From the NCBI GenBank assembly GCA_003818505.1, contig RPRI01000033.1, positions 1 to 41,183 of the forward strand: a stretch of DNA of 41,183 nucleotides. The letters are read 5' to 3'. This document shows, one piece after another, positions 1-41,183 of this stretch. The notes under the pieces were generated by a model. That model was not told where the DNA came from. It saw only the letters and a program-made list of their open reading frames with translations, and did not search any database. How positions within the stretch are numbered: the stretch's first letter is position 1; the number at the start of each line of letters is the position of its first letter. Source of the stretch: Desulfobacteraceae bacterium. GTDB taxonomy: Bacteria > Desulfobacterota > Desulfobacteria > Desulfobacterales > RPRI01. The translations under genes and the position numbers were made by a program.

Positions 1-1
1 G

Positions 2-1156
2 AAACAGGTTTATATTTTTAAGGATGTAATAAAAACAGAGAAATTTTCCGCAAAGAGCCCGGATGTCAGGATAACTCCTGATGATATCGCATATCTGCAG
101 TATACAGGCGGAACCACAGGGGCGCCCAAGGGGGCTATGCTGAGCCACCGGAATGCGGTTTCGGATATGATAATAGCAACAACCTGGATGGGGTGGGAAT
201 CGGGGCAAGGTCTCGCCCTGTCAGGATTTCCGTTTTTTCATATGGCCGGCCTTTTCTTCAACACAACCTGCATATATCTGGGATTGACGCAGGTGCTTGT
301 CCCCAATCCAAGGGATACCGACCAGATATGCGCACAGATAGATAAATATAAGCCGACCTTGATAGTTAACGTCCCGTCCCTGTATCAGCTTCTGATGTCC
401 AATCCGAAATTCAGGAAAGTGGATCATTCCGGTGTTGATATATGCATAAGCGGGGCAGCGCCTTTTCCTGAGGAATCGCAGAAGGACTTCGAAGCTATCG
501 TTGGTAAGGGCAAGCTGCTGGAAGTATACGGAATGACCGAGACATCTCCGTTGACTACAATGAATCCCGGTAAAGGTAAAAAGAAGCTGGGATCAATCGG
601 GCTGCCTTTATTAAATACGGATATCAAGCTGCTGGATACGGATACCGGCAAAGAAGTTGAACTGGGTCAGCCCGGGGAAATTTGCGTGAAAGGTCCCCAG
701 GTAATGGTAGGTTATTTTAACATGCCTGATGAAACGAAAAAGACAATTGATGCGGACGGATATTTACATACAGGGGATGTTGCAGTCCAGGATAAGGAAG
801 GTTATCTTAAAGTAGTGGACAGAACCAAGGACATGCTGATCGTGGGCGGCTTTAAGGTTTTCTCGAAAAAGGTTGAAGAGGTGCTGACGGAGCATCCTGC
901 AATAGAAATGATTGCGACGGTAGGCGTACCTAACCCTGAGCGGCCCGGTTCAGAACTTGTAAAGGCTTTTGTAATGCTTGCAAAGGAATATGAGGATAAG
1001 GATAAAAAAGAAATAGAGAAAGATATTATTAGGTTTGCAAAAGAGAAGCTTGCCCCCTATGAAGTTCCGAAGATAGTTGAGATAAGAAAGGAGCTTCCGC
1101 TTACATCGGTTGGAAAGCTGAATAAAAAGCTTCTCCGGGCGGAAGCAAATAAATAG
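2..1156 (+). CDS. Long-chain acyl-CoA synthetase (AMP-forming), 5' end missing
   Basis: The frame is open from base 2, so the gene begins upstream of the window and only its C-terminal ~385 residues are seen. It belongs to the ANL superfamily, which activates a carboxylate as acyl-AMP and transfers it to CoA. Visible motifs are the phosphate-binding loop YTGGTTGAPKG (about bases 101-133), YGMTETSP (A5, about 526-549), YLHTGD (A7, about 762-779), DRTKDMLIVGGFKV (A8, about 820-861) and the catalytic lysine region TSVGKLNKKLL near the end. The ATG at 137 lies after the phosphate loop and is not the real start. The methyltransferase gene follows 10 bases later, so the two are probably co-transcribed. 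The acyl substrate cannot be read from the sequence. Confidence 0.93.
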   Translation, partial: KQVYIFKDVIKTEKFSAKSPDVRITPDDIAYLQYTGGTTGAPKGAMLSHRNAVSDMIIATTWMGWESGQGLALSGFPFFHMAGLFFNTTCIYLGLTQVLVPNPRDTDQICAQIDKYKPTLIVNVPSLYQLLMSNPKFRKVDHSGVDICISGAAPFPEESQKDFEAIVGKGKLLEVYGMTETSPLTTMNPGKGKKKLGSIGLPLLNTDIKLLDTDTGKEVELGQPGEICVKGPQVMVGYFNMPDETKKTIDADGYLHTGDVAVQDKEGYLKVVDRTKDMLIVGGFKVFSKKVEEVLTEHPAIEMIATVGVPNPERPGSELVKAFVMLAKEYEDKDKKEIEKDIIRFAKEKLAPYEVPKIVEIRKELPLTSVGKLNKKLLRAEANK

Positions 1157-1166
1157 GTGAACTGGA

Positions 1167-1970
1167 ATGGCTCAGGCCGGGTTCAATGAAAAAGTTAAGC
1201 TGAATGTCAAAGATAATTTTGACCAAAGCTGCCGGATGTACAATCTGTTTGAAGAGAAGCATCATTTTTTTGCTTCCCTTGCGATGAAACTTGCTGAAAG
1301 CATAAATTTAAAGCCGAATTCCATTGTGCTGGACATAGGCTGCGGAAACGGGATCTCGGCGCAGATATTAAACAAATATTTTTCCTGCCGTGTCCTGGGG
1401 GTTGATTTATCGGAGAAAATGATAGAATCGGGAAAGTTGTTGTGTGATTCTCCCGATATCCGCCTTCTGGTCGGTGACGGTGAAAAGCTTGCAGATATTG
1501 CCGGAGACCAGGTTTTTGATTATGTTCTTTATAACGCCTCGATCTTCATTTTCCCCGATGTTGAGCAGACCATCAGGGAGGCGGCCGGCTGCCTGGGGAC
1601 GGGCGGTAAAATCGCCTTTTCCTTCTATCCCTTCCTTGAAGGTTACGCCGGTGAGGATCTCCTGGCCGAGGCTTTCATTCGTCTTGGAGAACCGGTACCG
1701 CGTTTCCGGGTGATAACCGATTATGACAAGGCCTGCCGGGCTCTTTCACTTCATTGCGAAAGAGTTATTCACCACCGGTGGGTCAGACCGCTTGACATCG
1801 AATTTTTACAGGATTTTTTCTCAATCCCGGCCCAGTCGGCATCGCTTTTTCCCGGACGCGGTTATGAAGTACGCCGTGAGCTGGTTTGCAGGCTTTTCCT
1901 CACGCTTTCCGATTTATCGGATAAAGCTTCCATAGTCTGGCGGATGGCGGAAGGAACAAAAGCAGCTTGA
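1167..1970 (+). CDS. Class I SAM-dependent methyltransferase
   Basis: A 267-residue protein with the SAM-binding motif I VLDIGCGNGISAQIL at about residues 53-67, followed by the acidic loop VLGVDLS and the later motif FDYVLYNAS. The N-terminal region (FDQSCRMYNLFEEKHHFF) resembles BioC/ubiE-like methyltransferases, in which this part forms a lid. The ATG at 1167 is preceded by GGTGA at a suitable distance. It follows the acyl-CoA ligase closely, which may point to a lipid or CoA-linked acceptor, but that is only context. The substrate is unknown. The 218 bases after it, before the convergent MFS gene, show no clear terminator. Confidence 0.88.
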   Translation: MAQAGFNEKVKLNVKDNFDQSCRMYNLFEEKHHFFASLAMKLAESINLKPNSIVLDIGCGNGISAQILNKYFSCRVLGVDLSEKMIESGKLLCDSPDIRLLVGDGEKLADIAGDQVFDYVLYNASIFIFPDVEQTIREAAGCLGTGGKIAFSFYPFLEGYAGEDLLAEAFIRLGEPVPRFRVITDYDKACRALSLHCERVIHHRWVRPLDIEFLQDFFSIPAQSASLFPGRGYEVRRELVCRLFLTLSDLSDKASIVWRMAEGTKAA

Positions 1971-2188
1971 TATTGCCGAAAGGTTCTCCCATACAGACAC
2001 CGATATTTTTGATTCACTCTTGTTCAAGTCGCTTTTTACGCGAACATCCACAACAATAACGTTGAAACGACCCAGCTTATTTTTTTTATTAATTGGCTTG
2101 GGAGTCAAGTTTAAGCAGGCTCTCTATCTCACGGAACAGTATTCCGCTAGTTTTTGGAGGGTTGCAGGTTGTGCCGGTCTTTAGCTAA

Positions 2189-3412
2189 TTATTCCTTTCG
2201 CTTCAAAACTGCGATACCGGCTGCGGTCGCAATGAAGCAAAGAACGATATAAAGCGCAAAAGCCATATGGTAACTCTTCGTAGCGTCGTAAATGAATCCG
2301 GAAAGGGGAACACCCACGGCTGTTCCGAGAGTCGTAAAAATGTTCAGGAACCCATAAATAACGGCAAATTGCTTTTGGCCCAATACGCGAGCCGTCATGA
2401 GCGGCGGCAGAACAGTTCTTACAGCTATGGAGAAGCCGAAGAGGAGATTAAAGACGATGGCTACCCACATAAGCTGTGAGCCGTAAAGCAGGGCAATCGA
2501 GATCATGAGGCCGATCATACAGAAGACGTAACTTTTCATAAGCCCCAACCGGTCGGCAAGATCACCGACCAGAATCTTACCGAAAATGAGCATGGTCATG
2601 TGCAGAGACATCAGCGTTGCTGCTGTTGTGGAGGAAAAGCCCATGTCCGTGAGATAAGGCACAATGTGGTGCAGGATGCCCATGTTTGCAATGGCAATGA
2701 GGAGAATAATGACGGCAAGCAGCCAGAAAGCACGGCTGCGGAGAGCCTCCGCCGCCGTCAGCCCTCCCTGCTCATCCAGAGACTGTTGTTTGAGCGCTTC
2801 TTCACTGCCATAAGGAAGAAGTCCTTTATCGGCAGGCTTTGAACGAACGATGAAGATTGCCGTCGGGATGGAGAGGACGCCGATGACGAGGCCGAACGTC
2901 AGATATGCGGCCTGCCAACTGTAATGGAGGATGATCCAGTCTGCCAGAGGATTGAAGATCAATCCGCCGACACCTGTGGCAGCAAAGACGATGCCCATGG
3001 CTATCCCCCGTTTCTCGACGAACCAGTTAGTGATCATCATGGATACAGGAATAATATGGGAGCCAGCGCTGCCGATGCCCAAAAACAGAGCAAGAATATA
3101 AAATTGCCTGAGCGTCCGACACTGGGAAAAGAGAGCAAAACTTACGGACATCACCGTGGTGCAGATAGTCATGATGAGACGGATATCGTAACGCTCCAGG
3201 AGTTTGCCCATCACGGGGGCCATAACCATCATGGAGAGAGCGGCAATGGTGAAATAGAGCGTAAAACCACCCCGGGTAAAACCGAGGGATTCGGAGACGG
3301 GTTTGATGAAAATTCCCATGGAATTCATTATAATGCCGATACCGGCAAAGTTGAGGAAAAAGGCGCCGACTACGATCCACCATCCATAGAAAATTTTCTT
3401 ATTGGAATTCAT
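2189..3412 (-). CDS. MFS transporter, monocarboxylate/oxalate-formate antiporter-like
   Basis: A ~407-residue hydrophobic protein with about 12 membrane segments in the usual 6+6 layout. The N-terminus KIFYGWWIVVGAF is typical of the MFS group that includes the oxalate/formate antiporter and monocarboxylate carriers. The charged loop after TM2 (GKLLERYDIRL) is the MFS motif A region. The start is placed at the ATG at 3412 (MNSNKK) because the reverse strand shows AAGGGG seven bases before it. A longer reading to 3448 has no such site. The gene stands alone, convergent with the methyltransferase. The substrate cannot be assigned; an organic acid is a reasonable guess for an anaerobe. Confidence 0.9.
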   Translation of the reverse strand: MNSNKKIFYGWWIVVGAFFLNFAGIGIIMNSMGIFIKPVSESLGFTRGGFTLYFTIAALSMMVMAPVMGKLLERYDIRLIMTICTTVMSVSFALFSQCRTLRQFYILALFLGIGSAGSHIIPVSMMITNWFVEKRGIAMGIVFAATGVGGLIFNPLADWIILHYSWQAAYLTFGLVIGVLSIPTAIFIVRSKPADKGLLPYGSEEALKQQSLDEQGGLTAAEALRSRAFWLLAVIILLIAIANMGILHHIVPYLTDMGFSSTTAATLMSLHMTMLIFGKILVGDLADRLGLMKSYVFCMIGLMISIALLYGSQLMWVAIVFNLLFGFSIAVRTVLPPLMTARVLGQKQFAVIYGFLNIFTTLGTAVGVPLSGFIYDATKSYHMAFALYIVLCFIATAAGIAVLKRKE

Positions 3413-3886
3413 GTGCATACCCCTTTTACTGATATCATCCATATACATTTAGATGTTAAATGTTGAGTGCCACAACATCGTGGACGGATTTATGTGCCAT
3501 GACCGGAAGTGCCGACATTCTAATCTCGGGTTCGTGTACCGCTATGGGTTACTCGGTTCATAAGTACATTCCGTTTGAGTATGGATGCGTATGCTAATTG
3601 CAGGAACAATGATCTGACCTTCGTAAGCGGCGGTATATACGCTCCCATGAGATCCGTTAGGCCCAAATGGGGCTCTTCTCGCAAAGCCTTACGCCTTCTT
3701 CGCCTGTTTAATTTTATTATTCATCAGGATGTCATCCTCAAAAATCATTGATGAATTATCTGAAATTCGCATATGCACTCATACCCAAACAATTTGAACG
3801 CATTGAAGCGCTCCGCCGCAGAGCGGACGGGGAATCTTCGACCGTAAGGGATACAATCTGTTTTTAATTCGTTTGTCCCCGGTTTT
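3413..3886. other. Intergenic stretch, no recognisable gene
   Basis: About 470 bases between the MFS gene and the end of the broken U32-like gene. Short open stretches exist on the + strand (for example a 38-codon frame from the ATG at 3517 and another around 3745), but none has a ribosome site or a recognisable family. A short GC-rich inverted repeat (CGCTC/GAGCG) lies near 3808-3826. It may hold decayed coding sequence, but nothing can be named. Confidence 0.4.
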
Positions 3887-3995
3887 TTAGCAGCGCAGAT
3901 CCTTGAACCGGAAGTCTATTCTAAAAGCGCACTGGTTAAACAAATCGGTACAATATTGACATGCCACGCACTCTTTGCTGCATGTTGAAAGAGTT
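3887..3995 (-). pseudogene. Out-of-frame Cys-rich 3' extension of the U32-like gene
   Basis: Removing one base from the C/G run just before the stop of the upstream frame joins it to 36 more codons ending in TAA at 3887-3889. The joined protein would read APPDFFETLSTC and then C-x3-C-x2-C-x2-C (CSKECVACQYC), with another Cys in NQC and one at the end. The pattern fits an iron-sulfur or metal site. The amino-acid quality of this tail, and its absence from every other reading of the region, indicate a real former C-terminus. The change could be a genuine mutation or a base error in a homopolymer-rich site. Confidence 0.65.
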
Positions 3996-4943
3996 TCAAA
4001 AAAATCCCGGGGGAGCAAGCCCGTTTTCAACATGAAACTCATCGGACATCCAATCCAGGGAATCCATCAGGTCGAGCAAGTTGCCTTTATAACGTTGTTC
4101 GGCATAGGCCTGAATCGTCCTCTCCAGGAAGTCACGCCCCAGGGTTTGTCCGCAGATCTTGATAATATCGACAATACCTTCATAGTTCTGCATGTCCTCG
4201 GGCCGGATAAAGGGGGATTTGAATATGGCCTGAGGTTTTTCCAGGAAATAGCGTATGCAGCCCAGTGATTGATTGATGTCATGCGTGTTGACGTCCATGT
4301 TCATATTGGCGATTGCTAAGAGTGCATCATGAGCCGGTTTATATGGACACTGGTAGATGCAGCCTTCGTTTGCCAGCAGACCGAGTTTTATTGCCGTATA
4401 GTTCTCACGGCATTTGGCAGCGATCCCGGAAAGGGCCTCCGGTCTGCGATTCAGCCCGCGGTACAGAATGATCTTTTGGGGCGGTTTGAAATGCATCGAT
4501 GACAGAATGTCGAATGTTGCTCTTATCTTTTCAAAGGAATCGAGCATACAGTTGATGCTCGGCACTGCTTCAAGTTTTCGGGCAATATCAGGGGTTGTGT
4601 CTGAAAGTGCCTGAAGAAAATAAGCGTCGGCATAGATAATTCCGTCCAGAAGGCCGGCATCATTCAGCTGTGCCAATGTGTTCATGATGGCTGCGAGCGT
4701 ATCTTTGTCGCTATACCCGGCGGGATTATGAATGCGGCTGTTGAGCAGTAAATATTTTAGTACTGTTGGAACACCTTTGAGACACCCTGCCAGAGCGTCG
4801 GTACTAATAAGCCGCAATTTATAGCGGGCATCAAGAACATCAGCCTGGTAAAGACTGAAGTGAACCGAATAGATCCTTGTGCGGTGGACATTCAGGAAAC
4901 GGATATAATTCTTATCCGGTATCAGGGGTACATCAAGCAGCAT
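3996..4943 (-). CDS. U32-peptidase-like TIM-barrel protein, C-terminus truncated by a frameshift
   Basis: A 315-residue open frame. The middle part reads like a U32-type barrel protein: a predicted strand-loop LGLLANEGC followed by IYQCPYKPAHD, with paired Cys and a His as in iron-sulfur U32 relatives such as UbiU/UbiV. The family assignment is tentative. The frame ends early at LAPPGFF-stop. One base earlier or later in the C/G run at about 4000-4010, the sequence continues for 36 further codons with a Cys-rich tail (see the entry at 3887-3995). The ATG at 4943 lacks a strong ribosome site. A good TTGACA/17/GATATA promoter lies 190 bases upstream. A 28-codon frame (4933-5019) overlaps the start and could be a remnant or leader. 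Confidence 0.6.
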   Translation of the reverse strand: MLLDVPLIPDKNYIRFLNVHRTRIYSVHFSLYQADVLDARYKLRLISTDALAGCLKGVPTVLKYLLLNSRIHNPAGYSDKDTLAAIMNTLAQLNDAGLLDGIIYADAYFLQALSDTTPDIARKLEAVPSINCMLDSFEKIRATFDILSSMHFKPPQKIILYRGLNRRPEALSGIAAKCRENYTAIKLGLLANEGCIYQCPYKPAHDALLAIANMNMDVNTHDINQSLGCIRYFLEKPQAIFKSPFIRPEDMQNYEGIVDIIKICGQTLGRDFLERTIQAYAEQRYKGNLLDLMDSLDWMSDEFHVENGLAPPGFF

Positions 4944-5131
4944 TTCGATCTTTTTTAAACTTCCTTGACTTGTTTACTACAATTGCAATAGCCTTATCAA
5001 TTTCCTCACAGGTGGTCATCCGGTGTTTTTTCGCCCGGCGAAGAGACTAAAAAATCTGCTCACCATAGAGAGTCCAGGCCAGGATACAGCCTTTAAAGCG
5101 TGCTTACAGGGAGGCACTTTTCATTGTTTGA

Positions 5132-5160
5132 TATATCGCATTATTAAGCCTTAATGTCAA
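5132..5160 (-). promoter_or_regulatory. Sigma70-type promoter for the U32-like gene
   Basis: On the reverse strand, TTGACA (5155-5160) is followed after exactly 17 bases by GATATA (5132-5137). The bases just before -35 (CTTGCTTGAAC) and those before -10 (AATGC) recur almost exactly upstream of the molybdenum-storage operon at 32217-32245. It points toward the gene starting at 4943. Confidence 0.55.
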
Positions 5161-5219
5161 GTTCAAGCAAGCAGTTAAAGCGGCACTTATTTGTGCGGAA
5201 ACCGAGATAAGTGGTGTGA

Positions 5220-6845
5220 CTATGGACTTTCATTTTCCCCGTTTTCCTGCCCGAAGAAAAGCATTTCCATTTTCCAATTATCCCCGATTTTTTTAAAAAA
5301 GAGCCAACGGGAAAAAGGAGTGGAAGTATCTTTGCCATGCCAGTCCTCCATGCAAAGGATCCGATTGTTGTCAAGCTTTTCAAGTATTCGCTTTTCAAAA
5401 CATGTATTTGAGGGAAAGCGGGGTTTTGCCTGTTTTAAAAAGTTTCGAAATTCAATTTTTTTCAGGAGCCCTTCTGATGTTGGAATCGGAAAGGAAGCAA
5501 CAATCGATGAGACAGCATCAAACTTCTCTTCCTGTATTGACTGGTCAAAAAACTTTAATATTTTCTCAAAAGTCGTTTTTACATCATTTTCCGGCTTGAC
5601 AAAACCTCGACCCCTGATCTGATGAAAAGCCCCGTTATCAAAAATCAACCATGCGGTTCTTCCCAGAATTTCTGGAATCTTTATGGCCGGTGTTTTCTGC
5701 AGGTCGCGAAAAAAGGCATCAAAAGCCATTCCGGGAATAAGAACCAGATCTGTATCCGGCCAGATCTCCAGAGCTTTTTTCCCTGCAGACAAAAAATCGG
5801 AGACCATCAATAATCCGCTTACTTTTATGTTCCCTCCATAGGAAATGTTTTTTACCGGGAAAACATGGTGTTCATTTGAAACACTTTTTGCAGCCTGCTC
5901 AACCATCCTTGAAATATCCGGATAAGCCGCTTCCGAAGCCAACCATAGCACCTTGAGGAAAGCTCCTCCAAATGTTTTTAAATTTCCCAGAAGAGTAAAC
6001 TTCATGATCCGTTTTATTGGTAGTCCCAGGGTTTCTGACAGGTTCGGCTGTGGAACTATCGGGACCTTCGGGAATTTGTTTTGCATCCGTTTCACAAAAG
6101 CCTGAAATTCATCCCACGAGCATTCAATTTCTTTTTTCATCCCCTCGGGCGTTTTTTTCGAAAACCCAGGCCACCAGAGAAGAATCGATCTGGCTCCGTT
6201 ATCTGCTAAAAAGCCGAAGGTTTTTTCGATGTCGTCCCAGCCGCAAATCATAGGCAAAGTAACGATGGTTCCTGTAAAATCAATATGGTATTTCTTTAAC
6301 AGGCTAAGGGACGAAAGGGCTATTTTTGCCGGTTTTTCGGTTCTTTGGAAGATTCGTGCCCAAAGCTTAGGCTGCGTGGAATGCAGGGAAATATTTATTT
6401 CAAGAGGACGAAATTGTGCCAATTTCTGAACAAGCGGTTCATCAAGCATGGATGCGTTGGTGGTGAAGTGGAGAATGTTGGCAAGGTATTTTTCGCGAAC
6501 AAGAGCGAGAATTTCAAAAAACTGCGGATGGAGAAAAGCCTCTCCTTCAGAAATTCGTCCCGGTAAGGAATCGCTCATATGAATTTCGCCGGCGAAATTG
6601 GCAGAGCCGAGAGAAAGCTGGAGTTTAACGTCTTCAATATCCCTGAAAATATTTTGTTTTATTGGGAACGGATTCATGCGGTTTGAACAAAAAAGGCAGC
6701 GCGCATTGCACACGGCGCTTATTGGTATTTGTTCTTGGGGTTGGCCTGAAGCTACCCATTCCTGGAAAAAAATACTATCTTCTGCTTGAAAAGAAGTCTT
6801 TGAACCCCCTCGATTAAACCCCGGCAAGTCTTTTTTGATTTTCAT
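5220..6845 (-). CDS. Radical SAM protein with a DUF512-like region
   Basis: About 541 residues from the ATG at 6845; a GTG at 6893 would add 16 unlikely residues and has no ribosome site. Near the N-terminus is the CX3CX2C cluster CNARCLFC, which binds the SAM-activating 4Fe-4S cluster. The radical SAM barrel follows, with ISEGEAFLHP in the GGEP-like position and ISLHSTQP further on. The middle third contains VKNISYGGNIKVSGLL, then a DxL segment and DLVLIPGMAF, resembling DUF512 as found in radical SAM proteins with an N-terminal PDZ-like domain, a domain not seen here. The last ~120 residues match nothing I recognise. It lies 70 bases downstream of the HD-GYP gene on the same strand, so co-transcription is likely. 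The substrate is unknown. Confidence 0.8.
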   Translation of the reverse strand: MKIKKDLPGFNRGGSKTSFQAEDSIFFQEWVASGQPQEQIPISAVCNARCLFCSNRMNPFPIKQNIFRDIEDVKLQLSLGSANFAGEIHMSDSLPGRISEGEAFLHPQFFEILALVREKYLANILHFTTNASMLDEPLVQKLAQFRPLEINISLHSTQPKLWARIFQRTEKPAKIALSSLSLLKKYHIDFTGTIVTLPMICGWDDIEKTFGFLADNGARSILLWWPGFSKKTPEGMKKEIECSWDEFQAFVKRMQNKFPKVPIVPQPNLSETLGLPIKRIMKFTLLGNLKTFGGAFLKVLWLASEAAYPDISRMVEQAAKSVSNEHHVFPVKNISYGGNIKVSGLLMVSDFLSAGKKALEIWPDTDLVLIPGMAFDAFFRDLQKTPAIKIPEILGRTAWLIFDNGAFHQIRGRGFVKPENDVKTTFEKILKFFDQSIQEEKFDAVSSIVASFPIPTSEGLLKKIEFRNFLKQAKPRFPSNTCFEKRILEKLDNNRILCMEDWHGKDTSTPFSRWLFFKKIGDNWKMEMLFFGQENGENESP

Positions 6846-6914
6846 TAAGAATCTTTTTGAACCTAACCCCGCCGAAGGTCCGCCGCGGCTCACTTGCAGC
6901 AGGGAACTGTAATC

Positions 6915-7976
6915 TTACCCGTGTTCATTATGTTTTTTTGTGGAAAGATCCTCTTTACTGACCGCTGCTGTGACATATAAAACAGGATGTCCCTCCAGTT
7001 TGATAATAGTTTCTTCCGGCAAATTTTCTCCGAGGTTGTTGAACATCATTTTGACAGTCGGTTTCAGGGGATGGATCTTGCTGTTTGAAATTACTATGCC
7101 TGTTTCCATATTGTTGAGCCTTACATAGCTTCCAACAGGGAAGATACCCATTTCGTCGAGAAAGGTCTTTATGAACTTGGAAGGAAACAGTAAATTTTTT
7201 AATGAAATCAATTCTTTTACAGAAAAATACTGTGCAAGCGCTTTTCTGTGAGGGCGGTTGTGAATCATTGCATCAAAGGTGTCAGCCAGACCTATTATTG
7301 TTGCATATTCACTTATTGCATTTTCCTTTAACCCGGCGGGATATCCACTCCCGTTTTTTCTTTCATGATGTTCATAAGCTACACGGGCCATCATCGGATG
7401 TTCGGCATGGAACTGTAGCAGAATGTTTTTCCCGATTTCCGTGTGTTTTTTTATACTATTCAACTCGGTTTCCGTCAGCCTGCTGACTTTTTTTGTTATG
7501 TTTTCAGGTATTTTAAAAAATCCAATATCGTAGAGGAGTGCCGCGAGTCCAAGTTCAAGAAGTTCTTCCTCTGGATATTTCAGTCCTTTTCCGATCTTGA
7601 GGGAATATATCAAGACGTTGATCAGATGCGAAATCAGGTAGTCTTCATTATTATGATTGTCGGATGATAAAGCTGTTGATTGATAGAATTTATCAATCAG
7701 ATCAGGAGTTTTTATTATATGATTAACATTATCAACCGCCGGCTTGATGGCAAACATCTCATTATTGCCGACCCGCTTACGGACTTCCCTAAGATAATTT
7801 GCGAAGGTTGAGTAAAACTTTTGAGTATCTTCAGTGTCTTTTTGTTCAGGCATAGTATTTTCATCAAAAGATGTACCGAATTCCTTTAAAGAGCTGAATC
7901 GCAATGAGTTACCCGCCTTTTCCACTTCTTCCCTCTCTTTAACGTCATTTATTATAATATCAGAAAATTTTACCAT
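6915..7976 (-). CDS. HD-GYP domain protein with a degenerate HD dyad
   Basis: About 353 residues from the ATG at 7976; a TTG at 8033 would add 19 residues. HD-GYP proteins usually hydrolyse cyclic di-GMP with a two- or three-metal site. Visible signatures are SHLINVLIYSLKIG (first His), HHERKNGSGYPAGL (HHE and GYP motifs intact) and IGLADTFDAM. The dyad itself reads LLYDIG rather than the usual LLHDIG (Tyr codon at 7530-7532), so one metal-binding His is lost. The N-terminal ~110 residues are a short, mostly helical region without a recognised receiver domain. A ~90-residue tail follows the HD-GYP core, as often in this family. It may be a c-di-GMP-binding protein rather than an active enzyme. 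Confidence 0.85.
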   Translation of the reverse strand: MVKFSDIIINDVKEREEVEKAGNSLRFSSLKEFGTSFDENTMPEQKDTEDTQKFYSTFANYLREVRKRVGNNEMFAIKPAVDNVNHIIKTPDLIDKFYQSTALSSDNHNNEDYLISHLINVLIYSLKIGKGLKYPEEELLELGLAALLYDIGFFKIPENITKKVSRLTETELNSIKKHTEIGKNILLQFHAEHPMMARVAYEHHERKNGSGYPAGLKENAISEYATIIGLADTFDAMIHNRPHRKALAQYFSVKELISLKNLLFPSKFIKTFLDEMGIFPVGSYVRLNNMETGIVISNSKIHPLKPTVKMMFNNLGENLPEETIIKLEGHPVLYVTAAVSKEDLSTKKHNEHG

Positions 7977-8494
7977 GGCATTACCGCAATATTTTAAAAT
8001 AGAACGCCGATTTTCGCCGATTCCTTCAGACAACTATTCTATTGGTTCATTATATTTAAAAATATTTAAACTCTTGGCAAACTGCGTTCATCTGTGTCTC
8101 AAAAGGAAATTTCGATATAATTAAATTTTGTGAGTGATAAATCTTTGAACCTTTGCGCCCCAATATCCTAATACAATCACCAACTCTGCTGGAGATGATC
8201 CATATATTATAATCTGTTCATATTCAAGATAAATATTGCTTTTCCCCCGGTTTTTTGATTTAATAAAAAAGTAAATAAATTTTAACGAGGGCTCAAAGCT
8301 TGATGGACTCGTATGAAGTCTCAATAGCAGGATTTTTTTTAAGACCACGAAGCACTCGAAGTTGAAAACATTATATATATTCTATTTCTTTCTTCTAAGC
8401 CTCAGGCGGATTCGTGGCCTTTGTGGTAAAATTTGAACTTGTTATGAAGAGGCTTAATGCAAAAGCCTCAAGGCGATTTTAAGGGGAAGTTGCG
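7977..8494. other. Divergent intergenic region ahead of the polysaccharide cluster
   Basis: An AT-rich stretch between the leftward HD-GYP gene and the rightward export gene. No frame is convincing; a 75-codon reverse frame at 8121-8348 has no ribosome site and unusual composition. At 8342-8430 there are CCACGAAG / TTCGTGG / CTTTGTGG words of the kind scattered in many bacterial intergenic repeats. Promoters for both flanking units should lie here, but I cannot single out one. Confidence 0.4.
8449..8469 (+). repeat. Hairpin just upstream of the export lipoprotein gene
   Basis: A perfect 7-bp inverted repeat, GAGGCTT (8449-8455) and AAGCCTC (8463-8469), with a 7-base loop, 26 bases before the start codon at 8495. 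In the leader RNA it would form a small stem close to the ribosome site. There is no T-run directly after it, so it is not a classical terminator. Confidence 0.45.
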
Positions 8495-9628
8495 ATGAGT
8501 GGCAGAACAATGAATATAATTATGGCTCTTTGTACAGGTTTCTCAGCCATCTTGCTTTCATCCTGTGCTTTTGAGGCAAGGGGAATTCCTGTGAAGGAAT
8601 TCAGGCCCATGACGGCAGTTGAAGAAGCGGAAACGAAGCAGAAAAATGAGAGTAAAGAAGAAATTGCAAGGGCAAGCCAGGTTAAGGAAAACAGTGCCTT
8701 TACAGAAAGACGAGGTGTTCCCGAATACATTATAGGTCCCGGTGATATCCTGACTATTAATCTCCGGGAAGGGGCCAAGGTTAATACGTATGATGCCCTG
8801 GTAAGACCGGACGGAAAAATATCCTACTCCTTTATCGATAACATTATGGTGAGTGGCCATACGGCCAGCGAGGTAACTGAACTACTGATTGAGGCATTAA
8901 AAAAATATATCAGGGAGCCGAGGCTTGATATAGTTATAAAGGAATACAAGAGCAAAAGCGTCCTTCTCTTCGGCCAAATCAATATCCTGCAGCAGGGCAC
9001 CTCCGGTCCGGGGAAATATCCTCTGCTCGGCAAGACCAGGGTTCTTGACCTCGTAGTAGCCGCCGGCGGCGCCGTATCCGGGCAGGATAAGGGAAATGCT
9101 GATCTGCGCAATGTGGAACTCGTTCGGCAGGGGGAAAGATATACCTTAAACCTTTATAATGCGATGTTCCGGGGTGATGTCAGCGACAACATCGTTCTCG
9201 ATAGCGGTGACATTGTTACTGTTCCGGAGATGCCGACATTTGCTGAACGCGTTTATGTCTTTGGGCAGGTTGCTTCTCAGGGAATCCTTAAACTTAAAGA
9301 TTCCCAGGACCTGCTTACCGCTATTGCCCTTTCGGGTGGGACTACCCCGGTAGCCGTAAAAACCGATATCAAGATCATCAGAGAATATGAAGAAAGGCAG
9401 GGTAAGCCTGTTATTTTCTCAGCCAATCTTGACCAGATACTTTTGCAGGGAGACCTAGCTCAAAACATCAGGTTAAAGGACGGTGACGTTATCTATGTGC
9501 CAAGAAGCGTGATTGGGGATATCAATGAATTTATAGCCAATATTTCTCCCATGCTCGATTTCATTTACAACCGTCCGAGCGACTTCCGGACAAATTTCTT
9601 GAAGGATCAGAATAAATTGAGATGGTAA
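8495..9628 (+). CDS. Polysaccharide export outer-membrane lipoprotein (Wza family)
   Basis: A 377-residue protein starting with a lipoprotein signal: a hydrophobic stretch ending in the lipobox LLSSC (Cys at residue 24), then an acidic/basic linker. The Poly_export domain begins near residue 78 (YIIGPGDILTINL), and two SLBB-type segments follow (SVLLFGQINI with YPLLGKTRVLDLVVAAGG, and VYVFGQVASQG with LLTAIALSGG). Such proteins form the ring through which capsule or exopolysaccharide crosses the outer membrane, working with a Wzc-type inner-membrane partner, here the next gene. AGGGGAAG lies eight bases before the ATG. This is the first gene of the + strand polysaccharide cluster. Confidence 0.94.
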   Translation: MSGRTMNIIMALCTGFSAILLSSCAFEARGIPVKEFRPMTAVEEAETKQKNESKEEIARASQVKENSAFTERRGVPEYIIGPGDILTINLREGAKVNTYDALVRPDGKISYSFIDNIMVSGHTASEVTELLIEALKKYIREPRLDIVIKEYKSKSVLLFGQINILQQGTSGPGKYPLLGKTRVLDLVVAAGGAVSGQDKGNADLRNVELVRQGERYTLNLYNAMFRGDVSDNIVLDSGDIVTVPEMPTFAERVYVFGQVASQGILKLKDSQDLLTAIALSGGTTPVAVKTDIKIIREYEERQGKPVIFSANLDQILLQGDLAQNIRLKDGDVIYVPRSVIGDINEFIANISPMLDFIYNRPSDFRTNFLKDQNKLRW

Positions 9629-9881
9629 GCCGTTTTTCAACAATAACTATAACCTCGATAAATGGGATTTTTTTCATTGCCCACTTAAGGGGTGTAAGTA
9701 AGTTTACGAAATATTTTCTTGACGCTCTTTTCAGTTCCCCCTTGAGGGGCAGAAAAACACAGGAAATAATTTCTAACTTGCTAACATTGAAATGCCGTAA
9801 CAGGCATAAGGAGACTAAACGAAATTTTCAGAAATGTAATGATTATTTCGTAACGACTCCTAAACAAAGGGAGTTTTTTCT

Positions 9882-12764
9882 ATGCCGGTGGCTTATGACC
9901 TGAATCTGCGCGAATACTGGCGAACTATCCGTAGACGTAAAGTTATCGTTATCTTTACAATATTCATGATGACCCTCTTCAGCTTCGTCTTTTCTGTCCT
10001 GGGGCGCCCGACGCCGATCTACAAAACCAGCGCCAGCGTCAAGGTTGAAAAATCGGATTCTGTAACGGGCCTCTTTATACAGACCGTTTCCTATTCCACC
10101 ACGGACTACATGGAAACCCAGACCGCCATGATCAAGAGTTACTTTATCATGGAACTGGTGGCTAAAAAAATGGGATTGATCCCATCCGGTATCTCCTCCG
10201 ATGAGGTGCGCCATAATTCCGGGTACCTGTCAACAATTCTCATGCTGAAGGAAAAGGTGGAAACAGAACAGGAAGGAAACAGCGATATTATAAATATATC
10301 GGCTAATTCAGAAGATCCGAAAAAGGCTCAGCGTCTCGCCAACACCGTGGCCCAGGTATACAAGGAGCAGCACGCGCTGAATCTGAACAGGCGCATCATT
10401 GAAGCCAAGAAATTCATCGAGAGCCAGGTTGTTGTTACCAAGGATAAGCTGCAGAAATCGGAAGATACGGTAAAGGCTTTTAGAGAAACAAATCGAATGG
10501 TTTCTTTAGACTCCCAATCATCAGGTCTTGTCAGTCAGTTTTCAGACTTGCAGACGAAAAAAGTTCAGGATCTTGCGACGTATGGCAAGATCCACGAAAT
10601 TCTTAATGCCCTGGCCCGTGCTGAGAAAAGCCCCCTGTCATCCAAGACAATCTTTTATTTCGAAGAAGCTTCGGCCCCTTACAAAAGCCTCAACGACCGT
10701 CTCGTGCAGCTGTTGCTGGACCGGGATATCATGCTTATAACCTATACTGAGAATTTTCCCCAGGTGATCGAGACCAGAAAACAGATCCATGAAATAATTA
10801 CCAGTATGACCGCCCACTTGAAAGCCCAGCAACAAAGCCTCTCTCAGGCCGTGAATTTGACTGAAAATCAGCTCAACAATCTGGATGATCGGCTCAAATC
10901 CCTCCCGGCGCAAGGCCTGGAGCTGGCCCGCCTGGAAAGAGAAGTGGATGTCAACAGGGAAATCTATACCATGCTTGAAAAGCAGTACCAGGAATCTCTC
11001 ATTCAGAATGCGGTACAAATCGAGGAGGTTCAGATTGTCAAGCCGGCGCTTGAACCCTCTTCGCCCATCAACCCGCCGAAGACCGGGGCTACGACCAGCC
11101 TGGGTTTTATCATCGGAATAATTCTTGGTGTTGTCTTTGCCTTTCTTATCGAAACCTTTGATACATCCATGGGCGCCGCGGAGGATGTGGAGCAATTTTT
11201 AGGAGCTCATGTCCTCGGTATCATTCCCCATGTCGACTTCGACGAGTTGAAGGCGACCTTACAGGAAAAATCAGCGGAGAATATTGATGATGACAAGTTA
11301 TTGCGGATCGCCCAGCTTATCTCACACTTTGCCCCTAAAACCACCCCGGCAGAGGGTTACCGGGCCCTGCGCACCAACATCAACTTCGTAAAACTGGAAA
11401 AGGACATCAAGACTATCACCTTTACCAGTTCAGCGCCCCAGGAGGGAAAGACCACCATCTCAGTCAACCTGGCCATTACTATGGCCCAGATGGGTAAAAA
11501 AGTCCTTCTCGTAGACGGGGACTTTCGTCGTCCTGTGATATCAAAGATTTTTGGCATCCAGTCCGTTCCGGGGTTGACAGATGTAATACTTGGTAATTAC
11601 GAATGGAGAAGCGTTGTGCGTTCCATCACCGACATAATAATGGGCAAGATGACCATGGAGGAAATAATGATCACTCCCGGCCTCGATAATCTCTACATCA
11701 TGACCTGCGGAACGATTGCCCCCAACCCGGCCGAACTGATAAGCACCCGTGTAAACTCTGATTTTATTAAAGAATCGCATGAAGAATATGATTTCGTGAT
11801 TATCGACGCCCCGCCTATTCTGGCGGCCACCGATGCTGCAATCTGGGGAACAAAGGCCGACGGAGTCATAATCGTCTACAAGGTCGGTACGATCGCCCGT
11901 GGAGCCCTGAAGAGGGCCAAGGCACAGGTCGATAATGTAAAGGCGAGACTCATCGGTGTGGTCTTAAACGGCCTTAAACCGGAAATCAGCCCGGATTTCG
12001 AATTTCACGATAAATATTATTATTATTATGGAAGTGAACACGAGAGAAAAATTCCCCTTGGGGAAAAGATCTCCTCCTTGCCCGAACAGATAGAAAAATA
12101 TGCAAAGAATTTTCCTGAGAAACTGAAAAACTTCATAAAAGGAAAAGAAAAGCGGAAGTCAGGCATCAATACCAGGTCCGGTTTTTTAAAAATCGTAATG
12201 CTGCTTCTGGCGATCACTTTGCTGATTGCAGGTCTATATTACTCAGGGGTTGTGAAGAGGCCGGCCAAGGCTCCTCCGGTCAGGCCGGGAAATGTAGTCA
12301 GGATGAAAGTCAAAACCGCTCCGGCGCCTGTGCCGACTGAAGCTGCCGTTAATCTGAGTTCCGGCAAATCGTTGCCACCGGACAACTCGTTTGCAACTTC
12401 AGTAGAAAAATCGTTGCCACAGCAGGGCCCATCGGCAACTTTAATAAATGACGCTGCTGGTAAGAGTGAACTTGCCGTATCGGTTCCAGCGGACCGTCCT
12501 TATGCCATTAAGGTCAGTTACACGCTGGATTTCCATACAGCTGAAGGTGCGGTGGATGCATTGAAAGCGCAAGGCCATGAGGCTTACATTGTAAAGGTTG
12601 ATCTCAATGAGAAAGGAATCTGGTACCGGATCTTTATCGGTCCGTTTGCTTCCGAAAACGAAGCCAGGCAGTATATCCTGGAAAAAAACATAGCTGTCGT
12701 TTATCCTGGCTGGATAATCTACAAGGACACTAAGATAGTCGCCAAGGCTAAGGGTAACAAGTAA
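9882..12764 (+). CDS. Wzc-type chain-length regulator/tyrosine kinase with C-terminal SPOR domain
   Basis: A 960-residue fusion. The N-terminal Wzz domain starts with TM1 (about residues 20-42) and ends with TM2 (about 404-425); a coiled-coil/GNVR-like stretch lies between. The BY-kinase domain carries Walker A SSAPQEGKTT (516-525), Walker A' VLLVDGDFRRP (541-551), Walker B FVIIDAPP (638-645) and a tyrosine cluster YYYYY (712-716), the usual autophosphorylation site. Normally the protein would end here. This one adds a third membrane segment (about 767-790), a Pro/Ala/Ser-rich linker and a SPOR-like domain (about 873-940: PYAIKVSYT, WYRIFIGPFASENEA). A third span would place the SPOR domain in the periplasm, where SPOR domains bind glycan-stripped peptidoglycan. 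AAAGGGAG precedes the ATG. Confidence 0.92.
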   Translation: MPVAYDLNLREYWRTIRRRKVIVIFTIFMMTLFSFVFSVLGRPTPIYKTSASVKVEKSDSVTGLFIQTVSYSTTDYMETQTAMIKSYFIMELVAKKMGLIPSGISSDEVRHNSGYLSTILMLKEKVETEQEGNSDIINISANSEDPKKAQRLANTVAQVYKEQHALNLNRRIIEAKKFIESQVVVTKDKLQKSEDTVKAFRETNRMVSLDSQSSGLVSQFSDLQTKKVQDLATYGKIHEILNALARAEKSPLSSKTIFYFEEASAPYKSLNDRLVQLLLDRDIMLITYTENFPQVIETRKQIHEIITSMTAHLKAQQQSLSQAVNLTENQLNNLDDRLKSLPAQGLELARLEREVDVNREIYTMLEKQYQESLIQNAVQIEEVQIVKPALEPSSPINPPKTGATTSLGFIIGIILGVVFAFLIETFDTSMGAAEDVEQFLGAHVLGIIPHVDFDELKATLQEKSAENIDDDKLLRIAQLISHFAPKTTPAEGYRALRTNINFVKLEKDIKTITFTSSAPQEGKTTISVNLAITMAQMGKKVLLVDGDFRRPVISKIFGIQSVPGLTDVILGNYEWRSVVRSITDIIMGKMTMEEIMITPGLDNLYIMTCGTIAPNPAELISTRVNSDFIKESHEEYDFVIIDAPPILAATDAAIWGTKADGVIIVYKVGTIARGALKRAKAQVDNVKARLIGVVLNGLKPEISPDFEFHDKYYYYYGSEHERKIPLGEKISSLPEQIEKYAKNFPEKLKNFIKGKEKRKSGINTRSGFLKIVMLLLAITLLIAGLYYSGVVKRPAKAPPVRPGNVVRMKVKTAPAPVPTEAAVNLSSGKSLPPDNSFATSVEKSLPQQGPSATLINDAAGKSELAVSVPADRPYAIKVSYTLDFHTAEGAVDALKAQGHEAYIVKVDLNEKGIWYRIFIGPFASENEARQYILEKNIAVVYPGWIIYKDTKIVAKAKGNK

Positions 12765-13155
12765 AAGCGACTCAACGCTGTTTTGTGTGGGTAGACAGTT
12801 GCTGCAAGTGTTCTCGATACAAAACATTGATTAACTGAGGTTTTTTAGATAGGGTGAACAGGATGAACAGAGCGTTGCCTGCCTGCCGGAAGCCGGACAG
12901 GCGATGAGCCACCGTCTGCGGCAAGGAAGGCAATTCTGTGGAGAAAGAAGATGTAACCCACAAAGTGATCGGTTACGCTTTTCGGGTTCAGCGAAGCGGA
13001 TGCGTGTTTCGGGCCGCTCTTCCGAAGTGGTCTGATGCAGTTCGTCAAATCCTGTACACCCTGTCAAATAAGTTTTTGTGCTGTGATGTCGAGGTTATCG
13101 AATTACATCCAAGTGCGCATTGGAGGAACCCACACGAAACAGCGAGGAACCTTAG
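12765..13155. other. Non-coding gap bounded by an inverted repeat
   Basis: About 390 bases between the kinase and the small membrane protein gene. It carries an imperfect inverted repeat: AGGGTGAACAGGAT (12851-12864) on the left and ATCCTGTACACCCT (13049-13062) on the right, about 185 bases apart. A smaller stem, GCCTG/CAGGC, lies near 12880-12902. The sequence between is GC-richer than its surroundings. Overlapping reverse frames here have no ribosome sites. It looks like a relic of a small mobile or dispersed repeat element. Confidence 0.45.
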
Positions 13156-13380
13156 TTGCTAATGGGTCTCTTTAAACAAAAAAAAAAGAGAAAGTCCGGG
13201 ACGCCTCTTAAGTGGTTTGTAATAATATCAATCGTGGTGGCTGTCATTGCTGCGGTACTTGGCGTGAGAGGCGGTGTAGTCGATTTCATTGAGCACTATT
13301 TCACTTATAAGGACAACTCATACAGGCCAGTGGATATCGGACATCCCGCCAATGATATTGTGCAAAAGAGCGCCAAATAA
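13156..13380 (+). CDS. Small single-pass membrane protein in the polysaccharide cluster
   Basis: A 72-74 residue protein: a Lys/Arg-rich N-terminus (KQKKKRKSG), one strong membrane segment (WFVIISIVVAVIAAVLGV) and a ~35-residue hydrophilic tail predicted to be outside (FIEHYFTYKDNSYRPVDIG). TTG at 13156 has GAGGAA six bases before it; ATG at 13162 has the same site at twelve bases, so either start is possible. It lies between the Wzc-type kinase and the Wzy/WaaL-type gene, 20 bases ahead of the latter, so a role in the assembly machinery is likely. No family is recognised. Confidence 0.65.
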   Translation: MLMGLFKQKKKRKSGTPLKWFVIISIVVAVIAAVLGVRGGVVDFIEHYFTYKDNSYRPVDIGHPANDIVQKSAK

Positions 13381-13400
13381 TCAACTTAACCCAGGCTATA

Positions 13401-14786
13401 ATGGTTAATAAAGCCGAACCGGATATCAGAACCATTCTCCCTTTTATAGCGGTTATCGCGATAACCCTTATCGGGGGAATGTTTATTACCAAGGTCTCGA
13501 TCGGCATAGCTTTTGCGGCCGTTGGCGCCATCATTCTTGCATTGATTTGTTTCATGAATCCGGAGATTGGCCTTTATATCCTCATATTTGCCATGCTTCT
13601 TGGACCGCAATTCGGTGTTGGGGAGGCAGCCGGGGAAGGTGTCCGCAGCCGGGGGCTGACGCTGCGGCTGGACGATTTTTTACTGGTTATCATAGGCTTC
13701 AGCTGGTTCCTGAGCACGGCCGTCGTTAAAGAAAGGGGTCTCTTTCTCAAGACGCCCCTGAATCGATATATTACCTTCTATTTCCTTGCCTGTCTTCTTG
13801 CCACCCTTTTCGGATATATGATGGGACGCGTGAAGGGGATGGCTGGTTTTTTTTTCGTCCTCAAATACTTTGAATATTATATTGTCTATTTTATGGCTGT
13901 GAATTACCTGAAAGAAAAAAAACAGATGGAACGATTAGTTTGGGCGATGCTGATCGTCTGCCTGATTGTATGCGCTGTCTCCATTTATCAGATCCCTTCC
14001 GGTATCCGTGTTTCTGCGCCTTTCGAAGGCGCAGAAGGTGAACCAAACACACTGGGTGGTTACCTAGTGCTCATACTTTCTCTTGTCCTGGGCCTTTTGT
14101 TCAATAACTACGGCACAAAAAACCAGAAGTACTTTCTCGGAGGACTTATACTTTTCATTCTCGTTACACTTGCTGCAACTCATTCCCGGAGTTCCTGGGT
14201 GGCCCTGGGACCGATGCTGTTTGCCCTGATCTGGTTCAGCAAAAGGAAATTTATCGTGATCATACCGTTAATAGTCCTTGTGCTCCTATCTGCTTTTCTA
14301 TTGCCGTCAGCAGTGAAGGAACGGGCGCTGTATACCTTCACTCAACCGAAGGAAGAAGGCCAACTGGTAGTTGGAGGTCTACGAATTGATACTTCCACGT
14401 CCGCTCGCCTGATTTCCTGGAAGAAGGTGCTGACAAGGGATTTTATTGAGCAACCTATCCTGGGCTACGGCGTCACCGGTTATTCTTTCATCGATGCCCA
14501 ATATCCCCGCGTACTGGCTGAGACCGGCCTATTAGGATTAGTCTTTTTTATTGCTCTGCTGATTGCCATTTACAGGAACGCTCTCCGGACCCGACTCTGG
14601 TATGAGGGAGATCCTTTCTATCTTAGTGTATCCACAGGCTTTCTGGCGGGCTTTTTTGGCATGCTCACTCACGCAATAGGAGCTAATACCTTCATCATTG
14701 TGCGCATCATGGAGCCCTTCTGGTTTTTGACGGCTATCGTAATAATGATTCCCAAGATAGAGTCGACTCAACGTCAGCATGCTTAA
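13401..14786 (+). CDS. O-antigen polymerase/ligase family membrane protein (Wzy/WaaL-like)
   Basis: A 461-residue protein with about 11-12 membrane segments and one larger loop between late segments, typical of the Wzy_C/O-antigen ligase family. The motif ATHSRSSWVALGP (about residues 255-267), then RIDTSTSARLISWKKVL and PILGYGVTG, correspond to the conserved loop that often reads R-x-x-x-W and G-x-G in these enzymes. They polymerise glycan repeat units or ligate a finished glycan to its acceptor on the periplasmic face. Polymerase and ligase cannot be told apart by sequence reading alone. The ATG at 13401 follows 20 bases after the small membrane protein gene. Confidence 0.88.
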   Translation: MVNKAEPDIRTILPFIAVIAITLIGGMFITKVSIGIAFAAVGAIILALICFMNPEIGLYILIFAMLLGPQFGVGEAAGEGVRSRGLTLRLDDFLLVIIGFSWFLSTAVVKERGLFLKTPLNRYITFYFLACLLATLFGYMMGRVKGMAGFFFVLKYFEYYIVYFMAVNYLKEKKQMERLVWAMLIVCLIVCAVSIYQIPSGIRVSAPFEGAEGEPNTLGGYLVLILSLVLGLLFNNYGTKNQKYFLGGLILFILVTLAATHSRSSWVALGPMLFALIWFSKRKFIVIIPLIVLVLLSAFLLPSAVKERALYTFTQPKEEGQLVVGGLRIDTSTSARLISWKKVLTRDFIEQPILGYGVTGYSFIDAQYPRVLAETGLLGLVFFIALLIAIYRNALRTRLWYEGDPFYLSVSTGFLAGFFGMLTHAIGANTFIIVRIMEPFWFLTAIVIMIPKIESTQRQHA

Positions 14787-14815
14787 GAAAAGGATCAGAG
14801 GGCATTAAAATTAAT

Positions 14816-15646
14816 ATGAACGAAGGACAAATACAGAAAATAATCATTGAGCCGAGGGGTAAGCTTGCTGGTTTCCAATTCCGCGAGCTGTGGCAATACC
14901 GTGAATTGTTAAGATTTCTGATCATACGTGACATCAAGGTGCGTTATAAGCAGACTGTGCTGGGGGGGCTGTGGGCCATCCTCCAGCCCTTTATGAACAT
15001 GATCGTTTTCACAATATTCTTCGGGCATTTGGCTAAAATACCTTCTGATCATCTTCCTTATCCCATTTTTGTTTATACCGCACTCCTGCCTTGGCAATTC
15101 TTCAGCGGCGGCATCGGCAGTTCCGGAAACAGCCTTGTTGCCAACAGCCATCTTATTTCCAAGGTGTATTTTCCGAGAATGATCATTCCATCCGCTTCCC
15201 TGGGGGCCGGCTGCCTTGATTTCTTTATCGCCTTCATCCTCCTGATTGTGATGATGGTCTACTATGGCATCTATCCGGGAATGGGGATATTACTTTTCCC
15301 CTTACTCATGATACTAGTTGCCGTAGCCGCTCTGGGTGTGGGCATGATCCTCGCCGCGCTCAATGTCGCCTACCGCGATTTCCGATACGTGATTCCCTTT
15401 CTGGTTCAATTCTGGCTTTTTGCCACCCCAGTCATCTATCCGGCTAGTATTGTGCCGGTACAGTGGCGGTGGCTGATCAATCTGAATCCCATGGCGGGTC
15501 TCATTACCGGAATTCGTTCCTCGTTGCTGAACCTGCCTTTGTTTTGGACGGACATTTGGATTTCCGGTACTATCAGTATATGGTTGTTCGTCATTGGCAT
15601 CTTTTATTTCAAGAAAATGGAGCGCCGTTTCGCAGATATTATTTAA
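14816..15646 (+). CDS. wzm: ABC polysaccharide exporter permease (Wzm type)
   Basis: A 276-residue ABC-2 type permease with six membrane segments. The N-terminal amphipathic region contains the family signature IRDIKVRYKQTVLGGLWAIL, and the core has LLPWQFFSGGIGSSGNSL and ALNVAYRDFRYVIPFLVQFW, all typical of O-antigen/teichoic acid exporters (Wzm, TagG). With the ATPase at 16056 it should move an undecaprenyl-linked glycan across the inner membrane. It starts 29 bases after the polymerase/ligase gene. Exporter and ATPase are usually adjacent or overlapping; here 409 bases separate them. Confidence 0.92.
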   Translation: MNEGQIQKIIIEPRGKLAGFQFRELWQYRELLRFLIIRDIKVRYKQTVLGGLWAILQPFMNMIVFTIFFGHLAKIPSDHLPYPIFVYTALLPWQFFSGGIGSSGNSLVANSHLISKVYFPRMIIPSASLGAGCLDFFIAFILLIVMMVYYGIYPGMGILLFPLLMILVAVAALGVGMILAALNVAYRDFRYVIPFLVQFWLFATPVIYPASIVPVQWRWLINLNPMAGLITGIRSSLLNLPLFWTDIWISGTISIWLFVIGIFYFKKMERRFADII

Positions 15647-16055
15647 ATTGTAACTATTCAGCCACAGATTCACACATATGAACGCAGATAGAAATTATTC
15701 AGGAGCCAGAATAAAAAGGAAACCTGCTTTGATTATGGTGATACTTCCCCCGTCGCCAGTGCTCAACTTGAAGAATTTAGTAAGTTGCGGGAGACTACAT
15801 CGCTTCTATTCTGGATTCTGACTACTGAATTCTGACTACTGAGCAGTTACAAGATTTGTATATGATAATAAAAGAAAAAATATCAGTGATGATCAGTGTA
15901 GATCATTGGCTGAGTATTTACTTTAAATTTAAACTTCGTTATCCTGAGACTGTCGAAGGGCGACGGCCCTGACGATGACCATGATAAAATATTATTATCA
16001 TTTCTGGATTGTCGCTTTACGATGAAATCCACGGGGCGGAGCTGTATAATAATAT
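15647..16055. other. Repeat-rich gap between wzm and wzt
   Basis: A 409-base non-coding stretch that interrupts what is normally a tight wzm-wzt pair. It contains a CCACAGATTCACACA-type word near 15662, two tandem copies of a 14-base unit at 15815-15842, and a CCTGAGACTGTCGAAGGG word with the hairpin AGGGC-GACG-GCCCT at about 15956-15969. These resemble dispersed intergenic repeats found in many proteobacteria. No frame is credible. Confidence 0.5.
15815..15842 (+). repeat. Tandem repeat, two 14-bp units
   Basis: ATTCTGACTACTGA occurs twice head to tail (15815-15828 and 15829-15842) with no mismatch. It lies in the gap between the exporter permease and its ATPase. The unit contains stop codons in several frames. 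Confidence 0.8.
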
Positions 16056-17345
16056 ATGAATAATACCGCAATTCATGTTGAAAATCTGGGCAAACTTTAT
16101 AAAATCGGTTCAACAAAAGAAAGCAACAAAACCTTTCGCGAGGCCATTACGGACGCAGTTAAGGTTCCATGGCGATCCATGAAGAACGTTATTTTTAAAC
16201 AACCGGTGACGAATGATAAAAATAACAACTATATCTGGGCTTTGAAGGATGTTTCTTTCGAGGTCAAACGCGGTGAAGTCGTGGGTGTTATCGGCCGAAA
16301 CGGCGCCGGTAAAAGTACCCTTTTAAAAATTCTATCCCGTATCACCGAACCTACGGAAGGCCGGATCGTCCTGCACGGGCGTGTCGGATCTCTTCTGGAA
16401 GTCGGCACAGGTTTTCATTCCGAACTGACGGGTGAAGAAAACATCTATCTCAGCGGCACCATCCTCGGTATGAGCAGCAGAGAAATCAGTAGTAAATTTG
16501 ATGAAATTGTTTCTTTTGCTGAAATGAGAAAGTTTATCAATACGCCCGTGAAATATTATTCCAGCGGCATGTACATGCGTTTGGCCTTTGCCGTGGCGGC
16601 TCATCTGGAGCCCGAGATTCTCCTGGTGGATGAGGTCCTTGCTGTTGGTGATGCCGACTTCCAGAAAAAATGCCTGGGAAAGATGAACGACGTTGCGAAT
16701 GAAGGCCGAACCATTTTGTTTGTAAGTCATAATATGGCTGCTGTGCAGTCGCTGTGTAAAAAGACTATTCTTCTTGAGTCCGGGTCTGTCGTAAAGTCGG
16801 GCGATTCGAAATCTGTGGTTTCCAGCTACCTGTCAAGTTCTGGAAGAATAACATCTGCAATGGTATGGAGTGATGAAACAGCGCCCGGAAATGAGGAAAT
16901 TACCCTGAAATCTATGAGCGCCTATTCGGATGATGGGAATAATAGCGGCGTTTATCAGAGCAGGAAAAAAATTATTATCGAAACCAAGTTTACAACCACC
17001 AACATTCACTCGGCACTCTGTGTCGGTTTTGACCTGGTAAGTGCCCAAGGTGAAACAGTCTTAAGGAGCTATCAGACCGATATGCCTCCTGAGAAATGGC
17101 CAAAGGTAAAACAGGGAGAAAACATCTGGCGCTGCATGATTCCAGCTGGTCTCTTGAATGCGGGGCATTTCGATCTGTGCCCAAGAATAGGAATTCACAA
17201 TATGTATTGGATTGTATATTTAGACTCAGTAGCTCAATTTGAAGTGGTACTGGATCACGGCGTTTCCCCCTTTTGGAGTTCACTGGATAGCAGGAATCAC
17301 CCTGGCATCATTGCCCCCATATTAACTTGGGAACCCATGAAATGA
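16056..17345 (+). CDS. wzt: ABC polysaccharide exporter ATPase with glycan-binding C-terminus (Wzt type)
   Basis: A 429-residue protein. The N-terminal ~250 residues are an ABC ATPase: Walker A GRNGAGKST (80-88), the signature YSSGMYMRLAFA (about 168-179, replacing LSGGQ as is normal for this family), Walker B ILLVDEVLAVGD (about 188-199) and the switch His in FVSHNM. The C-terminal ~170 residues form a beta-rich Wzt-C-like domain (KIIIETKFTT, DLVSAQGETV), which in O-antigen exporters recognises a modified non-reducing chain end. That would couple export to chain termination, and the two FkbM methyltransferases just downstream are candidate chain-end modifiers. The partner permease is at 14816-15646. 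Confidence 0.93.
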   Translation: MNNTAIHVENLGKLYKIGSTKESNKTFREAITDAVKVPWRSMKNVIFKQPVTNDKNNNYIWALKDVSFEVKRGEVVGVIGRNGAGKSTLLKILSRITEPTEGRIVLHGRVGSLLEVGTGFHSELTGEENIYLSGTILGMSSREISSKFDEIVSFAEMRKFINTPVKYYSSGMYMRLAFAVAAHLEPEILLVDEVLAVGDADFQKKCLGKMNDVANEGRTILFVSHNMAAVQSLCKKTILLESGSVVKSGDSKSVVSSYLSSSGRITSAMVWSDETAPGNEEITLKSMSAYSDDGNNSGVYQSRKKIIIETKFTTTNIHSALCVGFDLVSAQGETVLRSYQTDMPPEKWPKVKQGENIWRCMIPAGLLNAGHFDLCPRIGIHNMYWIVYLDSVAQFEVVLDHGVSPFWSSLDSRNHPGIIAPILTWEPMK

Positions 17346-17352
17346 TGCAGGG

Positions 17353-18288
17353 ATGAAAATGAACGGAGACTCTTTTCGTATCAATCGTTTTTTCAGGCAC
17401 ATTTATCAGGGCACACTACTGGAACGAATCAGAGAAGAATTGCGCGCATATGTGAAGCGCAGGCGTTCGGCATGGTGGCAGCAACGGATAGGTCAAAAAG
17501 AATATCTCACATTTAAACTCCAATCCGAACTGAAAATGCTTCTTTATTTCGACAGCAGACTTAGTCAGGAAATATATTGCGGTTATTTCGAATGGAAGGA
17601 GCGTCAATTTCTCTACGATTTTTTGAGAGATGGTGAAATTTTTGTCGATATCGGTGCAAATATAGGATTATTTACACTAATAGCTTCTCATAAAATTGGC
17701 AAAAAAGGACAGGTTTATTCTTTTGAGCCCTGCTCCAAGACTTACCATCGCTTAGTAAAAAATATTGATTTAAACGAGATGAGTAATACGAAATGCTTTC
17801 AAATCGCCTTGTCTGATCATACCGGACAGGTTGAAATGAATATATCTTTGGATGGTTACGATGCATGGAATTCGATTGTAAAACCGACTGCGGGAAACGC
17901 TTTTGCCGTAGAGACGGTTCACGCGATGAAGTGGGATAATTTTGCACACGAACATAATCTCATGGGACGTGTGAACCTGATGAAAATAGATGTCGAAGGA
18001 TGGGAAAGTCATGTTCTATCCGGCGGCTGTGAGTGTTTTGGCAGGAAAGACGCGCCGGTCCTGCAAATCGAATTTACAGATGAAGCCAGTCAATCCGCCG
18101 GAACTTCATGCCAGTCTCTTTATCGTCAACTCGAAGGACTCGGTTATAGTATGTTCATTTACGAAGCAAAATCTAAACGACTCATCCCTGATCCTATTCG
18201 CAACAGTTATCCATATCTCAATTTGTTTGCTGCCAAATATCCTGAGAAAATCAATATAAAGCTTAAGAAAAGAAATTTTCTATCATAG
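17353..18288 (+). CDS. FkbM family methyltransferase
   Basis: A 311-residue protein of the Methyltransf_21 (FkbM) type. SAM motif I is FVDIGANIGLFTLIAS (about residues 97-112), with YSFEPCSKTYHRL as the acidic loop and LMKIDVEGWESHVLSGG as the conserved C-terminal motif. FkbM enzymes O-methylate sugars or polyketides. In this cluster a sugar hydroxyl of the exported glycan is the likely target. The start follows the wzt stop by 7 bases; ATG codons at 17353 and 17359 are both possible. A second, shorter FkbM protein follows 6 bases later, so the operon carries two such activities. Confidence 0.88.
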   Translation: MKMNGDSFRINRFFRHIYQGTLLERIREELRAYVKRRRSAWWQQRIGQKEYLTFKLQSELKMLLYFDSRLSQEIYCGYFEWKERQFLYDFLRDGEIFVDIGANIGLFTLIASHKIGKKGQVYSFEPCSKTYHRLVKNIDLNEMSNTKCFQIALSDHTGQVEMNISLDGYDAWNSIVKPTAGNAFAVETVHAMKWDNFAHEHNLMGRVNLMKIDVEGWESHVLSGGCECFGRKDAPVLQIEFTDEASQSAGTSCQSLYRQLEGLGYSMFIYEAKSKRLIPDPIRNSYPYLNLFAAKYPEKINIKLKKRNFLS

Positions 18289-18294
18289 AAATAC

Positions 18295-19134
18295 ATGTCC
18301 CGGCTTATGTTTCTATATAAAATAAAAGAGATTTTAAAACGAATCGCCCGACACTATGGATTTGTTGTGCAGAGGTATAATCCCTGTGAATCGTTTTTGC
18401 GATGCACATTAAATGGTTCGATGAGCGCAGCCCGTGGTGCAGGGTTTACCCCGAAAACGGTGGTTGATGTTGGTGCTGCCCGGGGCTGTTGGTCTGCTGA
18501 AGTTTCGTCCGTCTGGCCGGATGCCCGTTATATCCTGATAGATCCACTTGAAGAAAATCGCCAGGAACTGGACCGTGTATGCGGAAAGCTGAAGAATGCG
18601 GATTTCAGGATTACAGCAATTACGGACCATTCCGGCAAAATAATAATAAATATCCATCCCGATCTGGAAGGTTCAACCATATTTCTGGAGCGGGAAGAGA
18701 ATATAAACGGTGTGCCGCGGGAAGTAAATTCCATGACTCTGGACGATCTGCATGCCGGAATGAGGTTCGAGAACCCCGTTTTATTAAAAGCTGATGTGCA
18801 GGGTGCAGAAATGCAGGTTCTAACGGGTGCTGCGAAGGCATGGCCTCTCTTTGATATGATTATTCTGGAGGTTCTTTTGTTTGACATCTATCAGGGCAAT
18901 AATCCTCAACTGTATGACGTCATTTATTATTTAAAATCAAAAGGTTTTGTGGTGTGGGATATCTTCGGGATGGGTTATCGGATGCTGGATGATGCGCTGT
19001 GCCAGGTCGATGTTGTTTTTGTCCGGGAAGACGGCATATTCCGTAAAGTACATAAGTATGCAACTGAGAAGCAACGATTGGATCAATTGGCAGCAATAAA
19101 AAGCGCCAATCCGAAAAGGTTTAAACAGGTCTGA
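18295..19134 (+). CDS. FkbM family methyltransferase (second copy)
   Basis: A 279-residue protein. SAM motif I reads VVDVGAARGCWSAEV (about residues 56-70), followed by YILIDPLEENRQEL, and the FkbM C-terminal motif appears as LLKADVQGAEMQVLTGA. It differs clearly from its upstream neighbour, so it is a diverged paralogue or was acquired separately rather than arising by a recent tandem duplication. It probably methylates a sugar in the glycan, possibly as a chain-capping step read by the Wzt C-domain. This is inference from context. Confidence 0.87.
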   Translation: MSRLMFLYKIKEILKRIARHYGFVVQRYNPCESFLRCTLNGSMSAARGAGFTPKTVVDVGAARGCWSAEVSSVWPDARYILIDPLEENRQELDRVCGKLKNADFRITAITDHSGKIIINIHPDLEGSTIFLEREENINGVPREVNSMTLDDLHAGMRFENPVLLKADVQGAEMQVLTGAAKAWPLFDMIILEVLLFDIYQGNNPQLYDVIYYLKSKGFVVWDIFGMGYRMLDDALCQVDVVFVREDGIFRKVHKYATEKQRLDQLAAIKSANPKRFKQV

Positions 19135-19152
19135 TTCTTTAACACGAATTTT

Positions 19153-20028
19153 ATGAAGCTATTGCCTACAATAAGTATTGTGACGCCTTCGTACAATCAG
19201 GGCGCATATCTGGAGCAGACGATAAAGTCTGTTCTCGACCAGGATTACAGCGGGTTGGAGTATGTCATTATTGATGGCGGATCATCTGATAACAGTGTTG
19301 ATATCATCAAACATTACCATAACCAATTATCATACTGGGTCAGCGAACCTGATTCTGGGCACGCAGATGGCATTAATAAAGGCTTCGCACAAACTCATGC
19401 CGGGATCATGGGGTGGCTCAATAGTTCGGATGTTTATTACCCATGGACATTAAAAACAGTCGTCCGGATATTTAACGATCTCCCGGAAGTAAAATGGATC
19501 TCCGGCATACCGACCAATATATACGAAGGCGCCGCTCCCGATAAAGTTCAGTCTGATTTCAGAAATAAATATGATTTTCTTTCAGGTCATTATAACTGGC
19601 TGCAGCAGGAATCAATTTTCTGGAGGCGGGATTTATGGGATGAAGCCGGCGGACAATTAAATACCGATCTCAAATATGCCTGTGACTTTGAGTTATGGCT
19701 CCGATTTTTTCAGAAAACCTCATTAAACCATGTTAACACAATTCTTGCCGGTTTTCGAACACATGAGAATCAACGTGGCAGCATAGCAATAGATTCCTAT
19801 CGAGCCGAGGCTGCTGAAGCGTTTCGGGGATTTTGGAGTTCTTTCGGATATAAGGATCATTTATGTGCAAACTTCATCAGATTCACAAACGGCAAAGCTG
19901 GCCGGTTATTCCGGACATACTTAAAGCATTTAGGTTTTATCAATTGGTACGGTTACGATCGGATAATTTTTGATTTTCAGGAGAAACGATGGTTATTAGC
20001 TCCGAATTCAGTATCAGATCTATTCTAG
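19153..20028 (+). CDS. Glycosyltransferase family 2
   Basis: A 291-residue GT-A fold enzyme. The N-terminus ISIVTPSYNQGAYLEQTI with VIIDGGSSDNS is the nucleotide-sugar binding signature of GT2. SEPDSGHADGINKGF and GWLNSSDVYYP cover the region of the metal-binding DxD-type motif, which here reads SSD rather than the common SDD. It is soluble or peripheral, with no membrane segment. It should add one sugar to the lipid-linked glycan in the cytoplasm; donor and acceptor are not readable. It begins 18 bases after the second FkbM gene. Confidence 0.9.
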   Translation: MKLLPTISIVTPSYNQGAYLEQTIKSVLDQDYSGLEYVIIDGGSSDNSVDIIKHYHNQLSYWVSEPDSGHADGINKGFAQTHAGIMGWLNSSDVYYPWTLKTVVRIFNDLPEVKWISGIPTNIYEGAAPDKVQSDFRNKYDFLSGHYNWLQQESIFWRRDLWDEAGGQLNTDLKYACDFELWLRFFQKTSLNHVNTILAGFRTHENQRGSIAIDSYRAEAAEAFRGFWSSFGYKDHLCANFIRFTNGKAGRLFRTYLKHLGFINWYGYDRIIFDFQEKRWLLAPNSVSDLF

Positions 20029-20056
20029 CGTAAAATAATCGCATTAGCAGTTACAG

Positions 20057-21079
20057 ATGATGAAGAAAGAGAGCCGGGGAGTGATTGACAGAACCTATCT
20101 TGTCACGATGCGTAAAAAAAGGGGAATGCATGCCGACGTATATGAAGATTTTGAGAAAGATATTATCAAATACACAGGATGGAAAATTGTAAAGGGTTCC
20201 GTAAATATCCTGGAGCGGGTATTTGAAAAATATTTTTTGCCCCGTCTGAAATATCGCACATTCCCTTTTGACCTTCCGGGTATGAATCGCGACAAGATTC
20301 TCTTCTCGTCTCTCTCCGGGATAGAATATATAAAAATATTCCAGCACTACATATTTAAGTCGAAACTCAAGGTCATCTATCAGTTCGACTCGTGGACTCA
20401 TGACAATGCCATAAACGAAAATGCATTCCGATCATTTAAAATCAACATAGCTTTTATTTCCATCCAAAAATCAGCGAAGTATTTTAATTCCCTGCGGATT
20501 CCAAACTTTAAAGCCTATTGGATGCCTGAAGCTATTAACTGCGCCAGCTATCGCCGGCGTGATTATGGAGAGAAAGATATCGATATTCTGCAATATGGCC
20601 GGCGCTGGGAGTGGCTGCATGAACAACTGCTGCCTTTTTCCAGAACCAATGGAATCAATTATCAATACCCGATAGACAACGACAATGTTAAAATTCAATT
20701 TAAAGACCGGGAAGCACTTCTGAATGGATTGTCAAAAGCCAAAATAGCCGTATGTGTTCCCAAGACAATTACCCATCCTGAGATATATGATCTGTCCACA
20801 GTCACTTCGAGATATTTTGAGTGTATGGCTTCAAAATGTCTTATCCTCGGGCATGCGCCACCGGATCTCATAGCCTTGTTTGGATATAATCCGGTTGTTG
20901 AAGCTGATTATTCAGACCCAACGGGCCAATTGAAATATCTGCTTGATCATTATATCGATTTTGTTCCGCTGATTGAAAAAAATTATGAGATAACGAAAGA
21001 AAAACATCAATGGAAAAACAGAATCGATGATATTAAGAATATACTATATAAAAGCATTGGTTCCAAGGGGACTTCATGA
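20057..21079 (+). CDS. CgeB-like glycosyltransferase (Glyco_trans_1_2 C-terminus)
   Basis: A 340-residue protein. The C-terminal third carries SRYFECMASKCLILGHAPPD, the typical segment of the GT-B family related to spore maturation protein CgeB, where a conserved Glu region binds the donor. The N-terminal half (YQFDSWTHDN, QYGRRWEWLHEQL) fits the acceptor-binding lobe. Two adjacent ATGs (20057, 20060) are possible starts. Its stop overlaps the next start by four bases (ATGA), indicating translational coupling with the following related gene. Confidence 0.8.
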   Translation: MMKKESRGVIDRTYLVTMRKKRGMHADVYEDFEKDIIKYTGWKIVKGSVNILERVFEKYFLPRLKYRTFPFDLPGMNRDKILFSSLSGIEYIKIFQHYIFKSKLKVIYQFDSWTHDNAINENAFRSFKINIAFISIQKSAKYFNSLRIPNFKAYWMPEAINCASYRRRDYGEKDIDILQYGRRWEWLHEQLLPFSRTNGINYQYPIDNDNVKIQFKDREALLNGLSKAKIAVCVPKTITHPEIYDLSTVTSRYFECMASKCLILGHAPPDLIALFGYNPVVEADYSDPTGQLKYLLDHYIDFVPLIEKNYEITKEKHQWKNRIDDIKNILYKSIGSKGTS

Positions 21080-22089
21080 AAATCCTCTCAAGCGGTCATC
21101 ATAATCCCCATTTTTTCACCATTACCGAATATATTGAATCGGCTATTCGAAATCTGGGTCATGATGTATCCGTATTTGAAGACCGGCAGCATGTTATTCC
21201 GGGAAGAATAAGAAAACGTGTACCATTCCTTAATCAACTGGATCTCAAAATCATCAATAGAAAGATGCTATCGCTTGCCAAGTCCTGCAAGCCGGACATC
21301 GCCATCATCACAGGCGGTAACAGAATAGAAGTGAAAACCATTCGCCGCTTAAAAAGACTGGGTGTCATAACTGTGTTATGGACCACCGATCCCGCTCCAT
21401 ATTTTGAAACGCTGGTCACAGGAGCCGCGTTTTACGATTATATATTCTGTCAGGGCACGGAAGCGGTTGAAATGCTTGCCCGGGCCGGAATCAAAGGCGC
21501 ACAATGGCTTCCGATGGCCTGTGATCCAGAATATCATCATTCAGTTGAATGTACTTCGGCAGACAGGAAAAAATATGGCAGTGATATTGTTTTTGTCGGG
21601 TCATATTATCCTAACCGGGCGACGCTTTTTGAAAAACTAGTGGATTTCAATATCGCCGTCTGGGGGCCGGGATGGGACGCCCTTGATCGTAACTCGCTTC
21701 TTGGCCGGTGCATCCGTGGTGCGCATACGACACCAAATGATTGGTTGAAAATATACAGCGCCAGCAAAATTGTTCTTGCTACCCACTACAAGGACCCGCA
21801 AAACAGATTCCCCGTTTATCAAGCCAGCCCACGTATCTTTGAGGCTCTGGCATGCAGGGCATTCGTGCTGTGTGACGATCAAAGGGATGTGTTTTCCCTG
21901 TTTCAGGATGGTGAAGACCTAGTCCGCTTTATTGACGCCTCTGATCTTATGAACAAAGCAAAGCACTATCTTGCCCATCCCGAAGAAAGAAATAAAATCG
22001 CCGGGATGGGAAACCGCAACGTACTGAAAAACCACACCTATACCCATCGGATCAGGGAACTCTTCTCAAAGATCGGCAACAGGGCATGA
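21076..22089 (+). CDS. CgeB-like glycosyltransferase
   Basis: A 337-residue GT-B protein similar in layout to its upstream neighbour. It opens with MKILSSGHHNPHFF, has TVLWTTDPAPYFETL in the middle and, near the end, ASPRIFEALACRAFVLCDDQRD followed by LFQDGEDLVRF, the characteristic C-terminal signature of the CgeB/DUF3880 group. It overlaps both neighbours by four bases (21076-21079 and 22086-22089), so the glycosyltransferase run is a single operon. The sugar specificity is unknown. Confidence 0.86.
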   Translation: MKILSSGHHNPHFFTITEYIESAIRNLGHDVSVFEDRQHVIPGRIRKRVPFLNQLDLKIINRKMLSLAKSCKPDIAIITGGNRIEVKTIRRLKRLGVITVLWTTDPAPYFETLVTGAAFYDYIFCQGTEAVEMLARAGIKGAQWLPMACDPEYHHSVECTSADRKKYGSDIVFVGSYYPNRATLFEKLVDFNIAVWGPGWDALDRNSLLGRCIRGAHTTPNDWLKIYSASKIVLATHYKDPQNRFPVYQASPRIFEALACRAFVLCDDQRDVFSLFQDGEDLVRFIDASDLMNKAKHYLAHPEERNKIAGMGNRNVLKNHTYTHRIRELFSKIGNRA

Positions 22090-23240
22090 AAAGTAGTCCC
22101 GCAAAAAAAATCCTTCATATTGTTGAAGATTTAAAAGTCGGCGGCCTTGAAAAGATATTGGCGTCGATTGTTCTGTCTCTCGATCCGTCGAAATACGCCC
22201 CACAGGTCTGGTGCCTGACTATGGGAGGGCAGGTTGCGGATGAATTGATCAAACAGGGGATATCCGTGCGGATTCTTGGCTTGAACGGCTATTACAATCC
22301 CTTGCGGATTGCGGCACTTGCCCGGATGATGAAGAAAGAGAAATTTCACATAATCCATACACATGGCTACTTCGCCGGTACCTTTGGCAGGCTTGCGGCA
22401 ATCCTGGCCGGTGTTCCGGTTATAATCGCCCATGTTCACAGCACCTACTATGACTATGGCAAAAGAAATCTCCTGATCGAGAGATTCCTTTCCTGTTTCA
22501 CTGATAGAATCATCTGCATTTCTCAAGCGGTGGAAAGGTTCGTCACCGTCAACGAGAAAATTCGCAAAGAAAAAACTTGCCTGATTTATAACGGCGTAAC
22601 GCCACCCGATAAACTCCTGGACGATAATCTGAGAAAAAAATTGCGGGCGTCTCTGGGATTGGATGCTGATGTGATAGTCATTGCTGTCGTTGCCTCCCTC
22701 ACGGCAAATAAGGGGCATGGACTATTACTGACCGCCTTCAAGGAGATTTTCCTGAGACATCCGTCGGTCAGGTTGCTTATTATCGGCGACGGCCCCTTGC
22801 GGGAGCAGATTGAGGCATCGACCCGGCAACTGATGATTGATCGGGTGGTTCTGTTTATGGGAATACGAAAGGATGTCTTTGACTTGCTTCAAATTGCGGA
22901 CATATTCGTTTTGCCGACTCAGATCCGGGAAGGCCTCGGAGTCGCATTGATTGAAGCGATGGCAGTGGGTCTTCCCATCATCGCGACCAGCATTGGCGGC
23001 ATACCCGAAGTCATTGAGGATGCCGGGAATGGATTTCTGGTCTCTCCGGGAAGTTCGAAACAGTTGGCTGAAGCTATAAGAGTACTGGTCAACGATCAAG
23101 CGCTGAGAACCGATATGGGCCTTCGGGGAAGGCAGATATATGAGTCAAAATTCACCATGCTGAAAATGACAGGGCTTGTTGAAACCATGTACGATGAGCT
23201 CCTATGTAAGAGATTGGACAAGAAATTGTATGTCAGATGA
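22086..23240 (+). CDS. Glycosyltransferase family 4
   Basis: A 384-residue GT-B retaining glycosyltransferase. The N-terminal domain starts ILHIVEDLKVGGLEKIL, with the family's GG motif; the hinge region includes CISQAVERFV and IYNGVTPPD. The donor-binding domain has VASLTANKGHGLLLTAF and the E-x7-E motif EGLGVALIE, which contacts the nucleotide sugar. There is no membrane span. It lies in the polysaccharide cluster and its end overlaps the following GT4 gene. Confidence 0.92.
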   Translation: MKSSPAKKILHIVEDLKVGGLEKILASIVLSLDPSKYAPQVWCLTMGGQVADELIKQGISVRILGLNGYYNPLRIAALARMMKKEKFHIIHTHGYFAGTFGRLAAILAGVPVIIAHVHSTYYDYGKRNLLIERFLSCFTDRIICISQAVERFVTVNEKIRKEKTCLIYNGVTPPDKLLDDNLRKKLRASLGLDADVIVIAVVASLTANKGHGLLLTAFKEIFLRHPSVRLLIIGDGPLREQIEASTRQLMIDRVVLFMGIRKDVFDLLQIADIFVLPTQIREGLGVALIEAMAVGLPIIATSIGGIPEVIEDAGNGFLVSPGSSKQLAEAIRVLVNDQALRTDMGLRGRQIYESKFTMLKMTGLVETMYDELLCKRLDKKLYVR

Positions 23241-24348
23241 CCGGATAAACATATTATACTTCTCAAGCTTTGGAACCCTTAAAGGGGGGGGGCAGAAAAG
23301 CCTTTATCATCTTGTCGCGCGTCTGGATAAAAAGAAGTTTCATCCTGTCGTTTTACTTCCGGCCGAAGAGGATTTGGCGCAGAAATTAAGAGAGTTGAAT
23401 ATTGATGTCGTCATCCAGACATTGCCATCGGTTATCTCTTTCAACTTATTGCCCGGTTTTAATGCCTTTTTCAGTTTGCTGAGATTGATAAAGAAACATA
23501 GGATTGACCTTATACATACCGATGGTCCCCGCAACACTTTTTATGCCGGTATAGCGGCGAAATTAAAACGTATTCCTCTCGTCTGGCATGTTAGGGCGTC
23601 AAACCGTGACAGGTTCGACAGCATCCTGACCTTATTCCCAGCAAAGATAATCCTGGTGGCGAATTCTCTCCGCAGCAGGTTCTCCGGAATCGAGCGTGAT
23701 GACAGATTTATTACGATATACAACGGAGTGAATCCGGCGGAATTTGTAAAAGTCAGCTCATCTGACCAGATAAAAGAATCATTAGGAATTGAGGAGAGCT
23801 CTTTGCTGATTACGGTATTTGCCAGGATTGAACCGCTTAAAGGACAAAAATATCTGATTGAAGCCTGCGGCAGCATATTGAGCGGATTGCAAAAGTTCCA
23901 TATTTTTTTCGCAGGGGAGATAACGGACAAGGAATATCAGCGCGAATGTCTGGACTTGGCGGAATCACTTAATATTAAGGAACGAATTGTTTTTGAAGGA
24001 TTTAGAACAGATATCAGCAATATATTAAATCGAACGGATATTGTTGTTATGCCCTCTCTTTTTGAGGCGTTTCCCAGGGCCGTGATAGAAGGGATGGCCG
24101 CCGGAAAAGCGGTGATTGCAACCGACGTCGGAGGGACGGCGGAAGCAGTGGAAGAAGGTATTACCGGTTTTGTAGTACCGCCGGAAGACCCTGCTGCCCT
24201 GGCTGAAAAAATCCTGTTGCTTGCAGGGGACAGGGAAACGAGACGAAAGATGGGGGAGTCAGGGCGTTTAAGAGCGGAAAAATTATTCAGCATTGAAGAA
24301 AATCTAAGGAAGACGGAGTGGGTATATCATGAACTTCTGGGGAGATGA
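23230..24348 (+). CDS. Glycosyltransferase family 4
   Basis: About 372 residues from the ATG at 23230 (MSDDRINILYF). The longer frame from 23176 lies deep inside the upstream gene and is unlikely. The N-terminal domain has SSFGTLKGGGQKSL, and the donor domain has FARIEPLKGQKYL and the E-x7-E motif EAFPRAVIE followed by GMAAGKAVIATDVGG. It is a retaining GT-B enzyme that adds a sugar to the growing glycan. Its start overlaps the preceding GT4 gene by 11 bases, indicating coupling. Confidence 0.91.
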   Translation: MSDDRINILYFSSFGTLKGGGQKSLYHLVARLDKKKFHPVVLLPAEEDLAQKLRELNIDVVIQTLPSVISFNLLPGFNAFFSLLRLIKKHRIDLIHTDGPRNTFYAGIAAKLKRIPLVWHVRASNRDRFDSILTLFPAKIILVANSLRSRFSGIERDDRFITIYNGVNPAEFVKVSSSDQIKESLGIEESSLLITVFARIEPLKGQKYLIEACGSILSGLQKFHIFFAGEITDKEYQRECLDLAESLNIKERIVFEGFRTDISNILNRTDIVVMPSLFEAFPRAVIEGMAAGKAVIATDVGGTAEAVEEGITGFVVPPEDPAALAEKILLLAGDRETRRKMGESGRLRAEKLFSIEENLRKTEWVYHELLGR

Positions 24349-24354
24349 CTCCGC

Positions 24355-25182
24355 GTGAAACCGGTTGAAACCAGTTGCAACCTCTGCGGACAGAACAGTT
24401 TCAAAGTCCGAGAAGATGATGATCCACCTTTCAGGGTGCTGGAATGCCTGAATTGCAGGCTGGTATTTGTTCATCCCTTTCCCGATATTGCCACGCTGGC
24501 AGTTCATTATGACGCGGATTATTACAGGGATTGGATTTGCCAGCAGAAAAACAAACGAATTAGAATGTGGGAAGGCAGATTAAATAAGCTTGAAAAACGG
24601 CGACAGGGAGAACATTTGCTGGATGTGGGTTGCGGTGACGGCGCTTTTCTGAAACTGGCGCAAGAGAGGGGATGGGAGATAAGCGGAACGGAACACTCTT
24701 CCTTTGCTGCGAATTATGTCAGTGAGGCTCTCGGTATTCCCGTATTCTGCGGAGAGATTTTTGACGCCGGGTATCCGGAGAATTCCTTCGACGTGGTGAC
24801 CATGTGGCATGTCCTCGAGCATCTGACGGACCCCAAGCGGTATCTTCGGGAGATTCATCGCATCCTGAAACCATCCGGGCTGCTCGTGATTGCCGTCCCA
24901 AACGTTAATGATTACATAATGCAAGCCGCCTACAGGTTGGGGAAGAGAAGGCCCTTGAAACTATTTTCTAAAGATGACAGGGAAATCCACCTTTATCATT
25001 TTTCTGACAAAACCTTGAGAAATTATCTGCGGAATACCGGATTTGAATGTCTCAAAATTGCTCCTGATTATGGCATTACTGAATACTCAAAGAAAATGGT
25101 CAATTCCATCGCGGTGGTCTTATATTACATGTCGGGATTGAGGATATTCAACGCCCTTGAGGTATATGCCACACGTATCTAA
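24355..25182 (+). CDS. SAM methyltransferase with N-terminal zinc ribbon
   Basis: A 275-residue protein with a GTG start at 24355, supported by GGGGAG about ten bases upstream. The N-terminus carries two CxxC pairs (CNLCGQ and CLNCRLVFVHP), a zinc-ribbon pattern common in methyltransferases of polysaccharide and rhamnose-modification loci. The Rossmann domain follows: LLDVGCGDGAFLKLA (motif I), then FDVVTMWHVLEHL and HRILKPSGLLVIAVPN (post-I to motif III). It is a likely sugar or nucleotide-sugar methyltransferase. It starts six bases after the GT4 gene and its end overlaps the GT9 gene by 17 bases. Confidence 0.87.
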   Translation: MKPVETSCNLCGQNSFKVREDDDPPFRVLECLNCRLVFVHPFPDIATLAVHYDADYYRDWICQQKNKRIRMWEGRLNKLEKRRQGEHLLDVGCGDGAFLKLAQERGWEISGTEHSSFAANYVSEALGIPVFCGEIFDAGYPENSFDVVTMWHVLEHLTDPKRYLREIHRILKPSGLLVIAVPNVNDYIMQAAYRLGKRRPLKLFSKDDREIHLYHFSDKTLRNYLRNTGFECLKIAPDYGITEYSKKMVNSIAVVLYYMSGLRIFNALEVYATRI

Positions 25183-26299
25183 AATATCTGTGAAATCAAT
25201 TTTCAAGGCAATTTATTTGAATGCAAGGTGCTTTGCTTTAAAAACGCTGAGCATTCTCCTTTTTCAAAGAAATATCTTCCCTGTGATCCGGAATATCGGA
25301 AGCATCCTCCTTATTCGCGTGGACAGGGTAGGCGATATGGTGCTCTCAACGCATGCTTTCAGAGCGATTAAGGTCTTATTGCCACAGGTTCATCTCATTG
25401 TAATGGCTTCGCCGGCCAACGCGCCGGTCTTGAAGAACAATCCGGATGTGGATGAGGTTATTGTCTATGACCGGTCCGCCAGTTTACTCGAAAAAATACA
25501 GTTTATCAACGGATTGAGATCCCGTCATCTCGATCTTGCCATCGATCCTTATACCGATTATGAGCTGAAAACCGCGTGGTTGGCGGGTATGAGCGGCGCA
25601 GACCATAGAATAGGCTATGCAGCCTTTGGCCGGGAGTTTTTTTTTAATTGTATGTCGCCAAAAATTGAGGGCAACAAGCACTTCATTGATGGCGCCACTG
25701 ATCTGTTGAAGCATATCGGCATTTCTTCCGAAAACAGGAAACCGGCCATTTATCTTGGAGCGGACGAACAAGCATGGGCCAATCAATGGCTGCAGGAAAA
25801 TAGAGTCCAAAGCAAAAAGATTGTTGCCATCCATCCCGGTGCTTATTATGAGACGCAACGATGGCTACCGGAATATTATGCCGGGCTTATTAACCTGATT
25901 CGACGAAATACCTCATTCGAGGTTGTGGTGCTGGGCGGTCCCTCGGATGCCCTTGTCGTCGAGGATATTCTTGCCGGGATTAAGCCTCATGTTTGTGTAT
26001 CCGTTCAGGAGGATATCAGAAAGTTCTTTGCTATCCTCGCGCAATGCCGGTTGCTTGTCTGCAACAATTCGGGGCCGCTGCACTGCGCCGTCGCGCTCGG
26101 CATTCCGACCATCTCCTTTATGGGACCAACCATTAAGGAACAGTGGATGCCCATAGGCGAGAGCCACCGGGTATTGCGCTTGGATGATCTGCCCTGTATC
26201 GGCTGCAATCTCGGCCGTTGCAAGATCAGGACCCATGACTGCATGAGATTGATTGAACCCAAAGACGTAGTTGAAATAATTGTGAAGGAATGCTTTTGA
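25166..26299 (+). CDS. Heptosyltransferase-type glycosyltransferase family 9
   Basis: About 377 residues from the ATG at 25166; a TTG at 25157 is possible. GT9 signatures are ILLIRVDRVGDMVLSTHAF at the N-domain, VAIHPGAYYETQRWLPEYY at the start of the donor domain and CNNSGPLHCAVALGIPTIS with FMGPT near the end. GT9 enzymes transfer heptose or related sugars to lipid A-core. A Cys-rich tail (CIGCNLGRCKIRTHDC) follows the donor site, as in several heptosyltransferases. This suggests the cluster also builds or decorates a lipopolysaccharide core or a heptose-containing glycan. Confidence 0.91.
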   Translation: MPHVSKISVKSIFKAIYLNARCFALKTLSILLFQRNIFPVIRNIGSILLIRVDRVGDMVLSTHAFRAIKVLLPQVHLIVMASPANAPVLKNNPDVDEVIVYDRSASLLEKIQFINGLRSRHLDLAIDPYTDYELKTAWLAGMSGADHRIGYAAFGREFFFNCMSPKIEGNKHFIDGATDLLKHIGISSENRKPAIYLGADEQAWANQWLQENRVQSKKIVAIHPGAYYETQRWLPEYYAGLINLIRRNTSFEVVVLGGPSDALVVEDILAGIKPHVCVSVQEDIRKFFAILAQCRLLVCNNSGPLHCAVALGIPTISFMGPTIKEQWMPIGESHRVLRLDDLPCIGCNLGRCKIRTHDCMRLIEPKDVVEIIVKECF

Positions 26300-27687
26300 A
26301 TTTGCGAATTTGTGTGAATATAATGAAAGCGGTCAAGTTCTTTGATATCAAAAAGGCGTACGGTTTTGTTTTTTTCTACAGCTTCTTGGTATTGATAAAC
26401 CGGTTAAAAGTGGGCGTTATATGGGCATTTGATACCCAGCAATATATAGATAAGTCAGTTATAAGGCCTCCTGTTTATCCATTAGCCATCAGCTTTTTTA
26501 AAATGTTTTTTGAACCTCATGCATTCATCGCGTTGATTTTTTTCCAGTTAATATTTGTGCTCATTGCGGCTTTTTATTTGAGCAATTTATTGCGGAAGAA
26601 ATTTGAGCTTCATCCCATTACATTCACTCTATTACATCTATTTTTGTTACTTCCATTATCAGCCATTAGTGTTGCTGTGGGAATTCATGGCGAGATAGGC
26701 AATAAACTTCTGACAGAAGCCTTAAGTTATGGATTGTTTCTTCTTGCCGTATCATTTCTTGTTAAAACCTTATTTACTGATGAGCGACGAAATTTAATTA
26801 TATTTATACTATTGATTGGGATCTTGACGTTGATCAGGACACAAATGATATTTATGTACATCATTGCGATCGTGGCTATAAACATCCTTCAATTCAAAGT
26901 TGACCATATTCGATCGATAATCATTCTAATCACAACAGGAATTGCCATTTTCGTGTTTGCTGATTTAAGCGAACGATTTTACCATAAAGCGGCAAATCAT
27001 TATTTTGGCAAGGTCTCTCTTAACGCAAGCCATATCCTTGTTGGCGCTATTTATGTTACTAATGAGAAGGTTATAAATAATATTGTTAATCAACAGGATC
27101 GTGAAGTAATAAAGCGAACATATGATTATCTGGAAAACAAAAAACTTCTTGCTAAAAACAGATTCGAGATTGATAGGAGGTTGGTTGATTTATATAATGA
27201 TAACTTCGCTATAATTCTTGGTTCTGGTCTCATGGCTTCATTTCAGCATGTTTACTCTCTTCCTAAGCAGGAAGATGAAATGTTGATTCAATTCGAAAGT
27301 TTTTCCCGTAGAGTTATTAAGATTCTTATTTGTCATAATTACAAAGAATTTAGCAAGTTAATGTTATTAAAATTTCTTTATACCTTGAATTTTCGAGAAG
27401 GCTTTTTTATCGCACTCTTCTTGTTTTTACCTTTCATCAGACTGAGCCACGAATTCAAGATATTTGCTTTTTTTATTTTCTTAATGCTTGTTTCCAACCG
27501 CCTAATAATGACACCTATTATTTATATCGGTGACCGATATTTATTTTATACGGACATACTGGAATATGTGATATTTATCATCATGGCGGAAAAATATTTG
27601 AAAAGGTATGTTTTTCGAGTAGATGAATCATTTCACTCTCAAAGATGGCAGTCTCAAACGGTAAGGTCCTCAACTTGGGCGCTATAA
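26290..27687 (+). CDS. Multi-pass membrane protein, GT-C glycosyltransferase-like, 3' end run into an IS relic
   Basis: A 465-residue protein with about 10-11 membrane segments. Near the N-terminus it has an acidic residue and then IRPPVYPLAISFF, similar to the first loop of GT-C enzymes (ArnT/PMT type) that use polyprenyl-phosphate sugars. This assignment is tentative. Starts at 26290, 26296 (TTG) or 26323 are all possible; it overlaps the GT9 gene by ten bases. From base 27644 the reading frame runs antisense through a degraded IS256-family transposase, so roughly its last 14 residues (RWQSQTVRSSTWAL) are not original. The last gene of the polysaccharide cluster may thus be slightly truncated. 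Base composition is more AT-rich than in its neighbours. Confidence 0.75.
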   Translation: MLLNLRICVNIMKAVKFFDIKKAYGFVFFYSFLVLINRLKVGVIWAFDTQQYIDKSVIRPPVYPLAISFFKMFFEPHAFIALIFFQLIFVLIAAFYLSNLLRKKFELHPITFTLLHLFLLLPLSAISVAVGIHGEIGNKLLTEALSYGLFLLAVSFLVKTLFTDERRNLIIFILLIGILTLIRTQMIFMYIIAIVAINILQFKVDHIRSIIILITTGIAIFVFADLSERFYHKAANHYFGKVSLNASHILVGAIYVTNEKVINNIVNQQDREVIKRTYDYLENKKLLAKNRFEIDRRLVDLYNDNFAIILGSGLMASFQHVYSLPKQEDEMLIQFESFSRRVIKILICHNYKEFSKLMLLKFLYTLNFREGFFIALFLFLPFIRLSHEFKIFAFFIFLMLVSNRLIMTPIIYIGDRYLFYTDILEYVIFIIMAEKYLKRYVFRVDESFHSQRWQSQTVRSSTWAL

Positions 27688-28117
27688 GGCTTGGCTTACT
27701 TCCTCAGCTTTTGTGTTCAACTTTCTCGAATAATGACTGCTCTGGTATCTTTGCGGGAATCGTTGCGTTCATATCGGCCTGCATGACATAAAACGGTCCG
27801 CTTCTGAGTCTAAAAGAACATTCGGAGTCTCTTCTCCCATACTCCTTACTACTTTGTCCAGGAGACCCTTAATAACATCCAATTTTTGGCCGAGTACAAG
27901 GAAGGCGATAATTTCAACCACAGGAATACATGGAGTATTTCGAGGATAGCGCTTTGCTTCACTTCGTGCCAAAATTTGAGCCTGAGACAGTAATCGGGTA
28001 AAAGGGGGAGTTATGCAAAGGTCTCTCCAGGTGCTTGGGCAGTTGTTCCTGTTCAATCCTGATGATCTGCCCTGCTTTTTCCTCTTTTTTTGCTCTCTCA
28101 GTTCAGTTATCTTGCAT
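27644..28117 (-). pseudogene. IS256-family (Mutator) transposase relic, N-terminal part
   Basis: Reading the reverse strand from the ATG at 28117, with GGAGGG just upstream, gives MQDN, a TGA stop, TERAKKEEKAGQIIRIEQEQ and LPKHLD. The MITE at 27862-28025 interrupts here. Removing it with one 5-bp duplication continues the frame as KVVRSMGEETPNVLLDSEADRF. After single-base shifts come AGRYERNDSRKDTRA, GHYSRKLNTKAEEVS and PKLRTLPFETAI. These are the conserved N-terminal blocks of IS256-type transposases. Only about the first 100 of ~400 residues remain, and the catalytic DDE region is absent. No inverted-repeat end of the IS is recognisable. Confidence 0.85.
27862..28025 (-). mobile_element. 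MITE-like element, copy A (164 bp) with TCCAG target duplication
   Basis: The element starts GAGACCCTTA and ends GCAAAGGTCTC. It is flanked by identical 5-bp direct repeats TCCAG at 27857-27861 and 28026-28030. It is inserted in the IS256-family transposase relic and splits it between the codons for LPKHL and D. It is alignable along its length with copies B (29253-29394) and C (37359-37501), with 22 extra bases in the middle at about 27940-27962. It has no transposase gene of its own; its open frames are incidental. Confidence 0.9.
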
Positions 28118-28210
28118 TTGTAGCCCTCCTGATGGTTGAAGTTTGAGTCTTTGAACAACCCAAACCATACCAGATTGAGAGCTACTCTTTTAAAAATGTG
28201 CAAAAAATAT

Positions 28211-28375
28211 TATACGTTATCCGCCGATGACACCGGACTTGGATTTTACATATGCCACGAGATTATAGCCAAACATAAAGGGAGCATAAATCTCGAAAGC
28301 TCTGAGTCAGGCGGCGCAAAAGAGTTTCAGTATATGGATCAAATAATTGTAAAAATTTATGCCCGGAAAGTTTGA
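28211..28375 (+). pseudogene. C-terminal remnant of a sensor histidine kinase
   Basis: On the + strand the frame carries DTGLGFYICHEIIAKHKG and then SINLESSESGGA. This is the G2 box and last strands of a HATPase_c domain (usual form GTGLGL-x-I-x-x-x-I-I-x-x-H-x-G). Everything upstream (sensor, H-box, N-box) is absent, and about 90 unassigned bases separate it from the transposase relic. The ATG at 28136 that opens the frame is incidental. It ends two codons before the convergent PilZ gene. Confidence 0.75.
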
Positions 28376-28381
28376 TCAGAA

Positions 28382-28759
28382 TCATCCCGCAGGCGCGGAA
28401 AGAATATCTTTGAAATAGACACGGTCTTTATCCGAAATCTCAACAATGTAAACCCCGATTCCTACTGTTTTATTTTCACCGTCTATTCCATGCATATCCG
28501 TCCAGACGACTTTTCCTGAAACCTTTATAGAATAGTAATCGGGAGGTCTTATGTGCAATGTGCATATTTCATTTAGAAGGAGAGTTTCATCAAAGGATGT
28601 GGAAACTCCCAGCAGAAGGGATTCATCACAGGTTATGGAAACCCCCTGAGCGCTTATACTCGTAGTTTCACCCTCAACAGTTACGCTGTTCAGGATGATC
28701 GTGACGGGCCATCTGGTATCCAGCCTGTAATACTTCCGTCTGTCGGCAGGTTCGCTCAA
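28382..28759 (-). CDS. PilZ domain protein
   Basis: A 125-residue single-domain protein. PilZ domains bind cyclic di-GMP. The first motif RKYYR (RxxxR) is at about residues 8-12 in RRKYYRLDTRWPV. The second, normally D/N-x-S-x-x-G, appears as SISAQG, so the acidic/amide residue is Ser. A ~15-residue insertion relative to a minimal PilZ lies around ESLLLGVSTSFDETLLL. The start is a TTG at 28757-28759, decided by a strong AGGAGG seven to eight bases upstream. It is the only intact gene in a stretch of decayed genes, and with the HD-GYP gene it suggests c-di-GMP signalling, possibly controlling polysaccharide production. Confidence 0.87.
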   Translation of the reverse strand: MSEPADRRKYYRLDTRWPVTIILNSVTVEGETTSISAQGVSITCDESLLLGVSTSFDETLLLNEICTLHIRPPDYYSIKVSGKVVWTDMHGIDGENKTVGIGVYIVEISDKDRVYFKDILSAPAG

Positions 28760-28941
28760 TGTTAACCCTCCTGTAATAAAATAAACACTTTATTTGAAGA
28801 AGTTACAGAAGAAATAAGAATTTAAATCCTATCTATTGAAAAACCGATATAATGTCAAACAATAACCGGCTTTTACCTGAAACCGTGGGAAGCATAACAT
28901 TCGTGCCGGGTATATGCATGGCTGGTAAGTCTTCTTTCCAG

Positions 28942-28963
28942 ATCCTGCCAGGTATGGCAGGAT
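28942..28963. repeat. Perfect 9-bp hairpin upstream of the PilZ gene
   Basis: ATCCTGCCA (28942-28950), loop GGTA, TGGCAGGAT (28955-28963). It lies about 180 bases upstream of the PilZ start in a 255-base non-coding stretch. There is no T-run on either side, so it could be an operator or a short dispersed repeat rather than a terminator. Confidence 0.5.
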
Positions 28964-29014
28964 GAATTCACCGAAATCCTATCGTGTCCGTTCATTATCT
29001 TATGTAGTGAACTT

Positions 29015-29498
29015 TCAACTTGCAATTAACCTGTGTCGGAGGATTTCACGAGGAAGAATATTTTCAATCCGGATTTTTAGCTCTGGTATATTATTTTTAA
29101 CAATGTCCCAGAACATTGCGTAATCCACTCCAAAATAGTGGTGGATAAGCCGATCACGCATTCGTGTCATCAGCTTCCGTGCAATTTCCGGATTCTTCTC
29201 CTTAAATTACTCGGGAATTTTTTTTAAGATTCACCGATAATTTCCAGACTGCGAGACCTTTGAAGAACGTCCAATTTTGGCCAAGTACAAGGAAGGCGAA
29301 AATTTTAACCACAGGAATACATTTAGTATTTCGAGGATTAAAATTTGAGCCTGACACAGTAATCGGGCAAAAGAGGGCGTTATGCAAGGGTCTCACTGCG
29401 ACTGAAAGCGCGCTTCAACCTATCATCTTTCATGAAAAAACTTCGGACAATTCTTTCGAGTTATTGATGAGATAATTGATTTCATCAAGAATGCGCAT
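29015..29498 (-). pseudogene. HepT-like (DUF86, HEPN) gene relic interrupted by a MITE
   Basis: From the ATG at 29498 the reverse strand reads MRILDEINYLINNSKELS, then after a one-base shift MKDDRLKRAFSRS. MITE copy B intervenes. Removing it with one duplication gives a direct join to LEIIGES. After one more shift come KKIPE, an in-frame TAA, then FKEKNPEIARKLMTRMRD, RLIHHYFGVDYAMFWDIV and KNNIPELKIRIENIL, ending in TGA at 29015-29017. The HEPN motif R-x4-H is kept (RDRLIH). HepT proteins are the HEPN toxin half of MntA-HepT pairs. No nucleotidyltransferase (MntA) partner is present, and several lesions show the gene is dead. Confidence 0.87.
29253..29394 (-). mobile_element. MITE-like element, copy B (142 bp) with ACTGC target duplication
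   Basis: It starts GAGACCTTTGAAGAACG and ends CAAGGGTCTC. Its two ~30-base ends pair as imperfect inverted repeats (23 of 30 positions by eye). Identical 5-bp direct repeats ACTGC flank it at 29248-29252 and 29395-29399. It is inserted in the HepT-like relic, between the codons for AFSRS and LEIIGES. It has the same orientation as copy A and lacks that copy's 22-base middle insert. Confidence 0.92.
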
Positions 29499-29560
29499 GA
29501 GAAGATTAGGAAGTGATAGGGACATACTGAACCTCACTTAAAATAATCTGTTATTAATTT

Positions 29561-29614
29561 GCTCACTAACCCCGCCGCAAGCAGCGGGGTTAGTGCTCGC
29601 TGTTTCGGTTCAAG
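29561..29614 (+). repeat. Dispersed repeat with 12-bp GC-rich hairpin (copy 1)
   Basis: It contains the perfect stem CACTAACCCCGC (29564-29575) / GCGGGGTTAGTG (29584-29595) with an 8-base loop, followed by GCTCGCTGTTTCGGTTCAAG (29595-29614). The same 20 bases and the GCAAGCAGCG loop region recur in reverse orientation at 39233-39280. It lies 45 bases past the end of the molybdate transporter gene and could act as a transcription barrier or mRNA 3' stabiliser, but there is no T-run. Confidence 0.7.
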
Positions 29615-29658
29615 TACTTATTATGTTTTGCACCGATGACTTGATCAGTGCCTGGCAT

Positions 29659-30858
29659 TCAAATCTTTAACCACCCTCTCCTAAGAGATGTATCCAAAAT
29701 AACTCCAACAAGGAAGGCTGCCCCCATGTTCCACATCGCAAAGGCAGCTACTATCAGCATAACATAGAAATCGGATTTCCTGCCGCCGATATCTTTTACA
29801 ACCAGCGCCAGTTCGGAGCCGGCGAAAAACAGGATTACCCCCAGTATAGGGTCGGGGAAAATCTTAAAGATGATTGAAACGGATTCGCTGAAAAACAGGG
29901 CTATGAAAATGAGAATACCCCCCAGTATCACCAAGGCTCCACCCGTTTTGGCCCCGAAACGGACATGCCCAGCCATTCCTCCTGCGCCATGACACATGGG
30001 AATGCCGCCAAAGAGAGGAGCGATGAGGTTCATAATCCCCTGGGAAACAGCGATTTTCTTCTCACTTACCTGCCGGTCGGGAAACAGGTGATTGTTCTCG
30101 GCAACAATTGCAATTACGGCATTGCCCAGGGTTAATGGTATCTGGGGAAGTGTGAAGAGCAGGGTGCCTGCAACAATGTCATTCCACCCTATAATCGGCA
30201 GGCTGAATACAGGCAACCTGAAGCCAACATGAATCTTGGCCAATTCCGAAATCAGCTGCGGATTCATGATGACCGAGGAGACTATCCCGATGATCAGGAG
30301 CAGGAACATAGCCGGAATCCTGGGGTTCGTCAGAAGAAGATAGGTTACGACCAGGGCGATGCCGGCCAGAACAGGCGCCGCCCTCATACGGTTGATGCCG
30401 CCCACCATGAAAGAGAGCCCCAGTCCCAGCATGATGCCCCGCACAACAGGCTTGGTGGCTATCCGTGCAATCGGCCTTAAAGCGCCGGTTATGCCTGCCA
30501 GAAGCCAGAAAAGTCCGGTGGCGAGGCCTGCTCCGAAGAGAACTGCCGGGCTGATGCCCCCGGCAATAGCTGCCGCACCGATGGCTTTCATTGGCTGAAT
30601 GGGGATCGGTGTTTTGTAATAAATTCCGGCGGCCATCAAAAACAGGCCAAACATGAAGAGGAGCCCCAGCGGATCAACCTTTACTATCGTGATATAGGCC
30701 ACGACAAAGGGGATCAGTGTGCCGATATCGCCGAAAGCGCCGGCCCACTCCATCTTGTTATAGAGATTCTTTGATTGCTTTGTGTGCTCATTTTCGGTAT
30801 GCGCCGGATCACCGCTCTCAGTTTTCTTAGACAGATCGTCCGCCGTCATGGCAATCAT
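29659..30858 (-). CDS. Molybdate transporter, MOT1 family
   Basis: A 399-residue membrane protein with about 10-12 segments after a hydrophilic N-terminus. The MOT1 family signatures are clear: EWAGAFGDIGTLIPFVVAY, then TPIPIQPMKAIGAAAIA near the N-terminus, and GGIPMCHGAGGMAGHVRFG in the second half. MOT1 proteins are high-affinity molybdate importers distantly related to SulP sulfate carriers. Starts at 30858 or 30849 are both possible; AGGAAGG lies nearby. It is the last gene of a three-gene leftward operon, 135 bases after the molybdenum storage protein, which gives a coherent uptake-and-storage unit. Confidence 0.9.
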   Translation of the reverse strand: MIAMTADDLSKKTESGDPAHTENEHTKQSKNLYNKMEWAGAFGDIGTLIPFVVAYITIVKVDPLGLLFMFGLFLMAAGIYYKTPIPIQPMKAIGAAAIAGGISPAVLFGAGLATGLFWLLAGITGALRPIARIATKPVVRGIMLGLGLSFMVGGINRMRAAPVLAGIALVVTYLLLTNPRIPAMFLLLIIGIVSSVIMNPQLISELAKIHVGFRLPVFSLPIIGWNDIVAGTLLFTLPQIPLTLGNAVIAIVAENNHLFPDRQVSEKKIAVSQGIMNLIAPLFGGIPMCHGAGGMAGHVRFGAKTGGALVILGGILIFIALFFSESVSIIFKIFPDPILGVILFFAGSELALVVKDIGGRKSDFYVMLIVAAFAMWNMGAAFLVGVILDTSLRRGWLKI

Positions 30859-30993
30859 CCTTCCTGCTTTTCTTTTTACTTGCCGACAAGTTCCGGACCC
30901 GCCCGCCGTATTTCGCGCGCGCGGGAAATAAAGCCGAAACGGATTGAGAAGAACCCGGATTAAGAGAGCATATTCGGACTTTTTATGAAACCA

Positions 30994-31827
30994 TCATTTT
31001 TGTTTAAAAATAATTGTTCCAACATGCTCCCCGGCAAGAGCTTTTGTGATATTACCAGGCACCATGCCGTTGATTATCTGAACCTCTTCGATCACTTCAC
31101 TGTTCTGCATAATCTCAAGGCAGGGCCGTTCTATCACCAGGTCATCCTGGTCCCGTTCCATCAGGTCCCGTGCCCCTATTTTTGGAATAAACTCGGCATC
31201 TGGATTTTTCTTCGGATCATCGGTATAGAGGCCATTCTCATCTTTTACAAACAAGACCCGCCGCGAGCCAATGAGGTCTGCCAGAATAATCAATCCTGAA
31301 TCGGTGCGGTGAACCGGTATTCGACCTTTCGCCGGTTTGATCGCAAAGTAATCATAAGGCGGCATCCCGTGCATCACCGGAATAATCCCCTCAGCGAAAT
31401 AGGTTGGAAGCTTGACTATGTCGCTATGAGAGATTTTGATGCCGCCCCAGGGAGAAAGCAGTACGGCGATCATGAGGGCATTCTGTTCGGATACCATACT
31501 TCCGAAACGAGCGATTATGCCGGTGGGCATTCCCATTTCCAGCCCAATTGTATAGATATGGCGGCTCCGGGTTCCTCCACCGGTTACTATCAGCATTTTA
31601 TGCTTGTTGCGATTGGCAACTATTTCTTTTAAAATACCGGGAAGTACCTGTACTCCCCGGTCGCAGATTGATTGCCCGCCGATTTTAACAACTGCAACAT
31701 CGGGGTACAGCCTTTCCTGCGGAGCAATGTTCAGCTGAGCAATAAACTCTTTGCTTACAAGGCTCTCTCCCATCAAACGGCTTTTAACATGAAGCCGCTT
31801 GCCGTCTTTATCACGAACCAAAGCCAT
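30994..31827 (-). CDS. Molybdenum storage protein subunit (amino acid kinase fold)
   Basis: A 277-residue protein of the UMP-kinase-like amino acid kinase family that closely follows the layout of the Azotobacter MoSto subunits (MosA/MosB). Landmarks are VVKIGGQSICDRG (phosphate-binding strand-loop), LIVTGGGTRSRHIY, GMPPYDYFAIKPAKGRIPVHRTDSG, VLFVKDENGLYTDDPKK (nucleotide site) and the C-terminal IINGMVPGNITKALAGEHVG. MoSto stores molybdenum as polyoxomolybdate clusters inside a hexamer, filled using ATP. Azotobacter needs two subunits; only one gene is here, so a homohexamer or a partner elsewhere is implied. GGAGGA lies six bases before the ATG. The neighbouring MOT1 gene supports the function. 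Confidence 0.9.
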   Translation of the reverse strand: MALVRDKDGKRLHVKSRLMGESLVSKEFIAQLNIAPQERLYPDVAVVKIGGQSICDRGVQVLPGILKEIVANRNKHKMLIVTGGGTRSRHIYTIGLEMGMPTGIIARFGSMVSEQNALMIAVLLSPWGGIKISHSDIVKLPTYFAEGIIPVMHGMPPYDYFAIKPAKGRIPVHRTDSGLIILADLIGSRRVLFVKDENGLYTDDPKKNPDAEFIPKIGARDLMERDQDDLVIERPCLEIMQNSEVIEEVQIINGMVPGNITKALAGEHVGTIIFKQK

Positions 31828-31860
31828 GATTTATCCTCCGGAATAAGTTGTGACCTTGCC

Positions 31861-32070
31861 CTATTTCTTTTTCTTTTGATGCGTTACATCCTTTCCGAGC
31901 GGCACCAGTTCGGCGCCGACAGCTTTAGCTATCTGTTCCAATTCGGTTAAACGCAAGTGCTCGGCATATATTTTCAAATTGCAATCCGAGACGGCAACTG
32001 CGCGGTACCTAGGCTTCTTTTCCCCCTCCTTTAAAGCAGTTCGTTCTCTGTAAAATATCTTTCCGGTCAT
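31861..32070 (-). CDS. 69-residue hypothetical protein leading the molybdenum operon
   Basis: A small soluble protein with a good ribosome site (AAAGGAG, seven bases before the ATG) and a stop 33 bases before the storage-protein start. It is charged at both ends (KIFYRERTALKEGEKKPRYR and a KKKK tail). The middle reads AVAVSDCNLKIYAEHLR followed by LTELEQIAKAVGAELVPL, a plausible beta-alpha-alpha unit with a single Cys. No family is recognised. Its place as first gene of the unit suggests an accessory role in molybdenum storage or control, but this is inference. Confidence 0.8.
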   Translation of the reverse strand: MTGKIFYRERTALKEGEKKPRYRAVAVSDCNLKIYAEHLRLTELEQIAKAVGAELVPLGKDVTHQKKKK

Positions 32071-32216
32071 GGCCTTTCTCCTTTCGTTAGTTTATCTCCG
32101 TTTCTTACGTTAGAACCGATCCAAGTGTGCTTAAGTCGACAAATAAACATTCGGGTAATAAATCGGAAATGAGACAGGATCGGGTAAATGCTTAGAATTT
32201 GCTCTTTATATCAAGT

Positions 32217-32245
32217 TGTATCGCATTAATCGGTCTATATGTCAA
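32217..32245 (-). promoter_or_regulatory. Sigma70-type promoter for the molybdenum operon
   Basis: On the reverse strand TTGACA (32240-32245), a 17-base spacer and GATACA (32217-32222) face the small gene starting at 32070. The preceding CTTGCTGAAC and the AATGC before -10 match the promoter at 5132-5160. The transcript would have a leader of about 140 bases. I see no convincing ModE palindrome or molybdenum-cofactor riboswitch in that leader. Confidence 0.55.
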
Positions 32246-32320
32246 GTTCAGCAAGAAACTTTATTATCACCTTAACCGTAATATAGTATGCCGAATCCTT
32301 TTTGCCAACTCTTTAATTCT

Positions 32321-32986
32321 TTATATGTAGCGTTGGAGAAACAGGAAAGTGGCCAGGAGTAACATCCCTGCAAAAACGGCGATCCAGTCTGCCGGGCGCA
32401 TTTTGTATTCATTAAGAAATGTTCTTCCCGATCGTCCGAATCCGCGGGACTCCATTGCTTCAGCAAGCTCTTCCGCAAGCCGGATCGACTGAATGAGCAC
32501 CGGTATCAATAATACATGAATATACCTGACGGCTTTCAATCCCGGCCCGATCGGAATGCCTCTTGAGCGCTGAGCATCGATAACATTTCCTGCTTTGCGG
32601 GCCATGACCGGAACAAACTGCAAAGAGACGCTCATTACAAAAGCAACAGGATACGGAATCCCGGCCTTTACGAGCGCATTGCCCAGATCTTCGGGAGATG
32701 TTGAGATGAAAAAAGCAAAAAAAACCGAGGCGATGTTTATGAGTTTGAATCCTGCAATAAATGCTGAATTTACATCTGCAGACCACCAGACAACAGCGCT
32801 GAAAAATACAGCCATCGGAGCAACGGTTTTAAACCAGCGTAAAGACTCTTTTGTTTTGCCTGTCATAAGAATCAGGAGCAGAATGAACACCCATTCGGAA
32901 ACAAGAGGAAGAGGTTCGTACGAAAACAGGACAAGGATGCTGTAATAAAAGGAAAGGATAAGTTTCGTCCTCGGATCAAACGTCAT
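32321..32986 (-). CDS. ecfT: ECF transporter transmembrane protein EcfT
   Basis: About 221 residues from the ATG at 32986 (MTFDPRTKLILS); the longer frame to 33019 would overlap further into the ATPase gene. It has the EcfT N-terminus and, in the C-terminal half, the two coupling motifs with the X-Arg-Gly signature (AQRSRG and AMESRGFG) that contact the ATPases. Five to six membrane segments are seen. EcfT joins the ATPases to a substrate-binding S component, here ThiW encoded just upstream. Its start overlaps the end of the ATPase gene by 11 bases, showing coupled translation. It is the last gene of the thiamine-salvage unit. Confidence 0.9.
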   Translation of the reverse strand: MTFDPRTKLILSFYYSILVLFSYEPLPLVSEWVFILLLILMTGKTKESLRWFKTVAPMAVFFSAVVWWSADVNSAFIAGFKLINIASVFFAFFISTSPEDLGNALVKAGIPYPVAFVMSVSLQFVPVMARKAGNVIDAQRSRGIPIGPGLKAVRYIHVLLIPVLIQSIRLAEELAEAMESRGFGRSGRTFLNEYKMRPADWIAVFAGMLLLATFLFLQRYI

Positions 32987-34499
32987 TTTCCATCCTTTCG
33001 AAAGGCATAAGACCGGCAAGCCGCATTGCAGTCTTATCGGCGATCACACTGCCGGGTGTTCCTTCGGAAATTATTCTTCCCTTTGACATGAGAAGAAACC
33101 GGTGAGCGTTCTGCTTCGCAAATAAAAGATCATGGGTTGCGAGAAGAACTGAAACTCCGTTTGCCGCGAGATCCGATAAAAATTCGGAAAGGGAATGACG
33201 AAACCTGGCATCCTGCCCTGCCGTAGGTTCATCAAGCGCGAGAACGGCAGGTTTTGAGGCAAGAGCCGAAGCAAATGCAACACGTTTTTTCTCTCCTCCG
33301 CTCAGCCGGTAGGGCGCGCGTTTTAATAATTTTTCAAGTCCGAAAAGGTTAACCAGCCTCTTTATCCATTTTGCATCGTAACAATTGAGAGCGTCGGCCC
33401 CTGCCGATATTTCATCCCGCACATTAAGTCTGAAAAACTGGTTGTCCGGATTCTGAAAGGCTATTCCGGCATACCTCGCAAGTTCCGGGATTTTCATTTT
33501 TGATGTGTCCTGCCCCGATAGAATTATTTTCCCCTTATCCGGCCTGTAAAGTCCGTTAATGTGCTTTAGAAGCGTCGTTTTTCCTGCGCCGTTTGCTCCA
33601 AGAAGGGCGATGCATTCTCCTCTGTGCAGAGTGAAACTGATATCTTTCAGAAGGGGGATGCCGTTTCCGGAAAAAGAGATATCCTCGACGGAAAGAACAG
33701 TTTCATCTCCGGGCGGCGGGACGTGGGTTTCGGTTTTTTCCTCACCGTGTCCGCAGAGAAGAAATTCGAGACCGTACTCTTTGACATGACCCGGTAGAAG
33801 AAGCGCGGGAGGTGTGTCAATTACAATACGCCCTTCGTGAATAACAGCTACGCGATCAACATCAGGAAGGGTATAATGGAGCCGGTGTTCGGAGATAAGG
33901 ATGCACATTTCCAGTCTACAGATCTCTTTTAAGGCGTAACGGACTTTCTGCACGTTTGAAGGGTCCAGATTTGCATATGGCTCGTCTAGTACAATTAATT
34001 TCGGCTTAATAGCAATTGCAGCCGCTATCGCAACAAGCTGTTTTTCGCCGTCAGAAAGAGTTTGAGGGTTGCGGTAAAGAAGAGCAGCAATTGAAAGTAT
34101 CTCTGCCGCCTGCATGACTCTGTTTTTTATTTCGGATCGGGCAAGACCAAGGCTTTCAAGGCCGAAGGCAATCTCGTGCTCGACCGTGCTGCAGAAGAGC
34201 TGTGACTCAGGATTCTGAAAGACCATCCCGACCATTTGAAGCATATCGCCAACCGTCCTGATTGCAGTATCGACGCCGGCGATCCTAACATACCCCTCGA
34301 GAAAACCGCCGTAAAAATGAGGAATGAGGCCGTTCAATGTGCGGCAAAGTGTCGATTTCCCTGAGCCGCTCTGTCCGCAAAGGAGAATATATTCATTTTG
34401 CCCGGCTGTAAGATCTATTCCGTTTAATACTGGTGAGGCTGTTGTTTCCCGGTAGGAATATCTGAGGCTGTCGATTTTTATCGTATGATGATAATGCAT
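32976..34499 (-). CDS. ECF transporter ATPase, two ABC domains fused (EcfA-EcfA')
   Basis: A 507-residue protein with two complete ABC ATPase domains. Domain 1: Walker A GQSGSGKST, signature TLSDGEKQLVA, Walker B LIVLDEPYANLD. Domain 2 (from about residue 265): Walker A GANGAGKTT, signature RLSGGEKKRVAFA, Walker B VLALDEPTAGQD. ECF transporters usually use two separate ATPases (EcfA1/A2); here they are one chain. Domain 1 has the weaker LSDGE signature, an asymmetry common in EcfA pairs. The start codon overlaps the thiW stop (TGATG). It powers uptake through EcfT and ThiW. Confidence 0.93.
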   Translation of the reverse strand: MHYHHTIKIDSLRYSYRETTASPVLNGIDLTAGQNEYILLCGQSGSGKSTLCRTLNGLIPHFYGGFLEGYVRIAGVDTAIRTVGDMLQMVGMVFQNPESQLFCSTVEHEIAFGLESLGLARSEIKNRVMQAAEILSIAALLYRNPQTLSDGEKQLVAIAAAIAIKPKLIVLDEPYANLDPSNVQKVRYALKEICRLEMCILISEHRLHYTLPDVDRVAVIHEGRIVIDTPPALLLPGHVKEYGLEFLLCGHGEEKTETHVPPPGDETVLSVEDISFSGNGIPLLKDISFTLHRGECIALLGANGAGKTTLLKHINGLYRPDKGKIILSGQDTSKMKIPELARYAGIAFQNPDNQFFRLNVRDEISAGADALNCYDAKWIKRLVNLFGLEKLLKRAPYRLSGGEKKRVAFASALASKPAVLALDEPTAGQDARFRHSLSEFLSDLAANGVSVLLATHDLLFAKQNAHRFLLMSKGRIISEGTPGSVIADKTAMRLAGLMPFERMENDV

Positions 34500-35029
34500 C
34501 AGATCTCATGGCTTTCAGGATACAGGATATCAGCACGGAACAATGCCTTAAGGGCTATTACTCCAAGGATTGCACCGGTCACCGAACTTGCGAGGAAGGA
34601 AGGAATAAGCGCTAAAAGAGGTATGGCTTTCCCCATCAGCACGGGAGCAAAAAAAACCGAGCATACGACAGGGGCGATAATTCCTGACCCTATCACTTCA
34701 CCGAAAGCCCCTATATGCAGATTACGCGTATACCGGAAGAGATATCCGGCAAGTATGGCTCCTATCATCCCGCCTGGAAAAGCGAGGATTGTGCCTACAC
34801 CCAGGACATTCCGGATGAGCCCTATGACGGCGGCAGTCACCATCGCCCAGAAAGGACCGAGGAGCACAGCACCCAGCATATTGATGAAATGCTGTGTGGG
34901 ATTAATTTTGGCAATCCCGATGGGTAAGGACGTGTATGGTGAAAGCGCTATTCCTGCCGCAGCAAGAACGACAGCGTATGCAGCTTTGCGGGTATAATTT
35001 CCTGCCGGTTCCGTGTGATTGCTTTTCAT
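34499..35029 (-). CDS. thiW: ThiW, S component for thiamine-thiazole precursor uptake
   Basis: A 176-residue membrane protein with about five to six segments. The sequence GIALSPYTSLPIGIAKINPT and then FINMLGAVLLGPFWAMV and TILAFPGGMIGAILAGYLF matches the ThiW family of ECF S components, predicted to take up hydroxyethylthiazole. It lies three bases after the cytX stop and overlaps the EcfA gene by one base, giving a dedicated EcfS-EcfA-EcfT set in one operon. The upstream TPP riboswitch and thiD support the assignment. Confidence 0.9.
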   Translation of the reverse strand: MKSNHTEPAGNYTRKAAYAVVLAAAGIALSPYTSLPIGIAKINPTQHFINMLGAVLLGPFWAMVTAAVIGLIRNVLGVGTILAFPGGMIGAILAGYLFRYTRNLHIGAFGEVIGSGIIAPVVCSVFFAPVLMGKAIPLLALIPSFLASSVTGAILGVIALKALFRADILYPESHEI

Positions 35030-35032
35030 AAT

Positions 35033-36214
35033 TTATTTTTTAAAAACCTTCCTCAAAATTAAATGAATCACGAAAGTGAATATTATCGTCAAAAGCGTGG
35101 GACCAGTTACTATCTGAACAGGTTTGATAAGATAGTAGAATATGATACCAGCGGCAAGAGATATCGCAGCGACAGGGTCCGCCTTTTTATCCCTCGAATC
35201 GATTTTGAGAATGAAATAGTCCGTAAGCAGAATAGATATCAGCGGAGAAAAAACTGAGCCCAATAGATAAAGGAATGAGGTGTATTGTTCCATAGGAAAA
35301 AAGATTGCAAGAAGCGTTCCCGCAAGAGCAAAAAAGACTCCGGCAAACTCTCGTTTTATCCCGGGAAAAATATTCAAAAAAGAAATCGCCGCCGAGTGAA
35401 CATCCAGAAATGTCGTCGTAACGGTTGATAGGCCTATTATCATCAGGGCTATGATGCCAAGATTTGCGGCAAGCATCATGCCTGTCGGATCCGGTGAACC
35501 GGAATAAATTCCGCCGAACATTCCGATGCCATACATCCAGCAGCTTCCGGTAAAATATCCCGCAAACGGGGCTATCCATGCTCCCTTTTTTGATTCGGAA
35601 AGGGAAGTATAATCAGCTATAAGGGGAAACCAGCTCAGCGGCATGATTATGGAAAGCTCGAATCCTGTTCCGAAAAACCCCGTACTTCTGACTCCTGAAA
35701 GGTCCGGAGTCTGCCTTAAAATTACTACTGTCATTACAATGGTCAGAATAAGAAGGAGAAAAACAGCCGCCATGTTTAATTTTTTGAATCCATGAAACCC
35801 TGAGATGACCCAGATTCCTATCAAGACCCCCATTAAAACCGATTGAACTGCGATGTTGTCGAATTGCCATAGTGAAGATGTTACGATGCTGATCGCTCTC
35901 CCGCCTTCTATTATCATTATGGCTGTCCAGCCTATGAGCTGAAGTATATTTATAACGGAGATGAGATAAGATCCCTGTTTTCCGAACGATATCCGGGTGG
36001 ACATTATTGAAGGAAGCCGCTCGTTGAAACCTATGATCCCGGCTGATACAAGCAGGGCTGTTCCGGCCAGGTGCCCCAGGATTATGGCCCATATCCCTTT
36101 TGAAACTCCGAGATCGGCAAGATACCCGCCTGTGAGTATTTCAGCCACCGAAACGGCTGCTCCGAACCAGAGAAAAAAAAGATTAGCCGATGTTAAAGAC
36201 CGTTTATTTTCCAT
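35033..36214 (-). CDS. cytX: CytX, putative hydroxymethylpyrimidine permease
   Basis: A 393-residue NCS1-family transporter (purine/cytosine permease group) with about 12 membrane segments. The N-terminus FFLWFGAAVSVAEILTGGYL and the stretch INILQLIGWTAIMIIEGGRA are typical of CytX, repeatedly found under TPP riboswitch control with thiamine genes and predicted to import hydroxymethylpyrimidine. Its start overlaps the end of thiD by 11 bases. Together with ThiD it would bring in and phosphorylate the pyrimidine half of thiamine, while ThiW-Ecf brings in the thiazole half. Confidence 0.91.
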   Translation of the reverse strand: MENKRSLTSANLFFLWFGAAVSVAEILTGGYLADLGVSKGIWAIILGHLAGTALLVSAGIIGFNERLPSIMSTRISFGKQGSYLISVINILQLIGWTAIMIIEGGRAISIVTSSLWQFDNIAVQSVLMGVLIGIWVISGFHGFKKLNMAAVFLLLILTIVMTVVILRQTPDLSGVRSTGFFGTGFELSIIMPLSWFPLIADYTSLSESKKGAWIAPFAGYFTGSCWMYGIGMFGGIYSGSPDPTGMMLAANLGIIALMIIGLSTVTTTFLDVHSAAISFLNIFPGIKREFAGVFFALAGTLLAIFFPMEQYTSFLYLLGSVFSPLISILLTDYFILKIDSRDKKADPVAAISLAAGIIFYYLIKPVQIVTGPTLLTIIFTFVIHLILRKVFKK

Positions 36215-37016
36215 CGCATTTTATGTCTCTTTCGTGAAGTTTGAAGAAATGGTCGACAGGACCGTGACCATGCCCGATTTCAAGCGAATGCTCTATTGCG
36301 CCGGTTATATATGCCTTTGCAGCAGAGACGGCTTTAAAAAAATCTATACCTTTCGCAAGATTTGCCGCTATAGCGGAAGAAAAGGTGCAGCCGGTTCCGT
36401 GAGTATTTTTTGTTTCAATTCTTTTATTTGTCAGTTCTTTAAAAAGAATTCCGTCGTATAAAATGTCCGTTGCGAGTTTTCCGTTAAGATGTCCTCCCTT
36501 TACAACCACTTTTTTGGCGCCGAGTTTTAATATTTTTGCAGCTGCATGTTTCATTTCATCCGTGCTTTCTATCTTTGTGTCAGTCAGGGCTTCAGCCTCA
36601 TAAATGTTCGGAGTAACGACATCTGCAATAGGAAAGAGATTTTTGACAAGAGCATCCCGGGCATCATTTTTAAGAAGGCTGTATCCGCTTTTTGAAATCA
36701 TTACAGGATCAAGAACCACGGGAGGCAGATCGATTTTACCAAGAGTTTCAGCAATTGTTTCTATCAGTTTTATGCCGGAAACCATACCTATTTTAACGGC
36801 ATCGATACTGATATCTTCAAAAAGATACATGATCTGGTCATGTACCATGACAGGATCAATATCCAAAACACTGTAAACCTTCGTCGTGTTCTGTACCGTC
36901 ACTGCTGTTATCACGCTCATTCCGAAAACACCGTGAGCGTGAAACGTTTTAAGATCGGCCTGTATTCCGGCTCCGCCTGAAGGGTCCGAACCTGCTATAG
37001 TTAAAGCTGTTCTCAT
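36204..37016 (-). CDS. thiD: Hydroxymethylpyrimidine/phosphomethylpyrimidine kinase
   Basis: About 270 residues from the ATG at 37016 (MRTALTIAGSDPSGGAGIQADL), with GGGGAT six bases upstream. The longer frame to 37070 is rejected because its extra N-terminus comes from the repeat at 37044-37164. Ribokinase-fold signatures are the substrate loop AGSDPSGGAG, DPVMISKSGYSLL, VVKGGHL and the anion-hole/catalytic motif KNTHGTGCTFSSAIAA. ThiD phosphorylates HMP and HMP-P to HMP-PP, the pyrimidine donor for ThiE. It is the first gene after the TPP riboswitch in the leftward unit thiD-cytX-thiW-ecfA-ecfT. Confidence 0.95.
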   Translation of the reverse strand: MRTALTIAGSDPSGGAGIQADLKTFHAHGVFGMSVITAVTVQNTTKVYSVLDIDPVMVHDQIMYLFEDISIDAVKIGMVSGIKLIETIAETLGKIDLPPVVLDPVMISKSGYSLLKNDARDALVKNLFPIADVVTPNIYEAEALTDTKIESTDEMKHAAAKILKLGAKKVVVKGGHLNGKLATDILYDGILFKELTNKRIETKNTHGTGCTFSSAIAANLAKGIDFFKAVSAAKAYITGAIEHSLEIGHGHGPVDHFFKLHERDIKCDGK

Positions 37017-37043
37017 GTTAGATCCCCGATAAAATATGATGGT

Positions 37044-37164
37044 TTCGTAAAAAGTTGAAAATCCCGTCACTCCCGTGAAAACGGTAGTCCAGAACTAGTC
37101 GAAAAGACTGGATTCCCGCTTCTGCGGAAATGACTTAAAAGAGCATATTTATATTTTTTACGAA
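37044..37164. repeat. Inverted-repeat element in the thiD leader (121 bp)
   Basis: The outer ends are a perfect 10-bp inverted repeat, TTCGTAAAAA (37044-37053) and TTTTTACGAA (37155-37164). Inside lie two 27-base arms (37066-37092 and 37108-37134) that pair imperfectly, of the GTCA-x-TCCCG...GTCCAG / CTGGATTCCCG...TGAC type common as a dispersed repeat in proteobacteria. It falls between the TPP riboswitch and the thiD start codon, so it is part of the leader RNA and would fold as a long hairpin. Confidence 0.8.
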
Positions 37165-37295
37165 GGCATCAATGAATGATAGCTTTGTAAAAAATCTATA
37201 TATCCGATAATCGAGGGCCGGAAACCATTTTTGTTGCTGCGGGAAAACTTCTGGAAGAATAGGGGAAGGAAAGTTGCCTTCATGGGTCATATTCT

Positions 37296-37530
37296 CCGAG
37301 TTCCCTACGACAGCATTAACTGTATCAGGTTCAGTGGGTTTTTTCTCAGTCCCGTCCGGAAACCTTTGTATAATGCCCCCTTTTGCCCGATTACTGTGTC
37401 AGGCTCAAATTTCAATACTCGAAATACTTCAATGTATTCCTGCGTTTGAAATAATCGCCTTCCGTGTACTTGGGCAAAATTGGGTGTTCTCCAAAGGTTT
37501 CCGCCGTGTGCGGCGGAACACCCCAATCGG
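37296..37530 (-). ncRNA. TPP riboswitch (THI element), split in P3 by a MITE
   Basis: On the reverse strand the 3' part (37358 to 37296) contains the conserved thi-box core: GGGACTGAGA (CTGAGA at 37344-37349), ACCC, GAACCTGAT, ACAG-TTAATG-CTGT and CGTAGGGAA (37301-37309), closing with CTCGG. The 5' part lies beyond the MITE at 37530 to 37502: CCGATTGGGGTG, then GTTCCGCCG-CACA-CGGCG. Removing the 143-bp element and its 3' flanking 5-mer gives P1 CCGA/TCGG, P2 GGGT/ACCC and a perfect 9-bp P3 (GTTCCGCCG with CGGCGGGAC, one G-U pair). It should sense thiamine pyrophosphate and repress thiD-cytX-thiW-ecfA-ecfT. No clear terminator or sequestering stem is visible in the 280-base leader. Confidence 0.9.
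37359..37501 (+). mobile_element. MITE-like element, copy C (143 bp), inside the riboswitch
   Basis: It is in inverted orientation relative to copies A and B. On the + strand it starts GAAACCTTTGTATAATGCC and ends CCAAAGGTTTC. It aligns with copy B along its whole length (for example CTGACACAGTAATCGGGCAAAA is shared in sense). The flanking 5-mers are GTCCG (37354-37358) and CGCCG (37502-37506), a decayed or imperfect target duplication. The insertion point is in the 3' strand of the TPP riboswitch P3 helix. Confidence 0.88.
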
Positions 37531-37571
37531 ATTTTGGATGAAGCTTAGCAATGCGGAAATCGGAATGCAAG

Positions 37572-39164
37572 CTATTTTTTCCCGTGCTGAAAAGAATCAA
37601 TTCCGGGAATGCTAATTACATGCTTTCCGTTAAAAGGCAGGCACCGCCCGACCTGAAAGGAGCCTTTCAGTTTATCCGAAATTGTTTTATAAATATCAGG
37701 ACGGCAGGCAAAGAGAAGCTCATAATCTTCCCCGCCCGCGAGGACAATTTCTTCCGGTTTTTTACCGTATTTCCTGCAGAAAGAAACAAGGGACGGGTCA
37801 AAAGGAGAGGACATCAGATCAAGTTCAACCGTTATTCCGGAAGCCTTTGCGATATGGCAGGAGTCGCCGGCAAGGCCGTCGCTTATATCCATGACGCAGT
37901 CAACTCCCGCTTCGGCAAGTATCTGGGCTGCATCGAATCTTGCCGCCGGGAATTTGAATTTTGATACAAGGCTGTTAAAACTGGTGTCGTTTTTTATTAG
38001 TGATTCAAGACCTGCCCTTGCAAGGCCCAAAGGGCCCGTGGAATAAAGCCCGTATCCCGGCCTTGCATTCGAACGCTTGGGGAATATATCATTTCTTCCA
38101 GCTCCAACTGCAAAGAGATCCAGCGACAACTCGTTTCCAGCTGATATATTTCCTCCTCCGAGCGAACATTCATGGCGGTTCAGGCTTTTGGCCACGCCCT
38201 TGTAGATCTCTTCGATCATACTGTCTGAAACATAAGAAGGAAGTGAAAGATTGATGAAGAGAATTACCGGCCTGGCATAACAGGCGGCAATGTCGCTGAG
38301 TGTCGCTTCGACAGCTTTAATTCCAACTTCTTCCGGAGTCTGCCAGCTGAGCCTGAAATGAATTCCTTCCTTCTGTGTATCGGTCGTAATCACCGGGTTT
38401 GAAACCGGGGCAAGGAGACAGGCGTCATCTCCCGGAGGAACTATCATGTTCAATGATGCAGGCACGTTTTTCAACAGTTTTTCGATAAGTCCGAATTCGT
38501 CATCCCACGGGGTGTGTAATAAAGATCGAGCAGGGCAGGAGCAGGCCGAGCCGATCTTAAGCGCCGCCTGCAACGGATCGGAAGCCCTCGAAATGGAGCT
38601 TATCACCGCGATCCCGTCAGCTTTGTGGAGAAAACATGACTGAGCCGTTTTTTCGGTTATGCCTCCTATCGCGACGACCGGCAGGGAAACTTTTTCGGCA
38701 ATCGACTGAAGTCCTGAAAGACCGGTTACCTTTTTTGTGTCTTCCTTGGTGCCGGTGGCGAAAACAGGGCCTGTTCCGATATAATCGCAGTCAGTGAGAA
38801 CAGTCCTTCCAAGCTCATCCGGGGTGGAGATGGATATTCCTATAACCGCTTCAGTGCCCAGAATTTTTCTCGCAACGGAAGGTGTTTCATCACTCTGGCC
38901 CAGGTGAACTCCGTCTGCCGTCAAAGCTTTGGCGAGAAGGATGTTGTCATTTACGATAAAAGGTATGTTGTTGCATTTGCAGAAATCTCTGATTTCCTCA
39001 GCTTCCCTGTAATAACCCGAAGAAAAGGACTTGTTTCTGTACTGTATTATCGTTGCTCCGGCTTTTATGGCGATCTTTGCCTGGGCAAAGGGCTCGATTG
39101 CAGGCGCTTTGTCGTCCGTTATGAAATAAAATCGAAGGGCTTTTTTAAGGTCTTGTTTCAGCAT
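37572..39164 (-). CDS. Fused thiamine-phosphate synthase / thiamine-monophosphate kinase (ThiE-ThiL)
   Basis: A 530-residue bifunctional protein. Residues ~1-205 are ThiE: FYFITDD, ATIIQYRNKS, FIVNDNILLAKALTADGVHLGQ, YIGTGPVFATGTK and VVAIGGI, the TIM-barrel enzyme that joins HMP-PP and thiazole phosphate. From ~218 it is ThiL: DEFGLIEKLLKN, PPGDDACLL, TTDTQKEGIHF, ATLSDIAACYARP, MDISDGLAGD and AGGEDYELLF, which phosphorylates TMP to TPP with ATP. The two steps are consecutive, so the fusion could channel TMP. The start at 39164 (MLKQDLKK) has only a weak ribosome site. It ends 41 bases before the riboswitch of the next unit. No TPP riboswitch is seen upstream of this gene itself. Confidence 0.93.
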   Translation of the reverse strand: MLKQDLKKALRFYFITDDKAPAIEPFAQAKIAIKAGATIIQYRNKSFSSGYYREAEEIRDFCKCNNIPFIVNDNILLAKALTADGVHLGQSDETPSVARKILGTEAVIGISISTPDELGRTVLTDCDYIGTGPVFATGTKEDTKKVTGLSGLQSIAEKVSLPVVAIGGITEKTAQSCFLHKADGIAVISSISRASDPLQAALKIGSACSCPARSLLHTPWDDEFGLIEKLLKNVPASLNMIVPPGDDACLLAPVSNPVITTDTQKEGIHFRLSWQTPEEVGIKAVEATLSDIAACYARPVILFINLSLPSYVSDSMIEEIYKGVAKSLNRHECSLGGGNISAGNELSLDLFAVGAGRNDIFPKRSNARPGYGLYSTGPLGLARAGLESLIKNDTSFNSLVSKFKFPAARFDAAQILAEAGVDCVMDISDGLAGDSCHIAKASGITVELDLMSSPFDPSLVSFCRKYGKKPEEIVLAGGEDYELLFACRPDIYKTISDKLKGSFQVGRCLPFNGKHVISIPGIDSFQHGKK

Positions 39165-39232
39165 TCTCTCAACTTCTCCGATATTTCTTTTGAAGTTCTG
39201 ACGGGCTTTTCTTTCTCCGGAACACCTGACCT

Positions 39233-39280
39233 CTTGAACCGAAACAGCGAGCGCATTTCTCGCTGCTTGCAGCGGTGAGC
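39233..39280 (-). repeat. Dispersed repeat (copy 2, inverted relative to 29561-29614)
   Basis: CTTGAACCGAAACAGCGAGC (39233-39252) is the exact reverse complement of 29595-29614, followed by the GC-rich CGCTGCTTGCAGCGGTGAGC matching the hairpin part of copy 1 with a shorter stem. It lies about 70 bases upstream of the thiE-thiL start. Confidence 0.7.
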
Positions 39281-39289
39281 TTCAATCCT

Positions 39290-39315
39290 GGATCACCGAT
39301 TTTTTTAGGTGATCC
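39290..39315 (-). terminator. Hairpin downstream of the HD-domain gene
   Basis: A perfect 8-bp inverted repeat, GGATCACC (39290-39297) and GGTGATCC (39308-39315), with an A/T-rich 10-base loop, eight bases past the HD gene stop on the reverse strand. There is no T-run after the stem, so it is at best a weak or factor-assisted terminator; it could instead protect the 3' end. Confidence 0.4.
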
Positions 39316-39322
39316 TCAAATG

Positions 39323-39883
39323 CTATTCAAACATCAATTGCCATGATTTAAATTTTTCTGCAGAACCGTTCCCGTAAGATTCAAGTGTGCGCAGAATATC
39401 TTTTTCCGCATTTTTTTTTACGATGAGTTTCCGGTTTTTTGAAAAAAATTTATCCGCATAGCATATGACCTGTTCCTCTATTGATACCGGAATCATATCA
39501 CGCGCAGGGATCGGAAGCCCGCTTTTTACAATCTCTTCAGCCGATATTCCGGTTCCCATATGCCTGTCGCACACAAGGGCATGTTTCGGCAGGCCGGCTT
39601 TTTCCAGAATCTCCCTGCCTAAAAATCCATGGCAGACATAAGGGTGTGCTCCGAAGCATCCTATCTGCGGTGCATCTGTTTTAAAGATTCCTATATCATG
39701 TAAAATGGCAGCCTCTTCAATGAATTTCAAATCCGGGTTAAGATGAAGCACCTTCCCTGCAGCATCCAGCGCTTTTTGCGCAACATGCTCGCCGTGTTTG
39801 AGCAGGATTTCAAATGTTTTTGAATCACGGTCATAATATTCGCAAAGAATATCAACCGGGTTGATTGAAAGTTTCTGCAGCAT
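39323..39883 (-). CDS. HD-domain phosphohydrolase
   Basis: About 186 residues from the ATG at 39883 (MLQKLSINPVDILCEYYD), with AGGTG upstream. The longer frame to 39925 starts inside the inverted repeat at 39912-39929 and is rejected. HD motifs are present: HGEHVAQKAL (first His), AAILHDIGIFKT (HD dyad), CHGFLGREIL and DRHMGTG. It resembles a small uncharacterised HDIG family found in anaerobes and archaea, with no GYP motif. It probably acts on a phosphate ester; the substrate is unknown. It lies next to prfB but is separated from it by a repeat element. Confidence 0.85.
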   Translation of the reverse strand: MLQKLSINPVDILCEYYDRDSKTFEILLKHGEHVAQKALDAAGKVLHLNPDLKFIEEAAILHDIGIFKTDAPQIGCFGAHPYVCHGFLGREILEKAGLPKHALVCDRHMGTGISAEEIVKSGLPIPARDMIPVSIEEQVICYADKFFSKNRKLIVKKNAEKDILRTLESYGNGSAEKFKSWQLMFE

Positions 39884-39911
39884 GTTCAATACACCTATTA
39901 TTATCAATGAG

Positions 39912-40088
39912 TTGTAAAAAGTCATATGCGAACGGATTTGAGATTTTTGGGAAACAGATTTTTAAAGAACTGAGCGTTAAAAAACACAAGCTGTTTGATC
40001 CCGCCACAGGCGAGAGAGTTCTTGTGATTTAGCGAAGTGATTAAAAATACCCAAAAAGCTCATTAAGAGAGCATATGACTTTTTACAA
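39912..40088. repeat. 177-bp element with perfect 18-bp terminal inverted repeats
   Basis: TTGTAAAAAGTCATATGC (39912-39929) and GCATATGACTTTTTACAA (40071-40088) are exact reverse complements. No target duplication is evident. The ends resemble those of the thiD leader element (TTCGTAAAAAGT). Inside, the + strand has a short frame ending KHKLFDPATGERVLVI-stop at about 40032, which looks more protein-like than chance but has no start or ribosome site. It separates prfB from the HD gene. Confidence 0.75.
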
Positions 40089-40108
40089 TAACATCAAATT
40101 CTAATCGA

Positions 40109-41183
40109 TTATTTTAAAATTTTCCGCGAAAGAAGGACGCCCTCTATGAAAGGATCAATCGCTCCGTCAAGAACGCTGTTAACATTTCCCGTTTCGATGT
40201 TTGTCCTGTGATCTTTTATCATCTGGTAAGGGTGAAGCACGTAAGATCTTATCTGGCTCCCCCAGGCTATCTCCTCCTTGCCGTCATGCATTTCCTGAAG
40301 TTTGTCATCCTGCTTCTGCTTTTCAAGCTGATACATGCGGGATTTAAGGACGGACATAGCCATTTCCTTGTTCCTGTGCTGGGATCTTTCCTGCTGGCAC
40401 TGAACCACTATTCCTGTCGGAGCGTGCGTTATCCTGACGGCGCTGCTTGTTTTGTTGACGTGCTGCCCGCCCGCGCCGCTCGCCCTGAATACATCTATCC
40501 TGAGATCTTTTTCGTCGATTTCGACCTCTATATCATTATCGAGTTCGGGATATACGAATACCGAAGCAAAGGAGGTGTGCCGCTTTCCGTTTGCATTGAA
40601 AGGAGATATTCTTACGAGGCGGTGAACTCCTTTTTCGGTTTTTAAATATCCATAGGCATAATCACCCTCGGCTGTGAATGTCACGCTTTTGATTCCAGCC
40701 TCGTCGCCGGGCTGAAAATCTATAAGCGCAAACTTGAAGCCCTTTCTTTCAACCCATCTTGCGTACATCCTGAAGAGTTTCTCCGCCCAGTCCTGCGCCT
40801 CGGTTCCTCCCGCCCCAGCATTGATAGAAACGATGGCGTTGTTCTGGTCGTCTTCGCCGTCTAACATGAGATCAAGAGAATATTTTTTTATTTTTTCTCT
40901 GATATTCTGAAGCTGGCGGGAGACTTCTTCGATGGTTTTTGAGTCGGATTCTTCAATAGCCAGATTAAACAGGATTTCACTTTCTTCAAAATCGATGGTT
41001 AGTTTTCTGAAATTTTCTATCTTGCCTGAAAGGAGCCTTCTTTCCTTGAGAAGCGGCGTCGCCTTCTCATGGCTTTCCCAGAAATTATCTTTCGATATCA
41101 GAAATTCTATCTCTTTTAATCTTTTTTCCTTGTTATCGAAGTCAAAGATAGTCTTTCAGTTCTGCTAATTTCTGGCCCATTTC
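40109..41183 (-). CDS. prfB: Peptide chain release factor 2, with programmed +1 frameshift, 5' end beyond window
   Basis: The main frame runs from 41143 down to 40109. It continues upstream of the ATG at 40867, which is internal. Landmarks are the stop-codon recognition loop RISPFNANGKRHTSF (SPF tripeptide, RF2 type), the catalytic RASGAGGQHVNKTSS (GGQ) and the C-terminal IRSYVLHPYQMIKDHRT. Upstream, the zero frame MGQKLAELKDYL ends at TGA (41142-41144) in the context TATCTTTGAC, the classic RF2 recoding site. After a +1 shift it continues DFDNKEKRLKEIEFL into the main frame. Only about a dozen N-terminal codons are missing. RF2 releases peptides at UAA and UGA. Confidence 0.95.
41141..41150 (-). 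promoter_or_regulatory. prfB programmed frameshift site
   Basis: On the reverse strand TATCTTTGAC, where CTT (41145-41147) is followed by the in-frame stop TGA (41142-41144). Slippage of one base forward lets GAC be read and joins the two RF2 frames. The usual upstream Shine-Dalgarno-like AGGGGG is replaced by the weaker GAAAGA, three bases further up. Confidence 0.9.

What the first reader, a model, noticed from the sequence alone, without database searches (positions are those of the whole stretch)
27862..37501. A small MITE family caught in three datable insertions
Seen: copies at 27862-28025, 29253-29394 and 37359-37501 (inverted) share most positions, have ends beginning GAGACCTTTG (GAAACCTTTG in copy C), and imperfect ~30-base terminal inverted repeats. 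Copies A and B have perfect 5-bp duplications (TCCAG, ACTGC). In each case the older sequence (transposase, hepT, riboswitch) is rejoined by removing the element plus one duplication. Copy A has a 22-base internal insert. No helper transposase is in the window. Inference: a non-autonomous element mobilised by a transposase elsewhere in the genome.
Basis: seen in the sequence. Interest (0 to 1): 0.75.

Follow-up and report, generated by a model that had tools for sequence, protein, structure and literature searches.

The report
IS5-type MITE family; one in riboswitch
The three repeats are copies of a small gene-less mobile DNA element, about 40 per genome here, most likely moved by an IS5-type transposase, and one copy has sat inside a vitamin-B1 riboswitch since before at least four related species split.

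Summary
A, B and C are MITEs: about 41 BLAST matches in the host genome, present in all 9 same-genus genomes searched and 13 of 30 others of the order. Of 39 delimited copies, 9 have perfect and 19 have at least 4/5 five-base target duplications, against 0.13 and 1.3 expected. In seven relatives 25 of 38 are perfect, 9 of 9 in G029.

The missing helper class can be named. IS5-type transposases (NCBIfam NF033581) in the same order lie between the same ends, two with perfect 5-base duplications. The host keeps an N-terminal relic 65% identical to one. ISNme1 has the same end and ISPg1 nearly so (PMC4596501).

The unexpected part is copy C. It lies in the P3 loop of a TPP riboswitch and is shared by four species as one insertion (clade support 100/92); two other species show the empty site. 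Predicted folds keep the aptamer core, with the element as an extra arm. A separate copy in G009 sits in a second TPP riboswitch, ahead of thiC. Transposition and riboswitch function were not tested.

The parts
27862..28025 (+). MITE copy A, 164-nt form with a 22-nt cassette in the right arm
   Evidence: left end GAGACCCTTAATAAC is degenerate
27857..27861 (.). target duplication TCCAG, left of A
28026..28030 (.). target duplication TCCAG, right of A
29253..29394 (+). MITE copy B, 142-nt form
   Evidence: 97% identical to a copy at G000:C97:16832-16973
29248..29252 (.). target duplication ACTGC, left of B
29395..29399 (.). target duplication ACTGC, right of B
37359..37501 (-). MITE copy C, 143-nt form, ends GAAACC, no intact duplication
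37290..37358 (-). TPP riboswitch, 3' part (end of P3, CUGAGA, P2, P4, P5, P1)
   Evidence: RF00059, 45.4 bits over 37285-37390; fold
37502..37530 (-). TPP riboswitch, 5' part (P1, P2, start of P3)
   Evidence: folds; alignment with empty orthologues
36204..37070 (-). thiD-like gene downstream of the interrupted riboswitch
   Evidence: ORF and product by reading; same neighbour in G005 and G007

Best explanation
The repeats are a MITE family: 142-nt short and 164-188-nt long forms, without a transposase gene, with related but asymmetric ends (left GAGACCTTTGAAGAAC, right GAGACCTTTGCATAAC). Shown: constant ends, 5-base target duplications, many copies, the same ends on IS5-type insertion sequences of the same order, and a relic of such a transposase in this genome. 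Inferred: an IS5-type DDE transposase (NF033581) binds these ends and moves the element in trans with 5-base staggered cuts. Copies A and B still have perfect duplications. Copy C is old: it entered the P3 loop of the TPP riboswitch ahead of thiD before at least four species of the genus split, and was kept. Predicted folds suggest it was tolerated because P3 is free to vary in length and the element folds back on itself, leaving P1, P2, P4 and P5 paired (inferred, not tested).
For: 41 matches in the host; duplications 9/39 perfect and 19/39 at least 4/5 against 0.13 and 1.3 expected, peak at exactly 5 bases; 25/38 perfect in relatives. NF033581 transposases between the same ends: L165 (duplication AGTGT, 369 aa), L177 (AGCCG), and L167, L169, L175 with two ends but no duplication; complete IS5 element in an IMG/VR contig with duplication GGCCT. 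Relic in host 65% identical to the L165 transposase over 159 aa. Copy C shared by G000, G001, G007, G008, empty in G003 and G005, one clade 100/92; aptamer core kept in the folds.
Against: No intact IS5-type element with these ends was found in the host or in the same-genus genomes searched; the MAG is fragmented. Beyond the terminal 16 bases or so the MITE and the found IS elements do not match, so descent from one of them is not shown. Transposition was not observed.
Confidence: 0.88

Rival explanations
1. A MITE moved by a different transposase family (for example IS1182, IS1634 or IS1380) that shares the end sequence by chance or descent.
For: Transposases of other DDE families are present in the host; NCBIfam IS1182 also matches the IS5-type proteins, below its cut-off.
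Against: Of the loci fetched with PF01609 none outside the NF033581 group had a matching pair of ends; NF033581 loci repeatedly do.
Confidence: 0.08
2. An immobile repeat kept for a function, such as a REP/BIME-like or regulatory RNA hairpin spread by recombination.
For: The whole element folds into a hairpin; pooled substitutions break fewer pairs than random placement.
Against: 5-base duplications in most young copies and empty sites in relatives. Private substitutions do not clearly avoid breaking pairs.
Confidence: 0.03
3. The copies in the riboswitch of four species are separate insertions into a hot spot and not one old insertion.
For: A second TPP riboswitch (thiC leader of G009) was hit independently, so the sites may be favoured.
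Against: The four copies share letters not usual in the family (CAAACGCAGG, CGAGTATTG) and form one clade, 100/92, in the same place and orientation.
Confidence: 0.05

Closest known systems
ATR MITE and ISNme1 of Neisseria meningitidis (PMC4596501)
   Same: MITE with IS5-type ends; ISNme1 end GAGACCTTTGCAAAA is nearly identical to the right end here
   Different: Other organism; the ATR interior was not compared letter by letter here
BrickBuilt MITE and ISPg1 of Porphyromonas gingivalis (PMC4596501)
   Same: End GAGACCTTTGCA, about 19 copies, IS5-family parent inferred from the ends
   Different: BrickBuilt carries a minisatellite and has irregular duplications; here the duplication is 5 bases throughout
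IS5-type insertion sequences, NCBIfam NF033581, of the same order (L165, L167, L177)
   Same: Same ends, same 5-base duplication in L165 and L177
   Different: Carry a transposase of about 300-370 aa; no shared interior was found
BOX element between two T-box riboswitches in Streptococcus pneumoniae (PMC3049150)
   Same: Mobile repeat in a composite riboswitch leader that still seems to work
   Different: BOX lies between two riboswitches; here the element lies inside one aptamer, in P3
Chunjie MITE of Geobacter uraniireducens (cited in PMC10969869)
   Same: Recently active bacterial MITE, reported as inserted in an operon without disturbing it
   Different: Sequence not compared here

Membership tests
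MITE | Short, no transposase gene | tested here: met
   142-217 nt; no transposase frame
MITE | Terminal inverted repeats | tested here: met
MITE | Fixed-length target duplication | tested here: met
   5 bases
MITE | Many dispersed copies | tested here: met
MITE | Autonomous relative with the same ends in the same genome | tested here: inconclusive
   Only an N-terminal relic in the host; intact ones in other genera of the order
MITE | Moved in trans by the helper | not testable with these tools
   needs a bench test
IS5 family insertion sequence | Encodes an IS5 transposase | tested here: not met
   The element has none; it works like a passenger of one and is not a member
TPP riboswitch (RF00059), site of copy C | Covariance-model score above the gathering cut-off | tested here: not met
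   45.4 bits against 54.3 because the element splits it; empty orthologues in G003 and G005 score 65.2 and 70.6
TPP riboswitch (RF00059), site of copy C | Conserved core (CUGAGA, GAACCUGAU, GUAGGGAA) and P1-P5 pairing | tested here: met
TPP riboswitch (RF00059), site of copy C | Binds thiamine pyrophosphate and controls the gene | not testable with these tools
   needs a bench test

The most novel reading that the evidence does not exclude
The MITE hairpin has become a working part of the TPP riboswitch: its 143-nt stem is kept by selection as a P3 extension in four species (four pairs changed on both sides and still pair), perhaps altering folding or stability of the thiD leader, and the family favours TPP riboswitches as targets.
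Probability: 0.15. Interest if true: 0.7.

Novelty: new member of a known kind. Interest (0 to 1): 0.45.

Why it matters
It gives a bacterial MITE with a named helper class, clear empty sites, and one insertion dated by comparison between species, in a group (apparently Desulfobacterales) for which one three-term search of the paper library found nothing. The riboswitch copy is a natural experiment on how much foreign RNA an aptamer can carry: a long hairpin in P3 has been kept through several species splits. G029, with about 150 first-look candidate copies and perfect duplications in all nine checked, is a good place to look for current movement.

Tried and rejected
PF01609 and PF05598 loci of the host and relatives as helpers: no convincing pair of ends. 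An IS1634-like transposase beside a MITE in G006 (L158) looked like a helper at first; the MITE there is a complete copy standing before the gene, so it was dropped. Plasmid and phage collections: no convincing match. An exact 53-base scan of named genomes was too strict, two records only. Selection on the hairpin after insertion: pooled counts suggest it, but shared ancestry inflates them and private substitutions do not support it clearly, so it is not claimed. The first pair count on A3 used a structure string out of register and is void; one search is the corrected one. Orthologous sites of A and B: homology to G001 and G008 covers 28314-28873 only, short of both elements. Flanks of copy A as an IS256-type transposase: suggested by eye after removing the element, no Pfam or NCBIfam match.

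Full report
What is there. The three repeats are real and at the stated places: A 27862-28025, B 29253-29394, C 37359-37501 on the minus strand. A and B are bounded by perfect 5-base duplications, TCCAG and ACTGC; C has only 3 of 5 matching letters. The window is contig C87 of a 4.43-Mb, 352-contig genome. One same-genus genome, G001, appears to be a Desulfobacterales MAG: its contig C183 and the named record JAUYEO010000282.1 have the same length, 17740, and the same two copies at the same spacing.

Copies. B finds 41 matches in its own genome. All nine same-genus genomes and 13 of 30 others of the order have the family, several with more than 100 first-look candidates (only about 21 per genome were scored, so numbers elsewhere are lower bounds). 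I delimited 39 copies in the host. Nine have a perfect 5-base duplication and 19 at least 4 of 5; pairing the left flank of one copy with the right flank of another gives 0.13 and 1.3. Perfect matches at other lengths are none at 3, 6 and 8 and one each at 4 and 7. In seven relatives 25 of 38 copies are perfect and 34 at least 4 of 5; in G029 all nine checked are perfect. The ends are constant and nothing extends beyond them.

Forms. Lengths fall in classes: 142-143, 164-168 and about 188 nt. The difference is a 22-nt cassette (GCGCGAAAGCTTCACTTCGTGC in most) that lies in the right arm, in the left arm, or apparently in both. Its 14-base core occurs 22 times exactly in the genome, nearly all at this family's copies, with pairs 56 bases apart in the 188-nt copies. 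Copy A has it in the right arm, so A's insert marks a subfamily.

Helper. The end GAGACCTTTGCATAAC (as a degenerate 16-base pattern, up to 2 mismatches) occurs 189 times in the host against 36 for the reversed control. Of 78 places with at most one mismatch, 43 lie outside this family. Several of these bound other short elements with different interiors, for example in L131 with duplication AAATC, so one set of ends seems to be used by several MITE families. A full-text search found the end in ISNme1 and, with small differences, ISPg1, both IS5 family, each with MITEs that share it (PMC4596501). I then searched 291 genomes of the order for NCBIfam NF033581, transpos_IS5_4. Two of those loci are complete elements: L165 (1240-2675, duplication AGTGT) and L177 (892-2318, duplication AGCCG). 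L167, L169 and L175 have two ends without a duplication, and others have one good end. In some (L169, L176) the two ends differ in the same way as those of the MITE, GCATAAC or GCACAAC at one and GAAAAAC at the other. A complete IS5 element with GAGACCTTTGCAAAAC ends and duplication GGCCT is in an IMG/VR contig. In the host only a 164-aa N-terminal piece was found (C271), 65% identical over 159 aa to the L165 transposase, with domain PF05598. Shown: same ends, same duplication length, relic present. Inferred: that this kind of transposase moves the MITE.

Copy C and the riboswitch. On the minus strand copy C interrupts a TPP riboswitch (RF00059, 45.4 bits, under the curated cut-off of 54.3) that lies between a thiE/thiL-like gene and thiD. 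A search of the genus for RF00059 gave orthologues beside the same genes in G005 and G007 and with closely matching leader sequence in G001, G003 and G008. In G001, G007 and G008 the MITE is in the same place and orientation; in G003 and G005 the site is empty, with P3 read as GUUCUGC-AUAUAGGG-GCRGAAC. The four copies form one clade (100/92) among 92 copies, though that tree has few columns and most forks are unresolved. So this is best read as one insertion that predates the split of these four species. Predicted minimum-energy folds of all four filled leaders keep P1, P2, P3, P4 and P5, with the element as a long arm on P3. Six P3 pairs are kept in all four. In the element 97% of cells pair and four pairs changed on both sides (11 of 500 shuffles as high). 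With four related sequences this is weak, and private substitutions do not clearly avoid breaking pairs. I do not claim selection on the hairpin. Removing the element in a script gives an intact P3 with either flank copy kept.

A second hit. In G009 a different TPP riboswitch, ahead of a thiC-like gene, carries a MITE of this family after CUGAGA, flanked by AAGCG and AACCG; G006 shows the uninterrupted AATCG. It does not group with copy C. Two independent hits on TPP riboswitches in ten genomes seems more than such small sites should draw, but it was noticed after the fact and not tested.

Copies A and B. Neither could be dated between species, because homology to relatives stops short of both. 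B lies in a HepT-like remnant (PF01934 on the C-terminal piece) whose pieces, read apart, already have stops and a frame change. The flanks of B were not joined (see referred steps).

What is known. Bacterial MITEs with IS5-type ends are known (ATR, BrickBuilt; PMC4596501). A mobile repeat in a composite riboswitch leader is known for BOX and T-boxes (PMC3049150). A 2024 review calls regulation through MITE riboswitches conceivable (PMC10969869). I found no report of a MITE inside an aptamer in the papers searched, which is a limited library and few searches.

Verdict. A new MITE family of a known kind, with the helper class identified and one well-dated insertion in a riboswitch. The family itself is ordinary; the riboswitch copy is the part worth a bench test.

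Noticed in passing
L238 (G009:C117), around 354-560: A MITE of this family lies in a second TPP riboswitch, ahead of a thiC-like gene, with flanks AAGCG/AACCG; an independent insertion.
   Followed up: partly
G000:C271:4926-5420 (L186), with L183, L188 and L093 in G001, G008 and G003: An N-terminal fragment (about 140-185 aa) of an IS5-type transposase, still open. In G000 and G003 it lies beside the same genes (DUF167-like and hldE-like by reading). Either an old relic or a kept truncated protein; not tested for selection.
   Followed up: partly
L050, L060, L116, L121, L128, L129, L131, L133 (G000): Other short elements with the same or nearly the same ends and different interiors, some with 5-base duplications; several MITE families appear to share one set of ends.
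   Followed up: partly
window 27948-27970; G000:C86:11822 and 11878; C167:11682 and 11738: A 22-nt cassette sits at two mirror positions in the element, in one orientation, alone or doubled. How it spread between arms is unexplained.
   Followed up: partly
G029 (loci L249-L258): About 150 first-look candidate copies and perfect duplications in all nine checked, so probably very recent activity. An IS5-type transposase runs off a contig end (L141), with an end-like GAGAGCTTTGAAAAT downstream.
   Followed up: partly
L205 (IMGVR_UViG_2617271245_000004) 5405-5546: A 142-nt MITE-like element with GAGACCTTTGCAAAACCCC ends and duplication AGGCT in a viral contig; its interior is different.
   Followed up: no

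Follow-up and report, generated by a model that had tools for sequence, protein, structure and literature searches.

Gene Organization at the Locus

The analyzed window is a stretch of 41,183 nt (positions 1–41,183, forward strand) from contig RPRI01000033.1 of a Desulfobacteraceae bacterium, and the locus of interest consists of three leftward genes that encode a 69-aa small protein, a 277-aa protein with an amino-acid-kinase fold, and a 399-aa transporter (table 1). The small gene is separated from the second gene by 33 bp and the second gene from the third by 135 bp; a scan of the region between the second and third genes found no terminator-like site, and Shine-Dalgarno-like stretches can be read from the sequence ahead of all three starts. 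The first-pass annotation had described a promoter and these three genes as one leftward unit. The genes, their places, and their strand are as described there, but the promoter is only weakly backed, because the region holds nine promoter-like sites compared with 4.9 ± 2.1 in shuffled sequences, and TTGGCA-17-TATATT is the best match among them. On the same strand and upstream of the unit lie thiamine-related genes (ECF-type transporter genes, ThiW, CytX, and ThiD) that end 250 bp ahead of the small gene.

Table 1. Features of the molybdenum storage locus, with positions in the window
Feature	Position	Strand	Basis and remarks
69-aa small partner gene	31861-32070	minus	ORF; unnamed family; first gene of unit in window
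Single-type MoSto subunit, class I, 277 aa	30994-31827	minus	phmmer, tree, fold alignment, residue columns
MOT1-family (PF16983) putative molybdate/oxyanion transporter, 399 aa	29659-30858	minus	Pfam
Promoter-like TTGGCA-17-TATATT, ~210 bp upstream of small gene	32280-32308	minus	10/12 consensus match; weak evidence

The Kinase-Fold Protein Is a Molybdenum Storage Protein

The 277-aa protein had been called a subunit of the molybdenum storage protein (MoSto) type, and grouping with UMP kinases instead of MoSto had been set beforehand as the outcome that would speak against this. Both phmmer and tree analysis place it with MoSto. It matches the beta subunit of Azotobacter MoSto (2ogx_B) with an E value of 5.5e-70 and the alpha subunit with 1.2e-45, compared with 8.2e-8 for the best UMP kinase match, and its scores stay below the curated cut-offs of both the archaeal (59.5 vs. 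158.05 bits) and the bacterial (32.5 vs. 243.9 bits) UMP kinase models. In a maximum-likelihood tree of 79 rows, to which 133 different rows had been thinned by identity, the protein lies deep within MoSto and the UMP-kinase-like protein of the same genome forms a very long branch; the tree search was a quick one and raised long-branch warnings. When an AlphaFold model of the protein (mean pLDDT 81) was compared by VIA-align, MoSto beta chains gave Z scores of 27.0–27.9, among them 2ogx_B (Z 27.3, rmsd 3.1, 224 aligned), and UMP kinases reached at most 21.2, the best of them being 2bne_B (Z 21.2, rmsd 2.8, 199 aligned). Bacterial and archaeal UMP kinases (PyrH) have the amino-acid-kinase fold in common with this protein, with Z about 21, but we rejected UMP kinase identity because the sequence matches, the curated cut-offs, the tree, and the fold scores all speak against it.

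By sequence, tree, and fold, the protein belongs to one family with MoSto of Azotobacter vinelandii, an (alpha-beta)3 hexamer of MosA and MosB (PDB 2ogx and others), which is encoded by two subunit genes as opposed to one here. The genome from which the window derives (98% complete, 5.7% contaminated) encodes no other MoSto, in line with the earlier claim of one subunit type; two other hits in it share 26% and 40% identity (E values of 8.7e-8 and 3.4e-4). The nearest relatives of the window MoSto are found in Desulfobacterota-type records, not in aerobic nitrogen fixers.

The Small Gene Encodes a Conserved Basic Protein

As judged from its alignment, the 69-aa gene is more than a chance ORF. 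Absence of the small gene from all other genomes had been named beforehand as an outcome against it; we found a conserved family with 73 aligned homologues (72 of the 81 small-gene copies from loci L028-L107 plus that of the window, alignment A1), in which R8, R10, P20, and H38 are invariant. The protein core is basic, with a net charge of +2 to +9 and a median of +5 in 96 sequences. Requiring a score above the curated cut-off in Pfam and NCBIfam or an E value of at most 0.001 in PHROGs and PDB sequences, we obtained no named family from any of the four: the best Pfam score is 12.6 bits against a cut-off of 23, NCBIfam gives no match, and the best PHROG and PDB profile E values are 0.022 and 1.7. 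The AlphaFold model (mean pLDDT 78) consists of strands at residues 3–10 and 21–28, a helix at 41–51, and a strand at 53–58, with low confidence for residues 11–20 and the tail. Structure searches returned weak and mixed matches (Foldseek best E 0.23; VIA-align best Z 3.8, tied with unrelated folds), and neither gave a fold name when the model was compared with NDUFS4-like and other known folds. Natural fusions of the small gene and MoSto in one open frame do not occur in the loci scanned, and the small gene was found neither in 72,556 plasmid records nor in phages.

Linkage of the Small Gene to Single-Type MoSto

To follow the small gene in other genomes, as the first-pass annotation had proposed, we used 80 loci fetched by MoSto alone, and the small gene is beside MoSto in 79 of them; loci of Desulfosarcina and Desulfogranum are among those fetched. 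In 78 loci the small gene precedes MoSto and shares its strand; at the remaining locus with the gene (L074), it is encoded on the other strand, 2.5 kb past MoSto on its downstream side and beyond MOT1, and the one locus at which it was not found (L088) is on a contig that starts 290 bp ahead of MoSto. Measured from where the conserved part of the small gene ends to where the MoSto match starts, the distance has a median of 68 bp and is 210 bp or less in 76 of 79 copies.

Among 395 genomes sampled from the phylum, 26 encode MoSto, 22 of them as a single copy and four as two nearby copies. All 22 single-MoSto genomes carry the small gene, and the four paired ones all lack it; it also turned up in G273, which has no MoSto. 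A profile search run on G273 and the paired genomes gave the same result. Two further paired genomes from the order of G056 also lack the small gene, giving a paired total of 0/6. In a sample from the class, MoSto is encoded in 58 of 389 genomes, two of which were already in the phylum sample, and a profile search of the other 56 identified the small gene in 54. In the two exceptions, MoSto is cut at the contig end (G888) or has an in-frame loss of about residues 18–86 that is possibly an assembly fault (G788). All five single-MoSto genomes in a sample of 100 from the phylum of a Synergistales genome, and all three further genomes behind the loci, have the small gene as well. Altogether, it is present in 84 of 86 single-MoSto genomes, counting among these G676, which encodes one MoSto of each class along with two small genes, and in none of the six with an adjacent MosA/MosB-like pair. 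The small gene is therefore strictly linked to single MoSto and excluded from genomes with paired MosA/MosB, which upholds the association that had been proposed. MosAB-like pairs also occur on plasmids in 10 Azospirillum records, all without the small gene. Eight genomes of the window's own genus have neither MoSto nor the small gene, apart from one chance-level match (E 0.089). A second instance of the small gene away from MoSto, besides G273, is an extra copy in G696 on a 3.2-kb locus (L222) without MoSto.

Fisher's test on the phylum sample gives a P value of 3.5e-35, uncorrected for the relatedness of the genomes, and the presence of the small gene requires one change on the MoSto tree; the co-occurrence statistics therefore rest on few independent events. 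As read from the tree, the tie between the two genes is one old association that has been faithfully kept rather than the product of many independent gains. The single-type MoSto with the small gene form one clade (SH-aLRT 95) with two parts (TWO ARRANGEMENTS), each with a support of 100. In class I, which includes the window, the small gene is upstream of MoSto on the same strand; in class II, the two genes are tail-to-tail, mostly 41–290 bp apart. A tree of the small protein (91 of 114 rows used) divides by the class of the partner MoSto with one change and is weakly resolved inside because it rests on 62 columns only. The linkage has thus survived a rearrangement from the same-strand upstream order to the tail-to-tail order.

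Residues of the Single-Type Subunit

The arm His (MosA H10), Met149, and Lys42 are each present in 95/95 class I sequences. The Lys42 column holds Lys in all 95 single_up and all 19 single_conv rows, and the Met149 column holds Met in all 95 single_up rows and Ile or Val in all 18 class II rows; the arm His is present in 17 of 18 class II rows with one gap. Locus L074 was omitted from the single_conv counts for the arm His, Met149, His156, and His130 columns (n = 18). The MosA His130 column is His in 93/95 class I and 18/18 class II sequences. The MosA His156 column is Asp in all 95 class I and Gly in all 18 class II sequences, and the MosA Glu129 column is mostly Gly or Ser in single-type MoSto. 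Octamolybdate in MoSto is bound by a His and a Glu, His156 and Glu129 of the alpha subunit. Met149 of the beta subunit is the proposed gate. According to PDB titles, a K-beta-42-S variant was crystallized (6ris), and an H156A variant was also made.

In Azotobacter and in the paired sets L131, L171, L172, and L134/L137 (Desulfobacterota-type), the chain with the arm His lacks Met149 and the other chain has Met149 without the arm His; in these four paired sets the arm-bearing chain lacks the Lys42 column as well. The paired sets L132 and L133 show no clean division, and Met149 and Lys42 occur in both of their chains. Judged by these columns, the class I chain unites in itself what most pairs share out between an alpha and a beta chain. 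The comparison of binding residues with Azotobacter that had been suggested thus has a mixed outcome: the window protein keeps the MosB-type Lys42 and Met149 together with the MosA-type arm motif, but its MosA His156 and Glu129 columns differ. A homomeric cage would require just this merging of features. The columns further predict that the metal clusters of the interior are unlike those of Azotobacter; they may differ because the His156 column is Asp throughout class I. Another idea was that the small protein stands in for the N-terminal arm of MosA, which acts over the beta ATP site; this idea is weakened because single-type MoSto carries its own alpha-like arm motif.

Genome Context of Single-Type MoSto

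The 399-aa protein matches the MOT1 model in Pfam (PF16983) with an E value of 6e-53 and 178.4 bits against a gathering score of 30, which bears out its assignment to the MOT1 family and leaves its substrate putative. One study reports PF16983 proteins from several sulfate reducers and proposes two of those as molybdate transporters (PMC5840216). MOT1 is not a regular neighbor of MoSto, being encoded nearby in eight of 80 loci by clustering and in nine by direct match. The uptake-and-storage operon is therefore not a conserved design, and the first-pass view of it as a self-contained system does not hold in general; the trio of MOT1, MoSto, and small gene in the window is a local arrangement. 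At L074, a close MOT1 relative shares the neighborhood of MoSto. At some loci without MOT1, the neighbors are instead Tup/Mod-type transporter genes, ModE, or genes for formate dehydrogenase. By cluster labels, Tup/Mod-type transport genes, ModE, or MOT1 are found within 6 kb in 35/80 loci and formate dehydrogenase or FdhE in 15/80; FmdE-cluster genes are found in 11/80. Each label is based on one representative per cluster, and that of formate dehydrogenase (clusters 10, 12, and 17) was assigned by reading the sequence.

An Rfam search found nothing in the window; in L099 it identified three Mo/W riboswitches around MoSto, the only such locus of 10 searched. A riboswitch upstream of the small gene was considered on account of repeated 8-mers such as CGGGACGC (L063-L107) and was discarded, these being mostly the coding end of the neighbor family c1. 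Likewise, no clear shared motif emerged from 37 upstream regions (L028-L062 and the window), where the best 8-mers are low-complexity and occur in 8/37 compared with 6 in shuffles. The c1 family (alignment A2, 27 of 47 rows) weakly matches methanogenesis marker 11 and TiaS. We rejected it as a third constant gene, as it is encoded in only 41/80 loci and has no copy in the window's genome; because of this absence c1 is not essential. A further alignment, A3, comprises 32 hand-picked rows and the window.

A Proposed Homomeric Store with a Small Partner

In the genomes examined, the small gene accompanies single MoSto nearly always and is absent with the two-subunit cage, which suggests that its product is a component so far missing from the picture of how anaerobes store metal. 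We consider it reasonably probable that the locus encodes a homomeric MoSto store with a functionally coupled small partner. We infer a homohexamer with metal-storing activity that the small protein would physically bind and in which it would have a role. MOT1 would probably import molybdate (or tungstate) into the cell, and six copies of the single subunit would probably assemble into a cage that spends ATP to drive the oxyanion into its interior, with each chain bringing an alpha-type N-terminal arm and a beta-type lysine and methionine gate. The 69-aa strand-helix protein would, via its invariant Arg and His, most likely bind the homomeric cage or its oxyanion load, and it would serve loading, assembly, or release and be required by the one-subunit form alone. 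More specifically, a one-gene cage that joins alpha and beta functions in one chain may depend on this protein of ~60 residues to give in trans what the second subunit gives the heteromer (cage closure, oxyanion loading, or cluster seeding), a proposal to which we give slightly less than an even chance. That the small protein acts by direct binding, in loading or assembly, is possible and somewhat doubtful.

Other roles for the small protein can be set against this store with a coupled partner. As a release or delivery factor, it would take molybdate or tungstate from the cage to cofactor insertion, for example in formate dehydrogenase. The formate dehydrogenase/FdhE-cluster genes at 15 loci and the FmdE-cluster genes at 11 fit such a role, for which the invariant Arg and His could hold the oxyanion, but most loci have no such enzyme nearby and genomes with paired MosA/MosB do without the small gene, making this role unlikely. 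A regulator that controls the storage genes by binding DNA or RNA could likewise be small and basic, and its gene might well be the first of the unit, as it is in the window. However, the protein matches no known DNA-binding family, the 37 upstream regions have no clear motif on which it could act, and ModE, an HTH plus substrate-binding fusion, or PadR is already present in some loci; we regard regulation as quite unlikely.

The remaining readings question the store or the tie itself. Single-type MoSto could have ceased to be a store and work as a different ATP-using enzyme or sensor built on the amino-acid-kinase fold, of which the small protein would be a subunit. This might be argued from the loss of the alpha His156 column and from a 2019 experimental study in which MoSto is stated to have had no known homologues (PMC6448029). 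On account of that statement, MoSto appears to be treated essentially as an Azotobacter protein and its function outside Azotobacter seems untested. Given that Lys42 and the arm His are conserved, that Met149 is invariant in class I, and that Mo/W transport genes are common neighbors, a function other than storage seems very unlikely. It is extremely improbable that the small gene is merely carried along in the operon with no functional tie to MoSto. The single evolutionary origin of the association would allow this, but adjacency was kept after the order flipped to tail-to-tail, both genes are absent together from the eight genomes of the same genus, and the small gene is missing from G788, whose own MoSto lacks about residues 18–86.

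Comparison with Known Systems

Many genomes from the class and phylum to which the window belongs encode single-type MoSto, as do Synergistota-type genomes, often close to genes for Mo/W transport or formate dehydrogenase. The window carries one example of this widespread one-subunit form with its unnamed constant partner. Compared with Azotobacter vinelandii, the small partner gene is an addition that was not found in the six paired genomes or on MosAB-like plasmids. We found no literature on MoSto in other bacteria or on a small partner of this kind in a search that covered papers outside subscription. The constant partner offers a handle on how a Mo/W cage takes up metal, closes, or lets the metal go, and it bears on how a scarce metal is buffered in anaerobes reliant on Mo/W enzymes; if the partner does act in trans, these anaerobes would own a two-component Mo/W store of distinct architecture. 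Tungstate storage in an anaerobe has likewise been described for Tub of Eubacterium limosum, which is also a hexamer (PMC11980592); in contrast to the amino-acid-kinase-fold MoSto, Tub belongs to another family, with a single TOBE domain and eight bound tungstates.

A third gene family near MoSto

A family of proteins of approximately 250 aa with DDTD and HNS motifs, here termed c1, is encoded within 6 kb of the molybdenum storage protein (MoSto) gene in 41 of the 80 loci fetched by MoSto alone. The c1 gene mostly lies immediately upstream of the small gene that encodes the putative MoSto partner (69 aa in the window), or is divergent from it. Matches of c1 to methanogenesis marker 11 and to the N-terminal part of TiaS were weak. 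The family was found in related loci and is absent from the genome of the window.

Variant loci

At L139 (genome G273), the small gene, a c1-family gene and a PadR gene keep the order of class II loci, in which the small gene is tail-to-tail with MoSto, and MoSto is missing; this may reflect a recent loss, or a function of the small protein independent of MoSto. MoSto at L196 (genome G788) has an in-frame loss of residues ~18–86; no small gene was found near it or by a search of that genome. Two loci carry two tandem small genes upstream of a single MoSto, and three riboswitches surround MoSto in a locus from Synergistota.

Other genes in the window

The polysaccharide cluster encodes glycosyltransferases, FkbM methyltransferases, an ABC transporter, an O-antigen ligase, a tyrosine-kinase-like protein and an export protein. 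The 530-aa protein, probably a ThiE–ThiL fusion, is encoded next to CytX, ThiD and ThiW transporter genes.

Features of the window and of related loci
Feature	Location	Strand
Surface polysaccharide cluster	window 8495-26299	+
530-aa protein, thiamine monophosphate synthase domain and AIR-synthase-type N-terminal domain	window 37572-39164	-
c1-family gene, example	L065:4981-5715	+
c1-family gene, example	L107:4908-5747	+
Class II order without MoSto	L139:~8023-9774	
Shortened MoSto	L196:1501-2109	-
Tandem small-gene copies	L010:1097-1677	-
Tandem small-gene copies	L066:5320-5926	+
Mo/W (Moco) riboswitches	L099:4482-4600, 6851-6972, 12593-12709	+

Follow-up and report, generated by a model that had tools for sequence, protein, structure and literature searches.

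A MITE copy within the P3 helix of a TPP riboswitch upstream of thiD in Desulfobacteraceae, with the aptamer probably retained around it

Can a ligand-sensing mRNA leader keep its shape after a mobile element has entered one of its helices? The question is raised by the window analyzed here, i.e., the whole stretch of 41,183 nucleotides (positions 1 to 41,183 of contig RPRI01000033.1, assembly GCA_003818505.1) from a Desulfobacteraceae bacterium. On its minus strand, upstream of thiD, positions 37296-37530 carry the thi-box blocks of a TPP riboswitch aptamer whose P3 helix is split by 143 bp (37359-37501). The first-pass annotation had placed these blocks on the reverse strand with the 5' strands 143 bases away, and we were able to confirm the coordinates. 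The 5' block is CCGATTGGGGTGTTCCG (37530-37514), which provides the 5' strands of P1 (37530-37526) and P2 (37524-37521) and the P3 base GTTCCG (37519-37514). The 3' block is CGGGACTGAGA...ACTCGG (37354-37296), which according to the RF00059 alignment contains the 3' strand of P3 (CGGGAC, 37354-37349), CTGAGA, the 3' strand of P2, P4/P5, and the 3' strand of P1 (TCGG, 37299-37296). The core blocks GGGG, CTGAGA, ACCC, GAACCTGAT and GTAGGGA are all found in the window and are kept in six orthologues; the Rfam match over the 3' part, MFE folds with P1-P5, and intact orthologues point to the same assignment. In silico excision of the element together with one flanking 5-mer gives GTTCCGCCG-CACA-CGGCGGGAC, that is, the P3 of 9 bp with a CACA loop that had been described beforehand.

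The leader precedes thiamine genes, all on the minus strand. The operon thiD-cytX-thiW-ecf that had been proposed is borne out by Pfam matches: thiD (36204-37070; PF08543, 334 bits; probable ATG start near 37016) is its first gene, followed by a cytX-like permease (35033-36214), thiW (34499-35029), an ECF ABC ATPase (32976-34499) and a CbiQ-type subunit (32321-33019). Upstream of the leader lies a gene for a ThiE-ThiL fusion of 530 aa (37572-39164, minus strand; PF02581 and PF00586/PF02769). Scanning the element and the leader for consensus promoters gave none above the threshold; a weak candidate, TTGCAT-17-TAAGCT (37570-37542), occupies a conserved position, with a score too low to count. 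Elsewhere in the window, prfB has CTTTGA (41142-41147) at the break between two frames, as in the programmed frameshift known for release factor 2.

The inserted sequence (minus strand) belongs to a repeat family with about 40 copies in the genome (42 matches at E<=0.01), two of which are also found in the window (27862-28025 and 29253-29394). It has the traits of a MITE (short, non-coding, with terminal inverted repeats, and present in many copies): its end repeats are 38 nt long and 79% complementary, and full-length copies have the inverted ends GAGACC...GGTCTC. Judged on 27 full copies, the family duplicates 5 bp of target sequence, with a flank identity of 64% at this length and about one third at other lengths (six of the 27 duplications are exact). 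At the P3 site the duplication has decayed to CGGCG on the left (37502-37506) and CGGAC on the right (37354-37358, its last C starting the 3' strand of P3), identical at three of five positions. No transposase was evident beside unpaired ends in the 14 regions inspected for an autonomous partner, and among other Rfam families at the approximately 40 element-bearing loci we found tRNAs only. A match of the element to MIR6140 (22.5 bits, cutoff 140) was dismissed as chance. Using window positions 37359-37501 as the query, the repeat family was seen in 85 of 194 genomes and 55 of 120 genera of the order; many of these matches span only about positions 20-125, the interior being conserved and the ends being different, which is unusual for a MITE. 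We also note an inverted repeat pair in the window (29572-29614 and 39233-39275; 43 nt, 84% complementary, 9.6 kb apart), probably from a second repeat family.

We surveyed ten genomes of the genus, with G000 denoting the genome of the window; its close relatives are uncultured Desulfobacterales/Desulfobacteraceae. Four of the ten (G000, G001, G007 and G008) have a thiD leader with the element in P3, at one common site. Since the insertion is seen in four separate assemblies, a misassembly is very unlikely. The thiD leaders of G003 and G005 are uninterrupted, with a P3 of GTTCTGC-ATATAGGG-GCAGAAC (or GCGGAAC); they join within P3 at the point predicted in the first-pass annotation, and the element is therefore dispensable.

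When folded without constraints, each of the four interrupted leaders had an MFE structure with all of P1-P5, in which the element extends as an arm from a P3 base of 6 bp (GTTCCG paired with CGGGAC or CGGAAC). The mean pair probabilities are 0.77 (P1), 0.53 (P2), 0.73 (P3), 0.88 (P4) and 0.97 (P5). In the fold of the window leader the former P3 tip and the left flank (37502-37513, minus strand) provide a tip stem, CCG-CACA-CGG (37513-37504), and a CG that lengthens the arm. The tip folds as a side hairpin in G000 and G008, giving the three-way junction that had been anticipated for this site (GTTCCG/CGGGAC base, tip and element arm); it is not conserved in G001 and G007. An alternative P3 base through pairing of CGGAC, suggested along with the junction, is not needed. 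The insert is tolerated because the element folds on itself (-60.3 kcal/mol with two flanking bases per side). When 41 other natural copies were placed in the G000 site, the core stayed intact in 76% of the cases, as compared to 1% for 200 dinucleotide-shuffled elements and 43% for the element in the opposite orientation. Slid along the intact aptamer of G005, the element is accommodated between CTGAGA and ACCC as well as at the tip of P3, and is disruptive within most stems; the model, which is 2D and does not reach L5-P3 tertiary docking, also permits it at some junctions and in L5, where tertiary contacts may object.

From these folds and from the conservation presented below, we consider it probable that the TPP riboswitch has kept its fold, and most likely its ability to sense TPP, with the MITE as a very long P3 arm. 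The structural and evolutionary readings are supported, and switch function is likely. In an ancestor, one copy of the 143-bp inverted-repeat element would have entered the distal 3' side of P3, duplicating 5 bp. Once transcribed, the element would fold into an arm of about 50 bp, and because it folds on itself, GTTCCG and CGGGAC would be rejoined as the 6-bp P3 base, with what had been the P3 tip now a small hairpin or loop at the side. The insertion would leave P1, P2, P4, P5 and the ligand-binding nucleotides untouched, and TPP binding is presumably kept.

The likely expression platform (37241-37305, minus strand) is left untouched by the element as well. In six of six leaders, GGGAACTCGGAGAATA, which provides the 3' strands of P4 and P1, has a potential pairing partner about 30 nt further downstream, a block ending in TTTTCC (in the window TATTCTTCCAGAAGTTTTCCC, 37261-37241). 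According to the predicted folds, this competing hairpin excludes the aptamer, rivals P1/P4, and is conserved whether or not a leader carries the insert. A choice between the aptamer and a competing hairpin is the usual logic of metabolite-controlled leaders. The 3' strand of P1/P4 would be part of the aptamer when TPP is bound and of the competing hairpin otherwise, which would set the expression of thiD-cytX-thiW-ECF; we infer both the switching and its direction from these pairings. The platform also includes a small terminator-like hairpin, GAAGG-CAACTTT-CCTTC (37265-37281, minus strand); two terminator-like sites were found versus 1.0 expected, and the hairpin is not proof of function.

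A long, nearly continuous stem, as predicted for the arm, is also what RNase III might cut. The riboswitch would then be a two-piece aptamer, if it works at all, or the arm would serve as an mRNA processing site. Precedents are available: RNase III excises the IVS RNA from helix 45 of the Coxiella 23S rRNA, and the fragmented rRNA that is left is functional (PMC4990558), and RNase III cuts Correia elements in the mtrCDE mRNA (PMC10969869). However, internal loops interrupt the predicted stem at short intervals, which perhaps makes it ill-suited to the enzyme. We regard cleavage as possible, if somewhat doubtful; it is compatible with a leader that folds around the arm, and our confidences in the two overlap.

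Substitutions in the arm tend to preserve its pairing. Among the four species, the outer arm has 19 substitutions with three broken cells (12.4 expected) and five double substitutions that keep pairing (0.36 expected); in a column-shuffle control, seven of 500 shuffles reached the count of double changes and six of 500 reached the covariation score, all of this being based on four sequences and on a structure derived from the same sequences. One of the five double changes (column pair 33/177; GC, GU and AU) is located in the flanks just outside the element. Broken pairs per substitution amount to 0.28 in diverged copies elsewhere versus 0.11 in the P3 arm; since these diverged copies also retain some arm pairing, some of this signal may come from the element itself. 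We therefore read the paired substitutions as supporting a stem that has been maintained, and not as demonstrating that the arm has acquired a role. An arm recruited to stabilize P3 or an L5 contact, to provide a processing site, or to delay folding for TPP binding, with selection keeping its pairing, seems unlikely to us, and the arm itself may well be neutral. The first-pass annotation had the core surviving and the transposon domesticated as a peripheral arm: the conserved core and the paired substitutions sustain the survival and the peripheral arm, and domestication in the sense of a gained function finds no such backing. As a separate matter, unusually slow evolution of the element at the P3 site is unsupported, the G008 and G001 copies being 88% alike (insert and flanks); another copy common to these two genomes appears, by eye, more alike than their P3 copies.

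Did the element enter P3 once? When 46 element copies were placed in a tree, those from P3 of the four species grouped together as a single clade (98/87; recovered in 96% of the bootstrap trees), and these copies thus share a single origin, which argues that one insertion persisted. P3 flanks are also common across clades (ATTAATAATGCG in G007 and G008, TGAGCGG in G001 and G007), so that G007 and clade A share both the left and the right flank. A single insertion would be the simplest reading of the shared site. Repeated insertions into a P3 hot spot would account for the species tree: according to rpoB/gyrB, G007 groups with G003 and G005 and adjoins the uninserted G003 (74/80 for DNA, 91/90 for protein), which requires losses or a second gain, and the family did enter a TPP riboswitch a second time in G009. 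In the thiL tree, however, G007 lies outside all others carrying the thiD leader, and one insertion and one loss therefore suffice. Given the single clade and the shared flanks, we find independent insertions at this site quite improbable. With a thiL pS of 0.64-0.74 separating G007 from the others, the insertion is either old or was transferred along with its leader. Some exchange between species is likely because the leader and thiL trees disagree with rpoB/gyrB, and for this reason we do not claim strictly vertical descent. The downstream parts of the leaders are mosaic, with G000 resembling G003 and G007 resembling G008, contrary to the species tree (loci L063, L066, L082, L069 and L095).

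The second event is in the thiC leader of G009 (locus L072, 354-620, minus strand), in which a copy of the same family lies between CTGAGA and ACTC, i.e., at the P3a position. Its flanks are AAGCG and AACCG, and the empty 5-bp target AATCG is visible in G004 (L065) and G006 (L068). This insertion is an independent one, and its copy falls outside the P3 clade in the 46-copy tree. Two insertions, both at naturally variable positions of TPP riboswitches, would fit the survival of those that spare the core.

Had the insertion broken the riboswitch, the core would be a relic and thiD-cytX-thiW-ECF would be constitutive. A random 143-nt insert would indeed destroy P2/P3, as the 1% of shuffled elements that keep them indicates, and the Rfam score of the window leader is low: RF00059 gives a single contiguous match (37285-37390) of 45.4 bits, under the gathering cutoff of 54.3, which is a detection threshold rather than a trait that defines TPP riboswitches. 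The interrupted leaders of G001, G007 and G008 also stay below it (the three scores, in descending order, being 51.9, 49.3 and 40.1 bits), and the uninterrupted ones pass it (70.6 bits for G005 and 65.2 for G003). A relic, however, would hardly show the observed conservation. No difference is seen among the six species (four interrupted and two intact leaders) in the 5' strands of P1 and P2 or in CCGATTGGGGTGTTC, and the first 20 aligned nucleotides are identical in the four inserted species. Variable columns among these four are rarer in the core (5/82) than in the element (27/143; Fisher p=0.009). All core pairs are retained, with the P3 base varying solely from U-G to U-A, even though G007 is separated from the others by a thiL pS of about 0.7. 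We hold a broken switch to be very improbable.

The window match does not span the insert; it takes the 5' strands of P1-P3 from element bases, and most of its P1 pairs are mismatched. The matches in the sister species borrow other element bases each time (the G007 alignment is without P2), and because equivalent matches use different bases, we consider the element-borrowed half of the alignment not real, most likely an artefact of a model that does not span the insert. The only sign of a complete, alternative P1-P3 to one side of the element, a finding that would have spoken against the first-pass annotation, is this sub-threshold, P1-mismatched and species-inconsistent alignment. That the real aptamer uses 5' strands in the right end of the element (GGGGGC and GTTTC, in line with the Rfam match drawing P2/P3 from there), with the distal 5' block irrelevant, is highly improbable given those mismatches and inconsistencies, and given that the distal block does not differ between leaders with and without the insert and is what Rfam uses in the latter (AATCCGATTGGGGTG).

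If the leader indeed folds around its MITE arm, the locus would offer a traceable origin for peripheral arms in regulatory RNAs, in which a transposon able to fold on itself lands in a helix that tolerates it, and the sensor retains its shape. The case is traceable through relatives lacking the insert, insertions common to several species, and a second, independent event. Standard annotation misses such armed riboswitches because the four P3 leaders, and likewise the G009 thiC leader, fall below the Rfam cutoff. Our literature search, with most subscription papers outside its reach, brought up no case of a riboswitch aptamer containing a MITE, and a 2024 review of prokaryotic MITEs merely calls a link between MITEs and riboswitches conceivable (PMC10969869).

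Compared to known systems, the window leader resembles bacterial thi-box TPP riboswitches (RF00059) in its core blocks, its P1-P5, its place before thi genes and its competing downstream hairpin, and differs from them in the 143-nt MITE arm and side hairpin of its P3 and in its score below the cutoff. The intervening sequences in helix 45 of 23S rRNA, which together with the Rickettsia palindromic elements are the nearest parallels, are likewise selfish inserts whose ends pair with each other within one helix of a structured RNA; in contrast to the arm described here, for which no excision is known, RNase III removes them, and an ORF may be present in them (PMC4990558). Rickettsia palindromic elements are short palindromic repeats in structured RNAs (the tmRNA and RNase P RNA genes), perhaps neutral ones; they are a different element in different bacteria, and they reside in RNA genes rather than in a ligand-sensing mRNA leader (PMC2229807). 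According to PMC6414600 and PMC12632268, P3 varies in length among TPP riboswitches, its distal part is not needed for ligand binding, and extended P3 stems and P3a stems are already known. The extended-P3 riboswitches (Klebsiella thiC; plants) have likewise gained length distally in P3, with the ligand pocket elsewhere; the accessible text of these papers gives no mobile-element origin for them, whereas the arm described here goes back to a traceable transposition, with uninserted relatives for comparison.
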